The notes beneath the pieces were generated by a model that was given only the letters and a program-made list of their open reading frames with translations, was not told the DNA's origin and did not search any database. The translations under genes and the position numbers were made by a program. Positions 1 to 64,000 of a stretch of 64,000 bases of DNA are shown one piece after another. Position 1 is the first letter of the stretch, and each line of letters opens with the position of its first letter. The stretch is from contig NZ_CP034562.1 of the NCBI RefSeq assembly GCF_003970675.1, positions 4,721,501 through 4,785,500 on the forward strand. Reading direction: 5' to 3'. The DNA comes from Flammeovirga pectinis. Lineage in GTDB: Bacteria; Bacteroidota; Bacteroidia; Cytophagales; Flammeovirgaceae.

Positions 1-817
1 CATTATTAGAAACATTCAAGAATGCACTATCTTCAAAAATCCACCCACAATTTATATCATTTACATCTTCATGATTATCAGCATTTCCTAATAATGATAT
101 TGATACTTCTGTAAGACTATTTCTAATTACTGAAAGGGTTAAACCTTCTGGAATATTTACGGGTTTTACAAAGCCTGTTTCTACTAAATCCTGACCAATA
201 ATTCCTGCTAAAGTATCACCACCAACTAAATTTAAAACAAGGATACCTTCCACTGCACCATCGTCTGCAGAGGTTTCTATAAATTGAGTTGAATTTATTA
301 CTTCAAAATCACTATCTGTAATAGGTGGGGCATTTCTAAAGTTTACACTATACACTTTAGATGTACCTGAATAATTACTTGCATTACCATTTTGGAACGC
401 ATCATCAAGAAGCGTTAATTTTAAATTATATATATCTAAATTATCTGTGTGGTAATTTGCTGTATCAACTAATGTTATTTGTAATCTTGTAGCCGAAATA
501 GGAACAACTTCCAAGCGTAAACCTTTTGGTAGGTTTTCTACTTCAGCATAACCTAATTTTATATAATCATCTCTAATACCATCTAAATCATAGATGCTTC
601 CATCATTTTCATCTAATAATGGCGAGAAAGTAATAGAACCTGTTGCATTCGCAAAAACAGAGTATGGAAAAGTTCCATCAAAATTATCTGATTCAGAAAA
701 TGTGTTACCGTCCCATTCTATACCATCTTGTTCTACTTCTGTATTTGACGCAATAGTATAATTAGGTAGTGTAGTAATGAGGGAAAGCGTTAATAATATT
801 AGGAATAACCTTTTCAT
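1..817 (-). CDS. Secreted surface protein with two beta-rich modules (3' end cut by window edge)
   Basis: This open frame starts with ATG at 817 and runs leftward off the window, giving about 272 visible residues. The N-terminus (MKRLFLILLTLSLITTLP) is a typical Sec signal peptide. The rest contains two tandem copies of a module with the pattern 'V.NLP.GL...V......T...ITL' followed by a conserved asparagine/histidine and aspartate segment. The same module occurs at about residues 72-177 of the giant protein at 3202 and at the matching place in the one at 13336. The gene is divergent from the collar/giant cluster across a 423 bp gap. The missing C-terminus would show whether it also carries a T9SS sorting domain. 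The function is unknown; a surface or adhesion role is inferred from the shared module and location. Confidence 0.8.
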   Translation of the reverse strand, partial: MKRLFLILLTLSLITTLPNYTIASNTEVEQDGIEWDGNTFSESDNFDGTFPYSVFANATGSITFSPLLDENDGSIYDLDGIRDDYIKLGYAEVENLPKGLRLEVVPISATRLQITLVDTANYHTDNLDIYNLKLTLLDDAFQNGNASNYSGTSKVYSVNFRNAPPITDSDFEVINSTQFIETSADDGAVEGILVLNLVGGDTLAGIIGQDLVETGFVKPVNIPEGLTLSVIRNSLTEVSISLLGNADNHEDVNDINCGWIFEDSAFLNVSNN

Positions 818-1240
818 AACAGTTAGTAATCTTTGGTGATTAATAGAAGAGTAAATTATTTACTGACTATTTAATTAAGCATATAACACTATGTATTAAA
901 CAATGAAATAGGATATCATTCCATAAAATAAGAAGTGGTCAAATTAATTTTCATGATATAAATGGGTTATTTTTGGGGTTGTTATTAAAGAATCTTTCGA
1001 GTTTCTTTTGGTCTTTTCTAGAGAATAATTAGTTACAATTATCTCCTATAATTACACAGACTACTTTATAATAGTTCATTATTTAATTAAATCAATCATT
1101 TTTTTATAGTAGTACTTGTATACAATCAAGAATAGATTTCAGAAAAATTATATATAAACAGTTATGTGGGAATTATTTTACATTTATTTACGTTATTGTA
1201 TTTGTAAACCCAAGAATAGTCTTTAACCCAATTAACGACC
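818..1240. other. Divergent intergenic region of the surface locus
   Basis: This gap of 423 bp is very AT-rich and lies between the divergent signal-peptide gene and the first collar gene. It must hold both promoters, but I see no convincing TTTG-N19-TAnnTTTG pair. The closest -7 look-alike is TGTATTTG at 1197-1204. A leader motif shared with the third collar gene (AAACCCAAGA at 1206 and TAACCCAATTAA at 1224) lies just before the ATG. Confidence 0.5.
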
Positions 1241-2161
1241 ATGAAAATATTAAGCCTAAAGATTGTTTCATTATTCTTTTTCTGTTTTCTAATTATTACT
1301 TCTTTTAGTCTAGCTCAAAATGGTTTTGTTGTGCAAGGTGTAGCGAGAAATAATGGACATGCAGCACTTGGAGATCGATTGATTTCTTTTACGTTTCAAG
1401 TAAAAAGTAACGACGGATCTACCACATATTACAGTGAAACAAAATCTATCCGTACGGATACTTACGGTGTTTTTTCTCATATTGTTGGACAAGGTGATAA
1501 TCAATCCGGCAATTTAAAAAATGCTCCTTATACACTTGGTAATCTAAAATTAATTGTCTCTTTAGATGATAATGGTAACCAACAAATCATATCAGATAAA
1601 CCCATGAATTATGTGCCTTATGCATACAGAGCAGCCAATGGTTTGCCTGCAGGGTCAATAATTCCATTTGTTGGAAGTTCTGCTCCAAATGGCTGGATGA
1701 TGTGTGATGGAAGTTCAATTCCATCCGGTACAACATTAAAAGATGTTTTGGGAATGAACAATGCACCCGATTTAAGAGGTATGTTTGTAAGGGGAGCAGG
1801 TACTAACGAAACTTTTACAAATACAAATAGTGAATATCCTCAAGGTCCTGCCTTAAATGATGTTGAAAAAGATAAAATTGGTCCACACAACCATTCAGAT
1901 AATATTGCTGTAGCAGTAGATAATGGAGGTTCTCACTCCCATAGTTATGAAAGAATTGAAGGATCGAGCGAATATGGCATATTAAACTATATTGCAGGTT
2001 TAGGTGCTGAAATAAGTACTGAAAGTACAAACACTTCATCTGCAGGAGATCATGAACATACAGCATCTGTTTCAGGTTCAATTAATAACGTGAATGGTAC
2101 TGGTACCGGAAATGAAGTTCGACCAGTAAGTTATGGTGTAGCTTACATCATTAAATTATAA
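1241..2161 (+). CDS. Secreted phage-tail-collar domain protein 1
   Basis: The product has 306 residues, beginning with a signal peptide that ends near SLAQ at about residue 26. Residues 27-125 form the N-terminal domain common in secreted Bacteroidota proteins (FVVQGVARN..., GVFSHIVGQG, NYVPYAYRA). Residues 137-190 match the phage tail collar family (GSIIPF.G..AP.GWMMCDGSS, then APDLRGMFVRG). The C-terminal part has three His-x-His motifs (HNH, HSH, HEH) and ends in RPVSYGVAYIIKL, the usual end of collar/tail-fibre proteins. No T9SS sorting domain is visible. No phage genes are nearby, so this appears to be a domesticated fibre domain. It is the first of three paralogues, each preceding another collar gene or a giant T9SS gene. 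The role is unknown; a surface or periplasmic fibre is inferred. Confidence 0.85.
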   Translation: MKILSLKIVSLFFFCFLIITSFSLAQNGFVVQGVARNNGHAALGDRLISFTFQVKSNDGSTTYYSETKSIRTDTYGVFSHIVGQGDNQSGNLKNAPYTLGNLKLIVSLDDNGNQQIISDKPMNYVPYAYRAANGLPAGSIIPFVGSSAPNGWMMCDGSSIPSGTTLKDVLGMNNAPDLRGMFVRGAGTNETFTNTNSEYPQGPALNDVEKDKIGPHNHSDNIAVAVDNGGSHSHSYERIEGSSEYGILNYIAGLGAEISTESTNTSSAGDHEHTASVSGSINNVNGTGTGNEVRPVSYGVAYIIKL

Positions 2162-2166
2162 TTAGC

Positions 2167-2180
2167 ATAGCAGAAGCTAT
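2167..2180. repeat. Short inverted repeat between collar genes 1 and 2
   Basis: ATAGC-AGAA-GCTAT forms a 5 bp stem with a 4-nt loop directly after the first collar stop codon. It is not followed by a T-tract, so I do not call it a terminator. It may mark an mRNA processing or stability site within the collar-collar-giant transcript. Confidence 0.3.
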
Positions 2181-2211
2181 CAGAAAAAATAACCCATCAA
2201 AATATTCATTT

Positions 2212-3129
2212 ATGCTACTTAAGACTCATTATCGCTCAATAATATTAATAGCATTACTATTTCTTAATAGTAACCTATTTGCACAAAGCGGTGGCTTTGT
2301 TGTACAAGGGCTAGCTCGAAATTCATTACATGCTGCTATTCCTAACAAAGTATTAGACTTTAAATTTACAATAGTTAGTAACAATAAATCGTCGACTTAC
2401 TTTTCTGAAACAAAACAATTAGTTACAAATTCACAAGGTGTTTTCCATCATGAAATAGGCACTGGAACAGTGACTACAGGTTCTATACAGACTGTACCCT
2501 ACAAAGATGCTAATTTAAAATTGATCATTTCTATGGTCGTAAACTCTACTGAAAACGTAATTTCAGAACAAATAATAAATTATGTTCCTTATGCCTTTTC
2601 AGCACTAAACGGAGCACCTTCTGGATCCATAGTTCCATTTACAGGTACAGACGTTCCATTAGGTTGGATGTTATGTGATGGGAGTTCAGTTCCAACAGGT
2701 ACGTATTTAAAAGACATGATTGGAATGGCTAATGCACCAGATTTAAGAGGTATGTATCTTAGAGGTACAGGTACAAATACTACACACCAAAATAGTAACA
2801 ATGAATTTGTTTCTGGTCCTGGATTAAATTCCTATGAAAAAGATCAATTAGGTGACCATGGGCATGATAACGATTTTAGTGTAGACATTGCAAGTAATGG
2901 TAGCCACAATCATAGCTACAGTAAATTTAGAGAAGGTGGTTCAGGTAATATCGGTCGCCATGGAGGTGGTCTAGTAAAAAGACAAAATATAAGTAGATCA
3001 ACAGGATCTTCAGGAGATCATAATCACTCTACAACTATAAGTGGTAGTGTTGGTGTTGCAACTGGAGATGGCGTTGATGAAGAGACACAACCTGTAAGTT
3101 ATGGTGTAAATTACATCATTAAGCTTTAA
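2212..3129 (+). CDS. Secreted phage-tail-collar domain protein 2
   Basis: This paralogue of the gene at 1241 has 305 residues and follows it after 50 bp, so the two are probably cotranscribed. It has a signal peptide (ending near NLFAQ), the N-terminal FVVQGLARN domain with GVFHHEIGTG and NYVPYAFSA, the collar segment GSIVPFTG..VPLGWMLCDGSS...APDLRGMYLRG, and three His-x-His pairs (HGH, HNH, HNH) before the end QPVSYGVNYIIKL. It directly precedes the giant gene at 3202, with a small hairpin between them. The same pairing recurs at 12329/13336, which suggests the collar protein and the giant protein work together. In phage fibres such His pairs coordinate metal in a trimer; trimerisation here is an inference. 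Confidence 0.85.
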   Translation: MLLKTHYRSIILIALLFLNSNLFAQSGGFVVQGLARNSLHAAIPNKVLDFKFTIVSNNKSSTYFSETKQLVTNSQGVFHHEIGTGTVTTGSIQTVPYKDANLKLIISMVVNSTENVISEQIINYVPYAFSALNGAPSGSIVPFTGTDVPLGWMLCDGSSVPTGTYLKDMIGMANAPDLRGMYLRGTGTNTTHQNSNNEFVSGPGLNSYEKDQLGDHGHDNDFSVDIASNGSHNHSYSKFREGGSGNIGRHGGGLVKRQNISRSTGSSGDHNHSTTISGSVGVATGDGVDEETQPVSYGVNYIIKL

Positions 3130-3160
3130 TTCGATTTTGGTTAAACCTAATAACTAAAAG

Positions 3161-3190
3161 TATTACACATTTTGATGTAATATTTTATTC
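3161..3190 (+). promoter_or_regulatory. Conserved hairpin between collar 2 and giant gene 1
   Basis: TATTACA and TGTAATA form a perfect 7 bp stem around an 8-nt loop, followed by TTTTATT, 12 bp before the ATG of the giant gene. A hairpin of the same shape sits in the same place before the second giant gene (13291-13318), although the stem bases differ. Conserved position with changed sequence suggests an attenuator, weak terminator or processing site that sets the ratio of collar to giant protein. Confidence 0.5.
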
Positions 3191-3201
3191 AGCTTAATAT
3201 T

Positions 3202-6200
3202 ATGAAAAAAATACTCTTGCTATTGGTGTTTCTGACATCAACAATGCTCGGGGTTGCGTCTTCATCCGTTAATAATTCTACAAAAGATATTAACAAAGAA
3301 GGTGAAACTCCGAAGAACGAAATAAATACTACTACAGAAGAAATAGATAATCAAACAATATTAGATAAAATTTACTCTTTCATATTTTCTTCTAAGTCTT
3401 TAACGTATAATACTACAACGTTTCATGAAGATGACTCTAATAACGGTACAATTAAAAATAAAATAATTGTAACCATTAGTGGTGCTTCTTTTCATGGTAA
3501 AAAAGGTACTGACTTAGGTGATAAAGATGCTGTTGTGGTAAGAAATTTACCAACTGGATATACTCCATATATTGTCGTTGAATCTCCAACTCAAGCATCA
3601 ATAACATTAAATGGTATTGCTAGTACACACAGAAGCCAAGATGATGTAGGACAAATAGAAGTAGAATTTTATAGTCATGCATTTTTAGATGCAACAGTAT
3701 CAGAAGTATCTAATACTTTTATAAGTAATATTACTGTAGATTATATTGATGGGTTTTCTAGTGGTAATTTTGATACTGATAATATAGAAATTGAGACTCC
3801 AAGAATTAATATAGTTACAGGATTTAATGGTACACTTAATTACCAAATGGATGATGATGGAAACTACCTTAACTTAAATGTTGGTAGTGCTTTATCTCCT
3901 GTTACTACAGTTACTAATTACGAAGTTTTTAGAGACAACGATACAAATTTATCAGATAGTGAGGTTGTTCTAGAGGGTAATTTAATTATCGGTTTTCCTT
4001 GGGAGATTTTTTACAATGCTCCAACGTTCACTAGAAATACTTTCGAAATTTCTAAAGGTTATTATAGTGACGAAACTAGAATAGATTGGCAAGTAAATAA
4101 CAACTCCGATCTTATTACAACTTTTAAAGTTTACAGAAGAGAATTCGATCCTGCCATTTCAGATTTATATACAAATTATGAATTACTGGTAACCTTAGAT
4201 AATCAAACATACACCTATTCAGATTTTGATGTAGAAGGTGGTCTTTTATTCGAATATAAAATTGATGTGGAAGGTTTAGGAGAGTTAGATATAGAATACA
4301 CAACTTATATTACTGGAGTTGGCTTTAGAAATCCAACGGCAACAATTTCTGGTAATATTGCCTTTGAAGGAGGAAACCCAGTAGAAAACGTAGTTGTTAG
4401 GGCAGAACCTCAAGGGGCTGAATTAAAATTAAAATCTTTTACACTTGAAGTAGAAGGCGATGGATATGTAGAATCTGTTATTGAAACAGATAACCTACCA
4501 AATGAATATACAGTTCAATCATGGTTTAAATTTAACGGAAACTCAGAAGGAGAAGCTTTTAAAGTATTTAATGGCTCTTCTTTTTATGATTTAGATTATG
4601 AGAAAACAGATGATGAATTAATATTTATTCTTCATTCTCCATCAATTTCTGATGAAATTACATATAGACTTGCTGGTTATTTGCCTTCTGGTGAAGCAAA
4701 TGGTGCAGGTGAAGATGTAGTAGAAACATACACTGATATTCTTGACAGATTTAATCATCTGTCTTTAGTTTTAACTCCAGAAGAACTACCTAAACTATAT
4801 TTTAATGGTAGATTAATGGATTCTAATTTTGCAGAAGATAATGTTCCTAAAGACCTTGCTTATTTGGTAGAAGTATCTATGAATACTGATAACGATAGCA
4901 CCAAATTTGTACCGCTTACTGGCGAAGATGCTTATTTTAGAGTAGGCGATGGTTTTGTCGGTTATATAGATGATGTAAGAGTTTGGAGTAGAGCATTAGA
5001 TGCTGATGAAGTAAAGAAAAATTACAGAAGATATTTAAGTGGTGCTGAAAATGCTCTTGAGATTTATTTAAGAATAGACGAAGGAACGGGTGCATATGCT
5101 TATGATTTATCTAAAAGTGGTTTTGATTTTAACAAAAGGCACTCCTTTTTATTAAATACAATATGGTCTCAGGAAGCACCAACTACAAGTCAGTTAGGTA
5201 TTTTTGGAGTAACAAACATGTATGGTAATTATGTAATTTCTTCTGTTCCTTATTCTGGCAATGGTGGTACTTATTCTATTACACCAATGTTTGGAGTACA
5301 TGAATTTGACCCTATTAAACAAGTAGTTTTTGTAGGTAAAGGCTCTGAAGTTGTAAACCAATTAGACTTTTTAGATATATCTTCATTCCTTTTTAGAGGT
5401 ATTGCATATTATGATGTTAGAGGATTATTTGAACCTTTAAGAAAAGTAGAAGATGTTACTCAAATAGAAGATGCGGGGTATAACCAATATTTAGTAACAA
5501 TTGATGGTACAAAAATAATGTACAATCAAGGGCATTACTTTAAAGATGAAGAAGAAGACCTATACGAATACCCTAAAGTATTTTTAGATGGTGCTAATAT
5601 CTTTGTTGATGGTAACATCATGCTAGATGCAAATAAAGAACCTTTAGTTACAGGTAAAGATGGTTTCTTTGAACTTCAAGTTCCAATTGGTAATCACTTT
5701 ATCGAAGTTAGAAAAGCAAATCATACGCTTGTTCATGGTGGTAGATTCCCTGCCGAAGGTTACTATGAGTTTTTCGAAAACTTAGAAGCTCCTAAACCAT
5801 TTGTAGATACTACTAGAGTTAATATTGTAGGTAGAGTAGTAGGTGGGCAAGTTGAAGCAGAAAAACCAATCGGTTTTGGTTATAACGGTACCCAAGAATA
5901 TACTTACAATTACACAGAAGACTCTTCTGAAGTTGTAGGCGTATCTTCTATTAGTAATATTGGTACAGCACGTATCACTTTTGATTACCTTCCTTATGGA
6001 GCAGACCCTGCCACTGGATTTTTGTCTACAAGTATTTTTACAAATTCAGAAACAGGAGAATATAGAACTCAATTATTACCAATAAATTATATTATAAATC
6101 AGATAACAGGTGTTGTAATAGAAAGCAATACCGACATTCAATTATTGTCTGGTAACGAAGAAGTCGATTTCTCTTTCATTACAGAAGAATTTACTTCTGT

Positions 6201-9200
6201 TTTTGAAGACCCAAATGGTTCTGGATTAGAATCTGATCCTTATCATTTTGTTCAAAACTTTATCTACAGATCAACACCTGTTTTAAATGTTGAAGGACAA
6301 ACTTATAATTATTTAATTGCTGCAGAAGGTGATACATCTATTAAGTATCCAGTTTATGAACAATTATATGATTATAAAGTTGATCTGATTTCTTATGAGG
6401 AATACGAAAACAAGGAAATTAACCAGAAATTTACTGTTCCAATTACTGATGGTGAATACATTATTAATAATAATTTAGCAGACGATACAGCAGAAAACCT
6501 AGTTAAAAGTGAAGAGGAGCCGAATAAAGCTACTTACTACTTTAAAGCTGGTTTACCTTTAATGACTGCTCCATTTACCAAAAGTATGAGCATTAATCTT
6601 CGTATTAAAGGCGTTGATTATCCTGCTGAAAATTTCTTAGCAGAAGGTTTTATTATTGGTGGTGAAGCAGATGGTTCTCAATTATTTGTTACAAAAGCAC
6701 CAGATTTCCCAGATATTATTCTTAGAGATCCACCGGGATCAGGAAGTTCGGCAACAATTGAGGCAGGTACAGAAGTTACAATCACATCAGAGTTAAATAC
6801 ACTTACAAATGTATCTACTTCTTATACCAATACATTCCATCAAGGTGTAACTGTTACAACTGGTGGTGGTAAACTAGGACCAGAAGTAGAAGCAGACGTT
6901 TCTAACGATGTCGAAAATGGAATATCTGTTTCATACGGTTCTGATTATGGAGAAAATCAAACAAAATCATATTCATTCTCTCAAAGTATTTCTACTAGTG
7001 ATAGCGAAGGTTTTGTAGGTTCAGATGGCGATTTATATATCGGTAATTCTAAAAACCTAGAGTACGGTACTTTTAAAAGATTAGTGATTACAGACACAGC
7101 TGTTTCTGGAATTGATAATGCTACTTTCTTTAAGTTTAATGATGACGATACTATTGATACAGTATATGTAAATCAGCAAAAAGCATTGTTCTTTAACGAG
7201 TCTCCAACTTCTACTTTCTTTGTTTATTCTCAAAAGCATATTGTTAATACGTTGCTTCCTGAATATGAGAGCTTTATTCTTGCTTTAGACAACGGAACTT
7301 TAGATCCTGAAGATGAAGGTGTTCTTACTAAAGATGAATATGAAAAACAGATTAGGTTATGGCAAAAAATTATTCAAGATAACGAAAGAACAAAATATAG
7401 AGCATTTAATGATCAGGAAAATTACAAAGCAGAAATTATTGCAAATATCACTGCTCAATTAAATAATGATGGTCTAGCCGCATTAATTAATAGTAAGTTT
7501 TCAGATAATATTTCTATTGATTATGGTGTTGGCGGATTAGAAAGAACAATTAGTACTTTCTCTGCTGTAAATACATCGTATTCTTATGATGTCAATTTAG
7601 ATGCTTCTTATGCACAAACTGTTGGTGCTGTAGTAAACGGTACAGGTTTTCAGCACACAATGGGCGTAGAGTTCAATCAATCATTTGCTAAAAGTGATGG
7701 AAAAGAAGAAGCTAAATCTTTAGATATTTCTTATTCTATTGTTGATAATGATGATGATAATTATTTAAGTATAGACGTTGTAAACCCATTTGATGGTAAT
7801 GGACCTATTTTCCGTACTGTTGGTGGTAGAACTTCTTGTCCGCACGAAGGGGAAGTACTTTCTTTATACTTTGATAAAGATAACGACGATGATATTACTG
7901 TAATTGGTGCAGGGGGTTCTCCATTATCAATTGCAACGCAAGCCATCGAAGTTCCTGTTATTACAGCCAATATTACTGATATTACAAATATCCCTGAAGA
8001 CGATATGGCGGTAATTGAATTAACGCTACTCAATAACACGAATGCTGATCTTAATAATAATGTGAGTTTCATGCTTTACATCGACAATACATCAAATCCT
8101 TATAATATTAAATCTAATATTCCACAAGGAGGTGTTGAAGTTGAAGTTCCACATGATCAAACAGTGACTTATACGGTTTTCTTAGAAAAATCTAAACCTG
8201 ATGTTTACGATTATGAAGACCTAAGTATTGTTTTAGAGTCTATCTGTATGGGGTCTGATTTACAAGAAACAGTTGAAGTATCTGTACATTATGTGCCTTC
8301 TTGTACAAGAATAGAAGTTCAAAGACCTTTAGAAAATTGGGTAATGAATGCTACTACTGCATTCAACGATGATGGTTCTACTAATCCATTACCAATCGTT
8401 TTAGGCGATTACTCTAGAACATACGATAGCTTTGAAAAAGTAAGATTAGAATACAGAAAATCTACTTCTCCTACTTGGACAAGATTATATACTTATTACA
8501 ATAATGCGCAATCTTATGCTGATGCTGTAGCTGCACAAGAACAAAAAATAGATATGATCACTGACGATAATATCACTTTTTCTTGGGACATAGGCGCAAC
8601 CGGTTTAAGTGACGGTGATTATGAAATAAGAGCCATTTCTTATTGTGATAATGGCACTGAATATATTTCTAATGTTGTTGCAGGTAAAGTCGATTTAAAC
8701 ATTCCTGTTGCCTTTGGAACACCATCGCCAGGTGATGGTATATTATCGGCAGGGGAAGACCTTACTTTAAAATACAGCGAGAATATTTTATACAACTCTG
8801 CAATAAGTAATATTGAGATTGTTGGCCAAACCAATGATCAAGAAATTGCACACGGTACTTCGGTATATTTTGAAGGAAGTAATAACACTGCAACTTTTGA
8901 AAAACCTTCAATAAGTGATCAGAACTTTACAATTGAGTTTTGGATGAGAAACCTTTCTACAGAAGCTAATTCTATTATTTTCAAACAGGAAAATGGAATG
9001 GAAGCAACGCTTTCTGGAAATACACTTACTTGGACTGTTGAAGGAAGTTCTACTTACTCTGTTTCTAGTCCTATTCTAGACGATGACTTATTCCATCATT
9101 ATGTATTTGTATACGATGGAACAGATTCTGGAACTTTGAGAATGTATCAAGATGATCAAGAGTTAGGATTTACAAACACAGGTGCTTTTGCTATTCCTAA

Positions 9201-12144
9201 TAGAAATAATTTAGTTTTTGGTGGTTCTACTTTCAAAGGAAATATTCTTGAATTAAGAATTTGGTCAAAAGCATTATCTCTTTCTGAAGCATATGGTCAA
9301 ATGTATCAATCTTTACTTGGATCTGAACAAAATCTACAAGGCTACTGGCCAATGGATGAGGGAAGAGAAAACGTTGTAAACGATAAAGCAAGAAACAAGC
9401 ACGGCATAATGAATGCGGAATGGGATATTCGTCCGAAAGGAACTGCTTATAATTTTGAAAACAACGATTACTTAATGCTTGACAATGTAAATTTTGTACA
9501 ACTCTCAAGTCAGATGGATGTAACATTATCATTCTGGGTTAAAATGGATCAGTCGCAAGAGGCTACTATTTTCTCTAACGGTAAAGGTGATGGAACAGAT
9601 GTAATTGAGGCCAATGGCAAAGCCAACAAATGGTCGGTAGATGTACATACAAACGGTAAAATTTACCTTAATAATGAAGGAGTAGAATACGAGTTAACCA
9701 ATGATATTGTAGATGGAGAATGGCATCATGTAGCAATTGTTTTAAATAGACTTGGTGCTATGAAAACATATGTTGATGCTGATTTAACTACCTCAAATAT
9801 TGCAAATGACATTACAGGTTTATCTGGTAATAAATACTTTATTGGTGCAAGAGGTTTCAACAATGGAGGTCTTTATGAAATAGATCAGAAATTTGTAGGT
9901 AAAATAGATGAATTACGTTTATGGAATCTTGCTAGAACAAAAGAGCAGATCAGCAGAGATCGATACTTTGAAGTAGATTTTTCTACAACAGGTATTATGC
10001 TGTATGCTAGAATGAACGAGCCAGATCCTTTAGACAATTTAGCTCCTACCTATTATCATATGGATGCCAATAACATTGTTTCTACATCTACTAGTATAAT
10101 GAATGCTGCAACGCCTGCTTTCGATGAAGATGCTCCGGCATTGAAACCGAAAAGAAACTTAGAGATGTTTGCCGTAAGTCATGTTATTAATGGAGATGAA
10201 ATGATTATTAACCCGATCATTAGTAATTGGTCGGTATTAGAAGGACAGGTTATTGATATCACTGTTTCTAGATTATTTGATGAGAAAGGAAACAGACAGG
10301 AATCTCCAATTACTTGGACTGCATACATCCGTAAAAATCAAGTGGTATGGTCTGTAAAAGATGGTTTAGACTATGTTAATCTACAAAACTATGTAGGTAT
10401 AAATCAATCTTTTGATATTACTGTAGAAAACTTTGGAGGAACACCTCAAGATTTCAATATTAAAAATGTTCCTACATGGTTAACGCTTAGCCAAACTTCT
10501 GGTCAACTCGATCCAGATAGTAGACGAATTATTACTGCAGAAGTAAATAATAATCTTTCTGTAGGAGAGTATACAACAGATTTATACTTAGACACAGAAT
10601 ACAATTACGACGAGAAAATAAAACTTGATTTAAGAGTTTTAGAAAACGAACCTGATTGGGCTGTCAATGAAAGTAATTACAGTTACAATATGAGTATTGT
10701 AGGTAAAATTAAAATTGATAATGTCTATGCAGAAGATACACACACCAAAATTGGTGCTTTTGTAGGAGAAGAGCCAAGAGGTGAAGCGCAATTAGTTTAT
10801 GATAATAGTTTACAAGATTATTTCTTATATCTATCAATTAATTCTAATACAACTACCTCAGAACAAGTATCTTTTAAAATTTGGGATGCTGCAACCGGTA
10901 GAGTACTAGATGCTGAAATTGATGGTAGTGCCGAAGTTACATTTGTACAAGACCAAGTAATGGGTGATAATATTACTCCGAAGGTATTTACAAATACAAA
11001 CGTGATGGAACAGTCGTTAGCATTAAACCAAGGTTGGACTTGGGTTTCTTTAGCAGTTAGCGATACCCGTTTTAATGATCTTGATGCCTTAACTTCTCAA
11101 ATGCAATTAAGCAATGGTGATAGAATTGTTGCTCAGAATGAATTTGATGTTTACGATCAATCAATTGGGTGGTCGGGAAGTATTTCTTCTAATGCAGGAA
11201 TGACAAATGTCAAAATGTATAAAATGAAATTAGCCGATGCCAATGATCTTGAACTTAGAGGTGATATGGTGGATAATAATAATTTTGAAGTTACTCTTGC
11301 AAATGGTTGGAACTGGCTTCCATATCCTGTATTAAATAATTCGAATGTAAACGATGCCTTGGCTTATTATGAAGCAAGTAATGGCGATTTAATCAAAGGG
11401 CAAGATAGATTTGCAATTTATGATGAGTTTAGTGGTTGGGTAGGTACTTTATCATTCTTAAAAAGAGGAGAAGGGTACATGTTGAAATCAAATGGTTCAC
11501 CTCAACAATTTGCTTATCCTAAAGTATTCTCTAATGCCCGTCAGAAAGGAGAAAATGATAACAGCACAGATCAATTTGTAAATAACGCTTATGAATTTAA
11601 TATGAGTACTATTGTTGAAGTACCTGACGGATATGATCAAGTATATGTATACAACAATAAGCACCACGATATTAGAGGTATAGGTAATGTTGTTGAAGTT
11701 GAAGGTAGAAATTTAGCATTCATTACTGTTTATGGTAATGCAGATGAAAACCTTACTTTTAGTTTAAAAGACAACTTACAATTTACAGATGCAGGAGAAG
11801 AATTTGTTTTTGAAGATGATGCCGTTTATGGAACGTTCATTACTCCAATTCAATTAGGAGAAGTGATTGCATCTAATGAAGATATTGATTTAAATCCTGG
11901 CTCTTTAAAAGTTTATCCTAATCCTTCTTCTTCTGAATTTAACTTATCATTCCAGTTAGATAAAGGACATGATTACCACCTTATCGTTTACTCAATGAAT
12001 GGTAGAGTTGTTGAAAAACAAGATATTACTGGAGTTGTAGGTGCAAACATTATTACTATCGGAGAAACATACAATACAGGTGTTTATGTGGTAGAAATAA
12101 TTACTAGTGATGGTACATTTACAGAAAGGATTATCAAAAAATAA
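3202..12144 (+). CDS. Giant LamG-domain T9SS cargo protein 1
   Basis: The product has 2,980 residues (over 300 kDa). Visible parts in order are: signal peptide 1-20; beta-rich module ~72-177, shared with the divergent gene at the left edge; fibronectin-III-like region ~275-375; LamG-like jelly roll ~410-650 (FTLEVEGDGYVES..., GYIDDVRVWSRAL); carboxypeptidase-regulatory-like segments ~660-705 and ~790-850; an unclassified block ~1175-1550 ending GGRTSCPHEG; LamG folds ~1886-2028 and ~2080-2255; a BACON-like domain ~2405-2484; a cassette ~2485-2595 that differs from the paralogue; and a C-terminal type A T9SS sorting domain (SLKVYPNPSSSEFNLSF...GVYVVEI). The protein should be exported by Sec, then T9SS, and be anchored or released at the surface. 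An adhesion or glycan-binding role is inferred from the LamG folds. No catalytic domain is recognised. Confidence 0.85.
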   Translation: MKKILLLLVFLTSTMLGVASSSVNNSTKDINKEGETPKNEINTTTEEIDNQTILDKIYSFIFSSKSLTYNTTTFHEDDSNNGTIKNKIIVTISGASFHGKKGTDLGDKDAVVVRNLPTGYTPYIVVESPTQASITLNGIASTHRSQDDVGQIEVEFYSHAFLDATVSEVSNTFISNITVDYIDGFSSGNFDTDNIEIETPRINIVTGFNGTLNYQMDDDGNYLNLNVGSALSPVTTVTNYEVFRDNDTNLSDSEVVLEGNLIIGFPWEIFYNAPTFTRNTFEISKGYYSDETRIDWQVNNNSDLITTFKVYRREFDPAISDLYTNYELLVTLDNQTYTYSDFDVEGGLLFEYKIDVEGLGELDIEYTTYITGVGFRNPTATISGNIAFEGGNPVENVVVRAEPQGAELKLKSFTLEVEGDGYVESVIETDNLPNEYTVQSWFKFNGNSEGEAFKVFNGSSFYDLDYEKTDDELIFILHSPSISDEITYRLAGYLPSGEANGAGEDVVETYTDILDRFNHLSLVLTPEELPKLYFNGRLMDSNFAEDNVPKDLAYLVEVSMNTDNDSTKFVPLTGEDAYFRVGDGFVGYIDDVRVWSRALDADEVKKNYRRYLSGAENALEIYLRIDEGTGAYAYDLSKSGFDFNKRHSFLLNTIWSQEAPTTSQLGIFGVTNMYGNYVISSVPYSGNGGTYSITPMFGVHEFDPIKQVVFVGKGSEVVNQLDFLDISSFLFRGIAYYDVRGLFEPLRKVEDVTQIEDAGYNQYLVTIDGTKIMYNQGHYFKDEEEDLYEYPKVFLDGANIFVDGNIMLDANKEPLVTGKDGFFELQVPIGNHFIEVRKANHTLVHGGRFPAEGYYEFFENLEAPKPFVDTTRVNIVGRVVGGQVEAEKPIGFGYNGTQEYTYNYTEDSSEVVGVSSISNIGTARITFDYLPYGADPATGFLSTSIFTNSETGEYRTQLLPINYIINQITGVVIESNTDIQLLSGNEEVDFSFITEEFTSVFEDPNGSGLESDPYHFVQNFIYRSTPVLNVEGQTYNYLIAAEGDTSIKYPVYEQLYDYKVDLISYEEYENKEINQKFTVPITDGEYIINNNLADDTAENLVKSEEEPNKATYYFKAGLPLMTAPFTKSMSINLRIKGVDYPAENFLAEGFIIGGEADGSQLFVTKAPDFPDIILRDPPGSGSSATIEAGTEVTITSELNTLTNVSTSYTNTFHQGVTVTTGGGKLGPEVEADVSNDVENGISVSYGSDYGENQTKSYSFSQSISTSDSEGFVGSDGDLYIGNSKNLEYGTFKRLVITDTAVSGIDNATFFKFNDDDTIDTVYVNQQKALFFNESPTSTFFVYSQKHIVNTLLPEYESFILALDNGTLDPEDEGVLTKDEYEKQIRLWQKIIQDNERTKYRAFNDQENYKAEIIANITAQLNNDGLAALINSKFSDNISIDYGVGGLERTISTFSAVNTSYSYDVNLDASYAQTVGAVVNGTGFQHTMGVEFNQSFAKSDGKEEAKSLDISYSIVDNDDDNYLSIDVVNPFDGNGPIFRTVGGRTSCPHEGEVLSLYFDKDNDDDITVIGAGGSPLSIATQAIEVPVITANITDITNIPEDDMAVIELTLLNNTNADLNNNVSFMLYIDNTSNPYNIKSNIPQGGVEVEVPHDQTVTYTVFLEKSKPDVYDYEDLSIVLESICMGSDLQETVEVSVHYVPSCTRIEVQRPLENWVMNATTAFNDDGSTNPLPIVLGDYSRTYDSFEKVRLEYRKSTSPTWTRLYTYYNNAQSYADAVAAQEQKIDMITDDNITFSWDIGATGLSDGDYEIRAISYCDNGTEYISNVVAGKVDLNIPVAFGTPSPGDGILSAGEDLTLKYSENILYNSAISNIEIVGQTNDQEIAHGTSVYFEGSNNTATFEKPSISDQNFTIEFWMRNLSTEANSIIFKQENGMEATLSGNTLTWTVEGSSTYSVSSPILDDDLFHHYVFVYDGTDSGTLRMYQDDQELGFTNTGAFAIPNRNNLVFGGSTFKGNILELRIWSKALSLSEAYGQMYQSLLGSEQNLQGYWPMDEGRENVVNDKARNKHGIMNAEWDIRPKGTAYNFENNDYLMLDNVNFVQLSSQMDVTLSFWVKMDQSQEATIFSNGKGDGTDVIEANGKANKWSVDVHTNGKIYLNNEGVEYELTNDIVDGEWHHVAIVLNRLGAMKTYVDADLTTSNIANDITGLSGNKYFIGARGFNNGGLYEIDQKFVGKIDELRLWNLARTKEQISRDRYFEVDFSTTGIMLYARMNEPDPLDNLAPTYYHMDANNIVSTSTSIMNAATPAFDEDAPALKPKRNLEMFAVSHVINGDEMIINPIISNWSVLEGQVIDITVSRLFDEKGNRQESPITWTAYIRKNQVVWSVKDGLDYVNLQNYVGINQSFDITVENFGGTPQDFNIKNVPTWLTLSQTSGQLDPDSRRIITAEVNNNLSVGEYTTDLYLDTEYNYDEKIKLDLRVLENEPDWAVNESNYSYNMSIVGKIKIDNVYAEDTHTKIGAFVGEEPRGEAQLVYDNSLQDYFLYLSINSNTTTSEQVSFKIWDAATGRVLDAEIDGSAEVTFVQDQVMGDNITPKVFTNTNVMEQSLALNQGWTWVSLAVSDTRFNDLDALTSQMQLSNGDRIVAQNEFDVYDQSIGWSGSISSNAGMTNVKMYKMKLADANDLELRGDMVDNNNFEVTLANGWNWLPYPVLNNSNVNDALAYYEASNGDLIKGQDRFAIYDEFSGWVGTLSFLKRGEGYMLKSNGSPQQFAYPKVFSNARQKGENDNSTDQFVNNAYEFNMSTIVEVPDGYDQVYVYNNKHHDIRGIGNVVEVEGRNLAFITVYGNADENLTFSLKDNLQFTDAGEEFVFEDDAVYGTFITPIQLGEVIASNEDIDLNPGSLKVYPNPSSSEFNLSFQLDKGHDYHLIVYSMNGRVVEKQDITGVVGANIITIGETYNTGVYVVEIITSDGTFTERIIKK
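7975..10660 (+). repeat. Near-identical tract shared by the two giant genes (copy A)
   Basis: This stretch is nearly identical in DNA to 18115-20800 at a constant offset of 10,140 bp, including long runs without a single difference at synonymous positions. The flanking parts of the same genes are much more diverged. The tract encodes the second and third LamG folds and the BACON-like domain. The sharp edges point to recent gene conversion rather than uniform divergence after duplication. Confidence 0.8.
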
Positions 12145-12161
12145 ATTGTATTGTTTAAAGA

Positions 12162-12190
12162 AATTCATTTAAGATTTAATTGAATGAATT
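12162..12190. repeat. Inverted repeat just after giant gene 1
   Basis: AATTCATT and AATGAATT form an 8 bp stem with a 13-nt loop, starting 18 bp after the stop codon at 12144. It has no T-tract, so it is a poor intrinsic terminator. It may act as an mRNA 3'-end stabiliser or as part of a read-through junction into the next collar gene. Confidence 0.35.
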
Positions 12191-12209
12191 CCTAAAATAT
12201 ATAATCTGA

Positions 12210-12264
12210 ATTGTTTTAAGTATTTACATGTTATCTTGTATAGTACGTAACTACTTAAAACAAT
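12210..12264. repeat. Perfect 13 bp inverted repeat upstream of collar 3
   Basis: ATTGTTTTAAGTA (12210-12222) is the exact reverse complement of TACTTAAAACAAT (12252-12264), with a 29-nt loop. It lies midway in the 184 bp gap between the first giant gene and the third collar gene. It could be an operator or an RNA structure. It is not followed by a T-run on the + strand. Confidence 0.5.
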
Positions 12265-12328
12265 CACATTAATTATCAACATAGAAAACCCAAGACCTAA
12301 AATAATAACCCAATAAATTTTCTCATAT

Positions 12329-13252
12329 ATGTTACTTAAAACCCAATATCTCACTTTACTACTACTGATAACCTTAACCGTCTGTGGTGGTAATCTATTC
12401 GCTCAAGATTCTGGAGGATTAGTTATTCAAGGAATTGCAAGGAATTCGACAAACATTCCTATCCCTAATAAATTAGTCCATTTTAAATTTAGAGTGACAA
12501 ATTCTGATAACTCAATCAATTATTATACAGAATCTGAAGCTATACTAACAGATGCTCAAGGAGTTTTTGCACATGTTATTGGGAACGGAAGTAATCAGAC
12601 AGGAAGTTTAGCAAATATACCTTATGAGAAAGACGGGTTAATGCTAACAATTTCAATGCCGGTAGATGGATCTGAAAACATCATTTCACAACAAAAATTC
12701 AACTATGTCCCTTATGCATATTCTGCCCTAAATGGTGCTCCATCTGGAACAATCATTTCTTATGTTGGTAGTACTGCTCCTGATGGTTGGATGCTATGTG
12801 ATGGTAGTAATGTACCTACTGGAACAGCTTTAAAAGACATTATTGGTCTAACAAAATCTCCCGATTTAAGAGGTATCTTTTTAAGAGGTACAGGAACAAG
12901 TACATCTTACAAAAATAGTAGTGACAGTTTTGTAAAAGGTCCATCTCTGAATGGTTATCAAAAAGATAAATTAAGAGATCATGGTCACGATAACGATATA
13001 TCAGTCTCTCTTTCTAATGCAGGTTCTCATAACCATGATTATAACAGATTAGAAGATAACTCTGGTACAGATGTAACTGGATATGCTGCAGGGGTAAACA
13101 AAAGAGATAACTTTAGTAGAAGTACTGGTTCAGACGGATCACATAATCATACAGCAACATTATCTGGTACTATTAACGATGCAAATGGTGGAGCTGTTAG
13201 TACAGAAACAAGACCTATAAACTATGGTGTAACCTACATCATAAAATTATAA
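12329..13252 (+). CDS. Secreted phage-tail-collar domain protein 3
   Basis: This 307-residue product is the third collar paralogue and is most like the one at 2212. It has a signal peptide (ending near NLFAQ), the N-terminal LVIQGIARN domain with GVFAHVIGNG and NYVPYAYSA, the collar segment GTIISYVG..APDGWMLCDGSN...SPDLRGIFLRG, three His-x-His pairs (HGH, HNH, HNH), and the end RPINYGVTYIIKL. It is placed before the second giant gene just as the second collar gene precedes the first giant gene. Its leader carries AAACCCAAGA (12286) and a TAACCCAAT element (12306), shared with the leader at 1206-1235. No T9SS sorting domain is visible. A structural fibre is more likely than an enzyme. Confidence 0.85.
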   Translation: MLLKTQYLTLLLLITLTVCGGNLFAQDSGGLVIQGIARNSTNIPIPNKLVHFKFRVTNSDNSINYYTESEAILTDAQGVFAHVIGNGSNQTGSLANIPYEKDGLMLTISMPVDGSENIISQQKFNYVPYAYSALNGAPSGTIISYVGSTAPDGWMLCDGSNVPTGTALKDIIGLTKSPDLRGIFLRGTGTSTSYKNSSDSFVKGPSLNGYQKDKLRDHGHDNDISVSLSNAGSHNHDYNRLEDNSGTDVTGYAAGVNKRDNFSRSTGSDGSHNHTATLSGTINDANGGAVSTETRPINYGVTYIIKL

Positions 13253-13290
13253 GAAATACGATAGCCCTGTTAAACTAATTTTATTATAGA

Positions 13291-13320
13291 AATACTACAC
13301 TCCATTTTGTGTATTATTTT
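13291..13320 (+). promoter_or_regulatory. Conserved hairpin between collar 3 and giant gene 2
   Basis: AATACTACAC (13291-13300) and GTGTATTATT (13309-13318) pair with a single mismatch around an 8-nt loop, followed by TTATTA. It sits 17 bp before the giant gene's ATG and matches the position of the hairpin at 3161-3182. A role as attenuator or processing site is inferred from the conserved position. Confidence 0.5.
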
Positions 13321-13335
13321 ATTAGCATATAAATT

Positions 13336-16300
13336 ATGAAAAAGATACTCTTGCTATTGATGTTTATTACATCAACCATGCTAGGGGTGGCTCACTCAGA
13401 AAATACAAATTATATTAATGATGATGATTTGTATACAGAAACCCCCATTAACATAGCTAATGAAGAAGAAGAACCTCTTCTTGATAAGATATATAACTTT
13501 ATTTTTTCTTCTAAAAATGTGACCTATTCAACCACTACGTTTCATGAAAATGAAGCTAATAATGGTACTATTAGGAATACTATAGAAGTAACATTATCTG
13601 GTACAACATTTAATGGAAGTCAGGGTACAGATCTTATTGGATCTGGAGCTGTTGAAGTAAAAAACTTACCTAGTGGATTAAGTCCTTATGTAATTATTAA
13701 TTCTTCTAACACTGCAACCATTACATTAAATGGTATTGCGAACGTACATAGAAGTCAAGATGATATCAGCAATATTCAGATAATATTTAAGAATTCAGCA
13801 TTCTCTGGTAGTACTGCTAGTCAAGTTTCAAATTCAACAAAATCTAATGTTGAAATTGATTTTATTGATGGGTTTTCTAGTGGTAATACAGTAGATATTG
13901 ACGATGAACAAAGAGATCCTCAAATAGACATTGTTATTGGGTTTAACAATGTATTGGGAGAACAAATTGATGAAGACGGTACTTATTTAAATATAATTGC
14001 TGGTACTCCTTTTTCACCAGTTCATACATCTACACAATATGAGATATTTAGAGAAGAAGATACAGGGTTAACAGATAGTGAAACAATACAGAGTGGTAAA
14101 ATTCTTATTGGTTTCCCTTGGGATATATTTTACAATGCACCTACATTCACTAGAAATTCATTCGAAGTTTCTAAAGGATATTATAACGATAAAACTTCTA
14201 TTCAATGGCAAGTATCTAACAACTCAGATTTAATTACATTTTTTAAAATCTATAGAAGAGAGTTTGATCCAAGTAATGAAAACCACTCTGTAAATTATAA
14301 ATTAGTGGCTACTCTTGATAATACATCTTACTCTTATGATGATTATGATGTAGAGGGTGGCGTTTTGCAAGAATATAAAGTTGTTGCAGATGGTTTAGGT
14401 GATTTAGAAATCGAATACACTTCATTTATTACAGGTATTGGCTTTAGAAATCCTACGGCTACTATTACAGGTAATATTACTTTTGAAGGTGGAAACCCAG
14501 TACAAGATGTAATAGTTAGAGCTCAACCTCAGGGTGGAGAAATTGTACTTCAATCATTTAGTGCTAAAGTTAACGGTACGGGTTATGTAGAATCTAAAAT
14601 GGAAGCAAGAGAACTTCCTACTGATTTTACGTTACAATCTTGGTTTAAATTTGATGGTAATTCTTCTGGAGAGTTATTTAAGATGTTTAATGGATCATCC
14701 TACTACGATCTCGATTATATTAAATCAGATAATGATATTAAATTAACTTTACACTCGCCTTCTTTATCAAAAGATATAACGTTTACGCTTACTGGTTCTT
14801 TGCCTAATGGAGAATCTGATGGAGCAGGAGAAGATATTATTATTCCTTATGCAGAAGTAATGGAGGAATTTAATAATTTCAGTTTAGTTTTATCACCAAA
14901 TGATATTCCTAAATTATACTTTAACGGGCGTTTAATGGATGGGAATTACAGTTCAACAATTCCTGCAGAAATAAGTCATCTAGTAGATATTACAACAGTA
15001 AATACAGATAGCATTACATATCAACCAATAACTGGCGATAAGTGTTACTTTAGAGTAGCAGATGGATTTAAAGGTTACTTTGATGATATAAGAATATGGA
15101 GTAGTGCACTAAGTAATGATGACGTTCAGAAGAATTATAGAAGATATTTAAGTGGAGCAGAAAGAGGTTTAGAAATTTACCTTAGAATTGATGAAGGTAC
15201 TGGCTCGTATGCTTATGATCTTTCTAAAGAAGAGTTTACATTTCACAAAAGACATTCATTTTTATTAAATACGGAATGGTCTCAAGAAACACCAACAATT
15301 ACTCAATTAGGTATTTTTGGTGTAACAGATATGTTTGGTAACTATGTAATTACTTCTATTCCTTATGCAGGTAATGGTGGTTCTTATGCAGTTACACCTA
15401 TGTTTGGAGTACATGAGTTTGATCCAGGTCAGCAAGTTGTATTTATTGGAGAAGGTTCTGAGGTAATTAATAAATTAGATTTTAAAGATATATCTTCATT
15501 CATTTTTAGAGGTATAGCCTATTTCGATGTTAGAGGTCAATACAGTTCTCTAAGAAAAGTAGATGATGTTACTCAGATAGAAGATGCTGGTTATAATCAA
15601 TACTTAGTAACAATTGATGGTACAAAAATAATGTACAATCAAGGACATTATTTTAAAAATGAAATTGGAGAATTATACGAGTATCCAAAAATATTTTTAG
15701 ACGAAGCCAATGTTTATGTTGATGGTAATATGGTATTAGATGAAAACAAATCTCCTGTTGTAACAGGTAAAGATGGTTTCTTCCAAATACAAGTACCAAT
15801 TGGTAACCACTACGTAGAAGTTAGAAAAAATGGACATGGTTTAGTACATGATGGTAGGTTCCCTGCTGAAGGATATTATGAGTTTTTTGAAAATCATGAA
15901 ACACCAAAACCATTTGTAGATACAACGAGAGTTAGTGTAGTTGGTAGAGTTGTTGGTGGACAAGTTGAAGCTGAAAAACTTATTGGTTTCGGTTTTGATG
16001 GAATTAAAGAAGTTGATTTCTTCCACACAGCCGATTCTTCAGAAACGGTAGTAATATCATCAACAAATAACCTCGGTACGGCAAAAATTACTTTCGATTA
16101 TCTTCCTTATGGAGCAGACCCTGCTACTGGATATTTATCAACTAGTTTTTATACAAATAATAAAACAGGTGAATATAAAGCAGAGTTAATTCCTATAAAT
16201 TATATCATTAACGAGGTTAGCGGTGCAGTAATAGAAAGTAACCCAGATGTTATTCTACTTTCAGGAAGTGAAGAAGTAGATTACTCACCATATACAAATG

Positions 16301-19300
16301 ATAAACGTGCAGTTTTTAAAGATTCGGTTGGAAACGAAATCCAATCAGAACCTTATAAATTTGTACAAAACTTTATTTATAGATCTACTCCTCAAGTTAC
16401 TGTCGAAAATCAGACGTATGAATTTCTTGTTTCTGAAGAGAACGATACCTCTGTAACATACCCTGTTTATGAGCAATTGTATGAATATCAGATTGATTTA
16501 CTCGCTTTTGAGGAATACGAAAATAAAGAAATCAACACAACATTTACAGTTCCAGTTACAGATGGTCAATACTATGTAACGAATAATTTAGCAAGATCTA
16601 GTTCTGATAGATTTGAGAAAGATCCGGAAGAAGAAAATAAAGTAACGTATTACTTTACGGCTGGATTACCTTTAATGAACGCTCCTTTTAGAAAAGGAAT
16701 GAGTGTAATGCTAAGAATTAAAGATGTTGATTATGCTCCAGATAACTTACTTTCAGAAGGTATTATCTTCGGTGGTAAATCAGATGGTTCTCAATTGTTT
16801 GTAACAAAAGCACCAGATATTCCAGATATCATTCTAAGAGATCCTCCCGGTTCTGGTAGTTCAGCTTCTATTGAAGCAGGAACAGAATTAACAATAGAGA
16901 CTTCGATGAATGCACTTACATCGTCTTCTTTTGAGCAAGGATTAACACTTAAATTAGGTACTACAGTTACCACAGGTGGTGCAGATGCCGGACCAGAAAA
17001 TACTGTTGAAGCAGTTAACGATGTTGAGAGTGGTTTTAGCGTAAGTTATAACTCAGATTATGGTGAAGGTTTTACTAAATCTTATTCATTTTCTCAAACA
17101 ATATCAACAAGTGATAGCGAAGGTTTTGTTGGTTCTGATGGTGACTTATATATAGGTCATTCAAAAAATTTACAATACGGATCTTATAACAGATTATCTG
17201 CTACAGATACAATTGTAAAAGGAATTGATAATACTACATTTATTAGACACAACGATGATGGTAGTTTAGATACTGTTTATATCAATAAACAAAAAGCGTT
17301 ATACTTTAACGAAGCGCCTTCATCTACGTTCTTTATTTATTCTCAAAAACACATTATCACTACATTAATTCCAGAATATGAGAGCTTTATTACAGCCTTA
17401 GAAAATGGATCACTTGATTCTGATGATGAGGGTGTACTTTCGAAAACTGAATATGAAACGCAAATAAAATTATGGCAAGAGATTATTCAGAATAATGAGA
17501 GAACAAAATACAGAGCATTTAACGATCAAGATAATTTCTTAAGTGAAGTTATTGCATCGATTACAGCTAATGAGGATCAGTACAATTTAGATCATAACAA
17601 CAGTTATACTCAAAACTACCTTAATTTTGTCAACAAGCATTTTAAAGATAACATCTCTATAGATTATGGTGTTGGCGGTGTAGAAAGAACAGTAAGTACA
17701 TTTACAGCTTCTGGTAGTTCTTATGCTTATGAAGTAGCTTTAGATTATACATTTGCTCACACTTTCGGTAAAGAAATTAACGATACGGGTGATGAGGTAA
17801 CTACAAGTTTTGGTGTAAGCCAAGGTTTTGCAAAATCAGATGCATCAGAAAGTGCTGAATCTACTTCTTTTACTTATTCTATTGTTGATAATGATGACGA
17901 TAACTATTTAAGTATAGATGTAGTAAATCCATTTGATGGTAACGGTCCTATTTTCCGTACCCTTGGTGGTAGAACTTCTTGTCCGCATGAAGGTCCTTTA
18001 CTTTCTAATTATTTTGATAGTGAAAATTACGAACAAGGTGTAATTGGTGCCGGTGGAACTGCATTAGCAATTGCTACTCAAGCCATCGAAGTTCCAGTTA
18101 TTTCTGCTAATGTTACTGATATTACAAATATCCCTGAAGACGATATGGCGGTAATTGAATTAACATTATTGAATAACACGAATGCTGATCTAAATGAAAA
18201 TGTGAGCTTCATGCTTTACATTGATAATACTACTAACCCTCACAATATTAAATCTAATATTCCGCAAGGAGGTGTTGAAGTTGAAGTTCCACATGATCAA
18301 ACAGTGACTTATACGGTTTTCTTAGAAAAATCTAAACCTGATGTTTACGATTATGAAGACCTAAGTATTGTTTTAGAGTCTATTTGTATGGGGTCTGATT
18401 TACAAGAATCAGTTGAAGTATCTGTACATTATGTGCCTTCTTGTACAAGAATAGAAGTTCAAAAACCTTTAGAAAAATGGGTAATGAATGCTACTACTGC
18501 ATTCAATGATGATGGATCTACTAATCCATTACCAATTATTTTAGGCGATTACTCTAGAACATACGATAGCTTTGAAAAAGTAAGATTAGAATACAGAAAA
18601 TCTACTTCTCCTACTTGGACAAGATTATATACTTATTACAATAATGCTCAATCTTATGCTGATGCTGTAGCTGCTCAAGAATCAAAAATTGATATGATTA
18701 CTGACGATAATATCACTTTTTCTTGGGACATAGGCGCAACCGGTTTAAGTGATGGTGATTATGAAATAAGAGCCATTTCTTATTGTGATAACGGTACTGA
18801 ATATATTTCCGATGTTGTGCCTGGTAAAGTTGATTTAAACATTCCTGTTGCCTTTGGAACACCTTCTCCTAGAAATGGAATATTATCGGCAGGGCAAGAC
18901 CTTACTTTAAAGTATAGTGAGAATATTTTATACAACTCTGCTATAAGTAATATTGAGATTGTTGGCCAAACCAATGATCAAGAAATTGCACACGGTACTT
19001 CGGTATATTTTGAAGGAAGTAACAACACTGCAACTTTTGAAAAACCTTCAATAAGTGATCAGAACTTTACAATTGAGTTTTGGATGAGAAACCTTTCTAC
19101 TGAAGCGAATTCTATCATTTTCAAACAAGAAAATGGAATGGAAGCAACGCTTTCTGGAAATACGCTTACTTGGACTGTTGAAGGAAGTTCTACATACTCT
19201 GTTTCTAGTCCGATTTTAGACGACGATTTATTCCATCACTATGTATTTGTATACGATGGAACAGATTCTGGAACTTTGAGAATGTATCAAGATGATCAAG

Positions 19301-22281
19301 AGTTAGGATTTACAAACACAGGTGCTTTTGCTATTCCTAATAGAAATAATTTAGTTTTTGGTGGTTCTACTTTCAAAGGAAATATTCTTGAATTAAGAAT
19401 TTGGTCAAAAGCATTATCACTTTCTGATGCATACGCTCAAATGTATAAATCATTACTTGGTTCTGAACAAAATCTACAAGGCTACTGGCCAATGGATGAG
19501 GGAAGAGAAAACGTTGTTAATGATAAAGCAAGAAACAAGCACGGCATTATGAATGCGGAATGGGATATTCGTCCGAAAGGAACTGCTTATAATTTTGAAA
19601 ACAACGATTACTTAACGCTTGACAATGTAAATTTTGTACAACTCTCAAGTCAGATGGATGTAACCTTATCATTCTGGGTTAAAATGGATCAGTCGCAAGA
19701 GGCTACTATTTTCTCTAATGGTAAAGGTGACGGAACAGATGTAATAGAAGCCAATGGCAAAGCCAATAAATGGTCGGTAGATGTACATACAAACGGTAAA
19801 CTTTACCTTAATAATGAAGGTATTGCATACGAGTTAACCAATGATATTGTAGATGGAGAATGGCATCATGTAGCAATAGTTTTAAATAGACTTGGTGCTA
19901 TGAAAACATATGTTGATGCTGATTTAACTACCTCAAATATTGCAAATGACATTACAGGTTTATCTGGTAATAAATACTTTATAGGAGCAAGAGGTTTTAA
20001 TAACAATGGAACTTATGAGATAGATCAGAAATTTGTAGGTAAAATAGATGAATTACGTTTATGGAATCTTGCTAGAACAAAAGAGCAAATCAGCAGAGAT
20101 AGATACTTTGAAGTAGATTTTTCTACAACAGGTATTATGCTGTATGCTAGAATGAACGAGCCAGATCCTTTAGACAATTTAGCTCCTACCTATTATCATA
20201 TGGATGCCAATAATATTGTTTCTACATCTACTAGTATAATGGTTGCTGCAACGCCTGCTTTCGATGAAGATGCTCCAGCATTGAAACCGAAAAGAAACTT
20301 AGAAATGTTTGCCGTAACTCATGTTATTAACGGTGATGAAATGATTATTAACCCGATCATTAGTAATTGGTCAGTATTAGAAGGACAGGTTATTGATATC
20401 ACTGTTTCTAGATTATTTGATGAGAAAGGAAACAGACAAGTATCTCCAATTACTTGGACTGCATATATCCGTAAAAATCAAGTGGTATGGTCTGTAAAAG
20501 ATGGTTTAGATTATGTTAATCTACAAAACTATGTAGGCATAAATCAATCTTTTGATATTACTGTAGAAAACTTTGGAGGAACACCTCAAGATTTCAATAT
20601 TAAAAATGTTCCTACATGGTTAACGCTTAGCCAAACTTCTGGTCAACTCGATCCAGATAGTAGACGAATTATTACTGCAGAAGTAAATAATAATCTTTCT
20701 GTAGGAGAGTATACAACAGATTTATACTTAGATACAGAATACAATTACGACGAGAAAATAAAACTTGATTTAAGAGTTTTAGAAAACGAACCTGATTGGA
20801 GTGCAGATGCAACTCAATTTGGTTACAATATGAATGTTGTTGGTAAAATTAAGATTGATAATATTTATGCAGAAGATGCGCACACAAAGATTGGTGTTTT
20901 TGTTGATAAAGAACCAAGAGGTGAAGCTGAATTAATTTATGATGAAAATTGGGACGATTACTTCTTGTATCTAACAATATATTCAGATGCTGAAACTGTA
21001 GAAAATCTTTCATTCAAAATATGGGATGCCACAACTGGTAGAGTACTAGATGCTGAAATTGATGGAAACGCTACTATAGCTTTTGTTCAAGATCAAATTT
21101 TAGGAACTAAAGCTACTCCTTCAATCTTTAGTAATACTAACGTAATGGAACAATCATTAGCGTTAAATCAAGGTTGGACTTGGGTATCTTTAGCAGTTAG
21201 CGATACTCGTTTTAATGACTTGGATGCCTTAACTTCTGAAATGCAATTAAGCAATGGTGATAGAATTGTTGCTCAATCTGAATTCGATGTTTACGATCAA
21301 TCTATTGGGTGGTCTGGAAGTATTTCTTCTAATGCAGGAATGACAAATGTCAAAATGTATAAAATGAAATTAGCCGATGCCAATGACCTTGAACTTAAAG
21401 GTGATATGGTTGATAATAATAACTTTGAAGTTACTATTGCAAACGGTTGGAACTGGCTACCATACCCTGTATTAAATAACTTAAACGTAAATGATGCCTT
21501 AGCTTATTATGAAGCAAGTAATGGAGACATAATCAAAGGACAAAATCATTTTGCAGTTTATAATGATTTAGTAGGTTGGGTAGGTACTTTATCTTTCTTG
21601 AAAAAAGGAGAAGGATACATGTTAAAATCAAATGGTATATCTCAACAGTTTGCTTATCCTAAGGTATTCTCTAATGCTCGTCAAAATGGAGAAAGTGATA
21701 ATAGTGATGCATTCGAAAACAATGCATATGAATTTAATATGAGTACCATTGTTGAAGTACCAGATGGATACGACCAAGTATATGTATACAACAATGAGCA
21801 CCATGATATTAGAGGTGTAGGTAATGTTATTGAAATTGAAGGTAGAAACTTAGCATTCATTACTGTTTATGGTAATGCAGATGAGAATCTTACTTTTAGT
21901 TTAAAAGACAACTTACAATTTACAGATGCAGGAGAAGAATTTGTATTTGAAGACGATGCCGTTTACGGAACGTTCATTACTCCAATTCAATTAGGAGAAG
22001 TGATTGCATCTAATGAAGATATTGATTTAAATCCTGGTTCTTTAAAAGTTTATCCTAATCCTTCATCTTCTGAATTTAACTTATCATTCCAGTTAGATAA
22101 AGGACATGATTACCACCTTATCGTTTACTCAATGAACGGTAGAGTTGTTGAAAAACAAGACATTACTGGAGTTGTAGGTGCAAACATTGTTACTATCGGA
22201 GAAACATACAATACAGGTGTTTATGTGGTAGAAATAATTACTAGTGATGGTACATTTACAGAAAGAATAATCAAAAAATAA
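13336..22281 (+). CDS. Giant LamG-domain T9SS cargo protein 2
   Basis: This 2,981-residue paralogue of the giant protein at 3202 has the same domain order: signal peptide, beta-rich module (~70-180), fibronectin-III-like region, first LamG fold, carboxypeptidase-regulatory-like segments, the unclassified block ending GGRTSCPHEG, two further LamG folds, BACON-like domain, a divergent cassette (20801-21135) and a C-terminal T9SS sorting domain (SLKVYPNPSSSEFNLSF). The N-terminal ~1,590 residues are clearly diverged from copy 1. Most of the rest is nearly identical, both in protein and in DNA. Export through T9SS to the surface is well supported by the sorting domain; binding target and role are unknown. 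A strong terminator follows at 22307. The two copies may present different N-terminal faces on a common C-terminal stalk. Confidence 0.85.
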   Translation: MKKILLLLMFITSTMLGVAHSENTNYINDDDLYTETPINIANEEEEPLLDKIYNFIFSSKNVTYSTTTFHENEANNGTIRNTIEVTLSGTTFNGSQGTDLIGSGAVEVKNLPSGLSPYVIINSSNTATITLNGIANVHRSQDDISNIQIIFKNSAFSGSTASQVSNSTKSNVEIDFIDGFSSGNTVDIDDEQRDPQIDIVIGFNNVLGEQIDEDGTYLNIIAGTPFSPVHTSTQYEIFREEDTGLTDSETIQSGKILIGFPWDIFYNAPTFTRNSFEVSKGYYNDKTSIQWQVSNNSDLITFFKIYRREFDPSNENHSVNYKLVATLDNTSYSYDDYDVEGGVLQEYKVVADGLGDLEIEYTSFITGIGFRNPTATITGNITFEGGNPVQDVIVRAQPQGGEIVLQSFSAKVNGTGYVESKMEARELPTDFTLQSWFKFDGNSSGELFKMFNGSSYYDLDYIKSDNDIKLTLHSPSLSKDITFTLTGSLPNGESDGAGEDIIIPYAEVMEEFNNFSLVLSPNDIPKLYFNGRLMDGNYSSTIPAEISHLVDITTVNTDSITYQPITGDKCYFRVADGFKGYFDDIRIWSSALSNDDVQKNYRRYLSGAERGLEIYLRIDEGTGSYAYDLSKEEFTFHKRHSFLLNTEWSQETPTITQLGIFGVTDMFGNYVITSIPYAGNGGSYAVTPMFGVHEFDPGQQVVFIGEGSEVINKLDFKDISSFIFRGIAYFDVRGQYSSLRKVDDVTQIEDAGYNQYLVTIDGTKIMYNQGHYFKNEIGELYEYPKIFLDEANVYVDGNMVLDENKSPVVTGKDGFFQIQVPIGNHYVEVRKNGHGLVHDGRFPAEGYYEFFENHETPKPFVDTTRVSVVGRVVGGQVEAEKLIGFGFDGIKEVDFFHTADSSETVVISSTNNLGTAKITFDYLPYGADPATGYLSTSFYTNNKTGEYKAELIPINYIINEVSGAVIESNPDVILLSGSEEVDYSPYTNDKRAVFKDSVGNEIQSEPYKFVQNFIYRSTPQVTVENQTYEFLVSEENDTSVTYPVYEQLYEYQIDLLAFEEYENKEINTTFTVPVTDGQYYVTNNLARSSSDRFEKDPEEENKVTYYFTAGLPLMNAPFRKGMSVMLRIKDVDYAPDNLLSEGIIFGGKSDGSQLFVTKAPDIPDIILRDPPGSGSSASIEAGTELTIETSMNALTSSSFEQGLTLKLGTTVTTGGADAGPENTVEAVNDVESGFSVSYNSDYGEGFTKSYSFSQTISTSDSEGFVGSDGDLYIGHSKNLQYGSYNRLSATDTIVKGIDNTTFIRHNDDGSLDTVYINKQKALYFNEAPSSTFFIYSQKHIITTLIPEYESFITALENGSLDSDDEGVLSKTEYETQIKLWQEIIQNNERTKYRAFNDQDNFLSEVIASITANEDQYNLDHNNSYTQNYLNFVNKHFKDNISIDYGVGGVERTVSTFTASGSSYAYEVALDYTFAHTFGKEINDTGDEVTTSFGVSQGFAKSDASESAESTSFTYSIVDNDDDNYLSIDVVNPFDGNGPIFRTLGGRTSCPHEGPLLSNYFDSENYEQGVIGAGGTALAIATQAIEVPVISANVTDITNIPEDDMAVIELTLLNNTNADLNENVSFMLYIDNTTNPHNIKSNIPQGGVEVEVPHDQTVTYTVFLEKSKPDVYDYEDLSIVLESICMGSDLQESVEVSVHYVPSCTRIEVQKPLEKWVMNATTAFNDDGSTNPLPIILGDYSRTYDSFEKVRLEYRKSTSPTWTRLYTYYNNAQSYADAVAAQESKIDMITDDNITFSWDIGATGLSDGDYEIRAISYCDNGTEYISDVVPGKVDLNIPVAFGTPSPRNGILSAGQDLTLKYSENILYNSAISNIEIVGQTNDQEIAHGTSVYFEGSNNTATFEKPSISDQNFTIEFWMRNLSTEANSIIFKQENGMEATLSGNTLTWTVEGSSTYSVSSPILDDDLFHHYVFVYDGTDSGTLRMYQDDQELGFTNTGAFAIPNRNNLVFGGSTFKGNILELRIWSKALSLSDAYAQMYKSLLGSEQNLQGYWPMDEGRENVVNDKARNKHGIMNAEWDIRPKGTAYNFENNDYLTLDNVNFVQLSSQMDVTLSFWVKMDQSQEATIFSNGKGDGTDVIEANGKANKWSVDVHTNGKLYLNNEGIAYELTNDIVDGEWHHVAIVLNRLGAMKTYVDADLTTSNIANDITGLSGNKYFIGARGFNNNGTYEIDQKFVGKIDELRLWNLARTKEQISRDRYFEVDFSTTGIMLYARMNEPDPLDNLAPTYYHMDANNIVSTSTSIMVAATPAFDEDAPALKPKRNLEMFAVTHVINGDEMIINPIISNWSVLEGQVIDITVSRLFDEKGNRQVSPITWTAYIRKNQVVWSVKDGLDYVNLQNYVGINQSFDITVENFGGTPQDFNIKNVPTWLTLSQTSGQLDPDSRRIITAEVNNNLSVGEYTTDLYLDTEYNYDEKIKLDLRVLENEPDWSADATQFGYNMNVVGKIKIDNIYAEDAHTKIGVFVDKEPRGEAELIYDENWDDYFLYLTIYSDAETVENLSFKIWDATTGRVLDAEIDGNATIAFVQDQILGTKATPSIFSNTNVMEQSLALNQGWTWVSLAVSDTRFNDLDALTSEMQLSNGDRIVAQSEFDVYDQSIGWSGSISSNAGMTNVKMYKMKLADANDLELKGDMVDNNNFEVTIANGWNWLPYPVLNNLNVNDALAYYEASNGDIIKGQNHFAVYNDLVGWVGTLSFLKKGEGYMLKSNGISQQFAYPKVFSNARQNGESDNSDAFENNAYEFNMSTIVEVPDGYDQVYVYNNEHHDIRGVGNVIEIEGRNLAFITVYGNADENLTFSLKDNLQFTDAGEEFVFEDDAVYGTFITPIQLGEVIASNEDIDLNPGSLKVYPNPSSSEFNLSFQLDKGHDYHLIVYSMNGRVVEKQDITGVVGANIVTIGETYNTGVYVVEIITSDGTFTERIIKK
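18115..20800 (+). repeat. Near-identical tract shared by the two giant genes (copy B)
   Basis: This is the counterpart of 7975-10660. After position 20800 the two genes diverge abruptly over ~335 bp and then become similar again, which gives a mosaic pattern. Such direct repeats of ~2.7 kb are likely substrates for recombination that could delete or duplicate the ~10.1 kb unit between them. Confidence 0.8.
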
Positions 22282-22306
22282 GTTTTATAAATCATTAAAA
22301 TAGAAA

Positions 22307-22346
22307 AGTCCAAAATCATATAATTTGATTTTGGACTCTTTTTTTG
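22307..22346. terminator. Bidirectional terminator between giant gene 2 and fahA
   Basis: AGTCCAAAATCA (22307-22318) pairs perfectly with TGATTTTGGACT (22326-22337), a 12 bp stem with a 7-nt loop, followed by C and a T-run. On the other strand the stem is followed by TTTTCTA, so it can end transcription from both converging genes. Confidence 0.9.
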
Positions 22347-22361
22347 ATCAAAATTGAATAC

Positions 22362-23621
22362 TTACTTAGAAGGTAAAAGCATACCATTTGCTTCTCCAAA
22401 GCCAATTCTTAAACTTCCATTATCACAATATCCTTTTAAAGAGATAGAATCATAATCTTCTAAAAAACTTCTCTCTTGTCCATCTTCTAAAACAATTGGC
22501 GTTTTACCGTTCCAACTTAATTCTAAAAGAGAACCAAATGAGTTTTTAGTAGGACCAGAAATAGTACCCGAAGCACAAACATCACCTACATTAATATTAC
22601 AACCATTTACTGTTTGATGTGCCAATTGCTGACACATATTCCAATACAAATACTTATAATTTGATCGTGAAATTATAGTTTTATTTCCATCTTTAGGAGT
22701 AAGTCCAACCTCCAAATTAATATCAAAAGTATGTTTACCTGTAGATTGTAAATAAGGTAATGGAGTAGGTTTTTGCACTGGACTTTCTACTCTAAATGGT
22801 GCTAGAGCTTCTAACGTTACAATCCATGGCGAAACTGTAGAGCCAAAGTTTTTTCCTAAAAAAGGTCCTAGAGGAACATATTCCCATTTTTGAATATCTC
22901 TTGCTGACCAATCATTAAACAGTAAAAGGCCAAAAATGTAATCTTCAGCAGCATCTACTTTAACCGTTTCTCCTAAGGCAGTAGATTTACCAACAACAAA
23001 TCCCATTTCTAATTCAATATCCATTCTACTAGAAGCACCATATATTGGAGTTTCAGCATCAGGAGGCATTTTCTGTCCTTTTGGTCTATAAATATCTGTT
23101 CCAGAAACTACAATAGAAGAAGACCTACCATGGTATCCTACAGGCATTTGTTTCCAATTTGGTAACAGTGCATTGTCTTTACCTCTAAACATTACTCCAA
23201 CATTCGTAGCGTGTTCTTCTGATGAATAGAAATCTGTATAATCACCTATTTTAATTGGAAGATGCATTGTTACTGTACTATAATCAAATAAAACATTCTC
23301 TGCTTGAATAAGTGGATTGTTTTCACTCAATAAATCAAAAATACATTCTCTTATTGCTGAATGTATTTGCTTACCAAGAGTGATGAAATTGTTTAAAGTA
23401 TCTTGACTAAAAACAGAATGATCGTTTATGATAGAATCAAAATGGCCAAGTTTTGCAACAGCTTCAAGATCAAGTACCTGATCTCCAATTGCTACACCAA
23501 CTCTTTTAGATTGAGTAGCTGTTGAAAAAATTCCATAAGGAAGGTTCTGAATAGGAAAGTCTGATTTTTTATCAACTTCTACCCACGATTTAATTTGGTT
23601 ATTATGCGTTCTATTAATCAT
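22362..23621 (-). CDS. fahA: Fumarylacetoacetase
   Basis: The 419-residue product matches fumarylacetoacetate hydrolase in full length. It hydrolyses fumarylacetoacetate to fumarate and acetoacetate, the last step of phenylalanine/tyrosine catabolism, in the cytoplasm. The typical N-terminal domain has the segment LPYGIFSTATQSKRVGVAIG, and the catalytic domain carries DYTDFYSSEEHATNVG, MPVGYHGRSSSIVVSGT, the metal-site region ARDIQKWEYVPLGPFLGKNF and GDVCASGTISGP. The start at 23621 fits the family. The gene stands alone, convergent with the giant gene and divergent from the aldehyde dehydrogenase. A pterin dehydratase that would support phenylalanine hydroxylation is encoded at 51802, far away. 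Confidence 0.95.
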   Translation of the reverse strand: MINRTHNNQIKSWVEVDKKSDFPIQNLPYGIFSTATQSKRVGVAIGDQVLDLEAVAKLGHFDSIINDHSVFSQDTLNNFITLGKQIHSAIRECIFDLLSENNPLIQAENVLFDYSTVTMHLPIKIGDYTDFYSSEEHATNVGVMFRGKDNALLPNWKQMPVGYHGRSSSIVVSGTDIYRPKGQKMPPDAETPIYGASSRMDIELEMGFVVGKSTALGETVKVDAAEDYIFGLLLFNDWSARDIQKWEYVPLGPFLGKNFGSTVSPWIVTLEALAPFRVESPVQKPTPLPYLQSTGKHTFDINLEVGLTPKDGNKTIISRSNYKYLYWNMCQQLAHQTVNGCNINVGDVCASGTISGPTKNSFGSLLELSWNGKTPIVLEDGQERSFLEDYDSISLKGYCDNGSLRIGFGEANGMLLPSK

Positions 23622-23661
23622 TGAAATAATTAGTTCTATGTGTTTATCAATTGGTTAGTAT

Positions 23662-23675
23662 TGCAAAAATTTGCA
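23662..23675. promoter_or_regulatory. Possible operator between fahA and the aldehyde dehydrogenase gene
   Basis: TGCAAA-AA-TTTGCA is a perfect 6 bp inverted repeat with a 2-nt spacer, 41 bp upstream of the fahA start. The size and symmetry fit a dimeric regulator site. No regulator gene is adjacent, so the call is weak. Confidence 0.25.
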
Positions 23676-23808
23676 TGTTATTAAGATATTAATGTAATTA
23701 AAGAAAATCCATCGTAATATGATAACTGATAGAGAAATTACTACTACTTTTTTATCAAGTCTATCTTTTTACCTCAACCAACATCTATAGAAAATAACAG
23801 TATCAATT

Positions 23809-25245
23809 ATGAATACATCAGTAATTATCGATAATAACACTCAAAATATTGAAGATATATTCATTCACCTAAAGAAGAATGCCACTACCATTAAAAAGAC
23901 TTCGGTAAAAGAACGTATCAAGAAATTAGAAAAATTAGAACATTATATATTAGACCACAGAGATGAAATTCATGAGGCTATTTATAAAGATCTCAAAAAA
24001 CATCCTGTAGAAGTAGATACATCAGAAGTACTAACTATAGTAGGATTAATACGTCATACTAAAAAGCATTTAAAATCTTGGATGAAACCCAATAAGGTAA
24101 GTACTCCTTTAAGTATGTTGGGTACTTCTTCTTATGTATTACATGAGCCTAAAGGAGTGTGTTTAATTATTGCACCTTGGAACTATCCTTTCTATTTGGC
24201 TATCTCTCCTTTAATATATGCAATAGCTGCAGGAAATACTGTTGCAATTAAACCTTCTGAGCTATCTGAACATACATCTTTATATATTCAAAAGATGATT
24301 TCTATGCTCTATTCTATTGATGAAGTGGTAGTTATACTCGGAGGGGTTGATGTTTCTACAACACTACTTAAACAAAAGTTTAATCATATCTTTTTTACGG
24401 GTAGTTCTAACGTAGGAAAAGTAGTGATGAAAGCTGCGGTAAATAACTTAGCATCAGTCACTTTAGAGTTAGGAGGGAAGTCTCCAACGGTTATTTGTAA
24501 GGATGCTGATTTAAAAGATGCTTCTGATAAAATTACATGGGGTAAATTCTTAAATGCTGGTCAGACTTGTATAGCTCCAGATTATGCTTTAATCCATAAA
24601 TCTGTAGAAAAAGAATTTGTAGAGCAGATGACAAATACTATTAATGAGTTTTACTCTCCTAATGGTGAACTAATAAAAGCATCTCCAGATTTGTGTCGTA
24701 TTATAAATAAAGATCACTTTAATAGATTAAAAGGTCTTTTAGAGGATGCTTCTGAAAAAGGAGCTACGATTATAATGAATGGTGAAATGGATGAAGCTAC
24801 AAAATATATGCCTCCAACATTAGTGACCAATGTAACAAATGATATGCGCTTAATGCAAGAGGAAATATTTGGCCCTATTTATCCTATCAAATCATATGAT
24901 AAGATTGAAGAAGCTTTTGAAATAATTGAAGAAAAAGAGAAACCTTTAGCGTTATATATCTTTGCAAAGAAAAAGAAAACAATAAAAAAAGTGCTTCAGA
25001 ATACAACTGCAGGAGGTACTTGTATTAACGAAACTATCTTACATATCAATAATCCTGATTTACCTTTTGGAGGTATTAATAATAGTGGCATTGGTAAATC
25101 GCATGGTAAATATGGCTTTGTTGGGTTTTCAAATCAAAGAGCAGTTTTAAAAAATAGAGTAGGTTTAACTAGTGTAAAACCTGTCTATCCACCCTATGGA
25201 AAATTAGCAAGTAAGTTGACTGATTTTATTATAAAGTATTTTTAG
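23809..25245 (+). CDS. NAD(P)-dependent aldehyde dehydrogenase (class 3 / fatty-aldehyde type)
   Basis: This 478-residue aldehyde dehydrogenase oxidises an aldehyde to its carboxylic acid. Family motifs are in place: APWNYPFYLAISPLIYAIAAGNT, KPSE, FTGSSNVGKVV, the general-base glutamate in LELGGKSP (Glu220), and the nucleophile cysteine in NAGQTCIAPDY (Cys254). The length and the short N-terminus match the class 3 / AldH-YwdH type rather than the longer ~500-residue forms. The substrate cannot be told from sequence; a medium- or long-chain aliphatic aldehyde is the usual case. No partner gene is adjacent: fahA is divergent and the next gene is convergent. Confidence 0.92.
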   Translation: MNTSVIIDNNTQNIEDIFIHLKKNATTIKKTSVKERIKKLEKLEHYILDHRDEIHEAIYKDLKKHPVEVDTSEVLTIVGLIRHTKKHLKSWMKPNKVSTPLSMLGTSSYVLHEPKGVCLIIAPWNYPFYLAISPLIYAIAAGNTVAIKPSELSEHTSLYIQKMISMLYSIDEVVVILGGVDVSTTLLKQKFNHIFFTGSSNVGKVVMKAAVNNLASVTLELGGKSPTVICKDADLKDASDKITWGKFLNAGQTCIAPDYALIHKSVEKEFVEQMTNTINEFYSPNGELIKASPDLCRIINKDHFNRLKGLLEDASEKGATIIMNGEMDEATKYMPPTLVTNVTNDMRLMQEEIFGPIYPIKSYDKIEEAFEIIEEKEKPLALYIFAKKKKTIKKVLQNTTAGGTCINETILHINNPDLPFGGINNSGIGKSHGKYGFVGFSNQRAVLKNRVGLTSVKPVYPPYGKLASKLTDFIIKYF

Positions 25246-25282
25246 TCAAATTAAATTAATAAGTCTTTAAGAATTTAAAATT

Positions 25283-25324
25283 CTCCTTACAAATGTATTA
25301 CTACTGCATTATAAGGAGTTTTTT
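25283..25324 (+). terminator. Terminator after the aldehyde dehydrogenase gene
   Basis: CTCCTTA (25283-25289) and TAAGGAG (25312-25318) form a stem with a 22-nt partly pairable loop, followed by TTTTTTA. The T-tract overlaps the stop codon of the convergent gene ending at 25323. Confidence 0.75.
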
Positions 25325-25985
25325 ATATTAGTGATAATTTTTTTCTTAGCTCTCTTATATAACCAAATTGAGGACACCTTTCTAAAAGGAGGTCAAGCTG
25401 TTTAACATAAGCCTTTATTATCTCTTGGTTTTCTTCTTTATGTTCATATAAATGTTGCCCCACTAACCAGTGCACTCGTTCTGCAAGACTCATAGAATCT
25501 CCATAACTTTGATAATGTTGAGGCTGTAAATTTGATAAACGCCAAATACGTATAAACGTCAAAAAATTAGGAAGAAATTGGCTATTAGCAACAGCTATTT
25601 CTAATAATTGATAAAATGCTTTAGGGCGTTCTTTTTCTGGATGGTATTGTAATGGTTTAATTAAAAGCAGCAAACGATCAATTTTATCAAATTGCTGTAA
25701 ATTGAGTAACCTTTCAATTTCAATCAATAAGATTCTACAAGCTGCTAATTGTAATTTATCTGCTTCTAAAGGAATATATTCTACAAAAACGCTATACAGC
25801 TCTTCAAACTGTTCTGCATTTTTTTCTTGATTAGCCACCTTTATCATATCATAAAGTACCCAAGCCATTGCAGCTTGTAATTCTTCATCATTAGGAGATA
25901 TCTCTAACCAACTTCTTGCAGTTATAAATGCTTCTTGATATTTACCTTCTTCACGAAGTGAATATATTTCTCTAACAGAATACAT
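25323..25985 (-). CDS. TPR-like cytoplasmic protein of unknown function
   Basis: The 220-residue product has no signal peptide and no membrane segment. Residues 1-50 (IYSLREEGKYQEAF...ISPNDEELQAAMAWVLYDMIK) look like one TPR hairpin plus a following helix, and the rest is predicted helical. The AWVLYD segment after a TPR recalls the N-termini of some larger bacterial proteins, but this protein stops without a catalytic domain. The gene starts 2 bp after the end of the small membrane protein gene at 25988, so the two are translationally close and likely share a transcript. No function can be assigned. Confidence 0.7.
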   Translation of the reverse strand: MYSVREIYSLREEGKYQEAFITARSWLEISPNDEELQAAMAWVLYDMIKVANQEKNAEQFEELYSVFVEYIPLEADKLQLAACRILLIEIERLLNLQQFDKIDRLLLLIKPLQYHPEKERPKAFYQLLEIAVANSQFLPNFLTFIRIWRLSNLQPQHYQSYGDSMSLAERVHWLVGQHLYEHKEENQEIIKAYVKQLDLLLERCPQFGYIRELRKKLSLI

Positions 25986-25987
25986 AA

Positions 25988-26203
25988 TTACTTTTTAAAC
26001 ATTCCACCCTTATCTTTATCTCTTTTACTTGTTTTTTTAGTTAAGAAAATTCTAGCTGCTAATAATGCAATTACACCACCTGCTAACTGTAAATTTTCCA
26101 TATAATCATTTCCTTTATCGTACTCAAAATAAGCCAATAATAAAAATGCTACTGCTAAAATAACAAAAATGATATTTACGATGTTTCCAAATCCTTTGCT
26201 CAT
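25988..26203 (-). CDS. Small two-helix membrane protein
   Basis: The 71-residue product has two hydrophobic segments: residues ~9-28 (VNIIFVILAVAFLLLAYFEY) and ~39-57 (LQLAGGVIALLAARIFLTKK). They are separated by a short acidic/polar turn, and the tail is lysine-rich (KKTSKRDKDKGGMFKK). The positive tail suggests that the C-terminus faces the cytoplasm. It lies between metG and the TPR-like gene on the same strand, downstream of the metG terminator. The family is not recognised and the function is unknown. Confidence 0.65.
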   Translation of the reverse strand: MSKGFGNIVNIIFVILAVAFLLLAYFEYDKGNDYMENLQLAGGVIALLAARIFLTKKTSKRDKDKGGMFKK

Positions 26204-26217
26204 AGTTTTAGTTATTT

Positions 26218-26254
26218 AAAAAAGGTTACCAATCAAAGAGATTAGTAACCTTTT
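26218..26254 (-). terminator. metG terminator
   Basis: AAAAGGTTACCAAT (26220-26233) pairs with ATTAGTAACCTTTT (26241-26254) with one wobble pair. Read on the - strand it lies 10 bp after the metG stop and ends in a run of six T. Confidence 0.85.
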
Positions 26255-26264
26255 AAGTTTTATA

Positions 26265-28331
26265 TTATCTAATAGTACTTCCTTCTGATACTTGTGCAGA
26301 TGGAGATACAAACGTTAAAGAACCGTCTTTATCTTCTGCCATCAGAATCATACCTTCCGATTCTATTCCTCTAATTTTTCTTGGTGCAAGGTTAATCAAA
26401 ATAGAAACCTGTTTTCCAATTACATCTTCTGGAGCAAAGAAATCTGCAATACCACTTACTACAGTCCTTTTGTCAATTCCTGTATCTACTGTAAGTTGTA
26501 ATAATTTTTTTGCCTTCTTTACTTTTATTGCTTCAACAATGGTTCCTACACGGATATCCATTTTTTGAAAATCATCAAAAGTAGTTTCATCTTTTTGAGG
26601 TTCTACAGGAGTTTGAGCAATTTTAGTTTTCTCTAACTTCTCTATCTGTTCCTCAATAGTTTTATCTTCTACTTTACTAAATAATAGTTCAGCAGGAGCC
26701 AAACGATCATAAGCAGTAATTAAATCTGGGCTACCTACTTTATCCCAATCCAGAGATTCCATGCCTAACATGTTCTGAATTTTCTTAGCCGTATTTGGCA
26801 AGAATGGATCGATAGTAATAGCCAAGTTTGCCGCAATTTGAAGCGACATATTTAATATAGTTTTTACCAACTCAGGATCTTGTTTATACAATTTCCAAGG
26901 TTCAGTATCTGCTAAATATTTGTTACCTAAACGAGCCAATTTCATTGCCTCAATTAGTCCTTCTTTAAATTTATATTGACCAATTAACTTTTCTACACGT
27001 AATGGAATTGCTTTCATTTCTTCAATGATATCATTTTCCATTGGTGTAAATTCTCCAGCTACAGGTACTTCCCCTTTAAAGTATTTGTGAGTAAGTACAA
27101 CTGCTCTGTTAATAAAGTTACCAAGAATAGCAACCAACTCATTATTTATACGCTCTTGATAATCTTTCCAAGTAAATTCAGAATCTTTATTCTCTGGTGC
27201 AATCGATGTTAATACATAACGTAATTCGTCTTCTCTACCAGGTAAATCTTCTAAATACTCGTGTAACCAAACAGCCCAATTACGTGATGTTGATAACTTA
27301 GCACCTTCTAAATTTAAAAACTCATTTGCAGGAACATTATCTGGTAAGATATATCCTTCGCCATGTGCTTTTAATAAGATAGGAAATATTAAACAGTGGA
27401 ATACAATATTGTCTTTACCAATAAAGTGAACTAGCTTAGTATCAGCCTTTTTCCAATAATCTTCCCAGTTTTTACCTTCTTTAGCCGCCCAATCTTTTGT
27501 TGCTGAAATATAGCCAATTGGAGCATCTAACCAAACATATAAAACTTTACCATCAGCACCTTCTACAGGAACTTTTACACCCCAGTCTAGATCCCTTGTC
27601 ATAGCTCTAGGTTGTAACCCTTGATCTAGCCAAGATTTACATTGTCCTAAAACAGAATTTTTCCATTCTGCAGGGTTATGGTGTTCTCTACCATCTAACT
27701 TACCATCTACAATCCATTCACGAAGCCAATCTTCGTGCTTGTTCATTGGCAAATACCAATGGCGAGTAGTTTTTAAAGTAGGAGTAGCTCCAGTAATTTG
27801 AGATTTAGGATCTATTAAATCTGTTGGACTTAATGCTGAACCACATTTTTCACACTGATCTCCATAAGCACCTTCGTTACCACATTTTGGGCAAGTACCA
27901 GTAATATATCTATCTGCAAGAAATTGCTTAGCTTCTTCATCATAATATTGAGAAGACTCTTTTAATTCAAATTGTCCTTTATCATTTAAAACCTTAAAGA
28001 AATCTTGTGCCGTTTCATGATGAATAGGAGCAGAAGTTCTATGGAATAAATCAAAAGAAATACCGAAGTTCTCAAAAGTCTCTCTGATATTCTTATTGTA
28101 CTTATCAATAATATCTTGAGGTGTGATACCATCTTTTTGTGCACGAATAGTGATTGCAGCACCGTGCTCATCACTTCCACAAATAAATGCTACATCTTTT
28201 CCTTTCTGACGTAATGATCTAACGTAAATATCTGCTGGTAAATACGCACCTGCAATATGTCCGATATGTAAAGGACCATTTGCATACGGCAATGCCGCAG
28301 TTACTGTATATCTATTATAATGCTTTGACAT
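26265..28331 (-). CDS. metG: Methionine--tRNA ligase
   Basis: The 688-residue product is a full-length class I methionyl-tRNA synthetase that charges tRNA-Met and initiator tRNA. The HIGH motif is at residues 22-25 ([11 protein letters not shown]). The zinc-binding insert contains [18 protein letters not shown], and the KMSKS loop is present as KLSTS in [10 protein letters not shown], as is usual for this enzyme. The C-terminal ~100 residues form the OB-fold tRNA-binding domain ([20 protein letters not shown]..., [19 protein letters not shown]), which dimerises the enzyme. The start at 28331 gives the expected N-terminus. A promoter with TAACTTTG lies upstream. Confidence 0.97.
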
Positions 28332-28393
28332 GAATTTGTCTCAAAATTTCTTATTGGCCTATATTACTCTTGTATACTGACGATAAGTCGCTG

Positions 28394-28426
28394 CAAAGTT
28401 AATCAATTTGAAGTGGTTATTCACAA
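28394..28426 (-). promoter_or_regulatory. Predicted metG promoter (Bacteroidota type)
   Basis: On the - strand TAACTTTG (28401-28394) matches the -7 consensus TAnnTTTG. A TTG (28426-28424) lies 22 bp upstream as a weak -33 element. The likely transcription start is ~55 bp before the metG ATG. Confidence 0.5.
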
Positions 28427-28577
28427 CCCTTTTACACTGAATAACAGATGATTTACTTCATCTAAATCAAAGTTATTCACATAATAAACTTAAAAATGTT
28501 GATAACTTTTTGAAAATCGATAAATCATATAAAAAATTATCAATTTTCAGAAACTTATGCACAGTATTGAAAATAGT

Positions 28578-28608
28578 TTTGATGTATATAAATGAAAAGC
28601 ATACTTTG
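28578..28608 (+). promoter_or_regulatory. Predicted methyltransferase-gene promoter
   Basis: TTTG (28578-28581) is followed after 19 bp by ATACTTTG (28601-28608). This fits the Bacteroidota sigma factor spacing, with the conserved TTTG half of the -7 element. It lies ~75 bp before the preferred start at 28682. Confidence 0.45.
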
Positions 28609-28681
28609 CACTTACATTTATTCAAACCAACCACAAAGTTAATGGTTGTTCATTATAGATAAACAAAAAGTAGTGAATAAA

Positions 28682-29419
28682 ATGCAAAAGGGTGAAGAAT
28701 GGTTCGATCAGTGGTTCAATACACCATATTATCACATCTTATACCAGAACAGGGACTTTAATGAAGCAGAAACTTTTGTAAAAAAGCTTTCAACTCATTT
28801 AAATATATCAAATGTTGATAAAGTTTTAGATTTAGCATGCGGTAAAGGCCGACATGCTATTTTTCTTAATAAACTTGGCTTTAATGTAGAAGGAATAGAC
28901 CTTTCAACAGAAAGTATTCAACATGCCAAAGAATTTGAGAACGAAAAGCTAAAGTTTTCAACACATGATATGAGGGAGCTCTATAAAAAAGAGGAATTTA
29001 CTTTCATATTAAACCTATTTACTAGTTTTGGTTATTTTGAAACTGAAGAAGAAGATCTTTTAGCTTTAAAAATGATAGCCAATAGCTTAAAACGTGATGG
29101 GTATTTTGTCTTAGACTATTTCAATACCTATAAGGTTATTAATAGTTTACCAGAGAAATTAGTAATTAAGCGACCTGAAATGGATTTCAATGTGCATAAG
29201 TATTTAAAAAATCGACATGTAATGAAAGAAATTGCATTTTCAGCAGATGGAAAAGACTATTTATTCACAGAAAGAGTAGAAGCTTTAAAGAATAAAGACT
29301 TTTTAAAGCTATTTGAAAGCGTAAATCTCAAAGTTATCAACACTTTTGGCGATTATAACTTGAATTTATTTGATAGAGAGCACTCTGATAGGATGATTTT
29401 TGTTGTCCAGAAGCAATAA
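28682..29419 (+). CDS. SAM-dependent methyltransferase (class I)
   Basis: The product has 245 residues from ATG 28682. A TTG at 28646 would add 12 residues (FIIDKQKVVNK), but the family starts close to the MQKGEEWFDQWF segment, so I prefer the ATG. Motif I is clear (VLDLACGKGRHAIFL), followed by the acidic residue that binds the SAM ribose in NVEGIDLS. Then come FILNLFTSFGYF (motif II region) and DGYFVLDYFNT (motif III region). The substrate is unknown; small-molecule and protein targets are both possible. It is a single-gene unit ended by the strong hairpin at 29436. Confidence 0.85.
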   Translation: MQKGEEWFDQWFNTPYYHILYQNRDFNEAETFVKKLSTHLNISNVDKVLDLACGKGRHAIFLNKLGFNVEGIDLSTESIQHAKEFENEKLKFSTHDMRELYKKEEFTFILNLFTSFGYFETEEEDLLALKMIANSLKRDGYFVLDYFNTYKVINSLPEKLVIKRPEMDFNVHKYLKNRHVMKEIAFSADGKDYLFTERVEALKNKDFLKLFESVNLKVINTFGDYNLNLFDREHSDRMIFVVQKQ

Positions 29420-29435
29420 TCATAATTTTATGCAC

Positions 29436-29473
29436 AAAAAAGGCTGAATACTTAATTGTATTCAGCCTTTTTT
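29436..29473. terminator. Terminator after the methyltransferase gene
   Basis: AAAAAAGGCTGAATAC and GTATTCAGCCTTTTTT form a perfect 16 bp hairpin with a 6-nt loop. The T-run follows on the + strand and the A-run mirrors it, so it could work in both directions. A TTATGCACA DnaA-box match (29428-29436) abuts it. Confidence 0.9.
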
Positions 29474-29549
29474 GTTGACAATTTTTTAAAATTCACAAAT
29501 TCTATTGATTTACTAACTAAAAATAGGTTGGTAAATGCCTAAAAACAGA

Positions 29550-29590
29550 AAAGTTATCAACAATTAGCCTAATTAATTGTTGATAACTTT
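29550..29590. repeat. Perfect 16 bp inverted repeat containing TTATCAACA
   Basis: AAAGTTATCAACAATT (29550-29565) is the exact reverse complement of AATTGTTGATAACTTT (29575-29590), with a 9-nt loop. Each arm contains TTATCAACA, one base from the DnaA consensus. On the - strand it is followed by TCTGTTTTT and lies 131 bp after the TPR gene, so it may serve as that gene's terminator; a protein-binding site is the alternative. Confidence 0.55.
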
Positions 29591-29721
29591 CCTTGTTTAT
29601 TGTATAACTTCTTGATTTATTAGAGAATAGGATGTTTATAAGTTAATAACATTCTGAAATGTCCTTTTTTCTAAAAATTATAAACATTTATGGGGATAAC
29701 CTTTTGATAAAAACTTATTTT

Positions 29722-31572
29722 CTAAGATTTGTTCACATTATCGCCTCTAAGTTGTCTAAATCTCTTTCGAGCATCAACTTCATAGCTAGATCCTTTAAAG
29801 TCTATCAGGTGGTTTTTAAAGTATTCCATTGCCTCTGTTTTATCATTTAGGTGATCTTGGTAGATTGTACCCAATAAATAGTTTGCGTCATCAGCAAGAA
29901 TATCATCACCGTAAAATTCGAGAATTTCTTTCAAAGGTTCTAATGCTTCTTCATATTTCCCCAATTTTATTAACAAATGTGCTTTTTCCCAAAGAATCTC
30001 ATCAGTTAAGCTGTGTCCCTTAAAGTCCACTAACATTTGTTCATAACTTTCTAGTGCTTCTATGTATTTTCCTTGAAATATCAACAAATCAACTTCAGCA
30101 TATGCTTCCATTGCAAAAGAAGTAGTATCCAAGTTTAAATTATCACTTATCAACATAGATAAAGCAATTGCATCATTACTAATCGTTCTTGATGTAGCTA
30201 ACTTTAAAACATCTAATTGAGATTGTGCTAACTTAAAATCACCTGTATAGTAATAAATTTTCGCATTTTTCAATTTCGCAATGTGTCCAATTTTCATTTC
30301 TTTATTCGCTTTAGAAACTTGTGAATAAAGTAATGATGCTTCCCATGGATCATCTTTTAGAAGATATATATCGCCCAAATCAAGTTTTGCTTGTGATATT
30401 AAGCGCTTTGGAATTGCTCTATTGTTGATAAGTTCTTTTAATTCTACAATTGCCTCGTCCTTTTCATCTAAATAGAAAGCCTGTAGCAATGCCATATTTC
30501 TTAAAGCCTCTCCAGTTTGATCAGTTATCCCCATTTCATCAATAATTTGTTGGTAATCGTTGACAAGTGAAAGAATTTGATCTTTATCAATAGGGTAGGT
30601 GCTTTTTACAATAGCTTCTTTTGTTTCAATTAAATATTTTCGAGCAACTGGGTAAACTGCATATTCTTTGTATCTATCCACAAGGTATTGGAAGATCTTT
30701 GATGCATTTTTATAGTCTGCATTGTTCTTTGCTAAACGCCCAATTTCTAAAATCTTATAACCTTCTAATCTTAATCTCTTATCAAGAGCTCTAGCTTGCA
30801 CAAATGCCCCGTAGAACTTCTTCTGCTGTAAGTAGTACCAAACGATCATCTCATTAAACACAGTCATGTTAGAGTTCTTCTGAACAAGCGTGAGGAGCTT
30901 AGGTTCCAAAAGTTCAAAGTCTTCTTCTGTTAGAAGACGATCCTGAAGCGCCATTTGCACATACTCTAGTTGATCTGGTTTAATTAAAAGTAGTTTCATG
31001 TACTCATCTATCATCAAATCATACTTCCCCCAATGTGCATAGAGATCTGCTAATTCGTAATAGAATATTTCATCGCTGTTTTTCTCACCAGTACGGTAAC
31101 ACTTCTCAGCATAAGAAAATAAACTAAGATCAATACAATACAAAGCACAGTAACGTAGTTTGGTTGTATTGTTAGCAACTTGATGAATAAACGTATCAAT
31201 TGATTTATCTGCAGCAGCTGTATCTTTTTCTAAAAGCTTTACCCGAGTATAATCAACATTGTAAATAGCATTTTGTGGATTACTCTTTACAACTTTTTTT
31301 AAATACTTATCTGCTTCTTTATATTCTTCTTTATTTAAAAGAATGGTCAGATAGTTTTCATGAATGTTTGGTATAAGGTTTTTATTCTTTGATAAATCTC
31401 GATACAACTCTAAAGCTTTATCAAACTCTTCTGTTTTATAATATTCCTGAGCCAGGTTTAATTTCTCTTCTGTTTTATTTTGTCCAATACTTTTTTGAAC
31501 AGGGATACCTACCAAAAAGAAAAGAGAGAGAATGAGCAATCTCGAATTTTGTCTAAGTACGGTTTTCAACAT
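29722..31572 (-). CDS. Secreted tetratricopeptide-repeat protein
   Basis: The 616-residue product has a signal peptide (RLLILSLFFLVGIPVQKSIGQ, cleavage near residue 30). TPR helical hairpins fill most of the chain, for example AQEYYKTEEFDKALELYRDL (34-53) and, near the end, ALESYEQMLVDFKGHSLTDE and YEEALEPLKEILEFYGDDIL followed by EAMEYFKNHLIDFKGSSYE. It is probably a periplasmic or outer-membrane-associated scaffold. No lipobox or sorting domain is present. Proteins of this type are widespread in Bacteroidota, but a specific role cannot be read from the sequence. The gene begins beside the 1.2 kb gene-free stretch. Confidence 0.8.
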   Translation of the reverse strand: MLKTVLRQNSRLLILSLFFLVGIPVQKSIGQNKTEEKLNLAQEYYKTEEFDKALELYRDLSKNKNLIPNIHENYLTILLNKEEYKEADKYLKKVVKSNPQNAIYNVDYTRVKLLEKDTAAADKSIDTFIHQVANNTTKLRYCALYCIDLSLFSYAEKCYRTGEKNSDEIFYYELADLYAHWGKYDLMIDEYMKLLLIKPDQLEYVQMALQDRLLTEEDFELLEPKLLTLVQKNSNMTVFNEMIVWYYLQQKKFYGAFVQARALDKRLRLEGYKILEIGRLAKNNADYKNASKIFQYLVDRYKEYAVYPVARKYLIETKEAIVKSTYPIDKDQILSLVNDYQQIIDEMGITDQTGEALRNMALLQAFYLDEKDEAIVELKELINNRAIPKRLISQAKLDLGDIYLLKDDPWEASLLYSQVSKANKEMKIGHIAKLKNAKIYYYTGDFKLAQSQLDVLKLATSRTISNDAIALSMLISDNLNLDTTSFAMEAYAEVDLLIFQGKYIEALESYEQMLVDFKGHSLTDEILWEKAHLLIKLGKYEEALEPLKEILEFYGDDILADDANYLLGTIYQDHLNDKTEAMEYFKNHLIDFKGSSYEVDARKRFRQLRGDNVNKS

Positions 31573-32791
31573 TTCACTATTAATAGATAATAAAAAAATA
31601 AAAAATTTAAAGTTCCTTTTATTATTATTAGGGGTGTTTATAAGTTGATAACTCGGTTTACTAACAGCTTTTTACCACTTACAAACAAATTGATCTAATA
31701 ACTATTCACTGCCTAGGATACCTAAAAACAGTGTTTTATGGCGCTTTTCAACAGTATGTTTATGCATAAGTTGATTAAAGTTATTCAGTTAGTTTTACTG
31801 TGCGCAAGCGCCCTTTTTACCCACATCCACTTATTAACACCTATGTGAATAGCGTGAATAAGTACCAATTGTGAATTACTGTTGATAATATACCCACCTT
31901 TTCAACATTTTATCAACTAATCACAATTTTAGACATTTATAGTGTGAATTATGTGGATAACTAACGTTGATATCTAATAATTGTACAAAAATTTATCCGT
32001 TTGATATAATTTTAGTGAATAACTTTTATTTTCTCTATTAAGTTACACACTTTGATTAATTATAGACCATTTAGCGCCAAAAATAGTATCCATTTTTAAA
32101 AAGTTTTCAACAGCTGTATTTTTCATTTTTAGAGTGATATTTTTTTTTGTCTCTCTATACTTGAGTATTCTCTAAGACCCTTTCAGTTTTATGATTTTAG
32201 AATTGATTTGCGCACAGCCTGTGAATACCAAGTTTGTTTATATGTGTATATCTTAAGTTTAAATCTGATGTATATTATGGATATTCAGTAAGTTAACACT
32301 CTTATCAACGCACTAAAAAACCTCTATTTATGTGCATATCTCAGTGAATATTGCTCTTTTTGATCCATATGTGGATAAGTCTGTTGATAAGTACCTCTTT
32401 TATCCACAAAAATTGAAGGCCTATGTTAGTATTACTGTTTATAACTAATGAATTTAAAGAAATATAGCTCATAACACTATGTAGGGGCAATTATAGCTTT
32501 AAATGTTAAAAAGATGCCTATATGGAGTATAAACAGTGTTTTTAGTTGTTAATCAATGATTTAGATTAGTAGTAAATGATAGATTTTTAATCAATTAAAT
32601 GTTATTCACATTGATATATGGATAAGTACCAATTAATAAAGCGCTATTAAGGGTAATTGATGAATAATTATACATTTTCAATTACTTATAAACACTATAA
32701 CTGTTTCTAAAATCTAAGAATGAGAAAATAAAGGACAAAAAATAAGTCAGTACTTTCATACTGACTCATTCTTCTATAAGAATTTATTTTA
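31573..32791. other. Candidate replication origin (oriC): 1.2 kb gene-free stretch with DnaA boxes
   Basis: No open frame is supported here. The stretch is very AT-rich and holds four perfect TTATNCACA DnaA boxes: 31952-31960 (-), 32370-32378 (-), 32400-32408 (+) and 32602-32610 (+). Variants with one mismatch occur at 31844, 31853, 31870, 31880, 31943, 32220 and 32382. By a rough base-composition estimate about 0.1 perfect match would be expected by chance. The pair at 32370/32400 is divergent and 21 bp apart. mnmG, often near oriC, and three parS-like sites lie 2-5 kb to the right. No dnaA gene is in the window, and the minus-strand genes on the right side do not give the usual strand switch. 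Confidence 0.6.
32745..32766 (-). terminator. Terminator after the Ig-like lipoprotein gene
   Basis: AGTCAGTA (32745-32752) and TACTGACT (32759-32766) form a perfect 8 bp stem with a 6-nt loop. On the - strand TATTTTTTG follows, 26 bp after the stop codon. Confidence 0.8.
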
Positions 32792-34546
32792 TTATCTTTT
32801 CTTATCTGTGTTGATAATTGTTTCTTCTCTTCTGATTTCCCAGTTAGCTTCTACTTTTATTTTCTTTGGAAAGAATGCGGTAGACTCTGGAGGTACTCTA
32901 GTTTTAAAATCTCCAGGGAACCATTCACCATCTCCATTTTCATCAATTAATACTCTTAGTTGATAAGTACCTGGTTTTACATATTGAAAAGAGAAAAGGC
33001 GTTCATCTTTTACTTCTTGAACAACTTCTGCTTTTGAGTCTATGAGTTGTACAACAAAACTATCGTGGCTGCCTTTTACTTCTCCTTCTACAATTCCATA
33101 TTTATCTAGTTGCTTAATAGTAAAGCTAACCGTCTTTGAATTTGTAGAATCATCTTTTACAGATACAAAAGCATTCTCATTAAAAATAAGACTAAATGCA
33201 GAGTCGACTTCAAAACCAGGAATTGTTAATTCTGTTTTATTAAAATTGAAAGTCATTTCCCTATCAAGAAGAACACTATCTAATCTTGTGGTATCTTCAC
33301 TATATACATAGTACATACTATCGATGTTCATTTCTTTCATAGGTAAAGGAAACTTTAAAGTGACATCATAAGTTTCTTCTGGAATAAGATCATTATCCTT
33401 TGGTAGAATTTTATCAAATTTAATTCTAACAATTTCCACTTCTTCTTCTTCAGCACCTAAGGCAGATCCAATTGTATTAATTGCTCCTCCTAAAAGTCCA
33501 CCACCTTTTTTCTTTGTTTGCTTTTTTTCTTCAGCAAGCACTTCACTTTTACTAGGAAACATAATGAGCGTATCAAATTCTATTTTTTGCTCTATAGAAT
33601 CTATAGCATAACCAGTTATCTGAAGTGAGTCTTCCATATCTCTTTCTCCAGTATATATTAGTTTAATTTCTCCTTTTTCGTTCATACTAAAAATACTATC
33701 TGAATAAGAATTTTTAGTTGGGAAATCTATTCCATATTCTACAGCAAATTTATTGAACTTAACAAGTAGGTCTGTACTTTCAGCTTTTACATTTTTGAAG
33801 GCGAGATCAACTAAATCATAATCTCTAACAAAAAGTTCTACGCCATCAATATTTTTATCTAGTAGGAGGGAGTCAGAAAAGAAACCAACTTTCTCTTCTC
33901 TTAAAGTGTATTTGTAATCTTCGTTTACATCTTCTATAGAATAAACATTATAATAGCCAGGCTTAAATCTTTCTAAAATAAATAAACCATCTTTTACAGT
34001 TCTAGAAAAATATACGGGAGGATCTGTATTTACATCAAGAGAATCATAAGGATTATATAATGCTATAATTGCTCCTTCGATTGGTTCGTTTGTAAGTAAA
34101 TCTCTTACCTGTCCTGTAACTTCTAGAGAGTCTAAATAGTCTCCAGTACTAAATGAAAAACGCACATTCTTTGCCGGATTTTTTTCTGTAACATCTACTA
34201 CAGATTTTCCGAAATCAAAAAAGTAAGTTGTATTCTGCTCAAGTGTATCTAAGATGTTTATGATTACTTTGTTTCTAGCAAACTTAGATTTATACCTAAA
34301 TGATTTTTTGTGTGGTGTAATAATTAAGTTCTGTTTCAGCTTTTCTTCTTGAATATATTCATCAAAATATAGCGTAACTTTTAACTTAGTTGTATCAACA
34401 TTTGTTTGTCCATTGTACGGATCACTTGCTCCAAATCTAGGAGGAATCTCATCTTTTGGACCTCCGGTAGGAGAGGAGATTACTGCACAAGCATATACTG
34501 TAAATAGTATATAGATTGAGATAATGATTCTTAAAAATAAGTTCAT
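32792..34546 (-). CDS. Outer-surface or periplasmic Ig-like domain lipoprotein
   Basis: The 584-residue product has a lipoprotein signal with lipobox VYAC (Cys20). Residues ~35-130 form a bacterial Ig-like (SbsA/Big_5 type) domain: PPRFGASDPYNGQTNVDTT..., LYFDEYI, NTTYFFDFG and VRFSFSTGD. A carboxypeptidase-regulatory-like segment follows (VTGQVRDLLTNEPIEGAIIALY, ~140-220). The C-terminal part repeats short beta-rich units and ends with PGTYQLRVLIDENGDGEWFPG. It is a typical Bacteroidota cell-envelope lipoprotein, often found near mnmG and the DUF4175 gene as here. The function is unknown; a structural role at the envelope is likely. Confidence 0.82.
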   Translation of the reverse strand: MNLFLRIIISIYILFTVYACAVISSPTGGPKDEIPPRFGASDPYNGQTNVDTTKLKVTLYFDEYIQEEKLKQNLIITPHKKSFRYKSKFARNKVIINILDTLEQNTTYFFDFGKSVVDVTEKNPAKNVRFSFSTGDYLDSLEVTGQVRDLLTNEPIEGAIIALYNPYDSLDVNTDPPVYFSRTVKDGLFILERFKPGYYNVYSIEDVNEDYKYTLREEKVGFFSDSLLLDKNIDGVELFVRDYDLVDLAFKNVKAESTDLLVKFNKFAVEYGIDFPTKNSYSDSIFSMNEKGEIKLIYTGERDMEDSLQITGYAIDSIEQKIEFDTLIMFPSKSEVLAEEKKQTKKKGGGLLGGAINTIGSALGAEEEEVEIVRIKFDKILPKDNDLIPEETYDVTLKFPLPMKEMNIDSMYYVYSEDTTRLDSVLLDREMTFNFNKTELTIPGFEVDSAFSLIFNENAFVSVKDDSTNSKTVSFTIKQLDKYGIVEGEVKGSHDSFVVQLIDSKAEVVQEVKDERLFSFQYVKPGTYQLRVLIDENGDGEWFPGDFKTRVPPESTAFFPKKIKVEANWEIRREETIINTDKKR

Positions 34547-34631
34547 GTGTACTTTAATTTGTACTGAGTGGTGACTGCTGTTTTTATCTTTTGTTCAAAG
34601 GTAATAAGCATAAATTATTCTGATACAAAAT

Positions 34632-34661
34632 AAGGCATATCTCTTAAATGAAATATGCCTT
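34632..34661 (-). terminator. mnmG terminator
   Basis: AAGGCATAT (34632-34640) and ATATGCCTT (34653-34661) form a 9 bp stem with a 12-nt loop, 30 bp after the mnmG stop on the - strand. The following ATTTTG gives only a short T-run. Confidence 0.7.
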
Positions 34662-34691
34662 TTTAAATAAATATGATATTTTATTTTATAC

Positions 34692-36566
34692 TTAGACTTT
34701 TTGTTTGTCTAAATACACCATCAATATTGTAATATCTGCAGGAGTAACTCCGCTTATTCTAGAGGCTTGGCCTAAAGTTAGAGGAGCAATTTTTGTCATT
34801 TTCTCTCTTGATTCAGATGATAAAGCAGTGATTGATTTGAAATTAAAACCTTCAGGAATTTTATAGTTTTCAAGGGTAGTTAATTTCTCAGCAAGCTTTT
34901 GTTCCTTCTCAATATAGTTTTCATATTTCAATAGGATCTCAGCTTCTTCTAAAGCCTTCTCTCCAAAGCCATCAAAAGCTTCTTTTAAAGAAGGATTAGC
35001 TTCCATAGTTAAATCCATACCAACATGTGGTCTTTTGATAAACTGAGTTGCTTTAATACCTTGAGATAACGGCTGTAATCCTTTTTCGTTTAAAAGAGGA
35101 TTTGCAGTATTAACTTTAATACTCGTTTCTCTTAGTGTTTCGACAACATGGTCAATTTGCTTCTTCTTTTTCTCTACAGCTGTAAATCTTTCTTCTGCAG
35201 CGAGACCTAAATCATATCCTAATTTAGTTAACCTTATATCGGCATTATCTTGTCTTAGAAGTATTCTATATTCAGCTCTAGAAGTAAACATTCTGTAAGG
35301 TTCTTCAGTTCCTTTATTAATAAGATCGTCTATAAGAACACCTATATAAGCTTCTGATCTTTTTAAGATAAATGCTTCTTTTTCCTTTATTTTATTGTGT
35401 GCATTTATCCCTGCCATTAAGCCTTGAGATGCTGCTTCTTCATAACCAGTAGTACCATTAATTTGACCAGCAAAATAGAGGTTCTCTACTAACTTTGTTT
35501 CTAGTGTAGATTTTAATTGTGTAGGAGGGAAGAAGTCATATTCAATTGCATAACCAGGACGGAACATTTTAGCATTCTCAAAACCTTCAATTTTTTGGAG
35601 CGCTTTGAATTGGACATCCTCAGGAAGAGATGTTGAAAAACCATTGATATACATTTCACAAGTATTCCAACCTTCTGGTTCAACAAAGATTTGATGTCTA
35701 TCTCTTTCTGCAAATCGATTGATTTTATCTTCAATAGATGGGCAATATCTTGGGCCTAATCCTTGGATTCTTCCGTTAAACATTGGTGATCTATCAAAGC
35801 CAGTTTTTAAAACATCATGTACTGCATTACTAGTATATGTAATAAAACAACTTCTTTGTTTTGTTAGTGTAGTGGTAGTATCAGAGTAAGAAAATTTTTC
35901 TGGATTTTCATCTCCAGCTTGCTCTTGCATTTTCTCCCAATTTAAAGAACGTCCATCTACTCTTGGTGGAGTACCTGTTTTCATTCTTCCAGCTTCAAAG
36001 CCTAAACCAACTAATTGTTCCGTTAAACCTTTTGCCGCATGTTCACCACTTCGTCCTCCTCCAAATTGTTTTTCACCAATATGAATGAGTCCATTTAAAA
36101 AAGTACCATTCGTTAAAACAACAGACTTAGTATTGAATACTACTCCTAAACTTGTTTTTACTCCAGTAATTTTATCGCCTTCCATAACAATTTCAGTTGC
36201 CATTTCTTGCCATATATCTACATTTAGATTTGCCTCTAAAGTATCTCTCCATTCTTGTGCAAATACCATTCGATCACTTTGAGCTCTTGGACTCCACATT
36301 GCAGGACCTTTAGATCTATTCAACATTCTAAATTGAATCATAGATTTATCTGTCACAATTCCAGACATACCACCAAGAGCATCAATTTCTCTAACGATCT
36401 GTCCTTTGGCAACACCACCCATTGCAGGGTTACAACTCATTTGAGCTATAGTTTGCATATTCATTGTAACTAGTAGCACACTAGATCCTAGTGTAGCGGC
36501 AGCATGAGCAGCTTCACAGCCTGCATGTCCTCCTCCAATTACTATAACGTCATAAGATGGATACAT
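34692..36566 (-). CDS. mnmG: tRNA uridine-5-carboxymethylaminomethyl modification enzyme MnmG (GidA)
   Basis: The product has 624 residues from the ATG at 36566. A GTG at 36590 would add eight residues but lies inside a ParB-site-like palindrome, so the ATG is preferred. MnmG with MnmE adds the carboxymethylaminomethyl group to U34 of certain tRNAs. The FAD-binding motif is at the very start (YDVIVIGGGHAGCEAA). Signature segments CNPAMGGVAKGQIVREIDALGG, GTFLNGLIHIGEKQFGGGRSGE and the C-terminal helical MnmE-binding domain are present. The length matches the family. It lies downstream of ybeY with the parS-like sites between them; mnmG commonly lies near bacterial origins. Confidence 0.97.
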   Translation of the reverse strand: MYPSYDVIVIGGGHAGCEAAHAAATLGSSVLLVTMNMQTIAQMSCNPAMGGVAKGQIVREIDALGGMSGIVTDKSMIQFRMLNRSKGPAMWSPRAQSDRMVFAQEWRDTLEANLNVDIWQEMATEIVMEGDKITGVKTSLGVVFNTKSVVLTNGTFLNGLIHIGEKQFGGGRSGEHAAKGLTEQLVGLGFEAGRMKTGTPPRVDGRSLNWEKMQEQAGDENPEKFSYSDTTTTLTKQRSCFITYTSNAVHDVLKTGFDRSPMFNGRIQGLGPRYCPSIEDKINRFAERDRHQIFVEPEGWNTCEMYINGFSTSLPEDVQFKALQKIEGFENAKMFRPGYAIEYDFFPPTQLKSTLETKLVENLYFAGQINGTTGYEEAASQGLMAGINAHNKIKEKEAFILKRSEAYIGVLIDDLINKGTEEPYRMFTSRAEYRILLRQDNADIRLTKLGYDLGLAAEERFTAVEKKKKQIDHVVETLRETSIKVNTANPLLNEKGLQPLSQGIKATQFIKRPHVGMDLTMEANPSLKEAFDGFGEKALEEAEILLKYENYIEKEQKLAEKLTTLENYKIPEGFNFKSITALSSESREKMTKIAPLTLGQASRISGVTPADITILMVYLDKQKV

Positions 36567-36582
36567 TCTATTATTATTTTTT

Positions 36583-36598
36583 CGTTCCACGTGGAACG
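36583..36598. other. parS-like site 1
   Basis: CGTTCCACGTGGAACG is a perfect 16 bp palindrome with the parS core GTTNCACGTGNAAC. It lies 17 bp upstream of the mnmG ATG. Its inner 14 bases equal those of parS sites known from pseudomonads. Confidence 0.75.
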
Positions 36599-36710
36599 TA
36601 AGTAAATTTCTTCAGTTTTCTGATTTACAGTGAATAAACTCAACTGTAATTATATGCAAAGATAATAAATCAAAAATTATCAAAGACTTAATGTTTTCAT
36701 ATAATAAAAA

Positions 36711-36726
36711 AGTTCCACGTGAAACA
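36711..36726. other. parS-like site 2
   Basis: AGTTCCACGTGAAACA matches the parS consensus TGTTNCACGTGAAACA except for the first base. It is 128 bp (centre to centre) from site 1. Confidence 0.8.
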
Positions 36727-36743
36727 CTCAATAAAATTGAAAA

Positions 36744-36759
36744 TGTTTTACGTGGAACA
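36744..36759. other. parS-like site 3
   Basis: TGTTTTACGTGGAACA differs from TGTTTCACGTGAAACA at two positions and keeps the TGTT...AACA ends. It is 33 bp from site 2. Three such sites in 180 bp are very unlikely by chance and suggest a ParB-binding centromere. Confidence 0.7.
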
Positions 36760-36788
36760 CAGTTAGAAGGTCAACTTAGAATAATGAA

Positions 36789-37229
36789 TTAAGCTTTTAG
36801 TGTTTCATTTCTGAATGCTAATTGTTCATCTTCTAAATCTCTCATCTTTTTAGCCTCCTCATCAGATTTATCTTTAAACCCAAGAAGATGTAAAATACCA
36901 TGAATTAATACTCTATGAAATTCATCAGTTTCGTTTGTACCAATAGTTTTAAAATTTTCTTTAATTCTATCAATACTTACAAATATGTCTGACTCTATTT
37001 CATTTTCATATTCAGAGTTATCAAAAGTAATTATATCAGTATAAGTATCATGATCTAAATACTCCACATTTATTTTATGTAGGTATTCATCAGAGCACAA
37101 TATATAATTGACACCAATTAATTTGAAATCAAATTTTTCGATAACAGATTGAATCCATTCTTTTAAAGGTCCTTCATTAGGAATATCAAAAGAAATATCT
37201 TCTGTAAAAAAAGTAATTTCTCTTTCCAT
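36789..37229 (-). CDS. ybeY: Endoribonuclease YbeY (16S rRNA maturation)
   Basis: The 146-residue product has the usual YbeY length. The family signature is near the end of the fold: FHRVLIHGILHLLGFKDKSDEE. The first two zinc-ligand histidines are present in HGILH, but the third, normally in GxDH, is replaced (GFKDK). Bacteroidota forms commonly show this, so the gene is not broken. Upstream segments LHKINVEYLDHDTYTDIITFD and ESDIFVSIDRIKEN are standard. It is the last gene of the DUF4175-ATPase-ybeY cluster, 3 bp after the ATPase gene, and lies just upstream of the parS-like sites and mnmG. Confidence 0.93.
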   Translation of the reverse strand: MEREITFFTEDISFDIPNEGPLKEWIQSVIEKFDFKLIGVNYILCSDEYLHKINVEYLDHDTYTDIITFDNSEYENEIESDIFVSIDRIKENFKTIGTNETDEFHRVLIHGILHLLGFKDKSDEEAKKMRDLEDEQLAFRNETLKA

Positions 37230-37232
37230 TAA

Positions 37233-37649
37233 TTAAATATAGAAAGTAAGAGTAATTGCTTTTCCTTCGTTAGAGAAGTTTACTTCATCTGCAAGGTGTT
37301 TCATAAGAAAGATTCCTCTTCCTCCGGGCTTATCAATATTTTCTGGAGCAGTAGGATCGGGTAGACCTTCATAGTCAAAGCCTTTTCCTTCATCTTCTAT
37401 TGTAAAGGCAATTTCATTGTCTGATACTTTTAACTCTAAATGAACGTTCTTATCCTTATCATTTTTATTTCCATGGATAATAGCATTGTTTACAGATTCT
37501 GTAACAGCAATCATGATATTGCCATAAATGTCATCATTGAAATTAAACTCTTCACGAGCTTGATCAATAAAACTCTCCGCAATACGAACATTTTCTATTA
37601 GCGAAGGTATCTTTAATTTGAATGGTTTATTCATTGTGCTTGTAGGCAT
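37233..37649 (-). CDS. Anti-sigma-factor-type ATP-binding protein (HATPase_c_2, RsbW-like)
   Basis: The 138-residue product is a single GHKL ATPase domain. The N box is visible in AVTESVNNAIIHGNK, the G1 region in FTIEDEGKGFDYEGL and the G2 region in GGRGIFLMKHLAD. Such stand-alone domains are serine kinases that bind a sigma factor or phosphorylate an STAS antagonist in partner switching. No sigma factor or antagonist gene is adjacent. It sits in a tight cluster: the DUF4175 gene ends 1 bp before it and ybeY begins 3 bp after it. An internal Met at residue 6 (MNKPFK) is an alternative start. Confidence 0.85.
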   Translation of the reverse strand: MPTSTMNKPFKLKIPSLIENVRIAESFIDQAREEFNFNDDIYGNIMIAVTESVNNAIIHGNKNDKDKNVHLELKVSDNEIAFTIEDEGKGFDYEGLPDPTAPENIDKPGGRGIFLMKHLADEVNFSNEGKAITLTFYI

Positions 37650-37650
37650 T

Positions 37651-40600
37651 TCAATCCTTTATCTTTTCAAAGTATTTATTCACTTCCTGCTTGTAATAAG
37701 TATTCAAAGAGGTAGGAATTGTACGTAACAATTCTATTTGATTTTCCTTCTGTTTTAAATATTCATCAAAACTATCCGGAGGAGGTATCTGTCTTTGCTT
37801 TTTAGCTGTTTCAGCTTTCCTCTCTTCATCTTTCCCTTTTTCTTTCTTTGCCTTTTCAGACTCAAGCATTCTGGTTAAAATTTCTTTTTGTCTTTTTATT
37901 AATTTATCGGTAAGTTCTTTATTAACTAAATCATCTTCCGTTTTTTCCATTTCTTTAAGGATCTTTCCATAGCCATTACCACCCTCTTTTATTCCTTCTC
38001 CGTCTTGGCCATCTTTCTTCTGTCCTTGCATTTGTTCAGGTCCTGATCCCATACTTTGTTTTAAAGCATTTCTAATCATTTCCTGCTGTGCTGCTAATTT
38101 AGCAAGTTCTTTAGATAATTCCTTTCCAGATTTGCCACTCTTTTTCAAGTTTTCCATCTGTTGGTTTAATTGCTGCTGCATCTGACTAGGGCTAGGGGAT
38201 GAAGAAGACTGTTTCTGGTTCATCTGTTGGCCAGCCATACTTTGGCTCATCTGCTGTTGCATATTATCTAATATGTCACTCAATAGTAATGTAAGGTTAT
38301 TTATTGAGGTCATTGTAAACTGCTGTTTACTAGCTGCTACTTCAGGTACACGTCTCTTAATAGCATTTAAGCTTTCATCCATATATTTGTTCATATCTGT
38401 TACTTCTCTTGTAACGAACGACTCTATTTGGAATACTCTTTTAGAGAGTGCAACTAAACTATCTTCTATGTATTTAGCATCATCTCTCAATTTAAGTTGT
38501 GTTTGCGACAATTCAACAAATTTTGGATCAATTCTTCTCACCTTTTTAAAGGATTCCATAAGATCTTCTTGATCGAAGGATAGTTTTAAAAGATTTTCCA
38601 TTATTTGTCTCAGTGCATCATGGTCTTCACTTATTTGTTCCATTTCTGCAGATTGCATACTTTGTTGCATTTGCTTAGCCATTTGCTGCATTTTATTGGC
38701 CGCTTTCTTTTGTGATTGATGAGCGTCTTTCTTTTTATCTTGTTTTAATTGTTCAGAAGCATTTTCTTGTTCTTTCTGAATTGATCTTTCACTTGGAGTA
38801 AACTGTTCAAAGTCTTGATTAGTTTGTTCCTTCTTATCCATTTTACGAAGTTCCTCCATCTCTTGTTTTATTTTTTCGAACTTTTCATTCAGTTCTTGCT
38901 GCTTTTTAACAAGGTCTTCTTTTGCCTTGTCATTTTCAGCTTTTTTAGAGGGGTCTTCTGCTTCTTTTTCCTGCTTCTTTTGTAGTTCATCAGTTTCCTT
39001 TGCAACCTCTTGTTGCTTCTGAGAAAGGTCTTCTAATTTACTAGATACTTCTTTTGCTTTTTGTTCTATCTGTAGCTTCTTAAAAAGTTTAATAGTTCTT
39101 TCTAATTCATTTTTAAGATTCTTCTGCTTTTTCTCGATATTCTTTAAATTTTCTTGGAGTGGTTGGTTAATATAGTTTTGCTCCATTAACTTCTGTAACT
39201 CATCATATAATTTTTGAGTTTCTTCATCATTAATATCTTCAATAATTTTTTGAAGTTGTTCTGCTTTTTGAGCAACACTTTTATCCTGATCAGAAAACTT
39301 ACTTTGCTTATCTTTTAATTCTTGACTTTGTTGCTGAAGATTTTCTAATTCTTGCTGTAATGCTTTTCTTTCTTCAATTAGTTTTTGAATGTCTTTTTTA
39401 TCTTGCCAAGTTAATTGTCTTTTACCTTTTAATTTTTCCTCTAATTTTTTAAGGTTTTTATTTAATTCATCAGCTTTAGCAAGAGTTTCTTCTAATTTAT
39501 TTTCAGTTTCTTTTTTACTTTCTTCTAGATCTTTTTCTATTTCTGCAGAGGTAGGTAGCATAAAAGTATACATAGGTGTTTTACTTCTTTTATTACCGTT
39601 TACACCATCATTATCATAAACCTCAACAAAGTACTCTAACTTATCACCTTCTTTAAGGTTAAATTGATTTGTTTCTAATTTGTAATAGAAACTTTGATCA
39701 ATTGCTTTCCTATTAAAAGGAATATCTATTTTATTAAAAGTAGTAGGAGATTTAGTATCATCTTTCTTTTTAATTCTATAGCGAGTACGTAATCTAGTGA
39801 TACCATAATCATCACCAATATTTCCACCAAATACAAGATAATCAAACATGACTGTGTCTTGGTATTGCCTCATGCTTATACTTGGGTATTTATCTTTTAT
39901 CACATTTAAGAAATAAGAAATACTATCCTTATTTGTACCATAAATATTTGATAAAGTGACACTATAGGATGTTGATTCATTTGTTTTATAGACGTATTTA
40001 AATACGTTGTTGTCTACTATTTCAGCATCAGATTTTAGTGCAATTTCTTTAAAATATAATTGAATAGAATCTGTTGTTTTGGTATCAAATAACCATGTAA
40101 TATTTGATCCTTCAGGAACAAGTAAATTACCTGTATTTTCTAAAGTCTCATTTGATTTATTTGTATATCTAGGGTAGGTAACCTGTACGCTAAACTTAGA
40201 TAAATTAGGGCGAGTTAATGTGTTGATTTTAAATTCTTTTGAATAATATCCCGCTGCTTTAAATCTAAATTTAACCCCATGTTGCATTTTTTTGAATGTA
40301 TGAACAAAAGAATACCCAGGATTAGATTTTTGTAGTTTGATTAAAGATCCTTTATCTGTTTCTATATATACATCAGATGGTAATACCTCGCCACTTAATG
40401 CTACTTTTAACTCAAAGTCATCTCCTTGGAAGGGTTCTAAGTTTGAGGTTAGGAGATTAAAAGTAAAGGGTGCTATTGGTAAAAACTCTTTATCAAATTG
40501 AATAATCTTAGGAGTACTTTCTACAATAATTTGTGGTCTTACAAATAAGATAGCAAACAATACTACTAAAGCGGGTAGGAGATACCTATACCAATACCTT

Positions 40601-41034
40601 AAGTTTTCTTTATATGATATTGCTGTAGTAAAATTAATAGGAGAAAATTGATGTCCTCTTTGCTCTAAAGTAGCTTTTATAAGGCTATTACTTTTAGCAT
40701 CTGATTGTAATTGTATTGAATTGATAAGCTTATCAGAGATTTCTGGAAAGTGATTACCAATCTCAATTGCTGCTTGTTCATCACTAATCTGTTTACTTAT
40801 ACCATTCATTTTTGCTAGAGGTTTTATAACCCACAAAAAGAATATATAAGAGAAGGACATGATATAAGCAAAAAAGAGAATTGCTCGAGTAGTAGTACCG
40901 AAATTATTTAAATACTCTAATACACTAAAAAGCAAAAATAGACCTAATACAGCAGCTAGTGTTAGAATGGTGCCTTTCATAGCAGCGTTTCTATATAGTT
41001 TTTGTTTATAGGCTTTTATTTTGCTTTCAAACAT
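37651..41034 (-). CDS. DUF4175 family membrane protein with long coiled coil
   Basis: The 1,127-residue product starts with about two membrane segments (~24-75, GTILTLAAVLGLFLLFSVL and ILFFAYIMSFSYIFFLWVI), with a third at ~150-166 (YLLPALVVLFAILFV). Periplasmic beta-rich domains fill ~190-500. A long, charged coiled coil follows (~515-800, rich in K, E and Q), then a Gln/Met-rich segment (~880-1000) and a basic tail. This layout matches the DUF4175 family, whose role is unknown. It heads the cluster DUF4175-ATPase-ybeY. A terminator separates it from the upstream peptide-binding lipoprotein gene. Coupling of envelope and cytoplasm is inferred from the layout only. Confidence 0.85.
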   Translation of the reverse strand: MFESKIKAYKQKLYRNAAMKGTILTLAAVLGLFLLFSVLEYLNNFGTTTRAILFFAYIMSFSYIFFLWVIKPLAKMNGISKQISDEQAAIEIGNHFPEISDKLINSIQLQSDAKSNSLIKATLEQRGHQFSPINFTTAISYKENLRYWYRYLLPALVVLFAILFVRPQIIVESTPKIIQFDKEFLPIAPFTFNLLTSNLEPFQGDDFELKVALSGEVLPSDVYIETDKGSLIKLQKSNPGYSFVHTFKKMQHGVKFRFKAAGYYSKEFKINTLTRPNLSKFSVQVTYPRYTNKSNETLENTGNLLVPEGSNITWLFDTKTTDSIQLYFKEIALKSDAEIVDNNVFKYVYKTNESTSYSVTLSNIYGTNKDSISYFLNVIKDKYPSISMRQYQDTVMFDYLVFGGNIGDDYGITRLRTRYRIKKKDDTKSPTTFNKIDIPFNRKAIDQSFYYKLETNQFNLKEGDKLEYFVEVYDNDGVNGNKRSKTPMYTFMLPTSAEIEKDLEESKKETENKLEETLAKADELNKNLKKLEEKLKGKRQLTWQDKKDIQKLIEERKALQQELENLQQQSQELKDKQSKFSDQDKSVAQKAEQLQKIIEDINDEETQKLYDELQKLMEQNYINQPLQENLKNIEKKQKNLKNELERTIKLFKKLQIEQKAKEVSSKLEDLSQKQQEVAKETDELQKKQEKEAEDPSKKAENDKAKEDLVKKQQELNEKFEKIKQEMEELRKMDKKEQTNQDFEQFTPSERSIQKEQENASEQLKQDKKKDAHQSQKKAANKMQQMAKQMQQSMQSAEMEQISEDHDALRQIMENLLKLSFDQEDLMESFKKVRRIDPKFVELSQTQLKLRDDAKYIEDSLVALSKRVFQIESFVTREVTDMNKYMDESLNAIKRRVPEVAASKQQFTMTSINNLTLLLSDILDNMQQQMSQSMAGQQMNQKQSSSSPSPSQMQQQLNQQMENLKKSGKSGKELSKELAKLAAQQEMIRNALKQSMGSGPEQMQGQKKDGQDGEGIKEGGNGYGKILKEMEKTEDDLVNKELTDKLIKRQKEILTRMLESEKAKKEKGKDEERKAETAKKQRQIPPPDSFDEYLKQKENQIELLRTIPTSLNTYYKQEVNKYFEKIKD

Positions 41035-41102
41035 AAGGTTTGTGATAATATTATGAGTTAATAATTTAGGATAGAAGAATGAATAATTCCCTATTAAAAA
41101 AT

Positions 41103-41136
41103 AAAACTGATTCTAAAGTAAGAATCAGTTTTATTT
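41103..41136 (-). terminator. Terminator after the peptide-binding lipoprotein gene
   Basis: AAAACTGATTCT (41103-41114) and AGAATCAGTTTT (41121-41132) form a perfect 12 bp stem with a 6-nt loop. On the - strand it is followed by ATTTTT and lies 28 bp after the stop. Confidence 0.88.
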
Positions 41137-41159
41137 ATCATATAGTAATATAATTAATA

Positions 41160-42929
41160 TTAATGAGTTTTATCAAAATAAACGGTACTGAAATCACGAT
41201 ATTGCATAGGATTATTAGGGAAATCCTCAACATGTCTCTGAATTAGGCGATATCCTTCGTCATACCACAGTACAATAAAGGGTGCATCGGCCATTAAAAT
41301 CTTTTCAGCATTCATAAAATGTACCATTGCTTGGTTCTGATCTATAGAAGCTAATGCTTTTTCATATTCGACATCAAACTTAGGGTTTGAGTAACGAATT
41401 AAGTTTGGCCAAGATTTTTCTTCTGGGTTTTCTGGAAGAGTTTTACCGTAATATGCCCATAAGTAATTTTCTGGACTAGGGTAATCGGCAATCCACGCTA
41501 AACGTAAAAAATCATATCTACCCATTATACTTTTCTCTGCAATCTGAGCAAATGGAGAAATTTTTAATTCAACATTTACATTTAGCTTATCCTTAAGTTG
41601 TTTTTTAACCTCAAGTGCTACGTTACTGTATTGTTCCCCTTCTGTGTTAAGGTCTAAAGTAACCTTAGGAAAACCTTTACCATCAGGGTATCCAGCTTTT
41701 GCTAAATAATACTTTGCAGAATCAATATTCATTTTATAACCTGTGATCTGTTCAATATCATAATTCTTAAATACTGGAGGAGTTATACCGTGATATCCTT
41801 CCATGTATCCTTCTCCATTTAAGATGTATTCTAATATTCTTTGTCTATCAATAGCAAAACTAAAGGCTTTACGAATATTGATGTCTTGAAATACTTTACC
41901 TTGGTTATTCATTGCAAGGAACTGTGTAGACATTTCAGGAATTCTTTGTAGATGATACTTAAAGTTTTCATTTGTCTCATCTGATTCCGTAAGCACATCA
42001 ATAATATCTTCCGTAGGAATTCTGTACATCATGTCCAGCTCTCCTTTTTTAAATTCTAAGAATTCTATTTTTTTATCTTTAATAAAAGAAACTGATATAG
42101 CTTTTAAGAAAGGTAGTTTATTACCAAACTCATCAACACCATGATAATTTTCGTTCTTAGATAAATTAATAGAAATATCTTCATCAACACTTGCTATCTG
42201 GAATGGACCAGTACCAACACATTTAGTTCTCATGTCTTCACCGTAGCTTTCTACAGCTTCTCTAGGAAAGATAAAAGAACCAGGTCTAGCAAGGTTATAT
42301 AAAAACATTGAGTTAGGCTTTAGTAAAGTGATTTCTAGAGTTAAAGCATCAATTACTTTAAAACCGGCAACACCTTCTAAACCTTCAGGAGTTCTAACAA
42401 AAGATAGATTTTCTTTTGTTGCATCATAATATTCAACAGCACCTTTTACTATATCAGTAAATAAATGTGCGTACTGATTATTTCTATTATATGTACAGAT
42501 AAGGTTAAAGTTGTAAACTACATCTTGTGCAGATAGCTTTCTTCCTTTGCCATTTTCAAAACATTTATCGTCGTGGAAATAGACATTATCTTTTAATTTA
42601 AAGGTATAAACGAGTTGATCATCAGATTTTGCATAACTGTCTACCAAACTAGGAACAACCTGTAAAGTCTTTTGATCAAATTTGAATAGCCCTTCATAAA
42701 TTTGAGAAGCAATTCTGTAAGAATAAATATCAATAATACTTAGTGGGTATAAGTTTTTGATATATTCTGATTCGTTTACTCTAAATACTCCTCCGTAAAA
42801 TTTATCACCACTTGTGGGTGTTAGTTTATTTTCTGCATCTTTTTCGTTGTGGTTTGTTGGACCACATCCCATAAATACAGCTAGGATTAAAAAAGAGAAT
42901 GTAATAGCTATCAGCTTTCTCATCTGCAA
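41160..42929 (-). CDS. ABC-transporter peptide-binding lipoprotein (SBP family 5)
   Basis: The 589-residue product has lipobox VFMGC (Cys22) after a hydrophobic signal. The family 5 fold of oligopeptide/nickel-binding proteins is clear: LYPLSIIDIYSYRIASQIYEGLFKFD, LVDSYAKSDDQLVYTFKLKDNVYFHDDKCF, LEITLLKPNSMFL, VGTGPFQIASV, INIRKAFSFAIDRQRI and DFLRLAWIADYPSPENY. The protein captures peptides or similar solutes in the periplasm for an ABC importer. No permease or ATPase gene is adjacent, so the transporter partner is elsewhere. An internal Met at residue 3 is an alternative start. Confidence 0.9.
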   Translation of the reverse strand: MQMRKLIAITFSFLILAVFMGCGPTNHNEKDAENKLTPTSGDKFYGGVFRVNESEYIKNLYPLSIIDIYSYRIASQIYEGLFKFDQKTLQVVPSLVDSYAKSDDQLVYTFKLKDNVYFHDDKCFENGKGRKLSAQDVVYNFNLICTYNRNNQYAHLFTDIVKGAVEYYDATKENLSFVRTPEGLEGVAGFKVIDALTLEITLLKPNSMFLYNLARPGSFIFPREAVESYGEDMRTKCVGTGPFQIASVDEDISINLSKNENYHGVDEFGNKLPFLKAISVSFIKDKKIEFLEFKKGELDMMYRIPTEDIIDVLTESDETNENFKYHLQRIPEMSTQFLAMNNQGKVFQDINIRKAFSFAIDRQRILEYILNGEGYMEGYHGITPPVFKNYDIEQITGYKMNIDSAKYYLAKAGYPDGKGFPKVTLDLNTEGEQYSNVALEVKKQLKDKLNVNVELKISPFAQIAEKSIMGRYDFLRLAWIADYPSPENYLWAYYGKTLPENPEEKSWPNLIRYSNPKFDVEYEKALASIDQNQAMVHFMNAEKILMADAPFIVLWYDEGYRLIQRHVEDFPNNPMQYRDFSTVYFDKTH

Positions 42930-43075
42930 TGAATTTTCTATTGTATTACAGCTACATAAATTGTTGTAGCTGGATTCGTACTCTAACCATTTGAAGAAGA
43001 ATACAGTATGTGAGTATAAAAATATTTAAAATAATGATTTATAGCGTATAATTCATGGAATTATTTCTTAAATAA

Positions 43076-43843
43076 TTATTTAAAGTCAATTTCGACGGGA
43101 CAGTGATCCGAATGGTAAGCATCATTATGCAGAAGTGAATTTGTAAGACGATCTGCAAAAGTATCTTGTACCATAAAATAATCAATTCTCCATCCTAAGT
43201 TTTTACCTCTAGCTCCTGCACGGTATGTCCACCAGCTATATTTCCCTGGGTTTTCATCAAATTTTCTAAATGCATCTACAAAACCACCTTCGGTAATAAA
43301 TTTAGTAACCCATTCTCTTTCAGCAGGCTGAAAACCAGAAGTGTTTTTATTGCGATCGGGATTATGTATATCTATAGCTTTATGACAGATATTAAAATCG
43401 CCACAAATGACTAAATTACTGTATTCAGTTTTTAGGTTTGAGATGTATTTAAAATAATCATCTAAGAAATTATATTTAAATTTTTGTCTCTCTTCACCAG
43501 ATGTCCCAGAAGGAAAGTAAGTATTTACTAAGGTAAAATCTTTGAACTCACACAGTATAGTTCGACCTTCAGCATCATACACATCAATTCCCATGCCTAT
43601 TTTAGTAGATTTTGCCTCTACTTTAGAGAAAATTGCAACCCCACTGTAACCTTTTTTTTGTGCAGAGTGCCAATAAACATATTTGTACCCCAATGCCTTG
43701 AATCCCTCAAGGTCAACTTGCTCCTCATTTGCTTTAACTTCCTGAAGACAAATAACATCGGGGTTAATACCTTTTACCCATTCTAATAAGTCTTTTTTAA
43801 TGGCAGCACGTATGCCATTAACATTGTATGATATTACTTTCAT
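43076..43843 (-). CDS. xth: Exodeoxyribonuclease III (AP endonuclease)
   Basis: The 255-residue product is a complete member of the ExoIII/AP endonuclease family that incises DNA at abasic sites. Catalytic segments are intact: SYNVNGIRAA, ICLQEVKA (metal-binding Glu), YWHSAQKKGYSGVAIFSK, NTYFPSG, GDFNICHKAIDIHNP, WTYRAGARGKNLGWRIDYF and SDHCPVEID (catalytic His). It starts 1 bp before the end of the upstream small conserved gene, so the pair probably forms one transcript. Confidence 0.95.
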   Translation of the reverse strand: MKVISYNVNGIRAAIKKDLLEWVKGINPDVICLQEVKANEEQVDLEGFKALGYKYVYWHSAQKKGYSGVAIFSKVEAKSTKIGMGIDVYDAEGRTILCEFKDFTLVNTYFPSGTSGEERQKFKYNFLDDYFKYISNLKTEYSNLVICGDFNICHKAIDIHNPDRNKNTSGFQPAEREWVTKFITEGGFVDAFRKFDENPGKYSWWTYRAGARGKNLGWRIDYFMVQDTFADRLTNSLLHNDAYHSDHCPVEIDFK

Positions 43844-43844
43844 A

Positions 43845-44207
43845 TTAGTCTAATAGATCTGATTCGTGTTTAAAATATTGAACAACATGCCATCTCATGA
43901 GTTGTTCTTGGGCAAGTAAATCCATTGAAGGAATTTTTTTTATTAATTTCCAATGAGGCCACCCTTCTTTATCAAGTCCTTCTAATTCGTAATAATTAGA
44001 ATAGCTTAATATTTTACATGTTGCAATATGAATAAGATCTTGCTTTTCTTCTTTAGAAAAATGGACAGGGCCTTTCCCTAATTCTTGAATACCTATTAAA
44101 AATAGAATACTATTTAAATCTGCCGGAGCTTTTCCTAATGTCTCTGTTAATGCAGAAAGTAACTGAGTCCATTCAATTTTTAATTGCTCTAATTCTTCGT
44201 TTTCCAC
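43845..44207 (-). CDS. Conserved hypothetical protein upstream of exonuclease III
   Basis: The 120-residue product is acidic and predicted helical, without a signal peptide or membrane segment. Recognisable segments are LNSILFLIGIQELGKGPVHFSKEEKQDLIHIATCKIL, GLDKEGWPHW and LLAQEQLMRWHVVQYF. I do not recognise a named family. It sits directly before xth with a 1 bp gap, which suggests cotranscription but not a shared function. Confidence 0.75.
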   Translation of the reverse strand: MENEELEQLKIEWTQLLSALTETLGKAPADLNSILFLIGIQELGKGPVHFSKEEKQDLIHIATCKILSYSNYYELEGLDKEGWPHWKLIKKIPSMDLLAQEQLMRWHVVQYFKHESDLLD

Positions 44208-44312
44208 TATATCTATATTTTAAGCTATTGTATTGTAGCTATATAATTATTGAATAATTTATTTGATCTCGTAACTTACTCAAGTTAACGATACGATTCA
44301 TACAAAAAAACT

Positions 44313-45011
44313 ATGCAAAAGCTTATAAAACTACTCAAAACCATATTTTTTAGTCTATTTCCCGACTTATGTTTTCATTGTAATCAAATGCTTAATGAAG
44401 GGGAGGAAGTGTTATGTTTTCATTGTCATTCAAAACTGCCTGTTTTTGATGGTTGTTGGGTGAATGCTCAGAATAATATAATCACTCAGTTATTTAATCA
44501 TAAGGTAAATTTAAAATATGGTCTAGCTTTTTTCTATTACGAAAATTTTGGTGTTACAAGAAGTTTAATTCATCATCTTAAATATAAAAATCAAGAAGTT
44601 GTAGGTACTTGGATTGTTAATCACTTCGGAGATCTATATAATTCAGCTATAAATGACATTGACTATATCGTACCAATTCCTCTTCATTCTAAAAGAAAAA
44701 AGGAGAGAGGGTACAATCAAGTAGATACTTTTTGTACTGCTTTAAGTGATAAATGGAATATACCTTATATAAAAGAGAACCTCATTCGAAAGAAGTATAC
44801 TAATACGCAGACTAAAAAAACAAGAATGGAAAGGGTTTCTAATCTTAAAAATGTATTTGATGTAAAAAAACAAGAAGTTTTTTCAAATAAACATATACTT
44901 TTAGTAGACGATGTTTTAACTACAGGTTCTACTTTAGAATCAGCAGGTTATGTGTTATTAGATAGTGGAATTAAAAACTTAAGTATACTCACTATTGGCA
45001 TTGTAGTATAA
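44313..45011 (+). CDS. ComF family phosphoribosyltransferase-like protein
   Basis: The 232-residue product has the ComF double-zinc N-terminus (FPDLCFHCNQML...EEVLCFHCHSKLP) and a phosphoribosyltransferase fold with the PRPP loop ILLVDDVLTTGSTLESAG. HHLKYKNQEVVGTWI and IVPIPLHSKRKKERGYNQ are family hallmarks. ComF proteins take part in DNA uptake in naturally competent bacteria, and homologues occur in non-competent ones. The gene is divergent from the exonuclease III pair and precedes the tRNA-fMet gene. Confidence 0.92.
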   Translation: MQKLIKLLKTIFFSLFPDLCFHCNQMLNEGEEVLCFHCHSKLPVFDGCWVNAQNNIITQLFNHKVNLKYGLAFFYYENFGVTRSLIHHLKYKNQEVVGTWIVNHFGDLYNSAINDIDYIVPIPLHSKRKKERGYNQVDTFCTALSDKWNIPYIKENLIRKKYTNTQTKKTRMERVSNLKNVFDVKKQEVFSNKHILLVDDVLTTGSTLESAGYVLLDSGIKNLSILTIGIVV

Positions 45012-45048
45012 ATATTAACGCTTATTATTAATAAATAAACCCTTTTCA

Positions 45049-45080
45049 TTTGGTTGGTTAATATAAAAACTCTACTTTTG
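45049..45080 (+). promoter_or_regulatory. tRNA-fMet promoter (Bacteroidota type)
   Basis: TTTG (45049-45052), 20 bp spacer, TACTTTTG (45073-45080) is a full match to the primary Bacteroidota promoter (TTTG ~ TAnnTTTG). The tRNA begins 22 bp after the -7 element. It is the best promoter in the window. Confidence 0.8.
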
Positions 45081-45101
45081 CAGAGCATTTAAGAAAAACA
45101 G

Positions 45102-45177
<76 letters not shown>

Positions 45178-45180
45178 AGT

Positions 45181-45219
45181 AAGGCTAGTCTAATTTTAGA
45201 TTAGCCTTTTTCTTTTTCT
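45181..45219 (+). terminator. Terminator after tRNA-fMet
   Basis: AAGGCTAGTCTA (45181-45192) pairs with TAGATTAGCCTT (45197-45208), with one wobble pair, and is followed by TTTTCTTTTTC. Confidence 0.85.
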
Positions 45220-45517
45220 TAAATATCAAAAAAGCAGTTAAAGAGGAAGTTACGCTTTGTTTGTCTAACCTGTTAAAACAAACACCTCATCTTTAAGCTA
45301 TGCACTACAACTTAGATTATGTGTATTCCACAAATCGGGTTTGTATCTTAGAGTATGTTTGAATACTGTTTTTGAAGTTAATCCTACCTTTTATTGAATC
45401 ATCTTCATTATATATTCCATTCAGACTCTTAATAAAATTAATTGACTTGAACTTTCATATGCTTGTTTTCGTCAATTAGTTATAAATGTTCCTTAGTTTT
45501 TAGATAAAAGTAGATCC
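45220..45517. other. Intergenic stretch before nusB
   Basis: This AT-rich stretch of ~300 bp has no supported gene. A weak -7-like TAGTTTTT lies at 45494-45501, close to the nusB start at 45518, without a well-spaced -33 element. I see nothing else of note. Confidence 0.4.
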
Positions 45518-46702
45518 ATGCTAAATAGAAGATTATTACGCATTAAAATAATGCAAAGCGTCTATGCTTTCAAGCAAAGTAAAGCATCAAATAAAGAATT
45601 GACTTTAGATACAATTAGGGATGAATTCCGAGAAGAGTTCTTAGAATTTGGACAAGAGGAAAAAGCAAGAATTGATGAAGAACAAGCTAAAGTAATAGAA
45701 TACTTTACAAATTATCTTAATGAAGATACGGAAGCTTCTACAGAAGAATTGGATGTAAAACTGCTTAAAGTAGCATCTAAAGCTAAGAACCATTACGAGC
45801 AATTAGTAATTAAAGATGAAAATGACTTCAAGAAAAAGATGGTCATTGAAACGGAGCAATTATTTACTAAATACCTTAAAATTCTTTCTTACTTAATAGA
45901 TATCTCTGAGTTATCTAAAAAAGAGCTTGAAAGAAAAATAGAGAAGAACGCAAGAAATATTGAACTTGATCAAAAATTTGTTGATTGGTTCTATAACAAT
46001 AAAGCATTTACAGTTCTTAGAGAAGATGAAGTTTTGATGGAGTTGTTGTCAAAACATAAATTAAGAAGAATTGAAGATGACGAAAAAGTCTTAGAATGGC
46101 TTAGAGTTTTAAAGCGTGATGAAGATTTAATTACTGCTATTGAGGAGCTTACAAAAGACTCTTCAACTTTTGAAACTCATCTAGAAATTTTACGTTTAAT
46201 AGTAAGAGACTTCATCTTTAAAAATGAGATAATAGAGTCGTCTTTTGAAGCAGAAGATTTGAACTGGTCTGAGAATAAACGCATACTGAGAAGTATGGTA
46301 TTAAAGACTGTGAAAAATATTTCTGAAGATAAGGCAACAGAAATTTTATCTATCTCTAAAAACTGGGAAGAGGATAAAGAGTTTTTTGAAGAGCTTTTCA
46401 GCTTAACACTTAGCCAAGAAGAAAACTTTAAAGATATTATCGCCAATAAGTCTAAAAAGTGGGCTATAGATCGAATTGCAAAAGTTGATAGTATACTAAT
46501 TAATATGGCATTAGCTGAAATGTTAAATTTCAGAAATATACCTGTAAAAGTTACAATCAACGAGTTTATTGAGATCTCTAAGCAATATAGTACACCAAAA
46601 AGTTGGCAGTTTATTAATGGTATGTTAGATTCAATTTCTGAAGAATTACAATCGGAAGGAAAAATCAAGAAAAGTGGAAAAGGTCTACTGGATAACAAAT
46701 AA
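45518..46702 (+). CDS. nusB: Transcription antitermination factor NusB (long form)
   Basis: NusB binds boxA RNA with NusE (ribosomal protein S10) in the rRNA antitermination complex. The 394-residue product is much longer than the ~140 residues of E. coli NusB. The N-terminus MLNRRLLRIKIMQSVYAFKQ is the first NusB helix. The fold's second part lies at the C-terminus (WAIDRIAKVDSILINMALAEMLNF...VTINEFIEISKQYSTPKSWQFINGMLDSI), with ~230 helical, acidic residues between them. Long forms of this type are usual in Bacteroidota. It is followed by the YtxH gene after 20 bp. Confidence 0.9.
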   Translation: MLNRRLLRIKIMQSVYAFKQSKASNKELTLDTIRDEFREEFLEFGQEEKARIDEEQAKVIEYFTNYLNEDTEASTEELDVKLLKVASKAKNHYEQLVIKDENDFKKKMVIETEQLFTKYLKILSYLIDISELSKKELERKIEKNARNIELDQKFVDWFYNNKAFTVLREDEVLMELLSKHKLRRIEDDEKVLEWLRVLKRDEDLITAIEELTKDSSTFETHLEILRLIVRDFIFKNEIIESSFEAEDLNWSENKRILRSMVLKTVKNISEDKATEILSISKNWEEDKEFFEELFSLTLSQEENFKDIIANKSKKWAIDRIAKVDSILINMALAEMLNFRNIPVKVTINEFIEISKQYSTPKSWQFINGMLDSISEELQSEGKIKKSGKGLLDNK

Positions 46703-46722
46703 TTAAACATATTGACTTTAAC

Positions 46723-47049
46723 ATGGCAAAGAACGGAGGAAATTCATTTTTAGGTTTTGTTGCAGGAGCTGCTGCAGGTGCTTTATTAGGTGTTCTTTTT
46801 GCACCAGATAAAGGAAAAAATACTAGAGAACGTTTAACGTTTAAATTAGATAAATATCGAGAAGATTTAGAAGATCTTGTTGAAGATTTATTAGAAGAAA
46901 GAAAAGTAGCTGTAACTGCCGCTAAGTCTGAAGGACAGCGTGTAATAGATGATGCTATTAAGCATGCAGAAGAATTAATGGGAGAAGTTGATGCTTTAAA
47001 AGAGCGTATTGCAACTCCAGCATTGGATGAAGAAGAAGAAGATAAATAA
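46723..47049 (+). CDS. YtxH domain protein
   Basis: The 108-residue product begins with the glycine/alanine-rich membrane segment of the YtxH family (FLGFVAGAAAGALLGVLFAPDKGKNTRERL, residues ~7-36). A charged amphipathic helical tail with many Glu/Lys residues follows. Members are small stress-associated membrane proteins whose biochemical role is unclear. It lies 20 bp after nusB and is closed by a terminator, so the two probably form one transcript. Confidence 0.85.
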   Translation: MAKNGGNSFLGFVAGAAAGALLGVLFAPDKGKNTRERLTFKLDKYREDLEDLVEDLLEERKVAVTAAKSEGQRVIDDAIKHAEELMGEVDALKERIATPALDEEEEDK

Positions 47050-47070
47050 ATTCTCTTTTCAGATTTCATT

Positions 47071-47106
47071 AAAAGGCAAGGAAGATCTTACTTCTTTGCC
47101 TTTTTT
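47071..47106 (+). terminator. Terminator after the YtxH gene
   Basis: AAAAGGCAAGGAAG (47071-47084) pairs with CTTCTTTGCCTTTT (47091-47104), one wobble pair, and is followed by TT. Confidence 0.85.
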
Positions 47107-47174
47107 AGTTTAAAGTGATTATTATTGTAATTAAATTGACAAATAATAATAAAATGTCTTAATAGATTACTCAA

Positions 47175-47648
47175 ATGAAATTAATCAAATCATTATCAAT
47201 ACTTGTAGTTATGGCTACAATGTTAATTTCTTGTGGTGAAGAAAAAAAATCTTCTTCAACAGAGAAATCTGCGGCTGTATCTACAGCTTCTACTACTAAA
47301 GCAAGTACAGGGCCTTTAGCTAAATTTAATTTCGAAGAAAAAGAATTTAACTTTGGTGAAATCACAGAAGGTGATAAGGTAACGCATGTATTTAATTATA
47401 CAAATCAAGGTGAGGTGCCTTTAACAATCACTAATGTTAGAACAACATGTGGTTGTACTGCTCCTGATTGGGATAGAAAGCCTCTAGCACCTGGAGAGAC
47501 TGCTAAATTGACTGTTACTTTTAATAGTGCACATAAAAAAGGAACTCAAGTAAAAAGAGTTACTATTCAGGCCAATGTAGAAGACGGTATGGATGTAGTA
47601 ACTATTAGAGCTAAAGTGAACCCTAAAGCAGAGAAAGGAACAATGTAA
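47175..47648 (+). CDS. DUF1573 lipoprotein
   Basis: The 157-residue product has a lipobox LISC (Cys20) and a Ser/Thr-rich linker (residues ~21-50). The DUF1573 beta-sandwich runs from ~55 to 150 (FNFEEKEFNFGEITEGDKVTHVFNYTNQGEVPLTITNVRTTCGCTAPDW, then PGETAKLTVTFNS). The paired cysteines TTCGCTAP are typical of the family. These lipoproteins are common in Bacteroidota and of unknown function; an envelope or secretion context is suggested by the yajC gene that follows. Confidence 0.88.
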   Translation: MKLIKSLSILVVMATMLISCGEEKKSSSTEKSAAVSTASTTKASTGPLAKFNFEEKEFNFGEITEGDKVTHVFNYTNQGEVPLTITNVRTTCGCTAPDWDRKPLAPGETAKLTVTFNSAHKKGTQVKRVTIQANVEDGMDVVTIRAKVNPKAEKGTM

Positions 47649-47678
47649 TTTGTTTTCTTTTGGATCTTTCACAAAAAA

Positions 47679-47721
47679 AAACCTCTATTAGGGTAGTTCC
47701 CTAGTAGAGGTTTGTATTTTT
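47679..47721 (+). terminator. Terminator after the DUF1573 gene
   Basis: AAACCTCTATTAGGG (47679-47693) and CCCTAGTAGAGGTTT (47699-47713) pair with one wobble, followed by GTATTTTTG. TATTTTTG (47715-47722) also fits a -7 element for yajC, but no -33 TTTG is at the right distance. Confidence 0.85.
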
Positions 47722-47793
47722 GTAGCAAAGCATAAGAAAGGTTGTATCTACAGCTTAATTATAAAAGAATTTTGAAATTTAATTAACAATAAA

Positions 47794-48135
47794 ATGAACG
47801 TTTTAAACAACATTCTACTTCAACTTCCAGGTGGAGGAGATTCAGCACAAATTATGAACTTAGTATTTATCGTAGGTATGGTTGCGGTATTTTATTTCTT
47901 TATGATTCGTCCACAACAAAAGAAACAAAAAGATCAGCAAAAATTTTCTGACGCTGTTAAGAAAGGGCAAATGGTTGTTACTGTAAGTGGTTTACATGGT
48001 AAAGTTTATGAAGTAAATAATACTACAGTAGTTTTAGAAATTGATAGAGGAGTAAAAGTAACTTTTGAAAAATCTTCTATCTCTGCTGAAAACACAAATA
48101 TTGTTTTTGGACCTAAAAAAGATAAAAAGGACTAA
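47794..48135 (+). CDS. yajC: Preprotein translocase accessory subunit YajC
   Basis: The 113-residue product has one N-terminal membrane helix (~20-42, IMNLVFIVGMVAVFYFFMI) followed by the family signature RPQQKKQKDQQKF and a cytoplasmic beta-rich domain (MVVTVSGLHGKVYEVNNTTVVLEID). YajC associates with SecDF and the SecYEG channel and assists Sec export. It is followed by its own terminator at 48222, so the next gene is likely separately transcribed. Confidence 0.95.
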   Translation: MNVLNNILLQLPGGGDSAQIMNLVFIVGMVAVFYFFMIRPQQKKQKDQQKFSDAVKKGQMVVTVSGLHGKVYEVNNTTVVLEIDRGVKVTFEKSSISAENTNIVFGPKKDKKD

Positions 48136-48221
48136 TCTCCATTTTAATATTAAGGTGACCAATAATTTTGAAAATATTTTTAGTGTTTGATAATTATTCG
48201 TGATAAACCTTACTATCTTGT

Positions 48222-48260
48222 AAACCGTAGCATAAAATATATTTATGTTACGGTTTTTTA
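48222..48260 (+). terminator. yajC terminator
   Basis: AAACCGTAGCATAAA (48222-48236) pairs with TTTATGTTACGGTTT (48242-48256) with one wobble and a 5-nt loop, then TTTA. It lies inside the region that a TTG start at 48187 would assign to the next gene, which argues against that start. Confidence 0.88.
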
Positions 48261-48306
48261 TTTTTCTAAAGATATTATAGCATTATTCAGTAGGTTAAAA
48301 ATAGAT

Positions 48307-49344
48307 ATGCCTAATAGAAAATACCATATTCCAGACTTTCCGAAACTCATTAAATGGGTAGAAGAAAAATTAAATAATTTTGTAGAGAATAGTACATTCT
48401 TACAAGATATAAAAACATGGGATTGGAGTGCTATGATTGTTTGTTTCATGACAGCATTTATCTTTTGGGTCTTTCATTCTCTAAACGAAGATCACACTTC
48501 TACAATAGAAATTCCCGTTATCGTAAAAGTAAATGAGGAAAATGTTGTAGCCTTACAAGAGCCTCCTAAATACGTTAGTGTAAATGCAACAGGAAACGGA
48601 TGGACACTTTTAAGTAAGTCTTTAAGAATAGGGAATAGTAAGCTTAATATTAATCTTGAAGACCCAGTGTCTGTAAAATATCTTGCAGGTAAAGTTTTAC
48701 TAAAAGAATTATCACAGGTATTAAAAGGATTAAAAGTAAATTATATCCTAGAAGATACATTGGCTTTTGATTACGATACGCTTACCAATAAAAAACTAGC
48801 AGTTAAGATTGATACAACTTCTTTTCATTTTCAGAATGGATATAGGAGAGTAGGTAATATTAATGTAATACCTGATAGTGTAATATTTAGAGGACCAAGT
48901 ACAGAATTAGCAAGGTTCCCTAATAACCTGTTGTTAGCATCAGAAGATGCTCAGCCAATAGCAGAAAATTTAAACGAATATATTCCAATAGAAATCCCAG
49001 GTAATAATGATAAAAGATTAATTGTTTCTCAATATGATGAAGTGAAAGTATCTTTTAATGTGTTCTATTTTATTTCTTCTACAGAGAAAGCAAAACTGTT
49101 AAAAGTTAATTTCCCAGAAGAAGAAGTAATAGAAAAATTTTCATTAGTACCTGATGATGTGTATATTAGTTATATTATTAGAGAAGACCTTATTAATAAT
49201 ATAGACTCAATACCTGTAGTTGTTGACTACAAGGATATTAATTGGGCAGACTCAACGGTAACACCAAAGGTGTTTTTAGATAACGATAATTACGAGAATA
49301 TTTTATTATCACCAAAGTACTTAAGAGTACAAAAAGTTAATTAA
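48307..49344 (+). CDS. YbbR-like domain membrane-anchored protein
   Basis: The product has 345 residues from ATG 48307 (MPNRKYHIPDF). A longer frame from a TTG at 48187 would cover the yajC terminator and lacks family support. One membrane segment near residues ~45-65 (WSAMIVCFMTAFIFWVFHSL) is followed by extracytoplasmic YbbR/CdaR-like beta modules; the hallmark segment KYVSVNATGNGWTLLSKSL and PDSVIFRGPSTELARFP are visible. YbbR proteins in other phyla regulate diadenylate cyclase, but no cyclase gene is adjacent here. The next gene, coaE, begins 6 bp after the stop, so the two are probably cotranscribed. Confidence 0.8.
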   Translation: MPNRKYHIPDFPKLIKWVEEKLNNFVENSTFLQDIKTWDWSAMIVCFMTAFIFWVFHSLNEDHTSTIEIPVIVKVNEENVVALQEPPKYVSVNATGNGWTLLSKSLRIGNSKLNINLEDPVSVKYLAGKVLLKELSQVLKGLKVNYILEDTLAFDYDTLTNKKLAVKIDTTSFHFQNGYRRVGNINVIPDSVIFRGPSTELARFPNNLLLASEDAQPIAENLNEYIPIEIPGNNDKRLIVSQYDEVKVSFNVFYFISSTEKAKLLKVNFPEEEVIEKFSLVPDDVYISYIIREDLINNIDSIPVVVDYKDINWADSTVTPKVFLDNDNYENILLSPKYLRVQKVN

Positions 49345-49350
49345 TAAGCC

Positions 49351-49953
49351 ATGCAAGTAGGAATTACTGGTGGAATAGGTGCTGGCAAAAGTTATATCTG
49401 TAGAATTTTTAAAGTATTAGGAGCTCCAATCTACAATGCAGATATTCAGGCCAAAATGTTAATGCGAGAAGACCCTAAAATTATCAAAGAAATCATTTCA
49501 GTGTTTGGTAAAGATGCATATCTTCAAAACGGAATGCTGAACAGACCTTTCTTAGCTCGCCAAATATTTTCTGATAAGAGAAAATTAGAAACCATGAATA
49601 GCATCGTCCACCCAAGAGTAGCAGACCATTATAATGATTGGGTTAGAATTGAATTACAAATACATCCTTATGTTGTTAAAGAAGCAGCTTTGATGTTTAC
49701 AAATGGTAATTATAAAAAACTTGATAAAGTAATAGTGGTTGACGCTCCAATAGAAAAAAGGGTTCAACGTGTTTTGGAAAGAGATCATCGTCCAAAAAAT
49801 CAAATTGAAGATATAATTAATAAACAGCAAGGAGAAGAAAAGTTATTTAATCTTGCCGATATAAAATTACAAAATGATGATTCTTCATTATTAATTCCAG
49901 AAATTATTAACCTTCATAGGTCATTTAGCAACTATGAAATTTTAGTAAAATAA
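49351..49953 (+). CDS. coaE: Dephospho-CoA kinase
   Basis: The 200-residue product phosphorylates dephospho-CoA in the last step of CoA synthesis. The P-loop GGIGAGKS is at residues 7-14. Further hallmarks are GAPIYNADIQAKMLM, LNRPFLARQIFSDKRKLETMNSIVHPRV and VVDAPIEKRVQRVLERDHR. Length and start agree with the family. It follows the YbbR gene after 6 bp and ends before a terminator at 49983. Confidence 0.95.
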   Translation: MQVGITGGIGAGKSYICRIFKVLGAPIYNADIQAKMLMREDPKIIKEIISVFGKDAYLQNGMLNRPFLARQIFSDKRKLETMNSIVHPRVADHYNDWVRIELQIHPYVVKEAALMFTNGNYKKLDKVIVVDAPIEKRVQRVLERDHRPKNQIEDIINKQQGEEKLFNLADIKLQNDDSSLLIPEIINLHRSFSNYEILVK

Positions 49954-49982
49954 GGTTAATCATTGATGAATTTTTAAAAATA

Positions 49983-50026
49983 GGCTGAAAATTATAGGTA
50001 ATTCACTGTAATTTTCAGTCTTTTTT
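49983..50026 (+). terminator. coaE terminator
   Basis: GGCTGAAAATTA (49983-49994) pairs with TAATTTTCAGTC (50009-50020) with one G-T wobble and is followed by TTTTTT. Confidence 0.85.
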
Positions 50027-50099
50027 GTACAAGTAGATTTTTTTTAGACTTGAATTGATTACTTTCGCGCTATAATCACTAAAACAAAGATTATCAACT

Positions 50100-51641
50100 A
50101 TGAAAAAGGTCGAGTCAGCACTCATTTCGGTTTTTTACAAAGACAATCTAGCGCCAATTGTAAAACTACTGCAAGAACAAGGTGTCACTATCTACTCAAC
50201 AGGTGGAACGCAAAGTTTTATAGAAGAACTAGGAGCCGAAGTAACGGCTGTTGAAGACTTAACTTCGTACCCTTCTATTTTAGGAGGACGTGTTAAAACT
50301 TTACATCCTAAAATTTTTGGAGGTATCCTAAACAGAGGAGACAACGAAACTGATCAAGCTCAAATTGAGGAATTTGATATTCCGAACATTGATCTTGTAA
50401 TTGTTGATCTTTATCCATTTGAGGAAACAGTAGCTCAAGATGCAGCGCATCAAGCAATTGTAGAGAAAGTTGATATTGGAGGTATTTCTTTAATTCGTGC
50501 AGCAGCTAAGAATTATAAGGATACTTTAATTGTATCTTCTAGAGAACAATATGATGAAGTAGCAACTATTCTTTCAGAAAAGAATGGAGCAACAGATCTT
50601 AAAGATCGTATGCGTTTTGCTGCAAAAGCATTTGATATTTCTTCACACTATGATTCTAAAATCTTTGACTACTTCAATAGTGTAGTAGCAGAAGAGGAAG
50701 AAGCTATTCCTAGTTTGAAAGTATCAGAACGTACAGCTAAAACTTTACGTTACGGAGAAAACCCTCATCAAGAAGGAACATTCTACGGAGATTTATCAGA
50801 AATGTTCGACCAGTTAAATGGTAAAGAACTTTCTTATAATAACTTAGTAGATGTTGATGCTGCTGTAGCATTAATTGATGAGTTTCCTGCTAAAGAAGGA
50901 GCTGCTTTCGCTATTTTAAAGCATACAAACGCTTGTGGTGTTGCTTTAGGAAGTGATTTAAAAGATGCTTACGTAAAAGCTTTAGCTTGTGATAATGTAT
51001 CTGCATTTGGTGGTGTACTAATCAGTAATATGGAAATTGACTTGGCAACAGCTGAGGAAATTCATAAATTATTCTGTGAAGTAGTTATCGCTCCAGGTTT
51101 TAATGCAGAAGCATTAGAATTATTAAAAGGAAAGAAAAACCGTATCATCTTAAATAGAAAAGAGGTGAAATTGGGTAAAGTTCAGTACAAATCTTTATTA
51201 AACGGTGTATTAGCACAAGATAAAGACCTTACTACTGAATCGTGGGAAGATTTAAAAGTTGTTACTGAAAAATCTCCTTCAGATGCTCAAACAGCAGCAC
51301 TTCTATTTGCTAACAAAATTTGTAAACACACAAAATCTAATGCTATTGTTTTAGCAAAAGATGGTCAATTGTTTGCAAGCGGAGTAGGACAAACTTCTAG
51401 AGTTGATGCTTTAAACCAAGCAATTTTAAAAGCAAAAAGTTTTGGATTTGATTTATCAGAGGCTGTGATGGCATCTGATGCATTCTTCCCATTCCCAGAT
51501 TGTGTAGAAATTGCAGATAAAGAAGGAATCAAATCCGTTGTTCAACCTGGTGGGTCTATTAAAGATCAATTATCAGTTGATTACTGTAATGAACATGGTG
51601 TTTCTATGGTAATGACAGGTGTTCGTCATTTCAAGCACTAA
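50100..51641 (+). CDS. purH: Bifunctional AICAR transformylase / IMP cyclohydrolase
   Basis: The 513-residue product catalyses the last two steps of purine synthesis: AICAR + 10-formyl-THF to FAICAR, then ring closure to IMP. The N-terminal IMP cyclohydrolase (MGS-like) domain has YSTGGTQSFIEELG and LGGRVKTLHPKIFGGIL. The C-terminal transformylase domain carries LRYGENPHQEGTFY, AILKHTNACGVALG and DAFFPFPDCVEIADKEGI with GSIKDQ. The full length is normal. The gene is a single unit with its own terminator. Confidence 0.97.
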   Translation: MKKVESALISVFYKDNLAPIVKLLQEQGVTIYSTGGTQSFIEELGAEVTAVEDLTSYPSILGGRVKTLHPKIFGGILNRGDNETDQAQIEEFDIPNIDLVIVDLYPFEETVAQDAAHQAIVEKVDIGGISLIRAAAKNYKDTLIVSSREQYDEVATILSEKNGATDLKDRMRFAAKAFDISSHYDSKIFDYFNSVVAEEEEAIPSLKVSERTAKTLRYGENPHQEGTFYGDLSEMFDQLNGKELSYNNLVDVDAAVALIDEFPAKEGAAFAILKHTNACGVALGSDLKDAYVKALACDNVSAFGGVLISNMEIDLATAEEIHKLFCEVVIAPGFNAEALELLKGKKNRIILNRKEVKLGKVQYKSLLNGVLAQDKDLTTESWEDLKVVTEKSPSDAQTAALLFANKICKHTKSNAIVLAKDGQLFASGVGQTSRVDALNQAILKAKSFGFDLSEAVMASDAFFPFPDCVEIADKEGIKSVVQPGGSIKDQLSVDYCNEHGVSMVMTGVRHFKH

Positions 51642-51667
51642 AAATATATTAAGCTTTTGCTTAAATG

Positions 51668-51699
51668 AAGCCGGTACCTTAGGGTGTCGGCTTTTTTTT
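51668..51699 (+). terminator. purH terminator
   Basis: AAGCCGGTACC pairs with GGGTGTCGGCTT imperfectly in the inner part and perfectly over the outer AAGCCG/CGGCTT, and a run of eight T follows. Confidence 0.85.
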
Positions 51700-51801
51700 G
51701 TAATTTAATTTTATAAATAATGACAAGAAGGCTTTATCAATAAGCATTACCTTTTTCATTATTATTAGGAACAATACTTTATAACTTAACCTAGAGTTGA
51801 T

Positions 51802-52035
51802 ATGAATACATGGAAGGAAGAGAATAATCAGCTTCAAAAAACTTTTACATTTAAAGACTTTCCCGAAGCATTTGCCTTTATGACAAGGGTAGCATTCTTA
51901 GCAGAAGCTCATCAACATCATCCTAATTGGTCGAATGTGTGGAATAAAGTAGACATTTGTTTAACAACACATGATGCAGGTAATACCGTAACTCAAAAAG
52001 ATAGGGATTTAGCAGCTGCAATTGATCAAATATAG
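51802..52035 (+). CDS. 4a-hydroxytetrahydrobiopterin dehydratase (pterin carbinolamine dehydratase)
   Basis: The 77-residue product is a short but complete member of the family, which dehydrates 4a-carbinolamine during recycling of the pterin cofactor used by phenylalanine hydroxylase. The active-site signature is present as AEAHQHHPNWSNVWNKV...LTTHDAG, including the two catalytic histidines. It could supply phenylalanine degradation that ends with the fumarylacetoacetase at 22362, although the genes are ~29 kb apart. The stop codon is only 3 bp from the end of the convergent mutL gene, so no terminator fits between them. Confidence 0.92.
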   Translation: MNTWKEENNQLQKTFTFKDFPEAFAFMTRVAFLAEAHQHHPNWSNVWNKVDICLTTHDAGNTVTQKDRDLAAAIDQI

Positions 52036-52038
52036 AAA

Positions 52039-54036
52039 CTATCGGATATTAAACATTCCTTCAATTTGTGCAGTATCCATCAATACAACTGTCTTTTTAC
52101 CATCAGGTGTATAATTTGGAGAAGAGCAAGAAAATAATTGTTCAATCATAGACTTCATTTCTTGAAGTTCTAACAATTGACCACTTTTAATACTAGCTCT
52201 TTTTGCTAAAGCACGAGCAATACTATCATTAGATGATAAACGTAACTGTTCTTGGTTGTGCTTTATTTGTTCAAATAACTCTTCAAGAATTTCTTGTTCA
52301 TCACCACCTTGGATAATTGTAGGTACTCCATTAATTAAAATGGTATTGTCTTTTTCTACTTTGAAATTGAAGCCTAATGCTGCGATTTCTGTAGTAAAAT
52401 CAGAAAATAAAGCAAAATCCGAAGGGTTTAATTGTACCGTTTTTGGAAATAATAATTGCTGAGATACACCCGAAGTATTTTCTATTTGAGAAAGAAATTT
52501 TTCATATAGAATACGTTCGTGAGCGGCCTCTTGATCCATCCACATAACACCAGATTTAACTTGATACATAATATATTTATTATGTAGTTGGATTGGTATT
52601 ACATTATCAGATGGAAAACCTTCTAAAACAGTATCTTTTTCTGTTGAATTATCAAGATCATTAGCTCTACTACTATAAGTAAGAGATTGTTCTGTAGAAT
52701 CTGAATTCGAAAAGTTATTTGATGATTGATTATCACCCATTTCAATTGGATTCCAAGGAGAAAAATCAGGCATATCACTTGAAGGTTGATTCCAAGTGTT
52801 TAAACGAGAAGATATTTTTACAAAATCATCGTTTTCTGAATTTTGATCGAAAGGAACATTGACAGAGAAATTGTCTAATGAATTTGACGTTGATGCAAAA
52901 TCATTTGATGATGGAGCAGGTAAATCTGGAATATTAGAAGAAAGGTCTTTTTCTAAAGGAGGTATCATTTGATTATTTCCTAGAATACTTTCTTTCCTAT
53001 CTTTTGCAAAGTTTACATCAATACCAAAATCAATAGAAGGAGCAACTCCATAACTAGCTAATGCTTGTTTTACAGCAGCACTAACAATAGCATAGGTTGT
53101 TCTTTCATCTGCAAATTTCACTTCTGTTTTAGTAGGGTGTACATTTACGTCAACATCACTAGGGTCTATTTCTATGTAAAGTAAATAGAATGGAAAATGA
53201 CTTTCAGGCAATATTGAGTCGTATGCCGTCATTATTGCATGATTTAATGCCGAGTGTTTAATGTATCTGCCATTTACAAAGAAGAATTGTTCTCCACGTG
53301 TTTTCTTTGCATTCTCTGGCTTACCAATATAACCTCTCACCTTAATTACATCAAGATCTTCTTGACAAGGATACAGTTGTTCTTGATAAGATTTACCAAA
53401 CATAGAAACAATACGCTTAGCAATATTACCAGCTCTTAGATTATAGATTTCTTTATCATCAGAAATCATCAGCATAGAAATTTCTGGATGAGCTAGTGCT
53501 ACACGCTGAAACTCATCTATGATGTGCTTTAATTCTACAGGATTAGATTTTAAAAACTTTCTTCTAGCAGGAACATTAAAGAATAAATTTTTCACTGAAA
53601 AACTTGTTCCTTTAGGAGTACTAATAGGTTCTTGTTTTTTAATTTCGGAACCTTCAATTTCTATAGTAGTACCAATTTCATCTTCCTCTTTTTTTGTTTT
53701 CACAACAACTTGTGCAACAGCAGCAATAGAAGCAAGCGCCTCACCTCTAAAACCAAATGTGTTGATATTAAAAAGATCATCAGAAGAAAGAATCTTAGAT
53801 GTTGCGTGACGTTCAAAACTCATTCGTACGTCAGTTTCAGACATACCAATTCCGTTATCAATTACTTGAATTAGAGTTTTACCAGCGTCTTTTACCTTTA
53901 AAATAATAGCGTCACTACCTGCATCGATAGCATTTTCTACTAGCTCTTTTACTACGGAAGCGGGGCGCTGTACCACTTCACCTGCAGCAATTTGATTGGC
54001 TAATGACTCAGGTAATAAACGAATTACGTCTTGCAT
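52039..54036 (-). CDS. mutL: DNA mismatch repair protein MutL
   Basis: The 665-residue product has the GHKL ATPase core at the N-terminus: IAAGEVVQRPASVVKELVENAIDAG, VIDNGIGM, and TFGFRGEALASIAAV. FVNGRYIKHSALNHAI and VDVNVHPTKTEVKF mark the second domain. A Ser/Asn-rich linker (~345-465) connects to the dimerisation domain. The C-terminal endonuclease motif, usually DQHA(x)2E(x)4E, appears as DQEAAHERILYE, so the metal-binding His is Glu here. The start at 54036 is typical. ettA lies upstream behind a terminator. Confidence 0.96.
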   Translation of the reverse strand: MQDVIRLLPESLANQIAAGEVVQRPASVVKELVENAIDAGSDAIILKVKDAGKTLIQVIDNGIGMSETDVRMSFERHATSKILSSDDLFNINTFGFRGEALASIAAVAQVVVKTKKEEDEIGTTIEIEGSEIKKQEPISTPKGTSFSVKNLFFNVPARRKFLKSNPVELKHIIDEFQRVALAHPEISMLMISDDKEIYNLRAGNIAKRIVSMFGKSYQEQLYPCQEDLDVIKVRGYIGKPENAKKTRGEQFFFVNGRYIKHSALNHAIMTAYDSILPESHFPFYLLYIEIDPSDVDVNVHPTKTEVKFADERTTYAIVSAAVKQALASYGVAPSIDFGIDVNFAKDRKESILGNNQMIPPLEKDLSSNIPDLPAPSSNDFASTSNSLDNFSVNVPFDQNSENDDFVKISSRLNTWNQPSSDMPDFSPWNPIEMGDNQSSNNFSNSDSTEQSLTYSSRANDLDNSTEKDTVLEGFPSDNVIPIQLHNKYIMYQVKSGVMWMDQEAAHERILYEKFLSQIENTSGVSQQLLFPKTVQLNPSDFALFSDFTTEIAALGFNFKVEKDNTILINGVPTIIQGGDEQEILEELFEQIKHNQEQLRLSSNDSIARALAKRASIKSGQLLELQEMKSMIEQLFSCSSPNYTPDGKKTVVLMDTAQIEGMFNIR

Positions 54037-54150
54037 ACTTTCTTTTTATAAAATGCTTCTTTTTAAAGATAGCACCTTAATCTTTTTTATTGTGAATATC
54101 CAATAAAAATTAATCTTACCGGATTTACAAAAATAACGTCTTTTCAGTTG

Positions 54151-54192
54151 AAAAAAAATGCTTCTTCTACTAATAAACAGTAAAAGAAGCAT
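54151..54192 (-). terminator. ettA terminator
   Basis: ATGCTTCTT (54158-54166) and AAGAAGCAT (54184-54192) form a 9 bp stem. On the - strand an eight-T run follows, 26 bp after the ettA stop. Confidence 0.85.
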
Positions 54193-54217
54193 CTTTTTAG
54201 AGTTGTTTGATAAAAAA

Positions 54218-55906
54218 TTATTTTGTCAATTTTTTATATTTCAATCTTTTTGGTGTGATATCTCCAATTTCTTCTCTTCTTTTCTCTTCATACTCAGAGA
54301 AGTTACCTTCAAAGTATCTTACAGTAGACTCACCTTCAAACACTAATAAGTGTGTTGCCAATCTATCTAAGAACCAACGGTCGTGAGAAATAATTACAGC
54401 ACAACCTGCAAAGTTTTCTAATGCTTCTTCTAAAGAACGCATTGTGTTAACATCTAAATCATTGGTAGGCTCATCAAGTAATAATAAGTTAGACCCTTTT
54501 TTAAGTGTCATAGCTAATTGAACTCTGTTACGCATACCTCCAGATAAATCACCTACTTTTTTATTCTGATCATTACCTGCAAAGTTAAATTTAGAAACAT
54601 AAGCTCTAGAGTTAACTTGGCGTCCATCAATCTCCATCAGTTCATTACCTCCAGAAATTGTTTCCCATACAGTTTTGGTTTTATCAATATCATTATGTTC
54701 CTGATCGATATAACCAATCTCTACAGTTTCACCAACATCAAAAGTACCAGACAATGGTTTTAATTGTCCTGTAATTAATTTGAATAGGGTTGTTTTACCA
54801 ACACCGTTTGGCCCAACAATACCGACAATACCACCTTGAGGTAAAGTAAAATTAAGATCTTCGTAAAGAACTTTATCATCAAAAGCCATAGAAACACCTT
54901 TTGCCTCAATTACTTTAGAACCTAAACGAGGGCCTGCAGGAATAAAGATTTCTAATTGTGCTTCTTTCTCTTTAGAATCTTCATTTAATAGAGATTCGTA
55001 AGAACTTAAACGAGCTTTTTGTTTAGCATGACGTCCTTTTGGAGTCATTTTAATCCACTCTAATTCTCTTTCAAGAGTTTTCTGACGTTTAGTTTCTTGT
55101 TTATCTTCTTTCGCTAAGCGTTTTTGTTTTTGATCTAACCACGAAGAGTAATTTCCTTTCCAAGGAATGCCTTCTCCACGGTCTAATTCAAGAATCCAGC
55201 CTGCTACGTTATCTAAGAAATAACGGTCGTGAGTTACTGCAATTACAGTACCTTTATATTGTTGTAAATGTTGCTCTAACCAATATACAGATTCAGCATC
55301 TAAGTGGTTGGTAGGTTCATCTAGTAACAGTACATCTGGAGCTTGAAGAAGTAGTCTACATAATGCTACTCTACGTTTTTCACCTCCTGATAACACACTA
55401 ATTTTTTGATCTTCTGGAGGGCAACGAAGAGCATCCATTGCACGGTCAAGTTTACTGTCTAACTCCCAGGCATCTAGATTATCTAATTTCTCTTGAACTT
55501 CTCCTTGTCGTTCAATTAATTTATTCATAGCATCCGGATCATCTAATATCTCCGGCTCTGCAAATTTTAGATTTATTTCTTCAAATTCTTGAAGTAAATC
55601 AACAGTCTCTTGTGCACCTTCTTGTACAACTTCTTTTACTGTTTTTTCTGGGTCTAAAAGAGGTTCTTGCTCTAAATAACCAATACTATATCCTTGAGAA
55701 AAAACAACTTCTCCTCTATATTCTGTATCTACTCCAGCTATAATGCGAAGTAGAGATGATTTACCTGATCCATTTAGACCTAAAACACCAATTTTGGCAC
55801 CATAGAAAAAAGAAAGGTATATATTTTTTAATACCTGTTTATTAGGTGGATATACCTTTGTAACACCAGCCATCGAGAAGATGACAGTTTCATTATTATT
55901 ACTCAT
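54218..55906 (-). CDS. ettA: Energy-dependent translational throttle protein EttA (ABC-F)
   Basis: The 562-residue product has two ABC ATPase domains and no membrane segments. Walker A motifs are GLNGSGKSS and GPNGVGKTT. ABC signatures are LSGGEKRRVALCRLL and LSGGMRNRVQLAMTL, with Walker B LLLDEPTNHLDAESV and LLLDEPTNDLDVNTM. The linker between them carries the arm and PtIM features of EttA (KQKRLAKEDKQETKRQKTLERELEW). EttA binds the ribosomal E site and gates the first steps of translation according to ATP level. The gene is transcribed towards mutL, with a terminator in between. Confidence 0.95.
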   Translation of the reverse strand: MSNNNETVIFSMAGVTKVYPPNKQVLKNIYLSFFYGAKIGVLGLNGSGKSSLLRIIAGVDTEYRGEVVFSQGYSIGYLEQEPLLDPEKTVKEVVQEGAQETVDLLQEFEEINLKFAEPEILDDPDAMNKLIERQGEVQEKLDNLDAWELDSKLDRAMDALRCPPEDQKISVLSGGEKRRVALCRLLLQAPDVLLLDEPTNHLDAESVYWLEQHLQQYKGTVIAVTHDRYFLDNVAGWILELDRGEGIPWKGNYSSWLDQKQKRLAKEDKQETKRQKTLERELEWIKMTPKGRHAKQKARLSSYESLLNEDSKEKEAQLEIFIPAGPRLGSKVIEAKGVSMAFDDKVLYEDLNFTLPQGGIVGIVGPNGVGKTTLFKLITGQLKPLSGTFDVGETVEIGYIDQEHNDIDKTKTVWETISGGNELMEIDGRQVNSRAYVSKFNFAGNDQNKKVGDLSGGMRNRVQLAMTLKKGSNLLLLDEPTNDLDVNTMRSLEEALENFAGCAVIISHDRWFLDRLATHLLVFEGESTVRYFEGNFSEYEEKRREEIGDITPKRLKYKKLTK

Positions 55907-56367
55907 ATTTATTAATACTTTGAACTTATTTCTACAATAAATCGTAAATGTAGATGAAAGTTAGTTATACAGATACAAATTATGATATATATCTGATAAA
56001 AATTTGCAATTAATAAAGTAAGATAGCAAATTGCATGATATATAATCAGTTATTAAAATGGATGTTAATGAATGTGCGATAAATCACTTGATTTTAAACA
56101 CTCATTTTTGACTTTCAATTACTTTGAATTTATTGAATTAGTTATTGGATTACATATTAAAATATTAATTAGAATTTATTATCAAAATTAGGTTTGTAAG
56201 AGACTATCGAAGACTATTGATCATTTCAGAATTATAACTTTGATCATAATTTACAATTTTAATGCATGTCGGTGACATAGCATTAAAGGATATATCTTCA
56301 CCAATTTATTTATAAAGTTTAATCAACAACTTTTATTATCATTTAAAAACCAAACAGGCGAATAGCG
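55907..56367. other. Divergent intergenic region upstream of the DUF349 gene
   Basis: This AT-rich gap of 461 bp lies between the divergent ettA and DUF349 genes. It contains TAACTTTG (56235-56242), a match to the -7 element, but no TTTG at the usual -33 distance. The hairpin at 56259-56286 lies downstream. No small gene is supported. Confidence 0.5.
56259..56286 (+). promoter_or_regulatory. 5' leader hairpin of the DUF349 gene
   Basis: TTAATGC-ATGTC (56259-56270), loop GGT, GACAT-A-GCATTAA (56274-56286): a 12 bp stem with one bulged A. It starts ~17 bp after the -7 element TAACTTTG and ~82 bp before the ATG. It is a candidate for autoregulation, because the encoded protein looks RNA-binding. 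Confidence 0.45.
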
Positions 56368-58305
56368 ATGTCAGATTCCCAAATTATCGAGCACAAGAAC
56401 ATTACAGAGTACGGATATGTACAAGAAGGTAAAGTATTTCTACGAGGGTATTACGATTTTAAAGACCGAGAAATCGGTGTAGTAAGAGAAAGCGACGAAG
56501 AAAGTTTACAATATTTTGTAGACAGATTTTCAATGGTAACAGACAAAGTTTTGGCTGTTCAAGATGCTGTTCATACTGCAGAGAACAAAGGTTCTTTCTT
56601 AATGAAGCTCATTCACATGAGAACTTATCTAGCTTCATTTAATGGTTTAGGAGATTTTACTAAACTATACGAAATTATCAATGTATTAGAAGATGAAATC
56701 AACGATTACATTGCTATTAACAGAGATAAAAACCTTGAAATTAAGCAAGCTTTATTAAAAGAAGCAGAAGATTGGAAAGGAAGCCAAGATTGGAAAGAAG
56801 CATCTCTACGCTTTAAAGAAATTAAAATGAACTGGATCAAAACCGGTTCAGCTATCAAGGAAGAAGAAGAAGAACTTTCTGAAAAGTTCAATGCTTATAT
56901 GGATGAGTTCTATCAAGGTAGAACAGAATTCTTTAGAGAGCAAAATGAACTTCATGAACAATATATTGATCTATACGAAGCTTTACTTATTAAAGTAAGA
57001 CGAATTAATCGTCAAGGCGGCGGAGATGATCACGTTCAAGCTGTTAAAGATATTCAGCAAGAATGGAGAAACGTTGGCCAAGTTCCTAAAAAGAAAATGG
57101 GATTCTTGGGTAATGATTTCAAACGTGAAACTGCTAAATTCTTCAACTCATTAGGTGGAGGATATGGTCAAGATCGTGGTGGTTATGGTCAGCAACGTGG
57201 TGGCTATGGTCAGCAGCGTGGTGGTTATGGTCAACAAGGCGGTGGAGATCGCGGCGGATACCAACAACGCGGTGGTTATGGTCAACAAGGCGGTGGAGAT
57301 CGTGGAGGTTACCAACAACGTGGTGGTTATGGTCAACAAGGCGGTGGAGATCGCGGTGGATACCAACAACGCGGTGGTTATGGTCAACAAAGCGGTGGAG
57401 ATCGCGGCGGATACCAACAACGCAGTAGTGGTGGAGATCGCGGTGGTTATGGTCAACAAGGCGGTGGAGATCGCGGCGGATACCAACAACGCGGTGGTTA
57501 TGGTCAACAAGGCGGTGGAGATCGCGGCGGATACCAACAACGTAGTGGTGGTGGAGATCGTGGCGGATATGGCCAACAAGGCGGTGGAGATCGCGGCGGA
57601 TACCAACAACGCAGTAGTGGTGGAGAACGCGGTGGTTACCAACAACGTAGTAGTGGTGGTGAACGCGGAGGATACGGCCAACAAAGTGGTGGAGAACGTG
57701 GTGGCTACCAACAACGTAGTAGTGAAGGAGAACGCGGAGGTTACCAACAACGCGGAAGTTACCAACAACGTGAAAGTTATGGTAGCAGTGATCGTCCTGC
57801 TTACAGTACTAGAGATATGGGTTCAGCTGGTGTTCCTCAAGAATCTAAAAAAGATTTATTAGACACAGCAGAAAGATACTTAACAGATGGTGCACCATTT
57901 AATATTGCAAACATTAAGCAATTGCAAAATGGATGGAAATCTTTAGGTAAAGAACCTTCTCAAGAAGATAAAGAAATGAATTTACGTTTCCGTATTGTTT
58001 GTAACGAAATCTTTGAGAGTCATTTCTTAGAGCGTACTGCAAAAAATGAGGAGCCAGATTTATATAGCTTATCTGATTTTGAGCAATTGAAAATCAAACT
58101 TGACATCTTAAGAGAATCTATTCGTAAAGATGAGCAAGAGTTATTTGAATTTAATGCTAAATATTCTTCAATTTTGTCTTCGTCTACAACGGAACAAAAC
58201 ACAGAGAATTACGCTTTATATCAAGAACGTAACAACTATGTGAACAAGTTGAAAACAAAACAACGTATCCTTAAGAAATTAGAGGATAAATTGTTAGCAA
58301 TGTAA
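56368..58305 (+). CDS. DUF349 protein with RGG/Q-rich low-complexity insert
   Basis: The 645-residue product has DUF349 helical repeats on both sides of an unusual insert. N-terminal residues 1-262 contain the [27 protein letters not shown] repeat and [20 protein letters not shown]. The C-terminal part (~480-645) contains [31 protein letters not shown] and a coiled coil. Residues ~263-475 are a repeat of the 17-residue unit [17 protein letters not shown], eight copies by my count with shorter variants, holding twenty RGG tripeptides. The insert is nearly free of hydrophobic residues apart from Tyr. DUF349 proteins are thought to bind RNA or act in translation stress, which is uncertain. RGG/Tyr/Gln tracts in other organisms bind RNA and form condensates; applying this here is an inference. 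Confidence 0.85.
57154..57800 (+). repeat. Minisatellite of ~51 bp units encoding the RGG/Q tract
   Basis: Tandem copies of a 51 bp unit (coding for 17 residues) with shorter 18-36 bp partial units between them. The units differ mostly at third codon positions. Base composition is richer in G and C than its neighbours because of Gly and Arg codons. Length variation between strains is expected for such arrays. Open frames in other phases here are by-products of the repeat. Confidence 0.9.
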
Positions 58306-58324
58306 TTCACATTATTAAATATTT

Positions 58325-58364
58325 AAAGCACCTTAGAATTCATTTTCTAAGGTGCTTTTTTTTA
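58325..58364 (+). terminator. Terminator after the DUF349 gene
   Basis: AAAGCACCTTAGAA (58325-58338) and TTCTAAGGTGCTTT (58345-58358) form a perfect 14 bp stem, followed by a T-run. Confidence 0.92.
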
Positions 58365-58518
58365 TTACTTAGGTACGAAAACTTACATTAATAGCTAAAT
58401 GATTTTTAATATTCTCGATATTTGTATGTACTGCTAACATAAGAACTTTAAGAATATGGCATGATATTTTTAAGTGAAGTGATAACTGAAAATAAATAAT
58501 CCTAGATATTATTCCATT

Positions 58519-59379
58519 ATGCGACAAATAATGAAAACATATAAATTACTGATCTGCTTATTATTTATAAGTATATCAGCACTTGCTCAAGCACCTGATA
58601 CAATGACCAACCCACACTCAATGATGAATATTCAGAAATATGAGGTAATGTGGAAAAAGTCATTATGGTTTAGAGTAAATCTTCAGACAAAATCTAATTA
58701 TGGTTTCTTCGCGAAAAATCACGAGATCACTCAAGTGATTATTGATGCGGTAAAGAATGATAAGATTGTACCTTTTGCAAGTGATACACTCGAAACAAGA
58801 ATATCGAAACAAGAGTTTCTTAGCCGTTTAATTATTCCTCAGACAATATCTGATACTGATTATGATGACGACGATGCTGCTTGGGGTGATTTAGATGGAA
58901 ATAAAGCAGCAAATGATTCTGGTCAAAAACCAGGTGATGAATATTCTGCAGATCGATTATGGGCTATTGAATTAAAAGTGGACAGAATCTTTGATAAAAG
59001 AAGGTCTAAGATGTATTCTGATTTAGTTGCTGTTAATTTAATTATTCCAGCTTCTGAAAACCCAAAAGGAATAGACATTGTATTAGGTTCTTTTTCATTT
59101 AGAGAATTGAATGAGATGGTATTTCATTTACAAGGAGAAGATGGTAAATTAATAGATGACCCATCAGCAATATGGTACAATAGTTATAACCCTGCTCAGC
59201 ATAGAAATTTAGGTGATGCTTTTGCTTTAGAATTATATGATGGTAGATTAATTAAGTTTGAAAACCCACAAGATAATTCAATCATCATGATGTATGGAAA
59301 TAATAAACGTTCTTTATATCAATCTCAAGAAGCGGTTTACAAACTAATGGAATACGAAGCTCTTCTTTGGGAATATTAA
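58519..59379 (+). CDS. gldN: GldN family T9SS / gliding motility protein
   Basis: The 286-residue product has a signal peptide ending near ALAQ. GldN/PorN is a periplasmic component that binds the GldK ring in the type IX secretion apparatus. The family pattern is visible: MWKKSLWFRVNLQTKSNYGFF, a GVKNDKIVPF-like segment (AVKNDKIVPFASDTLETRIS), DRLWAIELKVDRIFDKRRSKM, and the C-terminal QSQEAVYKLMEYEALLWEY. The identification rests on these positions and not on a search, so confidence is moderate. In many Bacteroidota gldN follows gldK, gldL and gldM, but none is next to it here. It could be a second copy like GldO. An internal Met at residue 5 is an alternative start. Confidence 0.75.
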   Translation: MRQIMKTYKLLICLLFISISALAQAPDTMTNPHSMMNIQKYEVMWKKSLWFRVNLQTKSNYGFFAKNHEITQVIIDAVKNDKIVPFASDTLETRISKQEFLSRLIIPQTISDTDYDDDDAAWGDLDGNKAANDSGQKPGDEYSADRLWAIELKVDRIFDKRRSKMYSDLVAVNLIIPASENPKGIDIVLGSFSFRELNEMVFHLQGEDGKLIDDPSAIWYNSYNPAQHRNLGDAFALELYDGRLIKFENPQDNSIIMMYGNNKRSLYQSQEAVYKLMEYEALLWEY

Positions 59380-59399
59380 AAAGACCAACAAAATACTTT

Positions 59400-59432
59400 A
59401 AGCCATATCAATTTGATATGGCTTTTTTATTA
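59400..59432 (+). terminator. gldN terminator
   Basis: AAGCCATATCA (59400-59410) and TGATATGGCTT (59414-59424) form a perfect 11 bp stem with a 3-nt loop, followed by TTTT. Confidence 0.88.
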
Positions 59433-59475
59433 TTTTTGATTAATAAGAATCTAAACTAAGATACCAATAAGCAAA

Positions 59476-62400
59476 ATGAGGTTCATAACACAATGCCAAC
59501 TATTATTTTTATTTGTTTTATTTTCAGGGTGTTCATCGGATCAAGCATCTAAAATTATCTACAAGAATTTTACAGACGAAGTAGAAGTAAAACAAAATCT
59601 ATCATTTACGTTTAGTAGTGAAACACGAGAAGCTAAAAGCGATGAATGGATAAATACACCTTACTTAACAATTAGCCCAGAAGTAAATGGTAAATTTAGA
59701 TGGTCTGCCAAAAACACATTAGTATTCTCTCCAGAGGTAGGATTTAAGCCATCAACTAAATATGTTTTACAGTTTTCTAGTAGTGAACTAAGTAAAGAGG
59801 GTATTATTTTATCATCAGATCAGCAAACCTACTCCTTTAAAACTCCTGTATTAAAAGTTATAAATAAGCAAGTTACTTGGGCTTTAGGAAAGCATAATAA
59901 GCCTGTTCCTCATATTAGCTTTGAATTTAATTATCCTGTTGATAGTGAGGAGCTCTCAAAGCTTTTAAAGTTTAAAGAGGGTGCTCAATCATTAAAATTT
60001 GAAAAGAATAGTAACAGTATTAATCATAAAGTAGTTTATACTCTTTTGGATTATAATAGTGAAAAAGATACTTCAATTAAATTATCTATTAATAAAGGTC
60101 TGAATACAAAGAATGGTAGTATAAGTATGCCTTCTTATGAGTCAGAATTAATAGTACCTAAAAAACAAAAATTTGCTATTTCATCAGTAGAAGCAAAAAC
60201 AACTGCTGGGAGTAATGTAATCTTGATAAATACGAATCAAGGTGTTTATAGAGAGAAAAATATTAAATCATTAATTAAGGTATCACCTAAAGTAACTTTT
60301 GAAGTTGAAGAAAAAGAAAATGGAATTAAGCTAGTTGGAGACTTTAGATCAGGTCAAGATTATAATGTTAGAATAGCAGCTAAATTAAAAGGTGTATTTA
60401 GAACTCCTTTAGGAAAAGAATACAAAGAGAATGTTGTTTTTGGTGAGCTAACACCAAGTATTTCTTTTGTTGATAAAAAATCAATCTACCTATCAAATAA
60501 AGGGAAGAAAGAAATAGATTTGAGTATTGTGAATGTACCAGAAATAGACATTAAAATATTTAAGATCTATAAAAATAATTTACTATCGTTTTTTGATAAT
60601 AATAGCAACTACCAAGAAAGCGATTATTATTATTACGGTCCTCAGTATTATAAATTAGGAGATGAAGTATTTTCTAGGTCAAAAGTTTCTGTAAGAGATT
60701 TGGAAACAGTTGGTATTAACCAAGTACTATCACTTGATTTTTTAGATGAAAACAAGTTTGAGGGAGTATATGTAATTGAATTAAGAAGCTCTGAAAAAAG
60801 GTATTTAGCTGTACATAAACTTTTAAGTATATCAGATATTGGTTTAATAGTTAAAGAAGGAAAAAATAGTGCTTTAGTTTATGCTAATTCTATTGCTGAT
60901 GCGTCTGCTTTATCAGGAGTAGAGGTAACACTGGTAAGTAGAAATAATCAGGAAGTTTATACTCAAAAAACAGGAAGTGATGGTATAGCCAAATTTGAAG
61001 ACTTAGCTAAAAATGCAAAAGGGTTTGATATAAAGATGGTTTATGCTAAAAATGGATCAGACTTTAATTATATAAATTATGATCAAACACGAATAAGTAC
61101 AGCAAGGTTTAATGTAGGTGGATTACGATTAAATAGCACAGGAATGATGACCTATATTTATGGTGACCGTAACCTCTATAGACCTGGTGAAACTGTATAT
61201 TTTAAGACAGTAACAAGAGATAATAATTGGAACCCTGCCCCAAATCAACCTATAAAAGTTAAAGTGTATTTACCAGATGGTAACGAATTAATATCTAGAA
61301 GAGCAACTTTAAATGCTCAAGGTACTTATGAAGGGAGTGTAAAATTGATGGATGCAGGAGTAACAGGTGCTTACAGAATAGAAGTTAGCACAGCAAATGA
61401 TATTGTTTTGGCATCTCATAAAATTTCTGTTGAAGATTTTATGCCAGATCGTATCAAAGTTGAAACTCAGACATCCAAAAAACAAATAGGTAATAATGAT
61501 AGCTTTACTTTAAATGGTAAAGCAGTTAATTTGTTTGGACCTCCTGCCTCAAATAGAAACTATGAAGTTGATTTATCACTGAGTAGAAAATCAATTCTCC
61601 CAAAAAATTATGAGGAGTATAACTTTACTTTAAATGGAAGAGTAGATTTATCTTATTTAGATCATTTAAGACAAGGAAAAACAGATACTGAAGGCTTATT
61701 TAAAGAAGAGTTTTCAATTGATGATAAATATGAAAATAGTGGTTTGCTTGAAGCTAAAATTTATACCACAGTTTTTGATGAATCAGGTAGACCTGTTAGA
61801 AGATTAGCCAAAATAGAAATTCCAACACAACAATATTTTATAGGAATTAAGGATGATGATTGGTATGTAAAAACAAAAAGTAAGATTAAACTGCCAATTA
61901 TAGCTGTAAATAAAGAAATGAAAGTAGCTAATAATGCTAAGGTTATTGTTAATCTTATTCGTTATGAATGGCAGTCTGTTATGGAGAGTACATATAATGG
62001 ACGTTATAGATATGTATCAAGAAAAAAGGCTATTCCTGTTTCTACAAAGACTATAAATATTTCTGGTGAAAAAGCTTACTTTTCATTTGTTCCTGAAATT
62101 TCTGGAGAATATGAAGTTCAGATAAAAGTACCTGATGCTAGTAATTATGTAACTAAGCGTTACTATGCTTATGGATGGGGTGAGACAACAAATTCAGCAT
62201 TTGAAGTTGATAAAGAAGGTAGAGTTACCATTGAGCCAGAAAAAACAGTTTATAATATTGGAGACAAAGCAAAAATCTTGTTTAAAACACCTTTTAAAGG
62301 AAAGATGCTTGTTACTATAGAACAGGATGAAGTAGTATCATATCAAATTGTAAATACTGATAATAAATCTGCATCTATTGAAATTCCAATACAAGAAGAA

Positions 62401-64000
62401 CATCTACCGAATATATTTATAACAGCAACTTTAATAAAAGGAGCAAAAGACAATGCTTTGCCGTTAACTGTAGCACATGGTTTTGTACCATTAAAAGTAA
62501 CATCACCAAAAAGGAAAATAGATTTGAGAATAGAAGCACCTAAAGAGAGTCGCTCTAGAAAATCTCAAACTATAGAAGTTACATCTGGTAATGGAGAAGA
62601 AGATATTGAAGTTACAGTAGCTGTTGTTGATGAAGGAATATTACAGATAAAGAATTATATAACACCTAATCCGTTTAATTTCTTTTACCAGAATAGAGCA
62701 TTGAATGTTGATACCTATAACATTTATCCTAAGATGATGCAGTTTAAACAGCAAGCCAATAGTTTTGGTTCTGATATGGCTAATTTAGGTGCTAGAGCTA
62801 ATCCTATGATTAATAATAGAGTTAATCTTGTTGCCTATTGGAGCGGAACATTAAAAACTGATAATGATGGAAAAGTGAAGTTTACAGTTAATATTCCTGA
62901 GTTTTCTGGTGAGTTGAGAGTAATGGCTGTAGCTGTAAAGGGTAATGCTTTTGGTACTGCAGAAATGAAGATGAAAGTTAAAGACCCTTTAGTTATAAGT
63001 ACTTCTTTACCTCGCTTCTTAAGCCCTAAAGATAAAAATGAGGCAAGTATTATGTTAGCAAACACAACAGATAAGCCTGTTGATGTAAAAACATCTTTAG
63101 CAATAAATGGAGCACTTTCTGTAGAAGATACACAACTGGAAACAGTAGAAATACCAGCTAATTCTGAGAAGATGATCAACTTTACTTTATTAGCTGATAA
63201 TACAATTGGTACAGGTAAAGTAACAGTTATTGCAAATGCTTTAAATGAAGACTTTATTTCTGAAACGAATATTAATGTACGTCCTTCTACATCTTTACTA
63301 AAATCAAATGGTGAAAATGTAATTCAAGCTAATCAGTCTAAATCAATTGATTTAAAAGAAGATTATATTAAATCTTCAATTAAAGGAAAATTATGGTTGA
63401 GTAAATCACCAATGATGCAGTTTGCGAAAAGCCTAAACTACCTTATTAGATATCCTTATGGGTGTGTTGAACAAACTACATCTGCAGTATTCCCTCAGTT
63501 GTATTTAGGCGATTTAGCGAATACATTAAATAAAGGTATTCATTCTAATAAATCTGATTTCTATATTAATGAAGCAATAAGAAAACTACAAAGTATGCAA
63601 ATGTACAATGGAGGTTTATCTTATTGGCAAGGCGGGTCATATGTAAGTTATTATGGCTCTGCTTATGCAACTCACTTTTTATTAGAAGCAAAAAATAAAG
63701 GGTATGAAGTAGATCGAAAAGTACTAAATAAGTTATTAGATTACCTTCAGAAAAACGTAAAGAAGAAGAATAAAGAAACCTACACTTATTACAATAGTAG
63801 AAACGAAAGGACTACTAGAACTTATGCGGATAAAACAACATTCTATGCTTTGTATATCTTAGCAGAAGCGGGTAAGGCTGATATTCCAACAATGAATTAT
63901 TACAAGAAAAATAGTGCTCTTGTTCCAAAAGATTCAAAGTATGTTTTAGCAGCTTCTTATTTAAGAGTTGGAGATCAAAAAAGTTATAGGTTATTATTAC
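59476..64000 (+). CDS. Bacterial alpha-2-macroglobulin family lipoprotein (3' end cut by window edge)
   Basis: The frame opens with ATG at 59476 and stays open to the edge, giving 1,508 visible residues. The N-terminus has a lipobox LFSGC (Cys19). Several macroglobulin-like beta domains follow, including YGDRNLYRPGETVYFKTVTRD of the MG2-type domain (~residue 564 on). The thioester motif is intact at residues 1330-1333 (GCVEQ, cysteine codon at 63463), followed by the helical thioester domain (MYNGGLSYWQGG). Such proteins are broad-range protease traps in the periplasm or outer membrane. In many bacteria the gene is beside pbpC (penicillin-binding protein 1C), which would lie beyond the right edge. 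It is separated from gldN by a terminator. Confidence 0.9.
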   Translation, partial: MRFITQCQLLFLFVLFSGCSSDQASKIIYKNFTDEVEVKQNLSFTFSSETREAKSDEWINTPYLTISPEVNGKFRWSAKNTLVFSPEVGFKPSTKYVLQFSSSELSKEGIILSSDQQTYSFKTPVLKVINKQVTWALGKHNKPVPHISFEFNYPVDSEELSKLLKFKEGAQSLKFEKNSNSINHKVVYTLLDYNSEKDTSIKLSINKGLNTKNGSISMPSYESELIVPKKQKFAISSVEAKTTAGSNVILINTNQGVYREKNIKSLIKVSPKVTFEVEEKENGIKLVGDFRSGQDYNVRIAAKLKGVFRTPLGKEYKENVVFGELTPSISFVDKKSIYLSNKGKKEIDLSIVNVPEIDIKIFKIYKNNLLSFFDNNSNYQESDYYYYGPQYYKLGDEVFSRSKVSVRDLETVGINQVLSLDFLDENKFEGVYVIELRSSEKRYLAVHKLLSISDIGLIVKEGKNSALVYANSIADASALSGVEVTLVSRNNQEVYTQKTGSDGIAKFEDLAKNAKGFDIKMVYAKNGSDFNYINYDQTRISTARFNVGGLRLNSTGMMTYIYGDRNLYRPGETVYFKTVTRDNNWNPAPNQPIKVKVYLPDGNELISRRATLNAQGTYEGSVKLMDAGVTGAYRIEVSTANDIVLASHKISVEDFMPDRIKVETQTSKKQIGNNDSFTLNGKAVNLFGPPASNRNYEVDLSLSRKSILPKNYEEYNFTLNGRVDLSYLDHLRQGKTDTEGLFKEEFSIDDKYENSGLLEAKIYTTVFDESGRPVRRLAKIEIPTQQYFIGIKDDDWYVKTKSKIKLPIIAVNKEMKVANNAKVIVNLIRYEWQSVMESTYNGRYRYVSRKKAIPVSTKTINISGEKAYFSFVPEISGEYEVQIKVPDASNYVTKRYYAYGWGETTNSAFEVDKEGRVTIEPEKTVYNIGDKAKILFKTPFKGKMLVTIEQDEVVSYQIVNTDNKSASIEIPIQEEHLPNIFITATLIKGAKDNALPLTVAHGFVPLKVTSPKRKIDLRIEAPKESRSRKSQTIEVTSGNGEEDIEVTVAVVDEGILQIKNYITPNPFNFFYQNRALNVDTYNIYPKMMQFKQQANSFGSDMANLGARANPMINNRVNLVAYWSGTLKTDNDGKVKFTVNIPEFSGELRVMAVAVKGNAFGTAEMKMKVKDPLVISTSLPRFLSPKDKNEASIMLANTTDKPVDVKTSLAINGALSVEDTQLETVEIPANSEKMINFTLLADNTIGTGKVTVIANALNEDFISETNINVRPSTSLLKSNGENVIQANQSKSIDLKEDYIKSSIKGKLWLSKSPMMQFAKSLNYLIRYPYGCVEQTTSAVFPQLYLGDLANTLNKGIHSNKSDFYINEAIRKLQSMQMYNGGLSYWQGGSYVSYYGSAYATHFLLEAKNKGYEVDRKVLNKLLDYLQKNVKKKNKETYTYYNSRNERTTRTYADKTTFYALYILAEAGKADIPTMNYYKKNSALVPKDSKYVLAASYLRVGDQKSYRLLL

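Follow-up and report, generated by a model that had tools for sequence, protein, structure and literature searches.

Among the Bacteroidota, an origin of replication (oriC) linked to mnmG has been reported in Flavobacteriaceae, i.e. in Mariniflexile litorale (PMC11278836) and in Algorimicrobium (PMC12843772). In both cases, Ori-Finder and skew placed the predicted oriC next to mnmG, and the M. litorale origin lies apart from dnaA (PMC11278836), with the caveat that the figure legend of that paper swaps the oriC and ter labels relative to the text. With regard to mechanism, the basal unwinding system (BUS) has been described for Bacillus subtilis and most bacterial origins, the rule being three or more NAN trios at a distance of 0–16 bp from a DnaA box with at most two mismatches, and Ile190 and Arg264 have been named for single-strand binding by DnaA (PMC8287927). 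In B. subtilis and Helicobacter pylori, the boxes adjoining the trios overlap or are fused (PMC8235120), and both species possess a bipartite oriC with two box clusters and dnaA as the gene between them (PMC8235120, PMC5295017). The terms ‘oriC’, ‘replication origin’ and ‘gidA’ do not occur in the main text of the Flammeovirga genus paper (PMC8653839). No study of a Flammeovirga or Cytophagales origin was found among the open-access papers listed. DoriC, the database of predicted origins for complete genomes, may hold a prediction.

The DNA analysed here (the window, 64,000 nucleotides) corresponds to positions 4721501–4785500 of the 5,207,776-bp chromosome I (C1) of Flammeovirga pectinis, whose genome of 6.68 Mb further comprises a replicon of 1,411,355 bp and one small contig. 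Our direct observations concern the anatomy of the sequence, its conservation, the switch in skew and the presence of genes for DnaA and ParB. Between two minus-strand ORFs (29722–31572 and 32792–34546; ORFs of at least 100 aa considered) lies a gap of 1,219 bp (31573–32791) with a GC content of 26.9 % vs 32.0 % in the window. The initial annotation had described it as 1.2 kb free of genes, and we likewise found no ORF of at least 100 aa in it. Based on its excess of DnaA boxes, the skew minimum and its alignment in nine Flammeovirga genomes, this AT-rich gap is very probably the oriC of chromosome I. As in the Flavobacteriaceae, which belong to another order of the Bacteroidota (PMC11278836, PMC12843772), mnmG is close by.

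The left neighbour of the gap is a TPR-repeat protein gene (29722–31572, minus strand) and the right neighbour a Big_5/Ig-like protein gene (32792–34546, minus strand), both conserved in relatives. Next to the latter lies mnmG (gidA; 34692–36590, minus strand; TIGR00136, 850 bits). Left of the TPR gene lie a class I SAM methyltransferase (MTase) gene (28646–29419, plus strand), which contains conserved boxes, and metG (26265–28331, minus strand). The mnmG, Big_5 and TPR genes were found together in 17 of the 20 relatives fetched, with the gap between Big_5 and TPR; this position is kept in all nine Flammeovirga and only partly in the wider order. An Rfam search of 28000–33500 returned no family reaching its gathering score. 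Elsewhere in the window, two giant ORFs (3202–12144 and 13336–22281; 2980 and 2981 aa) are adjacent, each preceded by an ORF of 305–307 aa, and have the appearance of a tandem duplication; residues 1–2000 of the ORF at 3202–12144 match a laminin-G-like family.

All four perfect TTATNCACA boxes that had been annotated in the gap were confirmed in position and strand (31952 and 32370 on the minus strand, 32400 and 32602 on the plus strand). At least seven one-mismatch variants had also been claimed, and our count of boxes with at most one mismatch is 22, including the four perfect ones and one palindromic site scored on both strands. When the gap was shuffled 1000 times with its dinucleotides preserved, perfect boxes had a mean of 0.15 (maximum 2; the initial annotation had estimated about 0.1), and boxes with at most one mismatch a mean of 2.88 (maximum 8), neither of the observed numbers being matched in any shuffle. 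Samples of this genome totalling 1.505 Mb had no more than 11 boxes with at most one mismatch in any 1.2-kb stretch. A motif-free comparison of the gaps of four of the nine Flammeovirga species with the 1.505 Mb of sampled genome pointed in the same direction: eight of the ten most enriched 8-mers were pieces of TTAT[T/C/A][C/A]ACA, one merely overlapping, and mostly represented fragments of TTATTCACA, TTATAAACA, TTATCAACA and TTATCCACA. The whole genome contains 62 copies of TTATCCACA (complete list), and the gap is the only place on chromosome I, which harbours 50 of them, where three occur within 460 bp; the uniqueness of the cluster is judged by this complete list and the 1.505 Mb of samples, not by TTATNCACA, the listing of which covers C1 up to about 3 Mb. 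Within the gap, the boxes form three tandem pairs in the same direction on the minus strand (31943+31952, 31870+31880 and 31844+31853; 31844–31960) with steps of 9–10 bp, a block also present in the Flammeovirga genus alignment, a group of three boxes (32370 and 32382 on the minus, 32400 on the plus strand; 32370–32408), and the perfect box at 32602 accompanied by TTATCCATA at 32617 on the minus strand (32602–32625).

Since raw skew in the window tracks gene orientation, base skew was calculated at fourfold-degenerate sites. Expressed as plus strand, the six genes at 22362–31572 gave −0.38, +0.03, −0.40, −0.50, −0.54 and −0.24, and the eight genes at 32792–44207 gave +0.33, +0.31, −0.33 (3 sites), +0.43, +0.44, +0.18, +0.20 and 0.00. 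A minimum located elsewhere had been named beforehand as grounds for rejecting an origin; the cumulative minimum over 29 window genes falls exactly at the gap, the exceptions being three genes with negative values beyond 49 kb, right of the gap, one of them at −0.81 (56368–58305). The objection that genes do not switch strand across the gap is correct, as minus-strand genes lie on both sides; the base skew nevertheless switches there. For the replicon as a whole, strand-corrected skew was taken from samples of chromosome I. It was positive in those running from the gap through contig base 1 and on to 1.69 Mb, with a negative value at 0.91 Mb, and negative in the samples from 1.82 to 4.29 Mb. 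Considering this change of sign near 1.8–1.95 Mb, the terminus is placed there; the two arms between it and the gap then measure about 2.3 and 2.9 Mb. Two congeners behave likewise, i.e. the skew flips between 3.08 and 3.18 Mb in G006, with mnmG at 3.13 Mb, and within the first 0.26 Mb in G008, with mnmG at 0.11 Mb. The strand composition of the sampled sequence, with the exceptions given, therefore switches at this locus.

The absence of dnaA from the window, which had counted against an origin, holds true, the gene being unlinked. A full DnaA is encoded at C1:550397 (519 bits vs a cut-off of 344; the sole strong dnaA match), with Ile and Arg at the positions of Ile190 and Arg264 as counted on the 8btg alignment. 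A dnaA-linked origin was rejected: assuming a circular contig, the gap and dnaA are about 1.0 Mb apart, and none of the 62 TTATCCACA is within 70 kb of dnaA. About 4 kb from the gap, three parS-like sites (36583–36598, 36711–36726 and 36744–36759, with 2, 1 and 1 mismatches) occupy the start of mnmG and the gap between mnmG and ybeY, i.e. three in the 64-kb window vs 0.19 expected, and nine sites with at most two mismatches were found in the 1.505 Mb of own-genome samples. A ParB gene is present at C1:3123783. At least one parS-like site was found near mnmG in 18 of the 20 fetched relatives; the other two (G013 and G037) also do not have Big_5 and TPR there. Taken together, the skew switch, the parS-like sites, the synteny and an unwinding-type element support the oriC proposed by the initial annotation. 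At a distance of 87 kb to the left of oriC (L137:976–1458; C1 about 4.666 Mb), another parS-like site is surrounded by seven TTATN[C/A]ACA boxes.

The unwinding-type element (31619–31651, minus strand) consists of a fused DnaA-box pair (31635–31651), CCC (31632–31634) and the trio-like repeats CTA ATA ATA ATA (31620–31631). From 31651 to 31619 the minus strand reads TTATCAAC-TTATAAACA-CCC-CTA-ATA-ATA-ATA-A, i.e. two boxes at a step of 8 bp, a GC spacer of three bases and then 3′-GAT TAT TAT TAT. The box pair, the short GC spacer and the NAN trios with 3′-GAT in first place resemble BUS as described, whereas the later trios are TAT instead of GAT and the boxes are degenerate (PMC8287927), both of them (TTATCAACT and TTATAAACA) having two mismatches. 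The window thus contains a box with at most two mismatches to TTATCCACA within 0–16 bp of the trios, as well as at least three uninterrupted NAN trios (3′-GAT TAT TAT TAT-5′), and judging by these sequence features the core appears to work like a BUS origin. The adjoining stretch (31573–31620) reaches the TPR gene, has an AT content of 87.5 % and is presumed to be the first DNA to melt; the 60-mer with the highest AT content of the window, scanned in 5-base steps, begins at 31571. An AT-rich, unwinding-type sequence is therefore found directly beside the boxes.

Across the Flammeovirga genus alignment, the element is nearly invariant apart from an interruption of the trios. The strict trio rule applies to three of nine genomes (G000, which is that of the window, G002 and G003), while the remaining six carry CTA-ATA-ACA-ATA, in which one trio is interrupted, and fail it, a further difference from BUS (PMC8287927). 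Because of these six congeners, we regard 31619–31651 as probably, and not more firmly, the melting site, the interrupted trio being the main weakness of this designation. In the same place, other Cytophagales have TTATCCAC-nTATCCACA-GnC-nTAATAATAA. This consensus comes from 34 chosen sequences, the alignments of 34 and 32 sequences being composed of the window and loci picked by eye from 80, and among the 34 chosen loci the BUS rule holds for 30, compared with a mean of 4.0 and a maximum of 9 of 34 in shuffles of those sequences. A sequence-only model built from the 32 sequences ranked the element as the top site of the genome (E 2.1e-4; next site 0.043), and a model from 29 loci without Flammeovirga still placed it first, though weakly (E 0.049 vs 0.21 for the runner-up).

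The boxes extend beyond the gap on one side. A second field (28332–31572) with 18 TTATN[C/A]ACA sites spans the metG–MTase gap, the MTase gene, the MTase–TPR gap and the TPR gene, and two further boxes within metG (27107 and 27288; 27107–27296, minus strand) are each common to seven of nine species. The field therefore runs about 4.5 kb past the gap through TPR, MTase and metG, with nothing comparable towards mnmG, where a single TTATN[C/A]ACA site occurs in 5.6 kb right of the gap. Seven perfect TTATNCACA boxes, to which the initial annotation had made no reference, lie left of the gap (six at 28417–29436, one at 30320), together with many TTATCAACA/TTATAAACA variants. The background density of TTATN[C/A]ACA is 0.20 per kb, and the best background window of 3.2 or 5.6 kb contains seven sites. 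The TPR gene alone has five sites and the MTase gene four, numbers reached among 797 background ORFs of at least 200 aa by one (at least five sites) and three (at least four sites), respectively.

These coding-embedded boxes are shared between species. In codon alignments of the nine species, five sites in TPR, three in MTase and three in metG are common to at least five species, and these counts were reached by 0, 0 and 1 of 400 permuted motifs, a control that preserves relatedness and composition, not codon structure; Big_5 (eight species aligned) and mnmG have no shared sites. Fisher tests of codon identity within boxes were set aside as biased, the boxes having been selected for conservation. 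The TTATTCACA box in TPR, present in all nine species, overlaps a conserved LYSQ motif, and amino-acid constraint may explain part of its conservation. The nine genomes perhaps represent four independent lineages. G007 and G008, whose MTase–metG gap has no boxes, show a weaker field than the others. About 60 kb left of oriC (L138:7067–8260; C1 about 4.692 Mb), seven boxes were also observed in or beside a histidine-kinase-type gene that adjoins a sigma-54 response regulator.

As in the bipartite origins of B. subtilis and H. pylori (PMC8235120, PMC5295017), a gene separates two box clusters at this locus. The locus differs from them in that this gene is TPR, not dnaA, and in that TPR and its neighbours carry boxes themselves; it is therefore not filed under the bipartite class. 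Extra potential DnaA-binding boxes are likewise known from the oriC-proximal clusters of B. subtilis (PMC5295017) and from E. coli datA, but the present field is contiguous with oriC, one-sided and within coding sequence. It is this one-sided field, with coding-embedded boxes that several species have in common, that we regard as new, and we infer its function: the boxes in TPR, MTase and metG are probably additional DnaA-binding sites, copied within moments of initiation, and their role would most likely be local DnaA titration or that of a second subcomplex of a bipartite-like origin. The more specific proposal that selection keeps these boxes in coding DNA on one side of oriC, as a titration or second-subcomplex module that doubles straight after initiation, is tentative and somewhat less than an even prospect.

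The many boxes in coding DNA beyond the gap would also suit a locus that titrates DnaA or serves in regulation (datA- or DBC-like), the true origin then being elsewhere on chromosome I, and in B. subtilis the joint removal of clusters outside oriC is described to cause early initiation (PMC5295017). Considering that the skew switch sits at the gap, that an unwinding-type element is present, and that three TTATCCACA this close together occur nowhere else on chromosome I, we hold this explanation to be very unlikely.

The wider order gives further information on the oriC proposed here. In 22 other box-positive Cytophagales, clear enrichment is confined to the 700 bp before TPR (6.9 per kb), with 0.4–0.5 per kb inside TPR vs 0.14–0.18 for permuted motifs. 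Therefore, a compact origin looks ancestral, and its extension would largely be specific to Flammeovirga, although G010 shows a hint of such an extension. Of the 58 loci from outside Flammeovirga whose flanks are complete, 36 (20 of them Pontibacter) have fewer than three TTATN[C/A]ACA upstream of TPR, and five of these 36 are still part of the element alignment; this tally covers the 62 of 80 loci with full flanks and indicates that the location of the origin is not universal in the order. An earlier tally of 50 of 79 (80 loci, one of them dropped for its short upstream region) was discarded, trivially few boxes having been counted as positive. In the Pontibacter records (L213–L259) the TPR gene is retained and all 20 full-flank loci are below the threshold; this lineage may have relocated its origin. 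At two other loci (L189:1–799 and L192:5598–5911), 25 and 15 perfect boxes, respectively, lie upstream of TPR, many at steps of about 10–11 or 21–22 bp, as if helically phased.

The element model matched 77 of 118 genomes of the order at E ≤0.1, the weak matches being of doubtful meaning. Among the best 30 of the 77 (E up to 7.2e-4; training loci included), a TPR gene lies within 1.5 kb in 23, and four of the other seven are genomes of the genus g28, with no TPR homologue located within 1.5 kb of the element. At the one g28 locus inspected (L292), a box-rich gap with the element lies beside a glutamate-dehydrogenase-type gene. These data bear on the possibility that the element, which in the window precedes the TPR start by 47–79 bp, is a promoter or leader of that gene only, with the boxes as transcriptional DnaA sites: the g28 arrangement indicates that it is not merely a TPR promoter, and both parS and the skew fit an origin, which makes a purely transcriptional role extremely unlikely.

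Rep_3 genes are located at C1:4302190, C2:416309 and C3:25124 and none in the window, i.e. the locus has no Rep_3 plasmid-type origin. The one on chromosome I is near the start of a stretch with weak positive, i.e. reversed, skew (about 4.29–4.59 Mb), an 8-kb piece of which gave no match in G006. Drawn from the Rep_3 gene and the skew, the reading of this stretch as an integrated plasmid, possibly a megaplasmid, is only partly supported. That it contains the main origin, as the Rep_3 initiator and the skew sign change near 4.3 Mb might suggest, has a practically negligible probability, since between 4.595 Mb and the gap the skew returns to negative values, with a single positive combined value as the exception (4.7215–4.7375 Mb), G006 has a Rep_3 frame of equal length (399 aa) on its contig C3, which is separate from its C1, and the congeners flip at mnmG. 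On chromosome II (C2), the noisy skew turns positive at 0.35–0.42 Mb and falls back at 1.05–1.19 Mb; its Rep_3 gene (416309) is accompanied by a parS-like site (421378) without a TTATCCACA cluster, and C2 at about 0.42 Mb is likely the origin of the second chromosome.

With the gap at 31573–32791 as oriC, we infer DnaA binding, melting and initiation at this site. DnaA, produced from the unlinked gene, would bind the box arrays and be handed from the fused pair at 31635–31651 across CCC onto the single-stranded trios (31620–31631), opening the AT-rich stretch towards the TPR gene. The helicase would then be loaded and two forks depart, and ParB on the parS sites at mnmG would segregate the new origins.

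Our analysis provides a precise origin candidate for a Bacteroidota genus with two chromosomes, and the sequence signature could locate origins in Cytophagales where dnaA is uninformative. The codons of TPR, MTase and metG may be constrained by replication, and the boxes within coding sequence provide a natural system for testing whether initiation is timed by DnaA titration adjacent to oriC. If the proposed one-sided module exists, it would operate in a genus that has the replication of a second chromosome to time as well.
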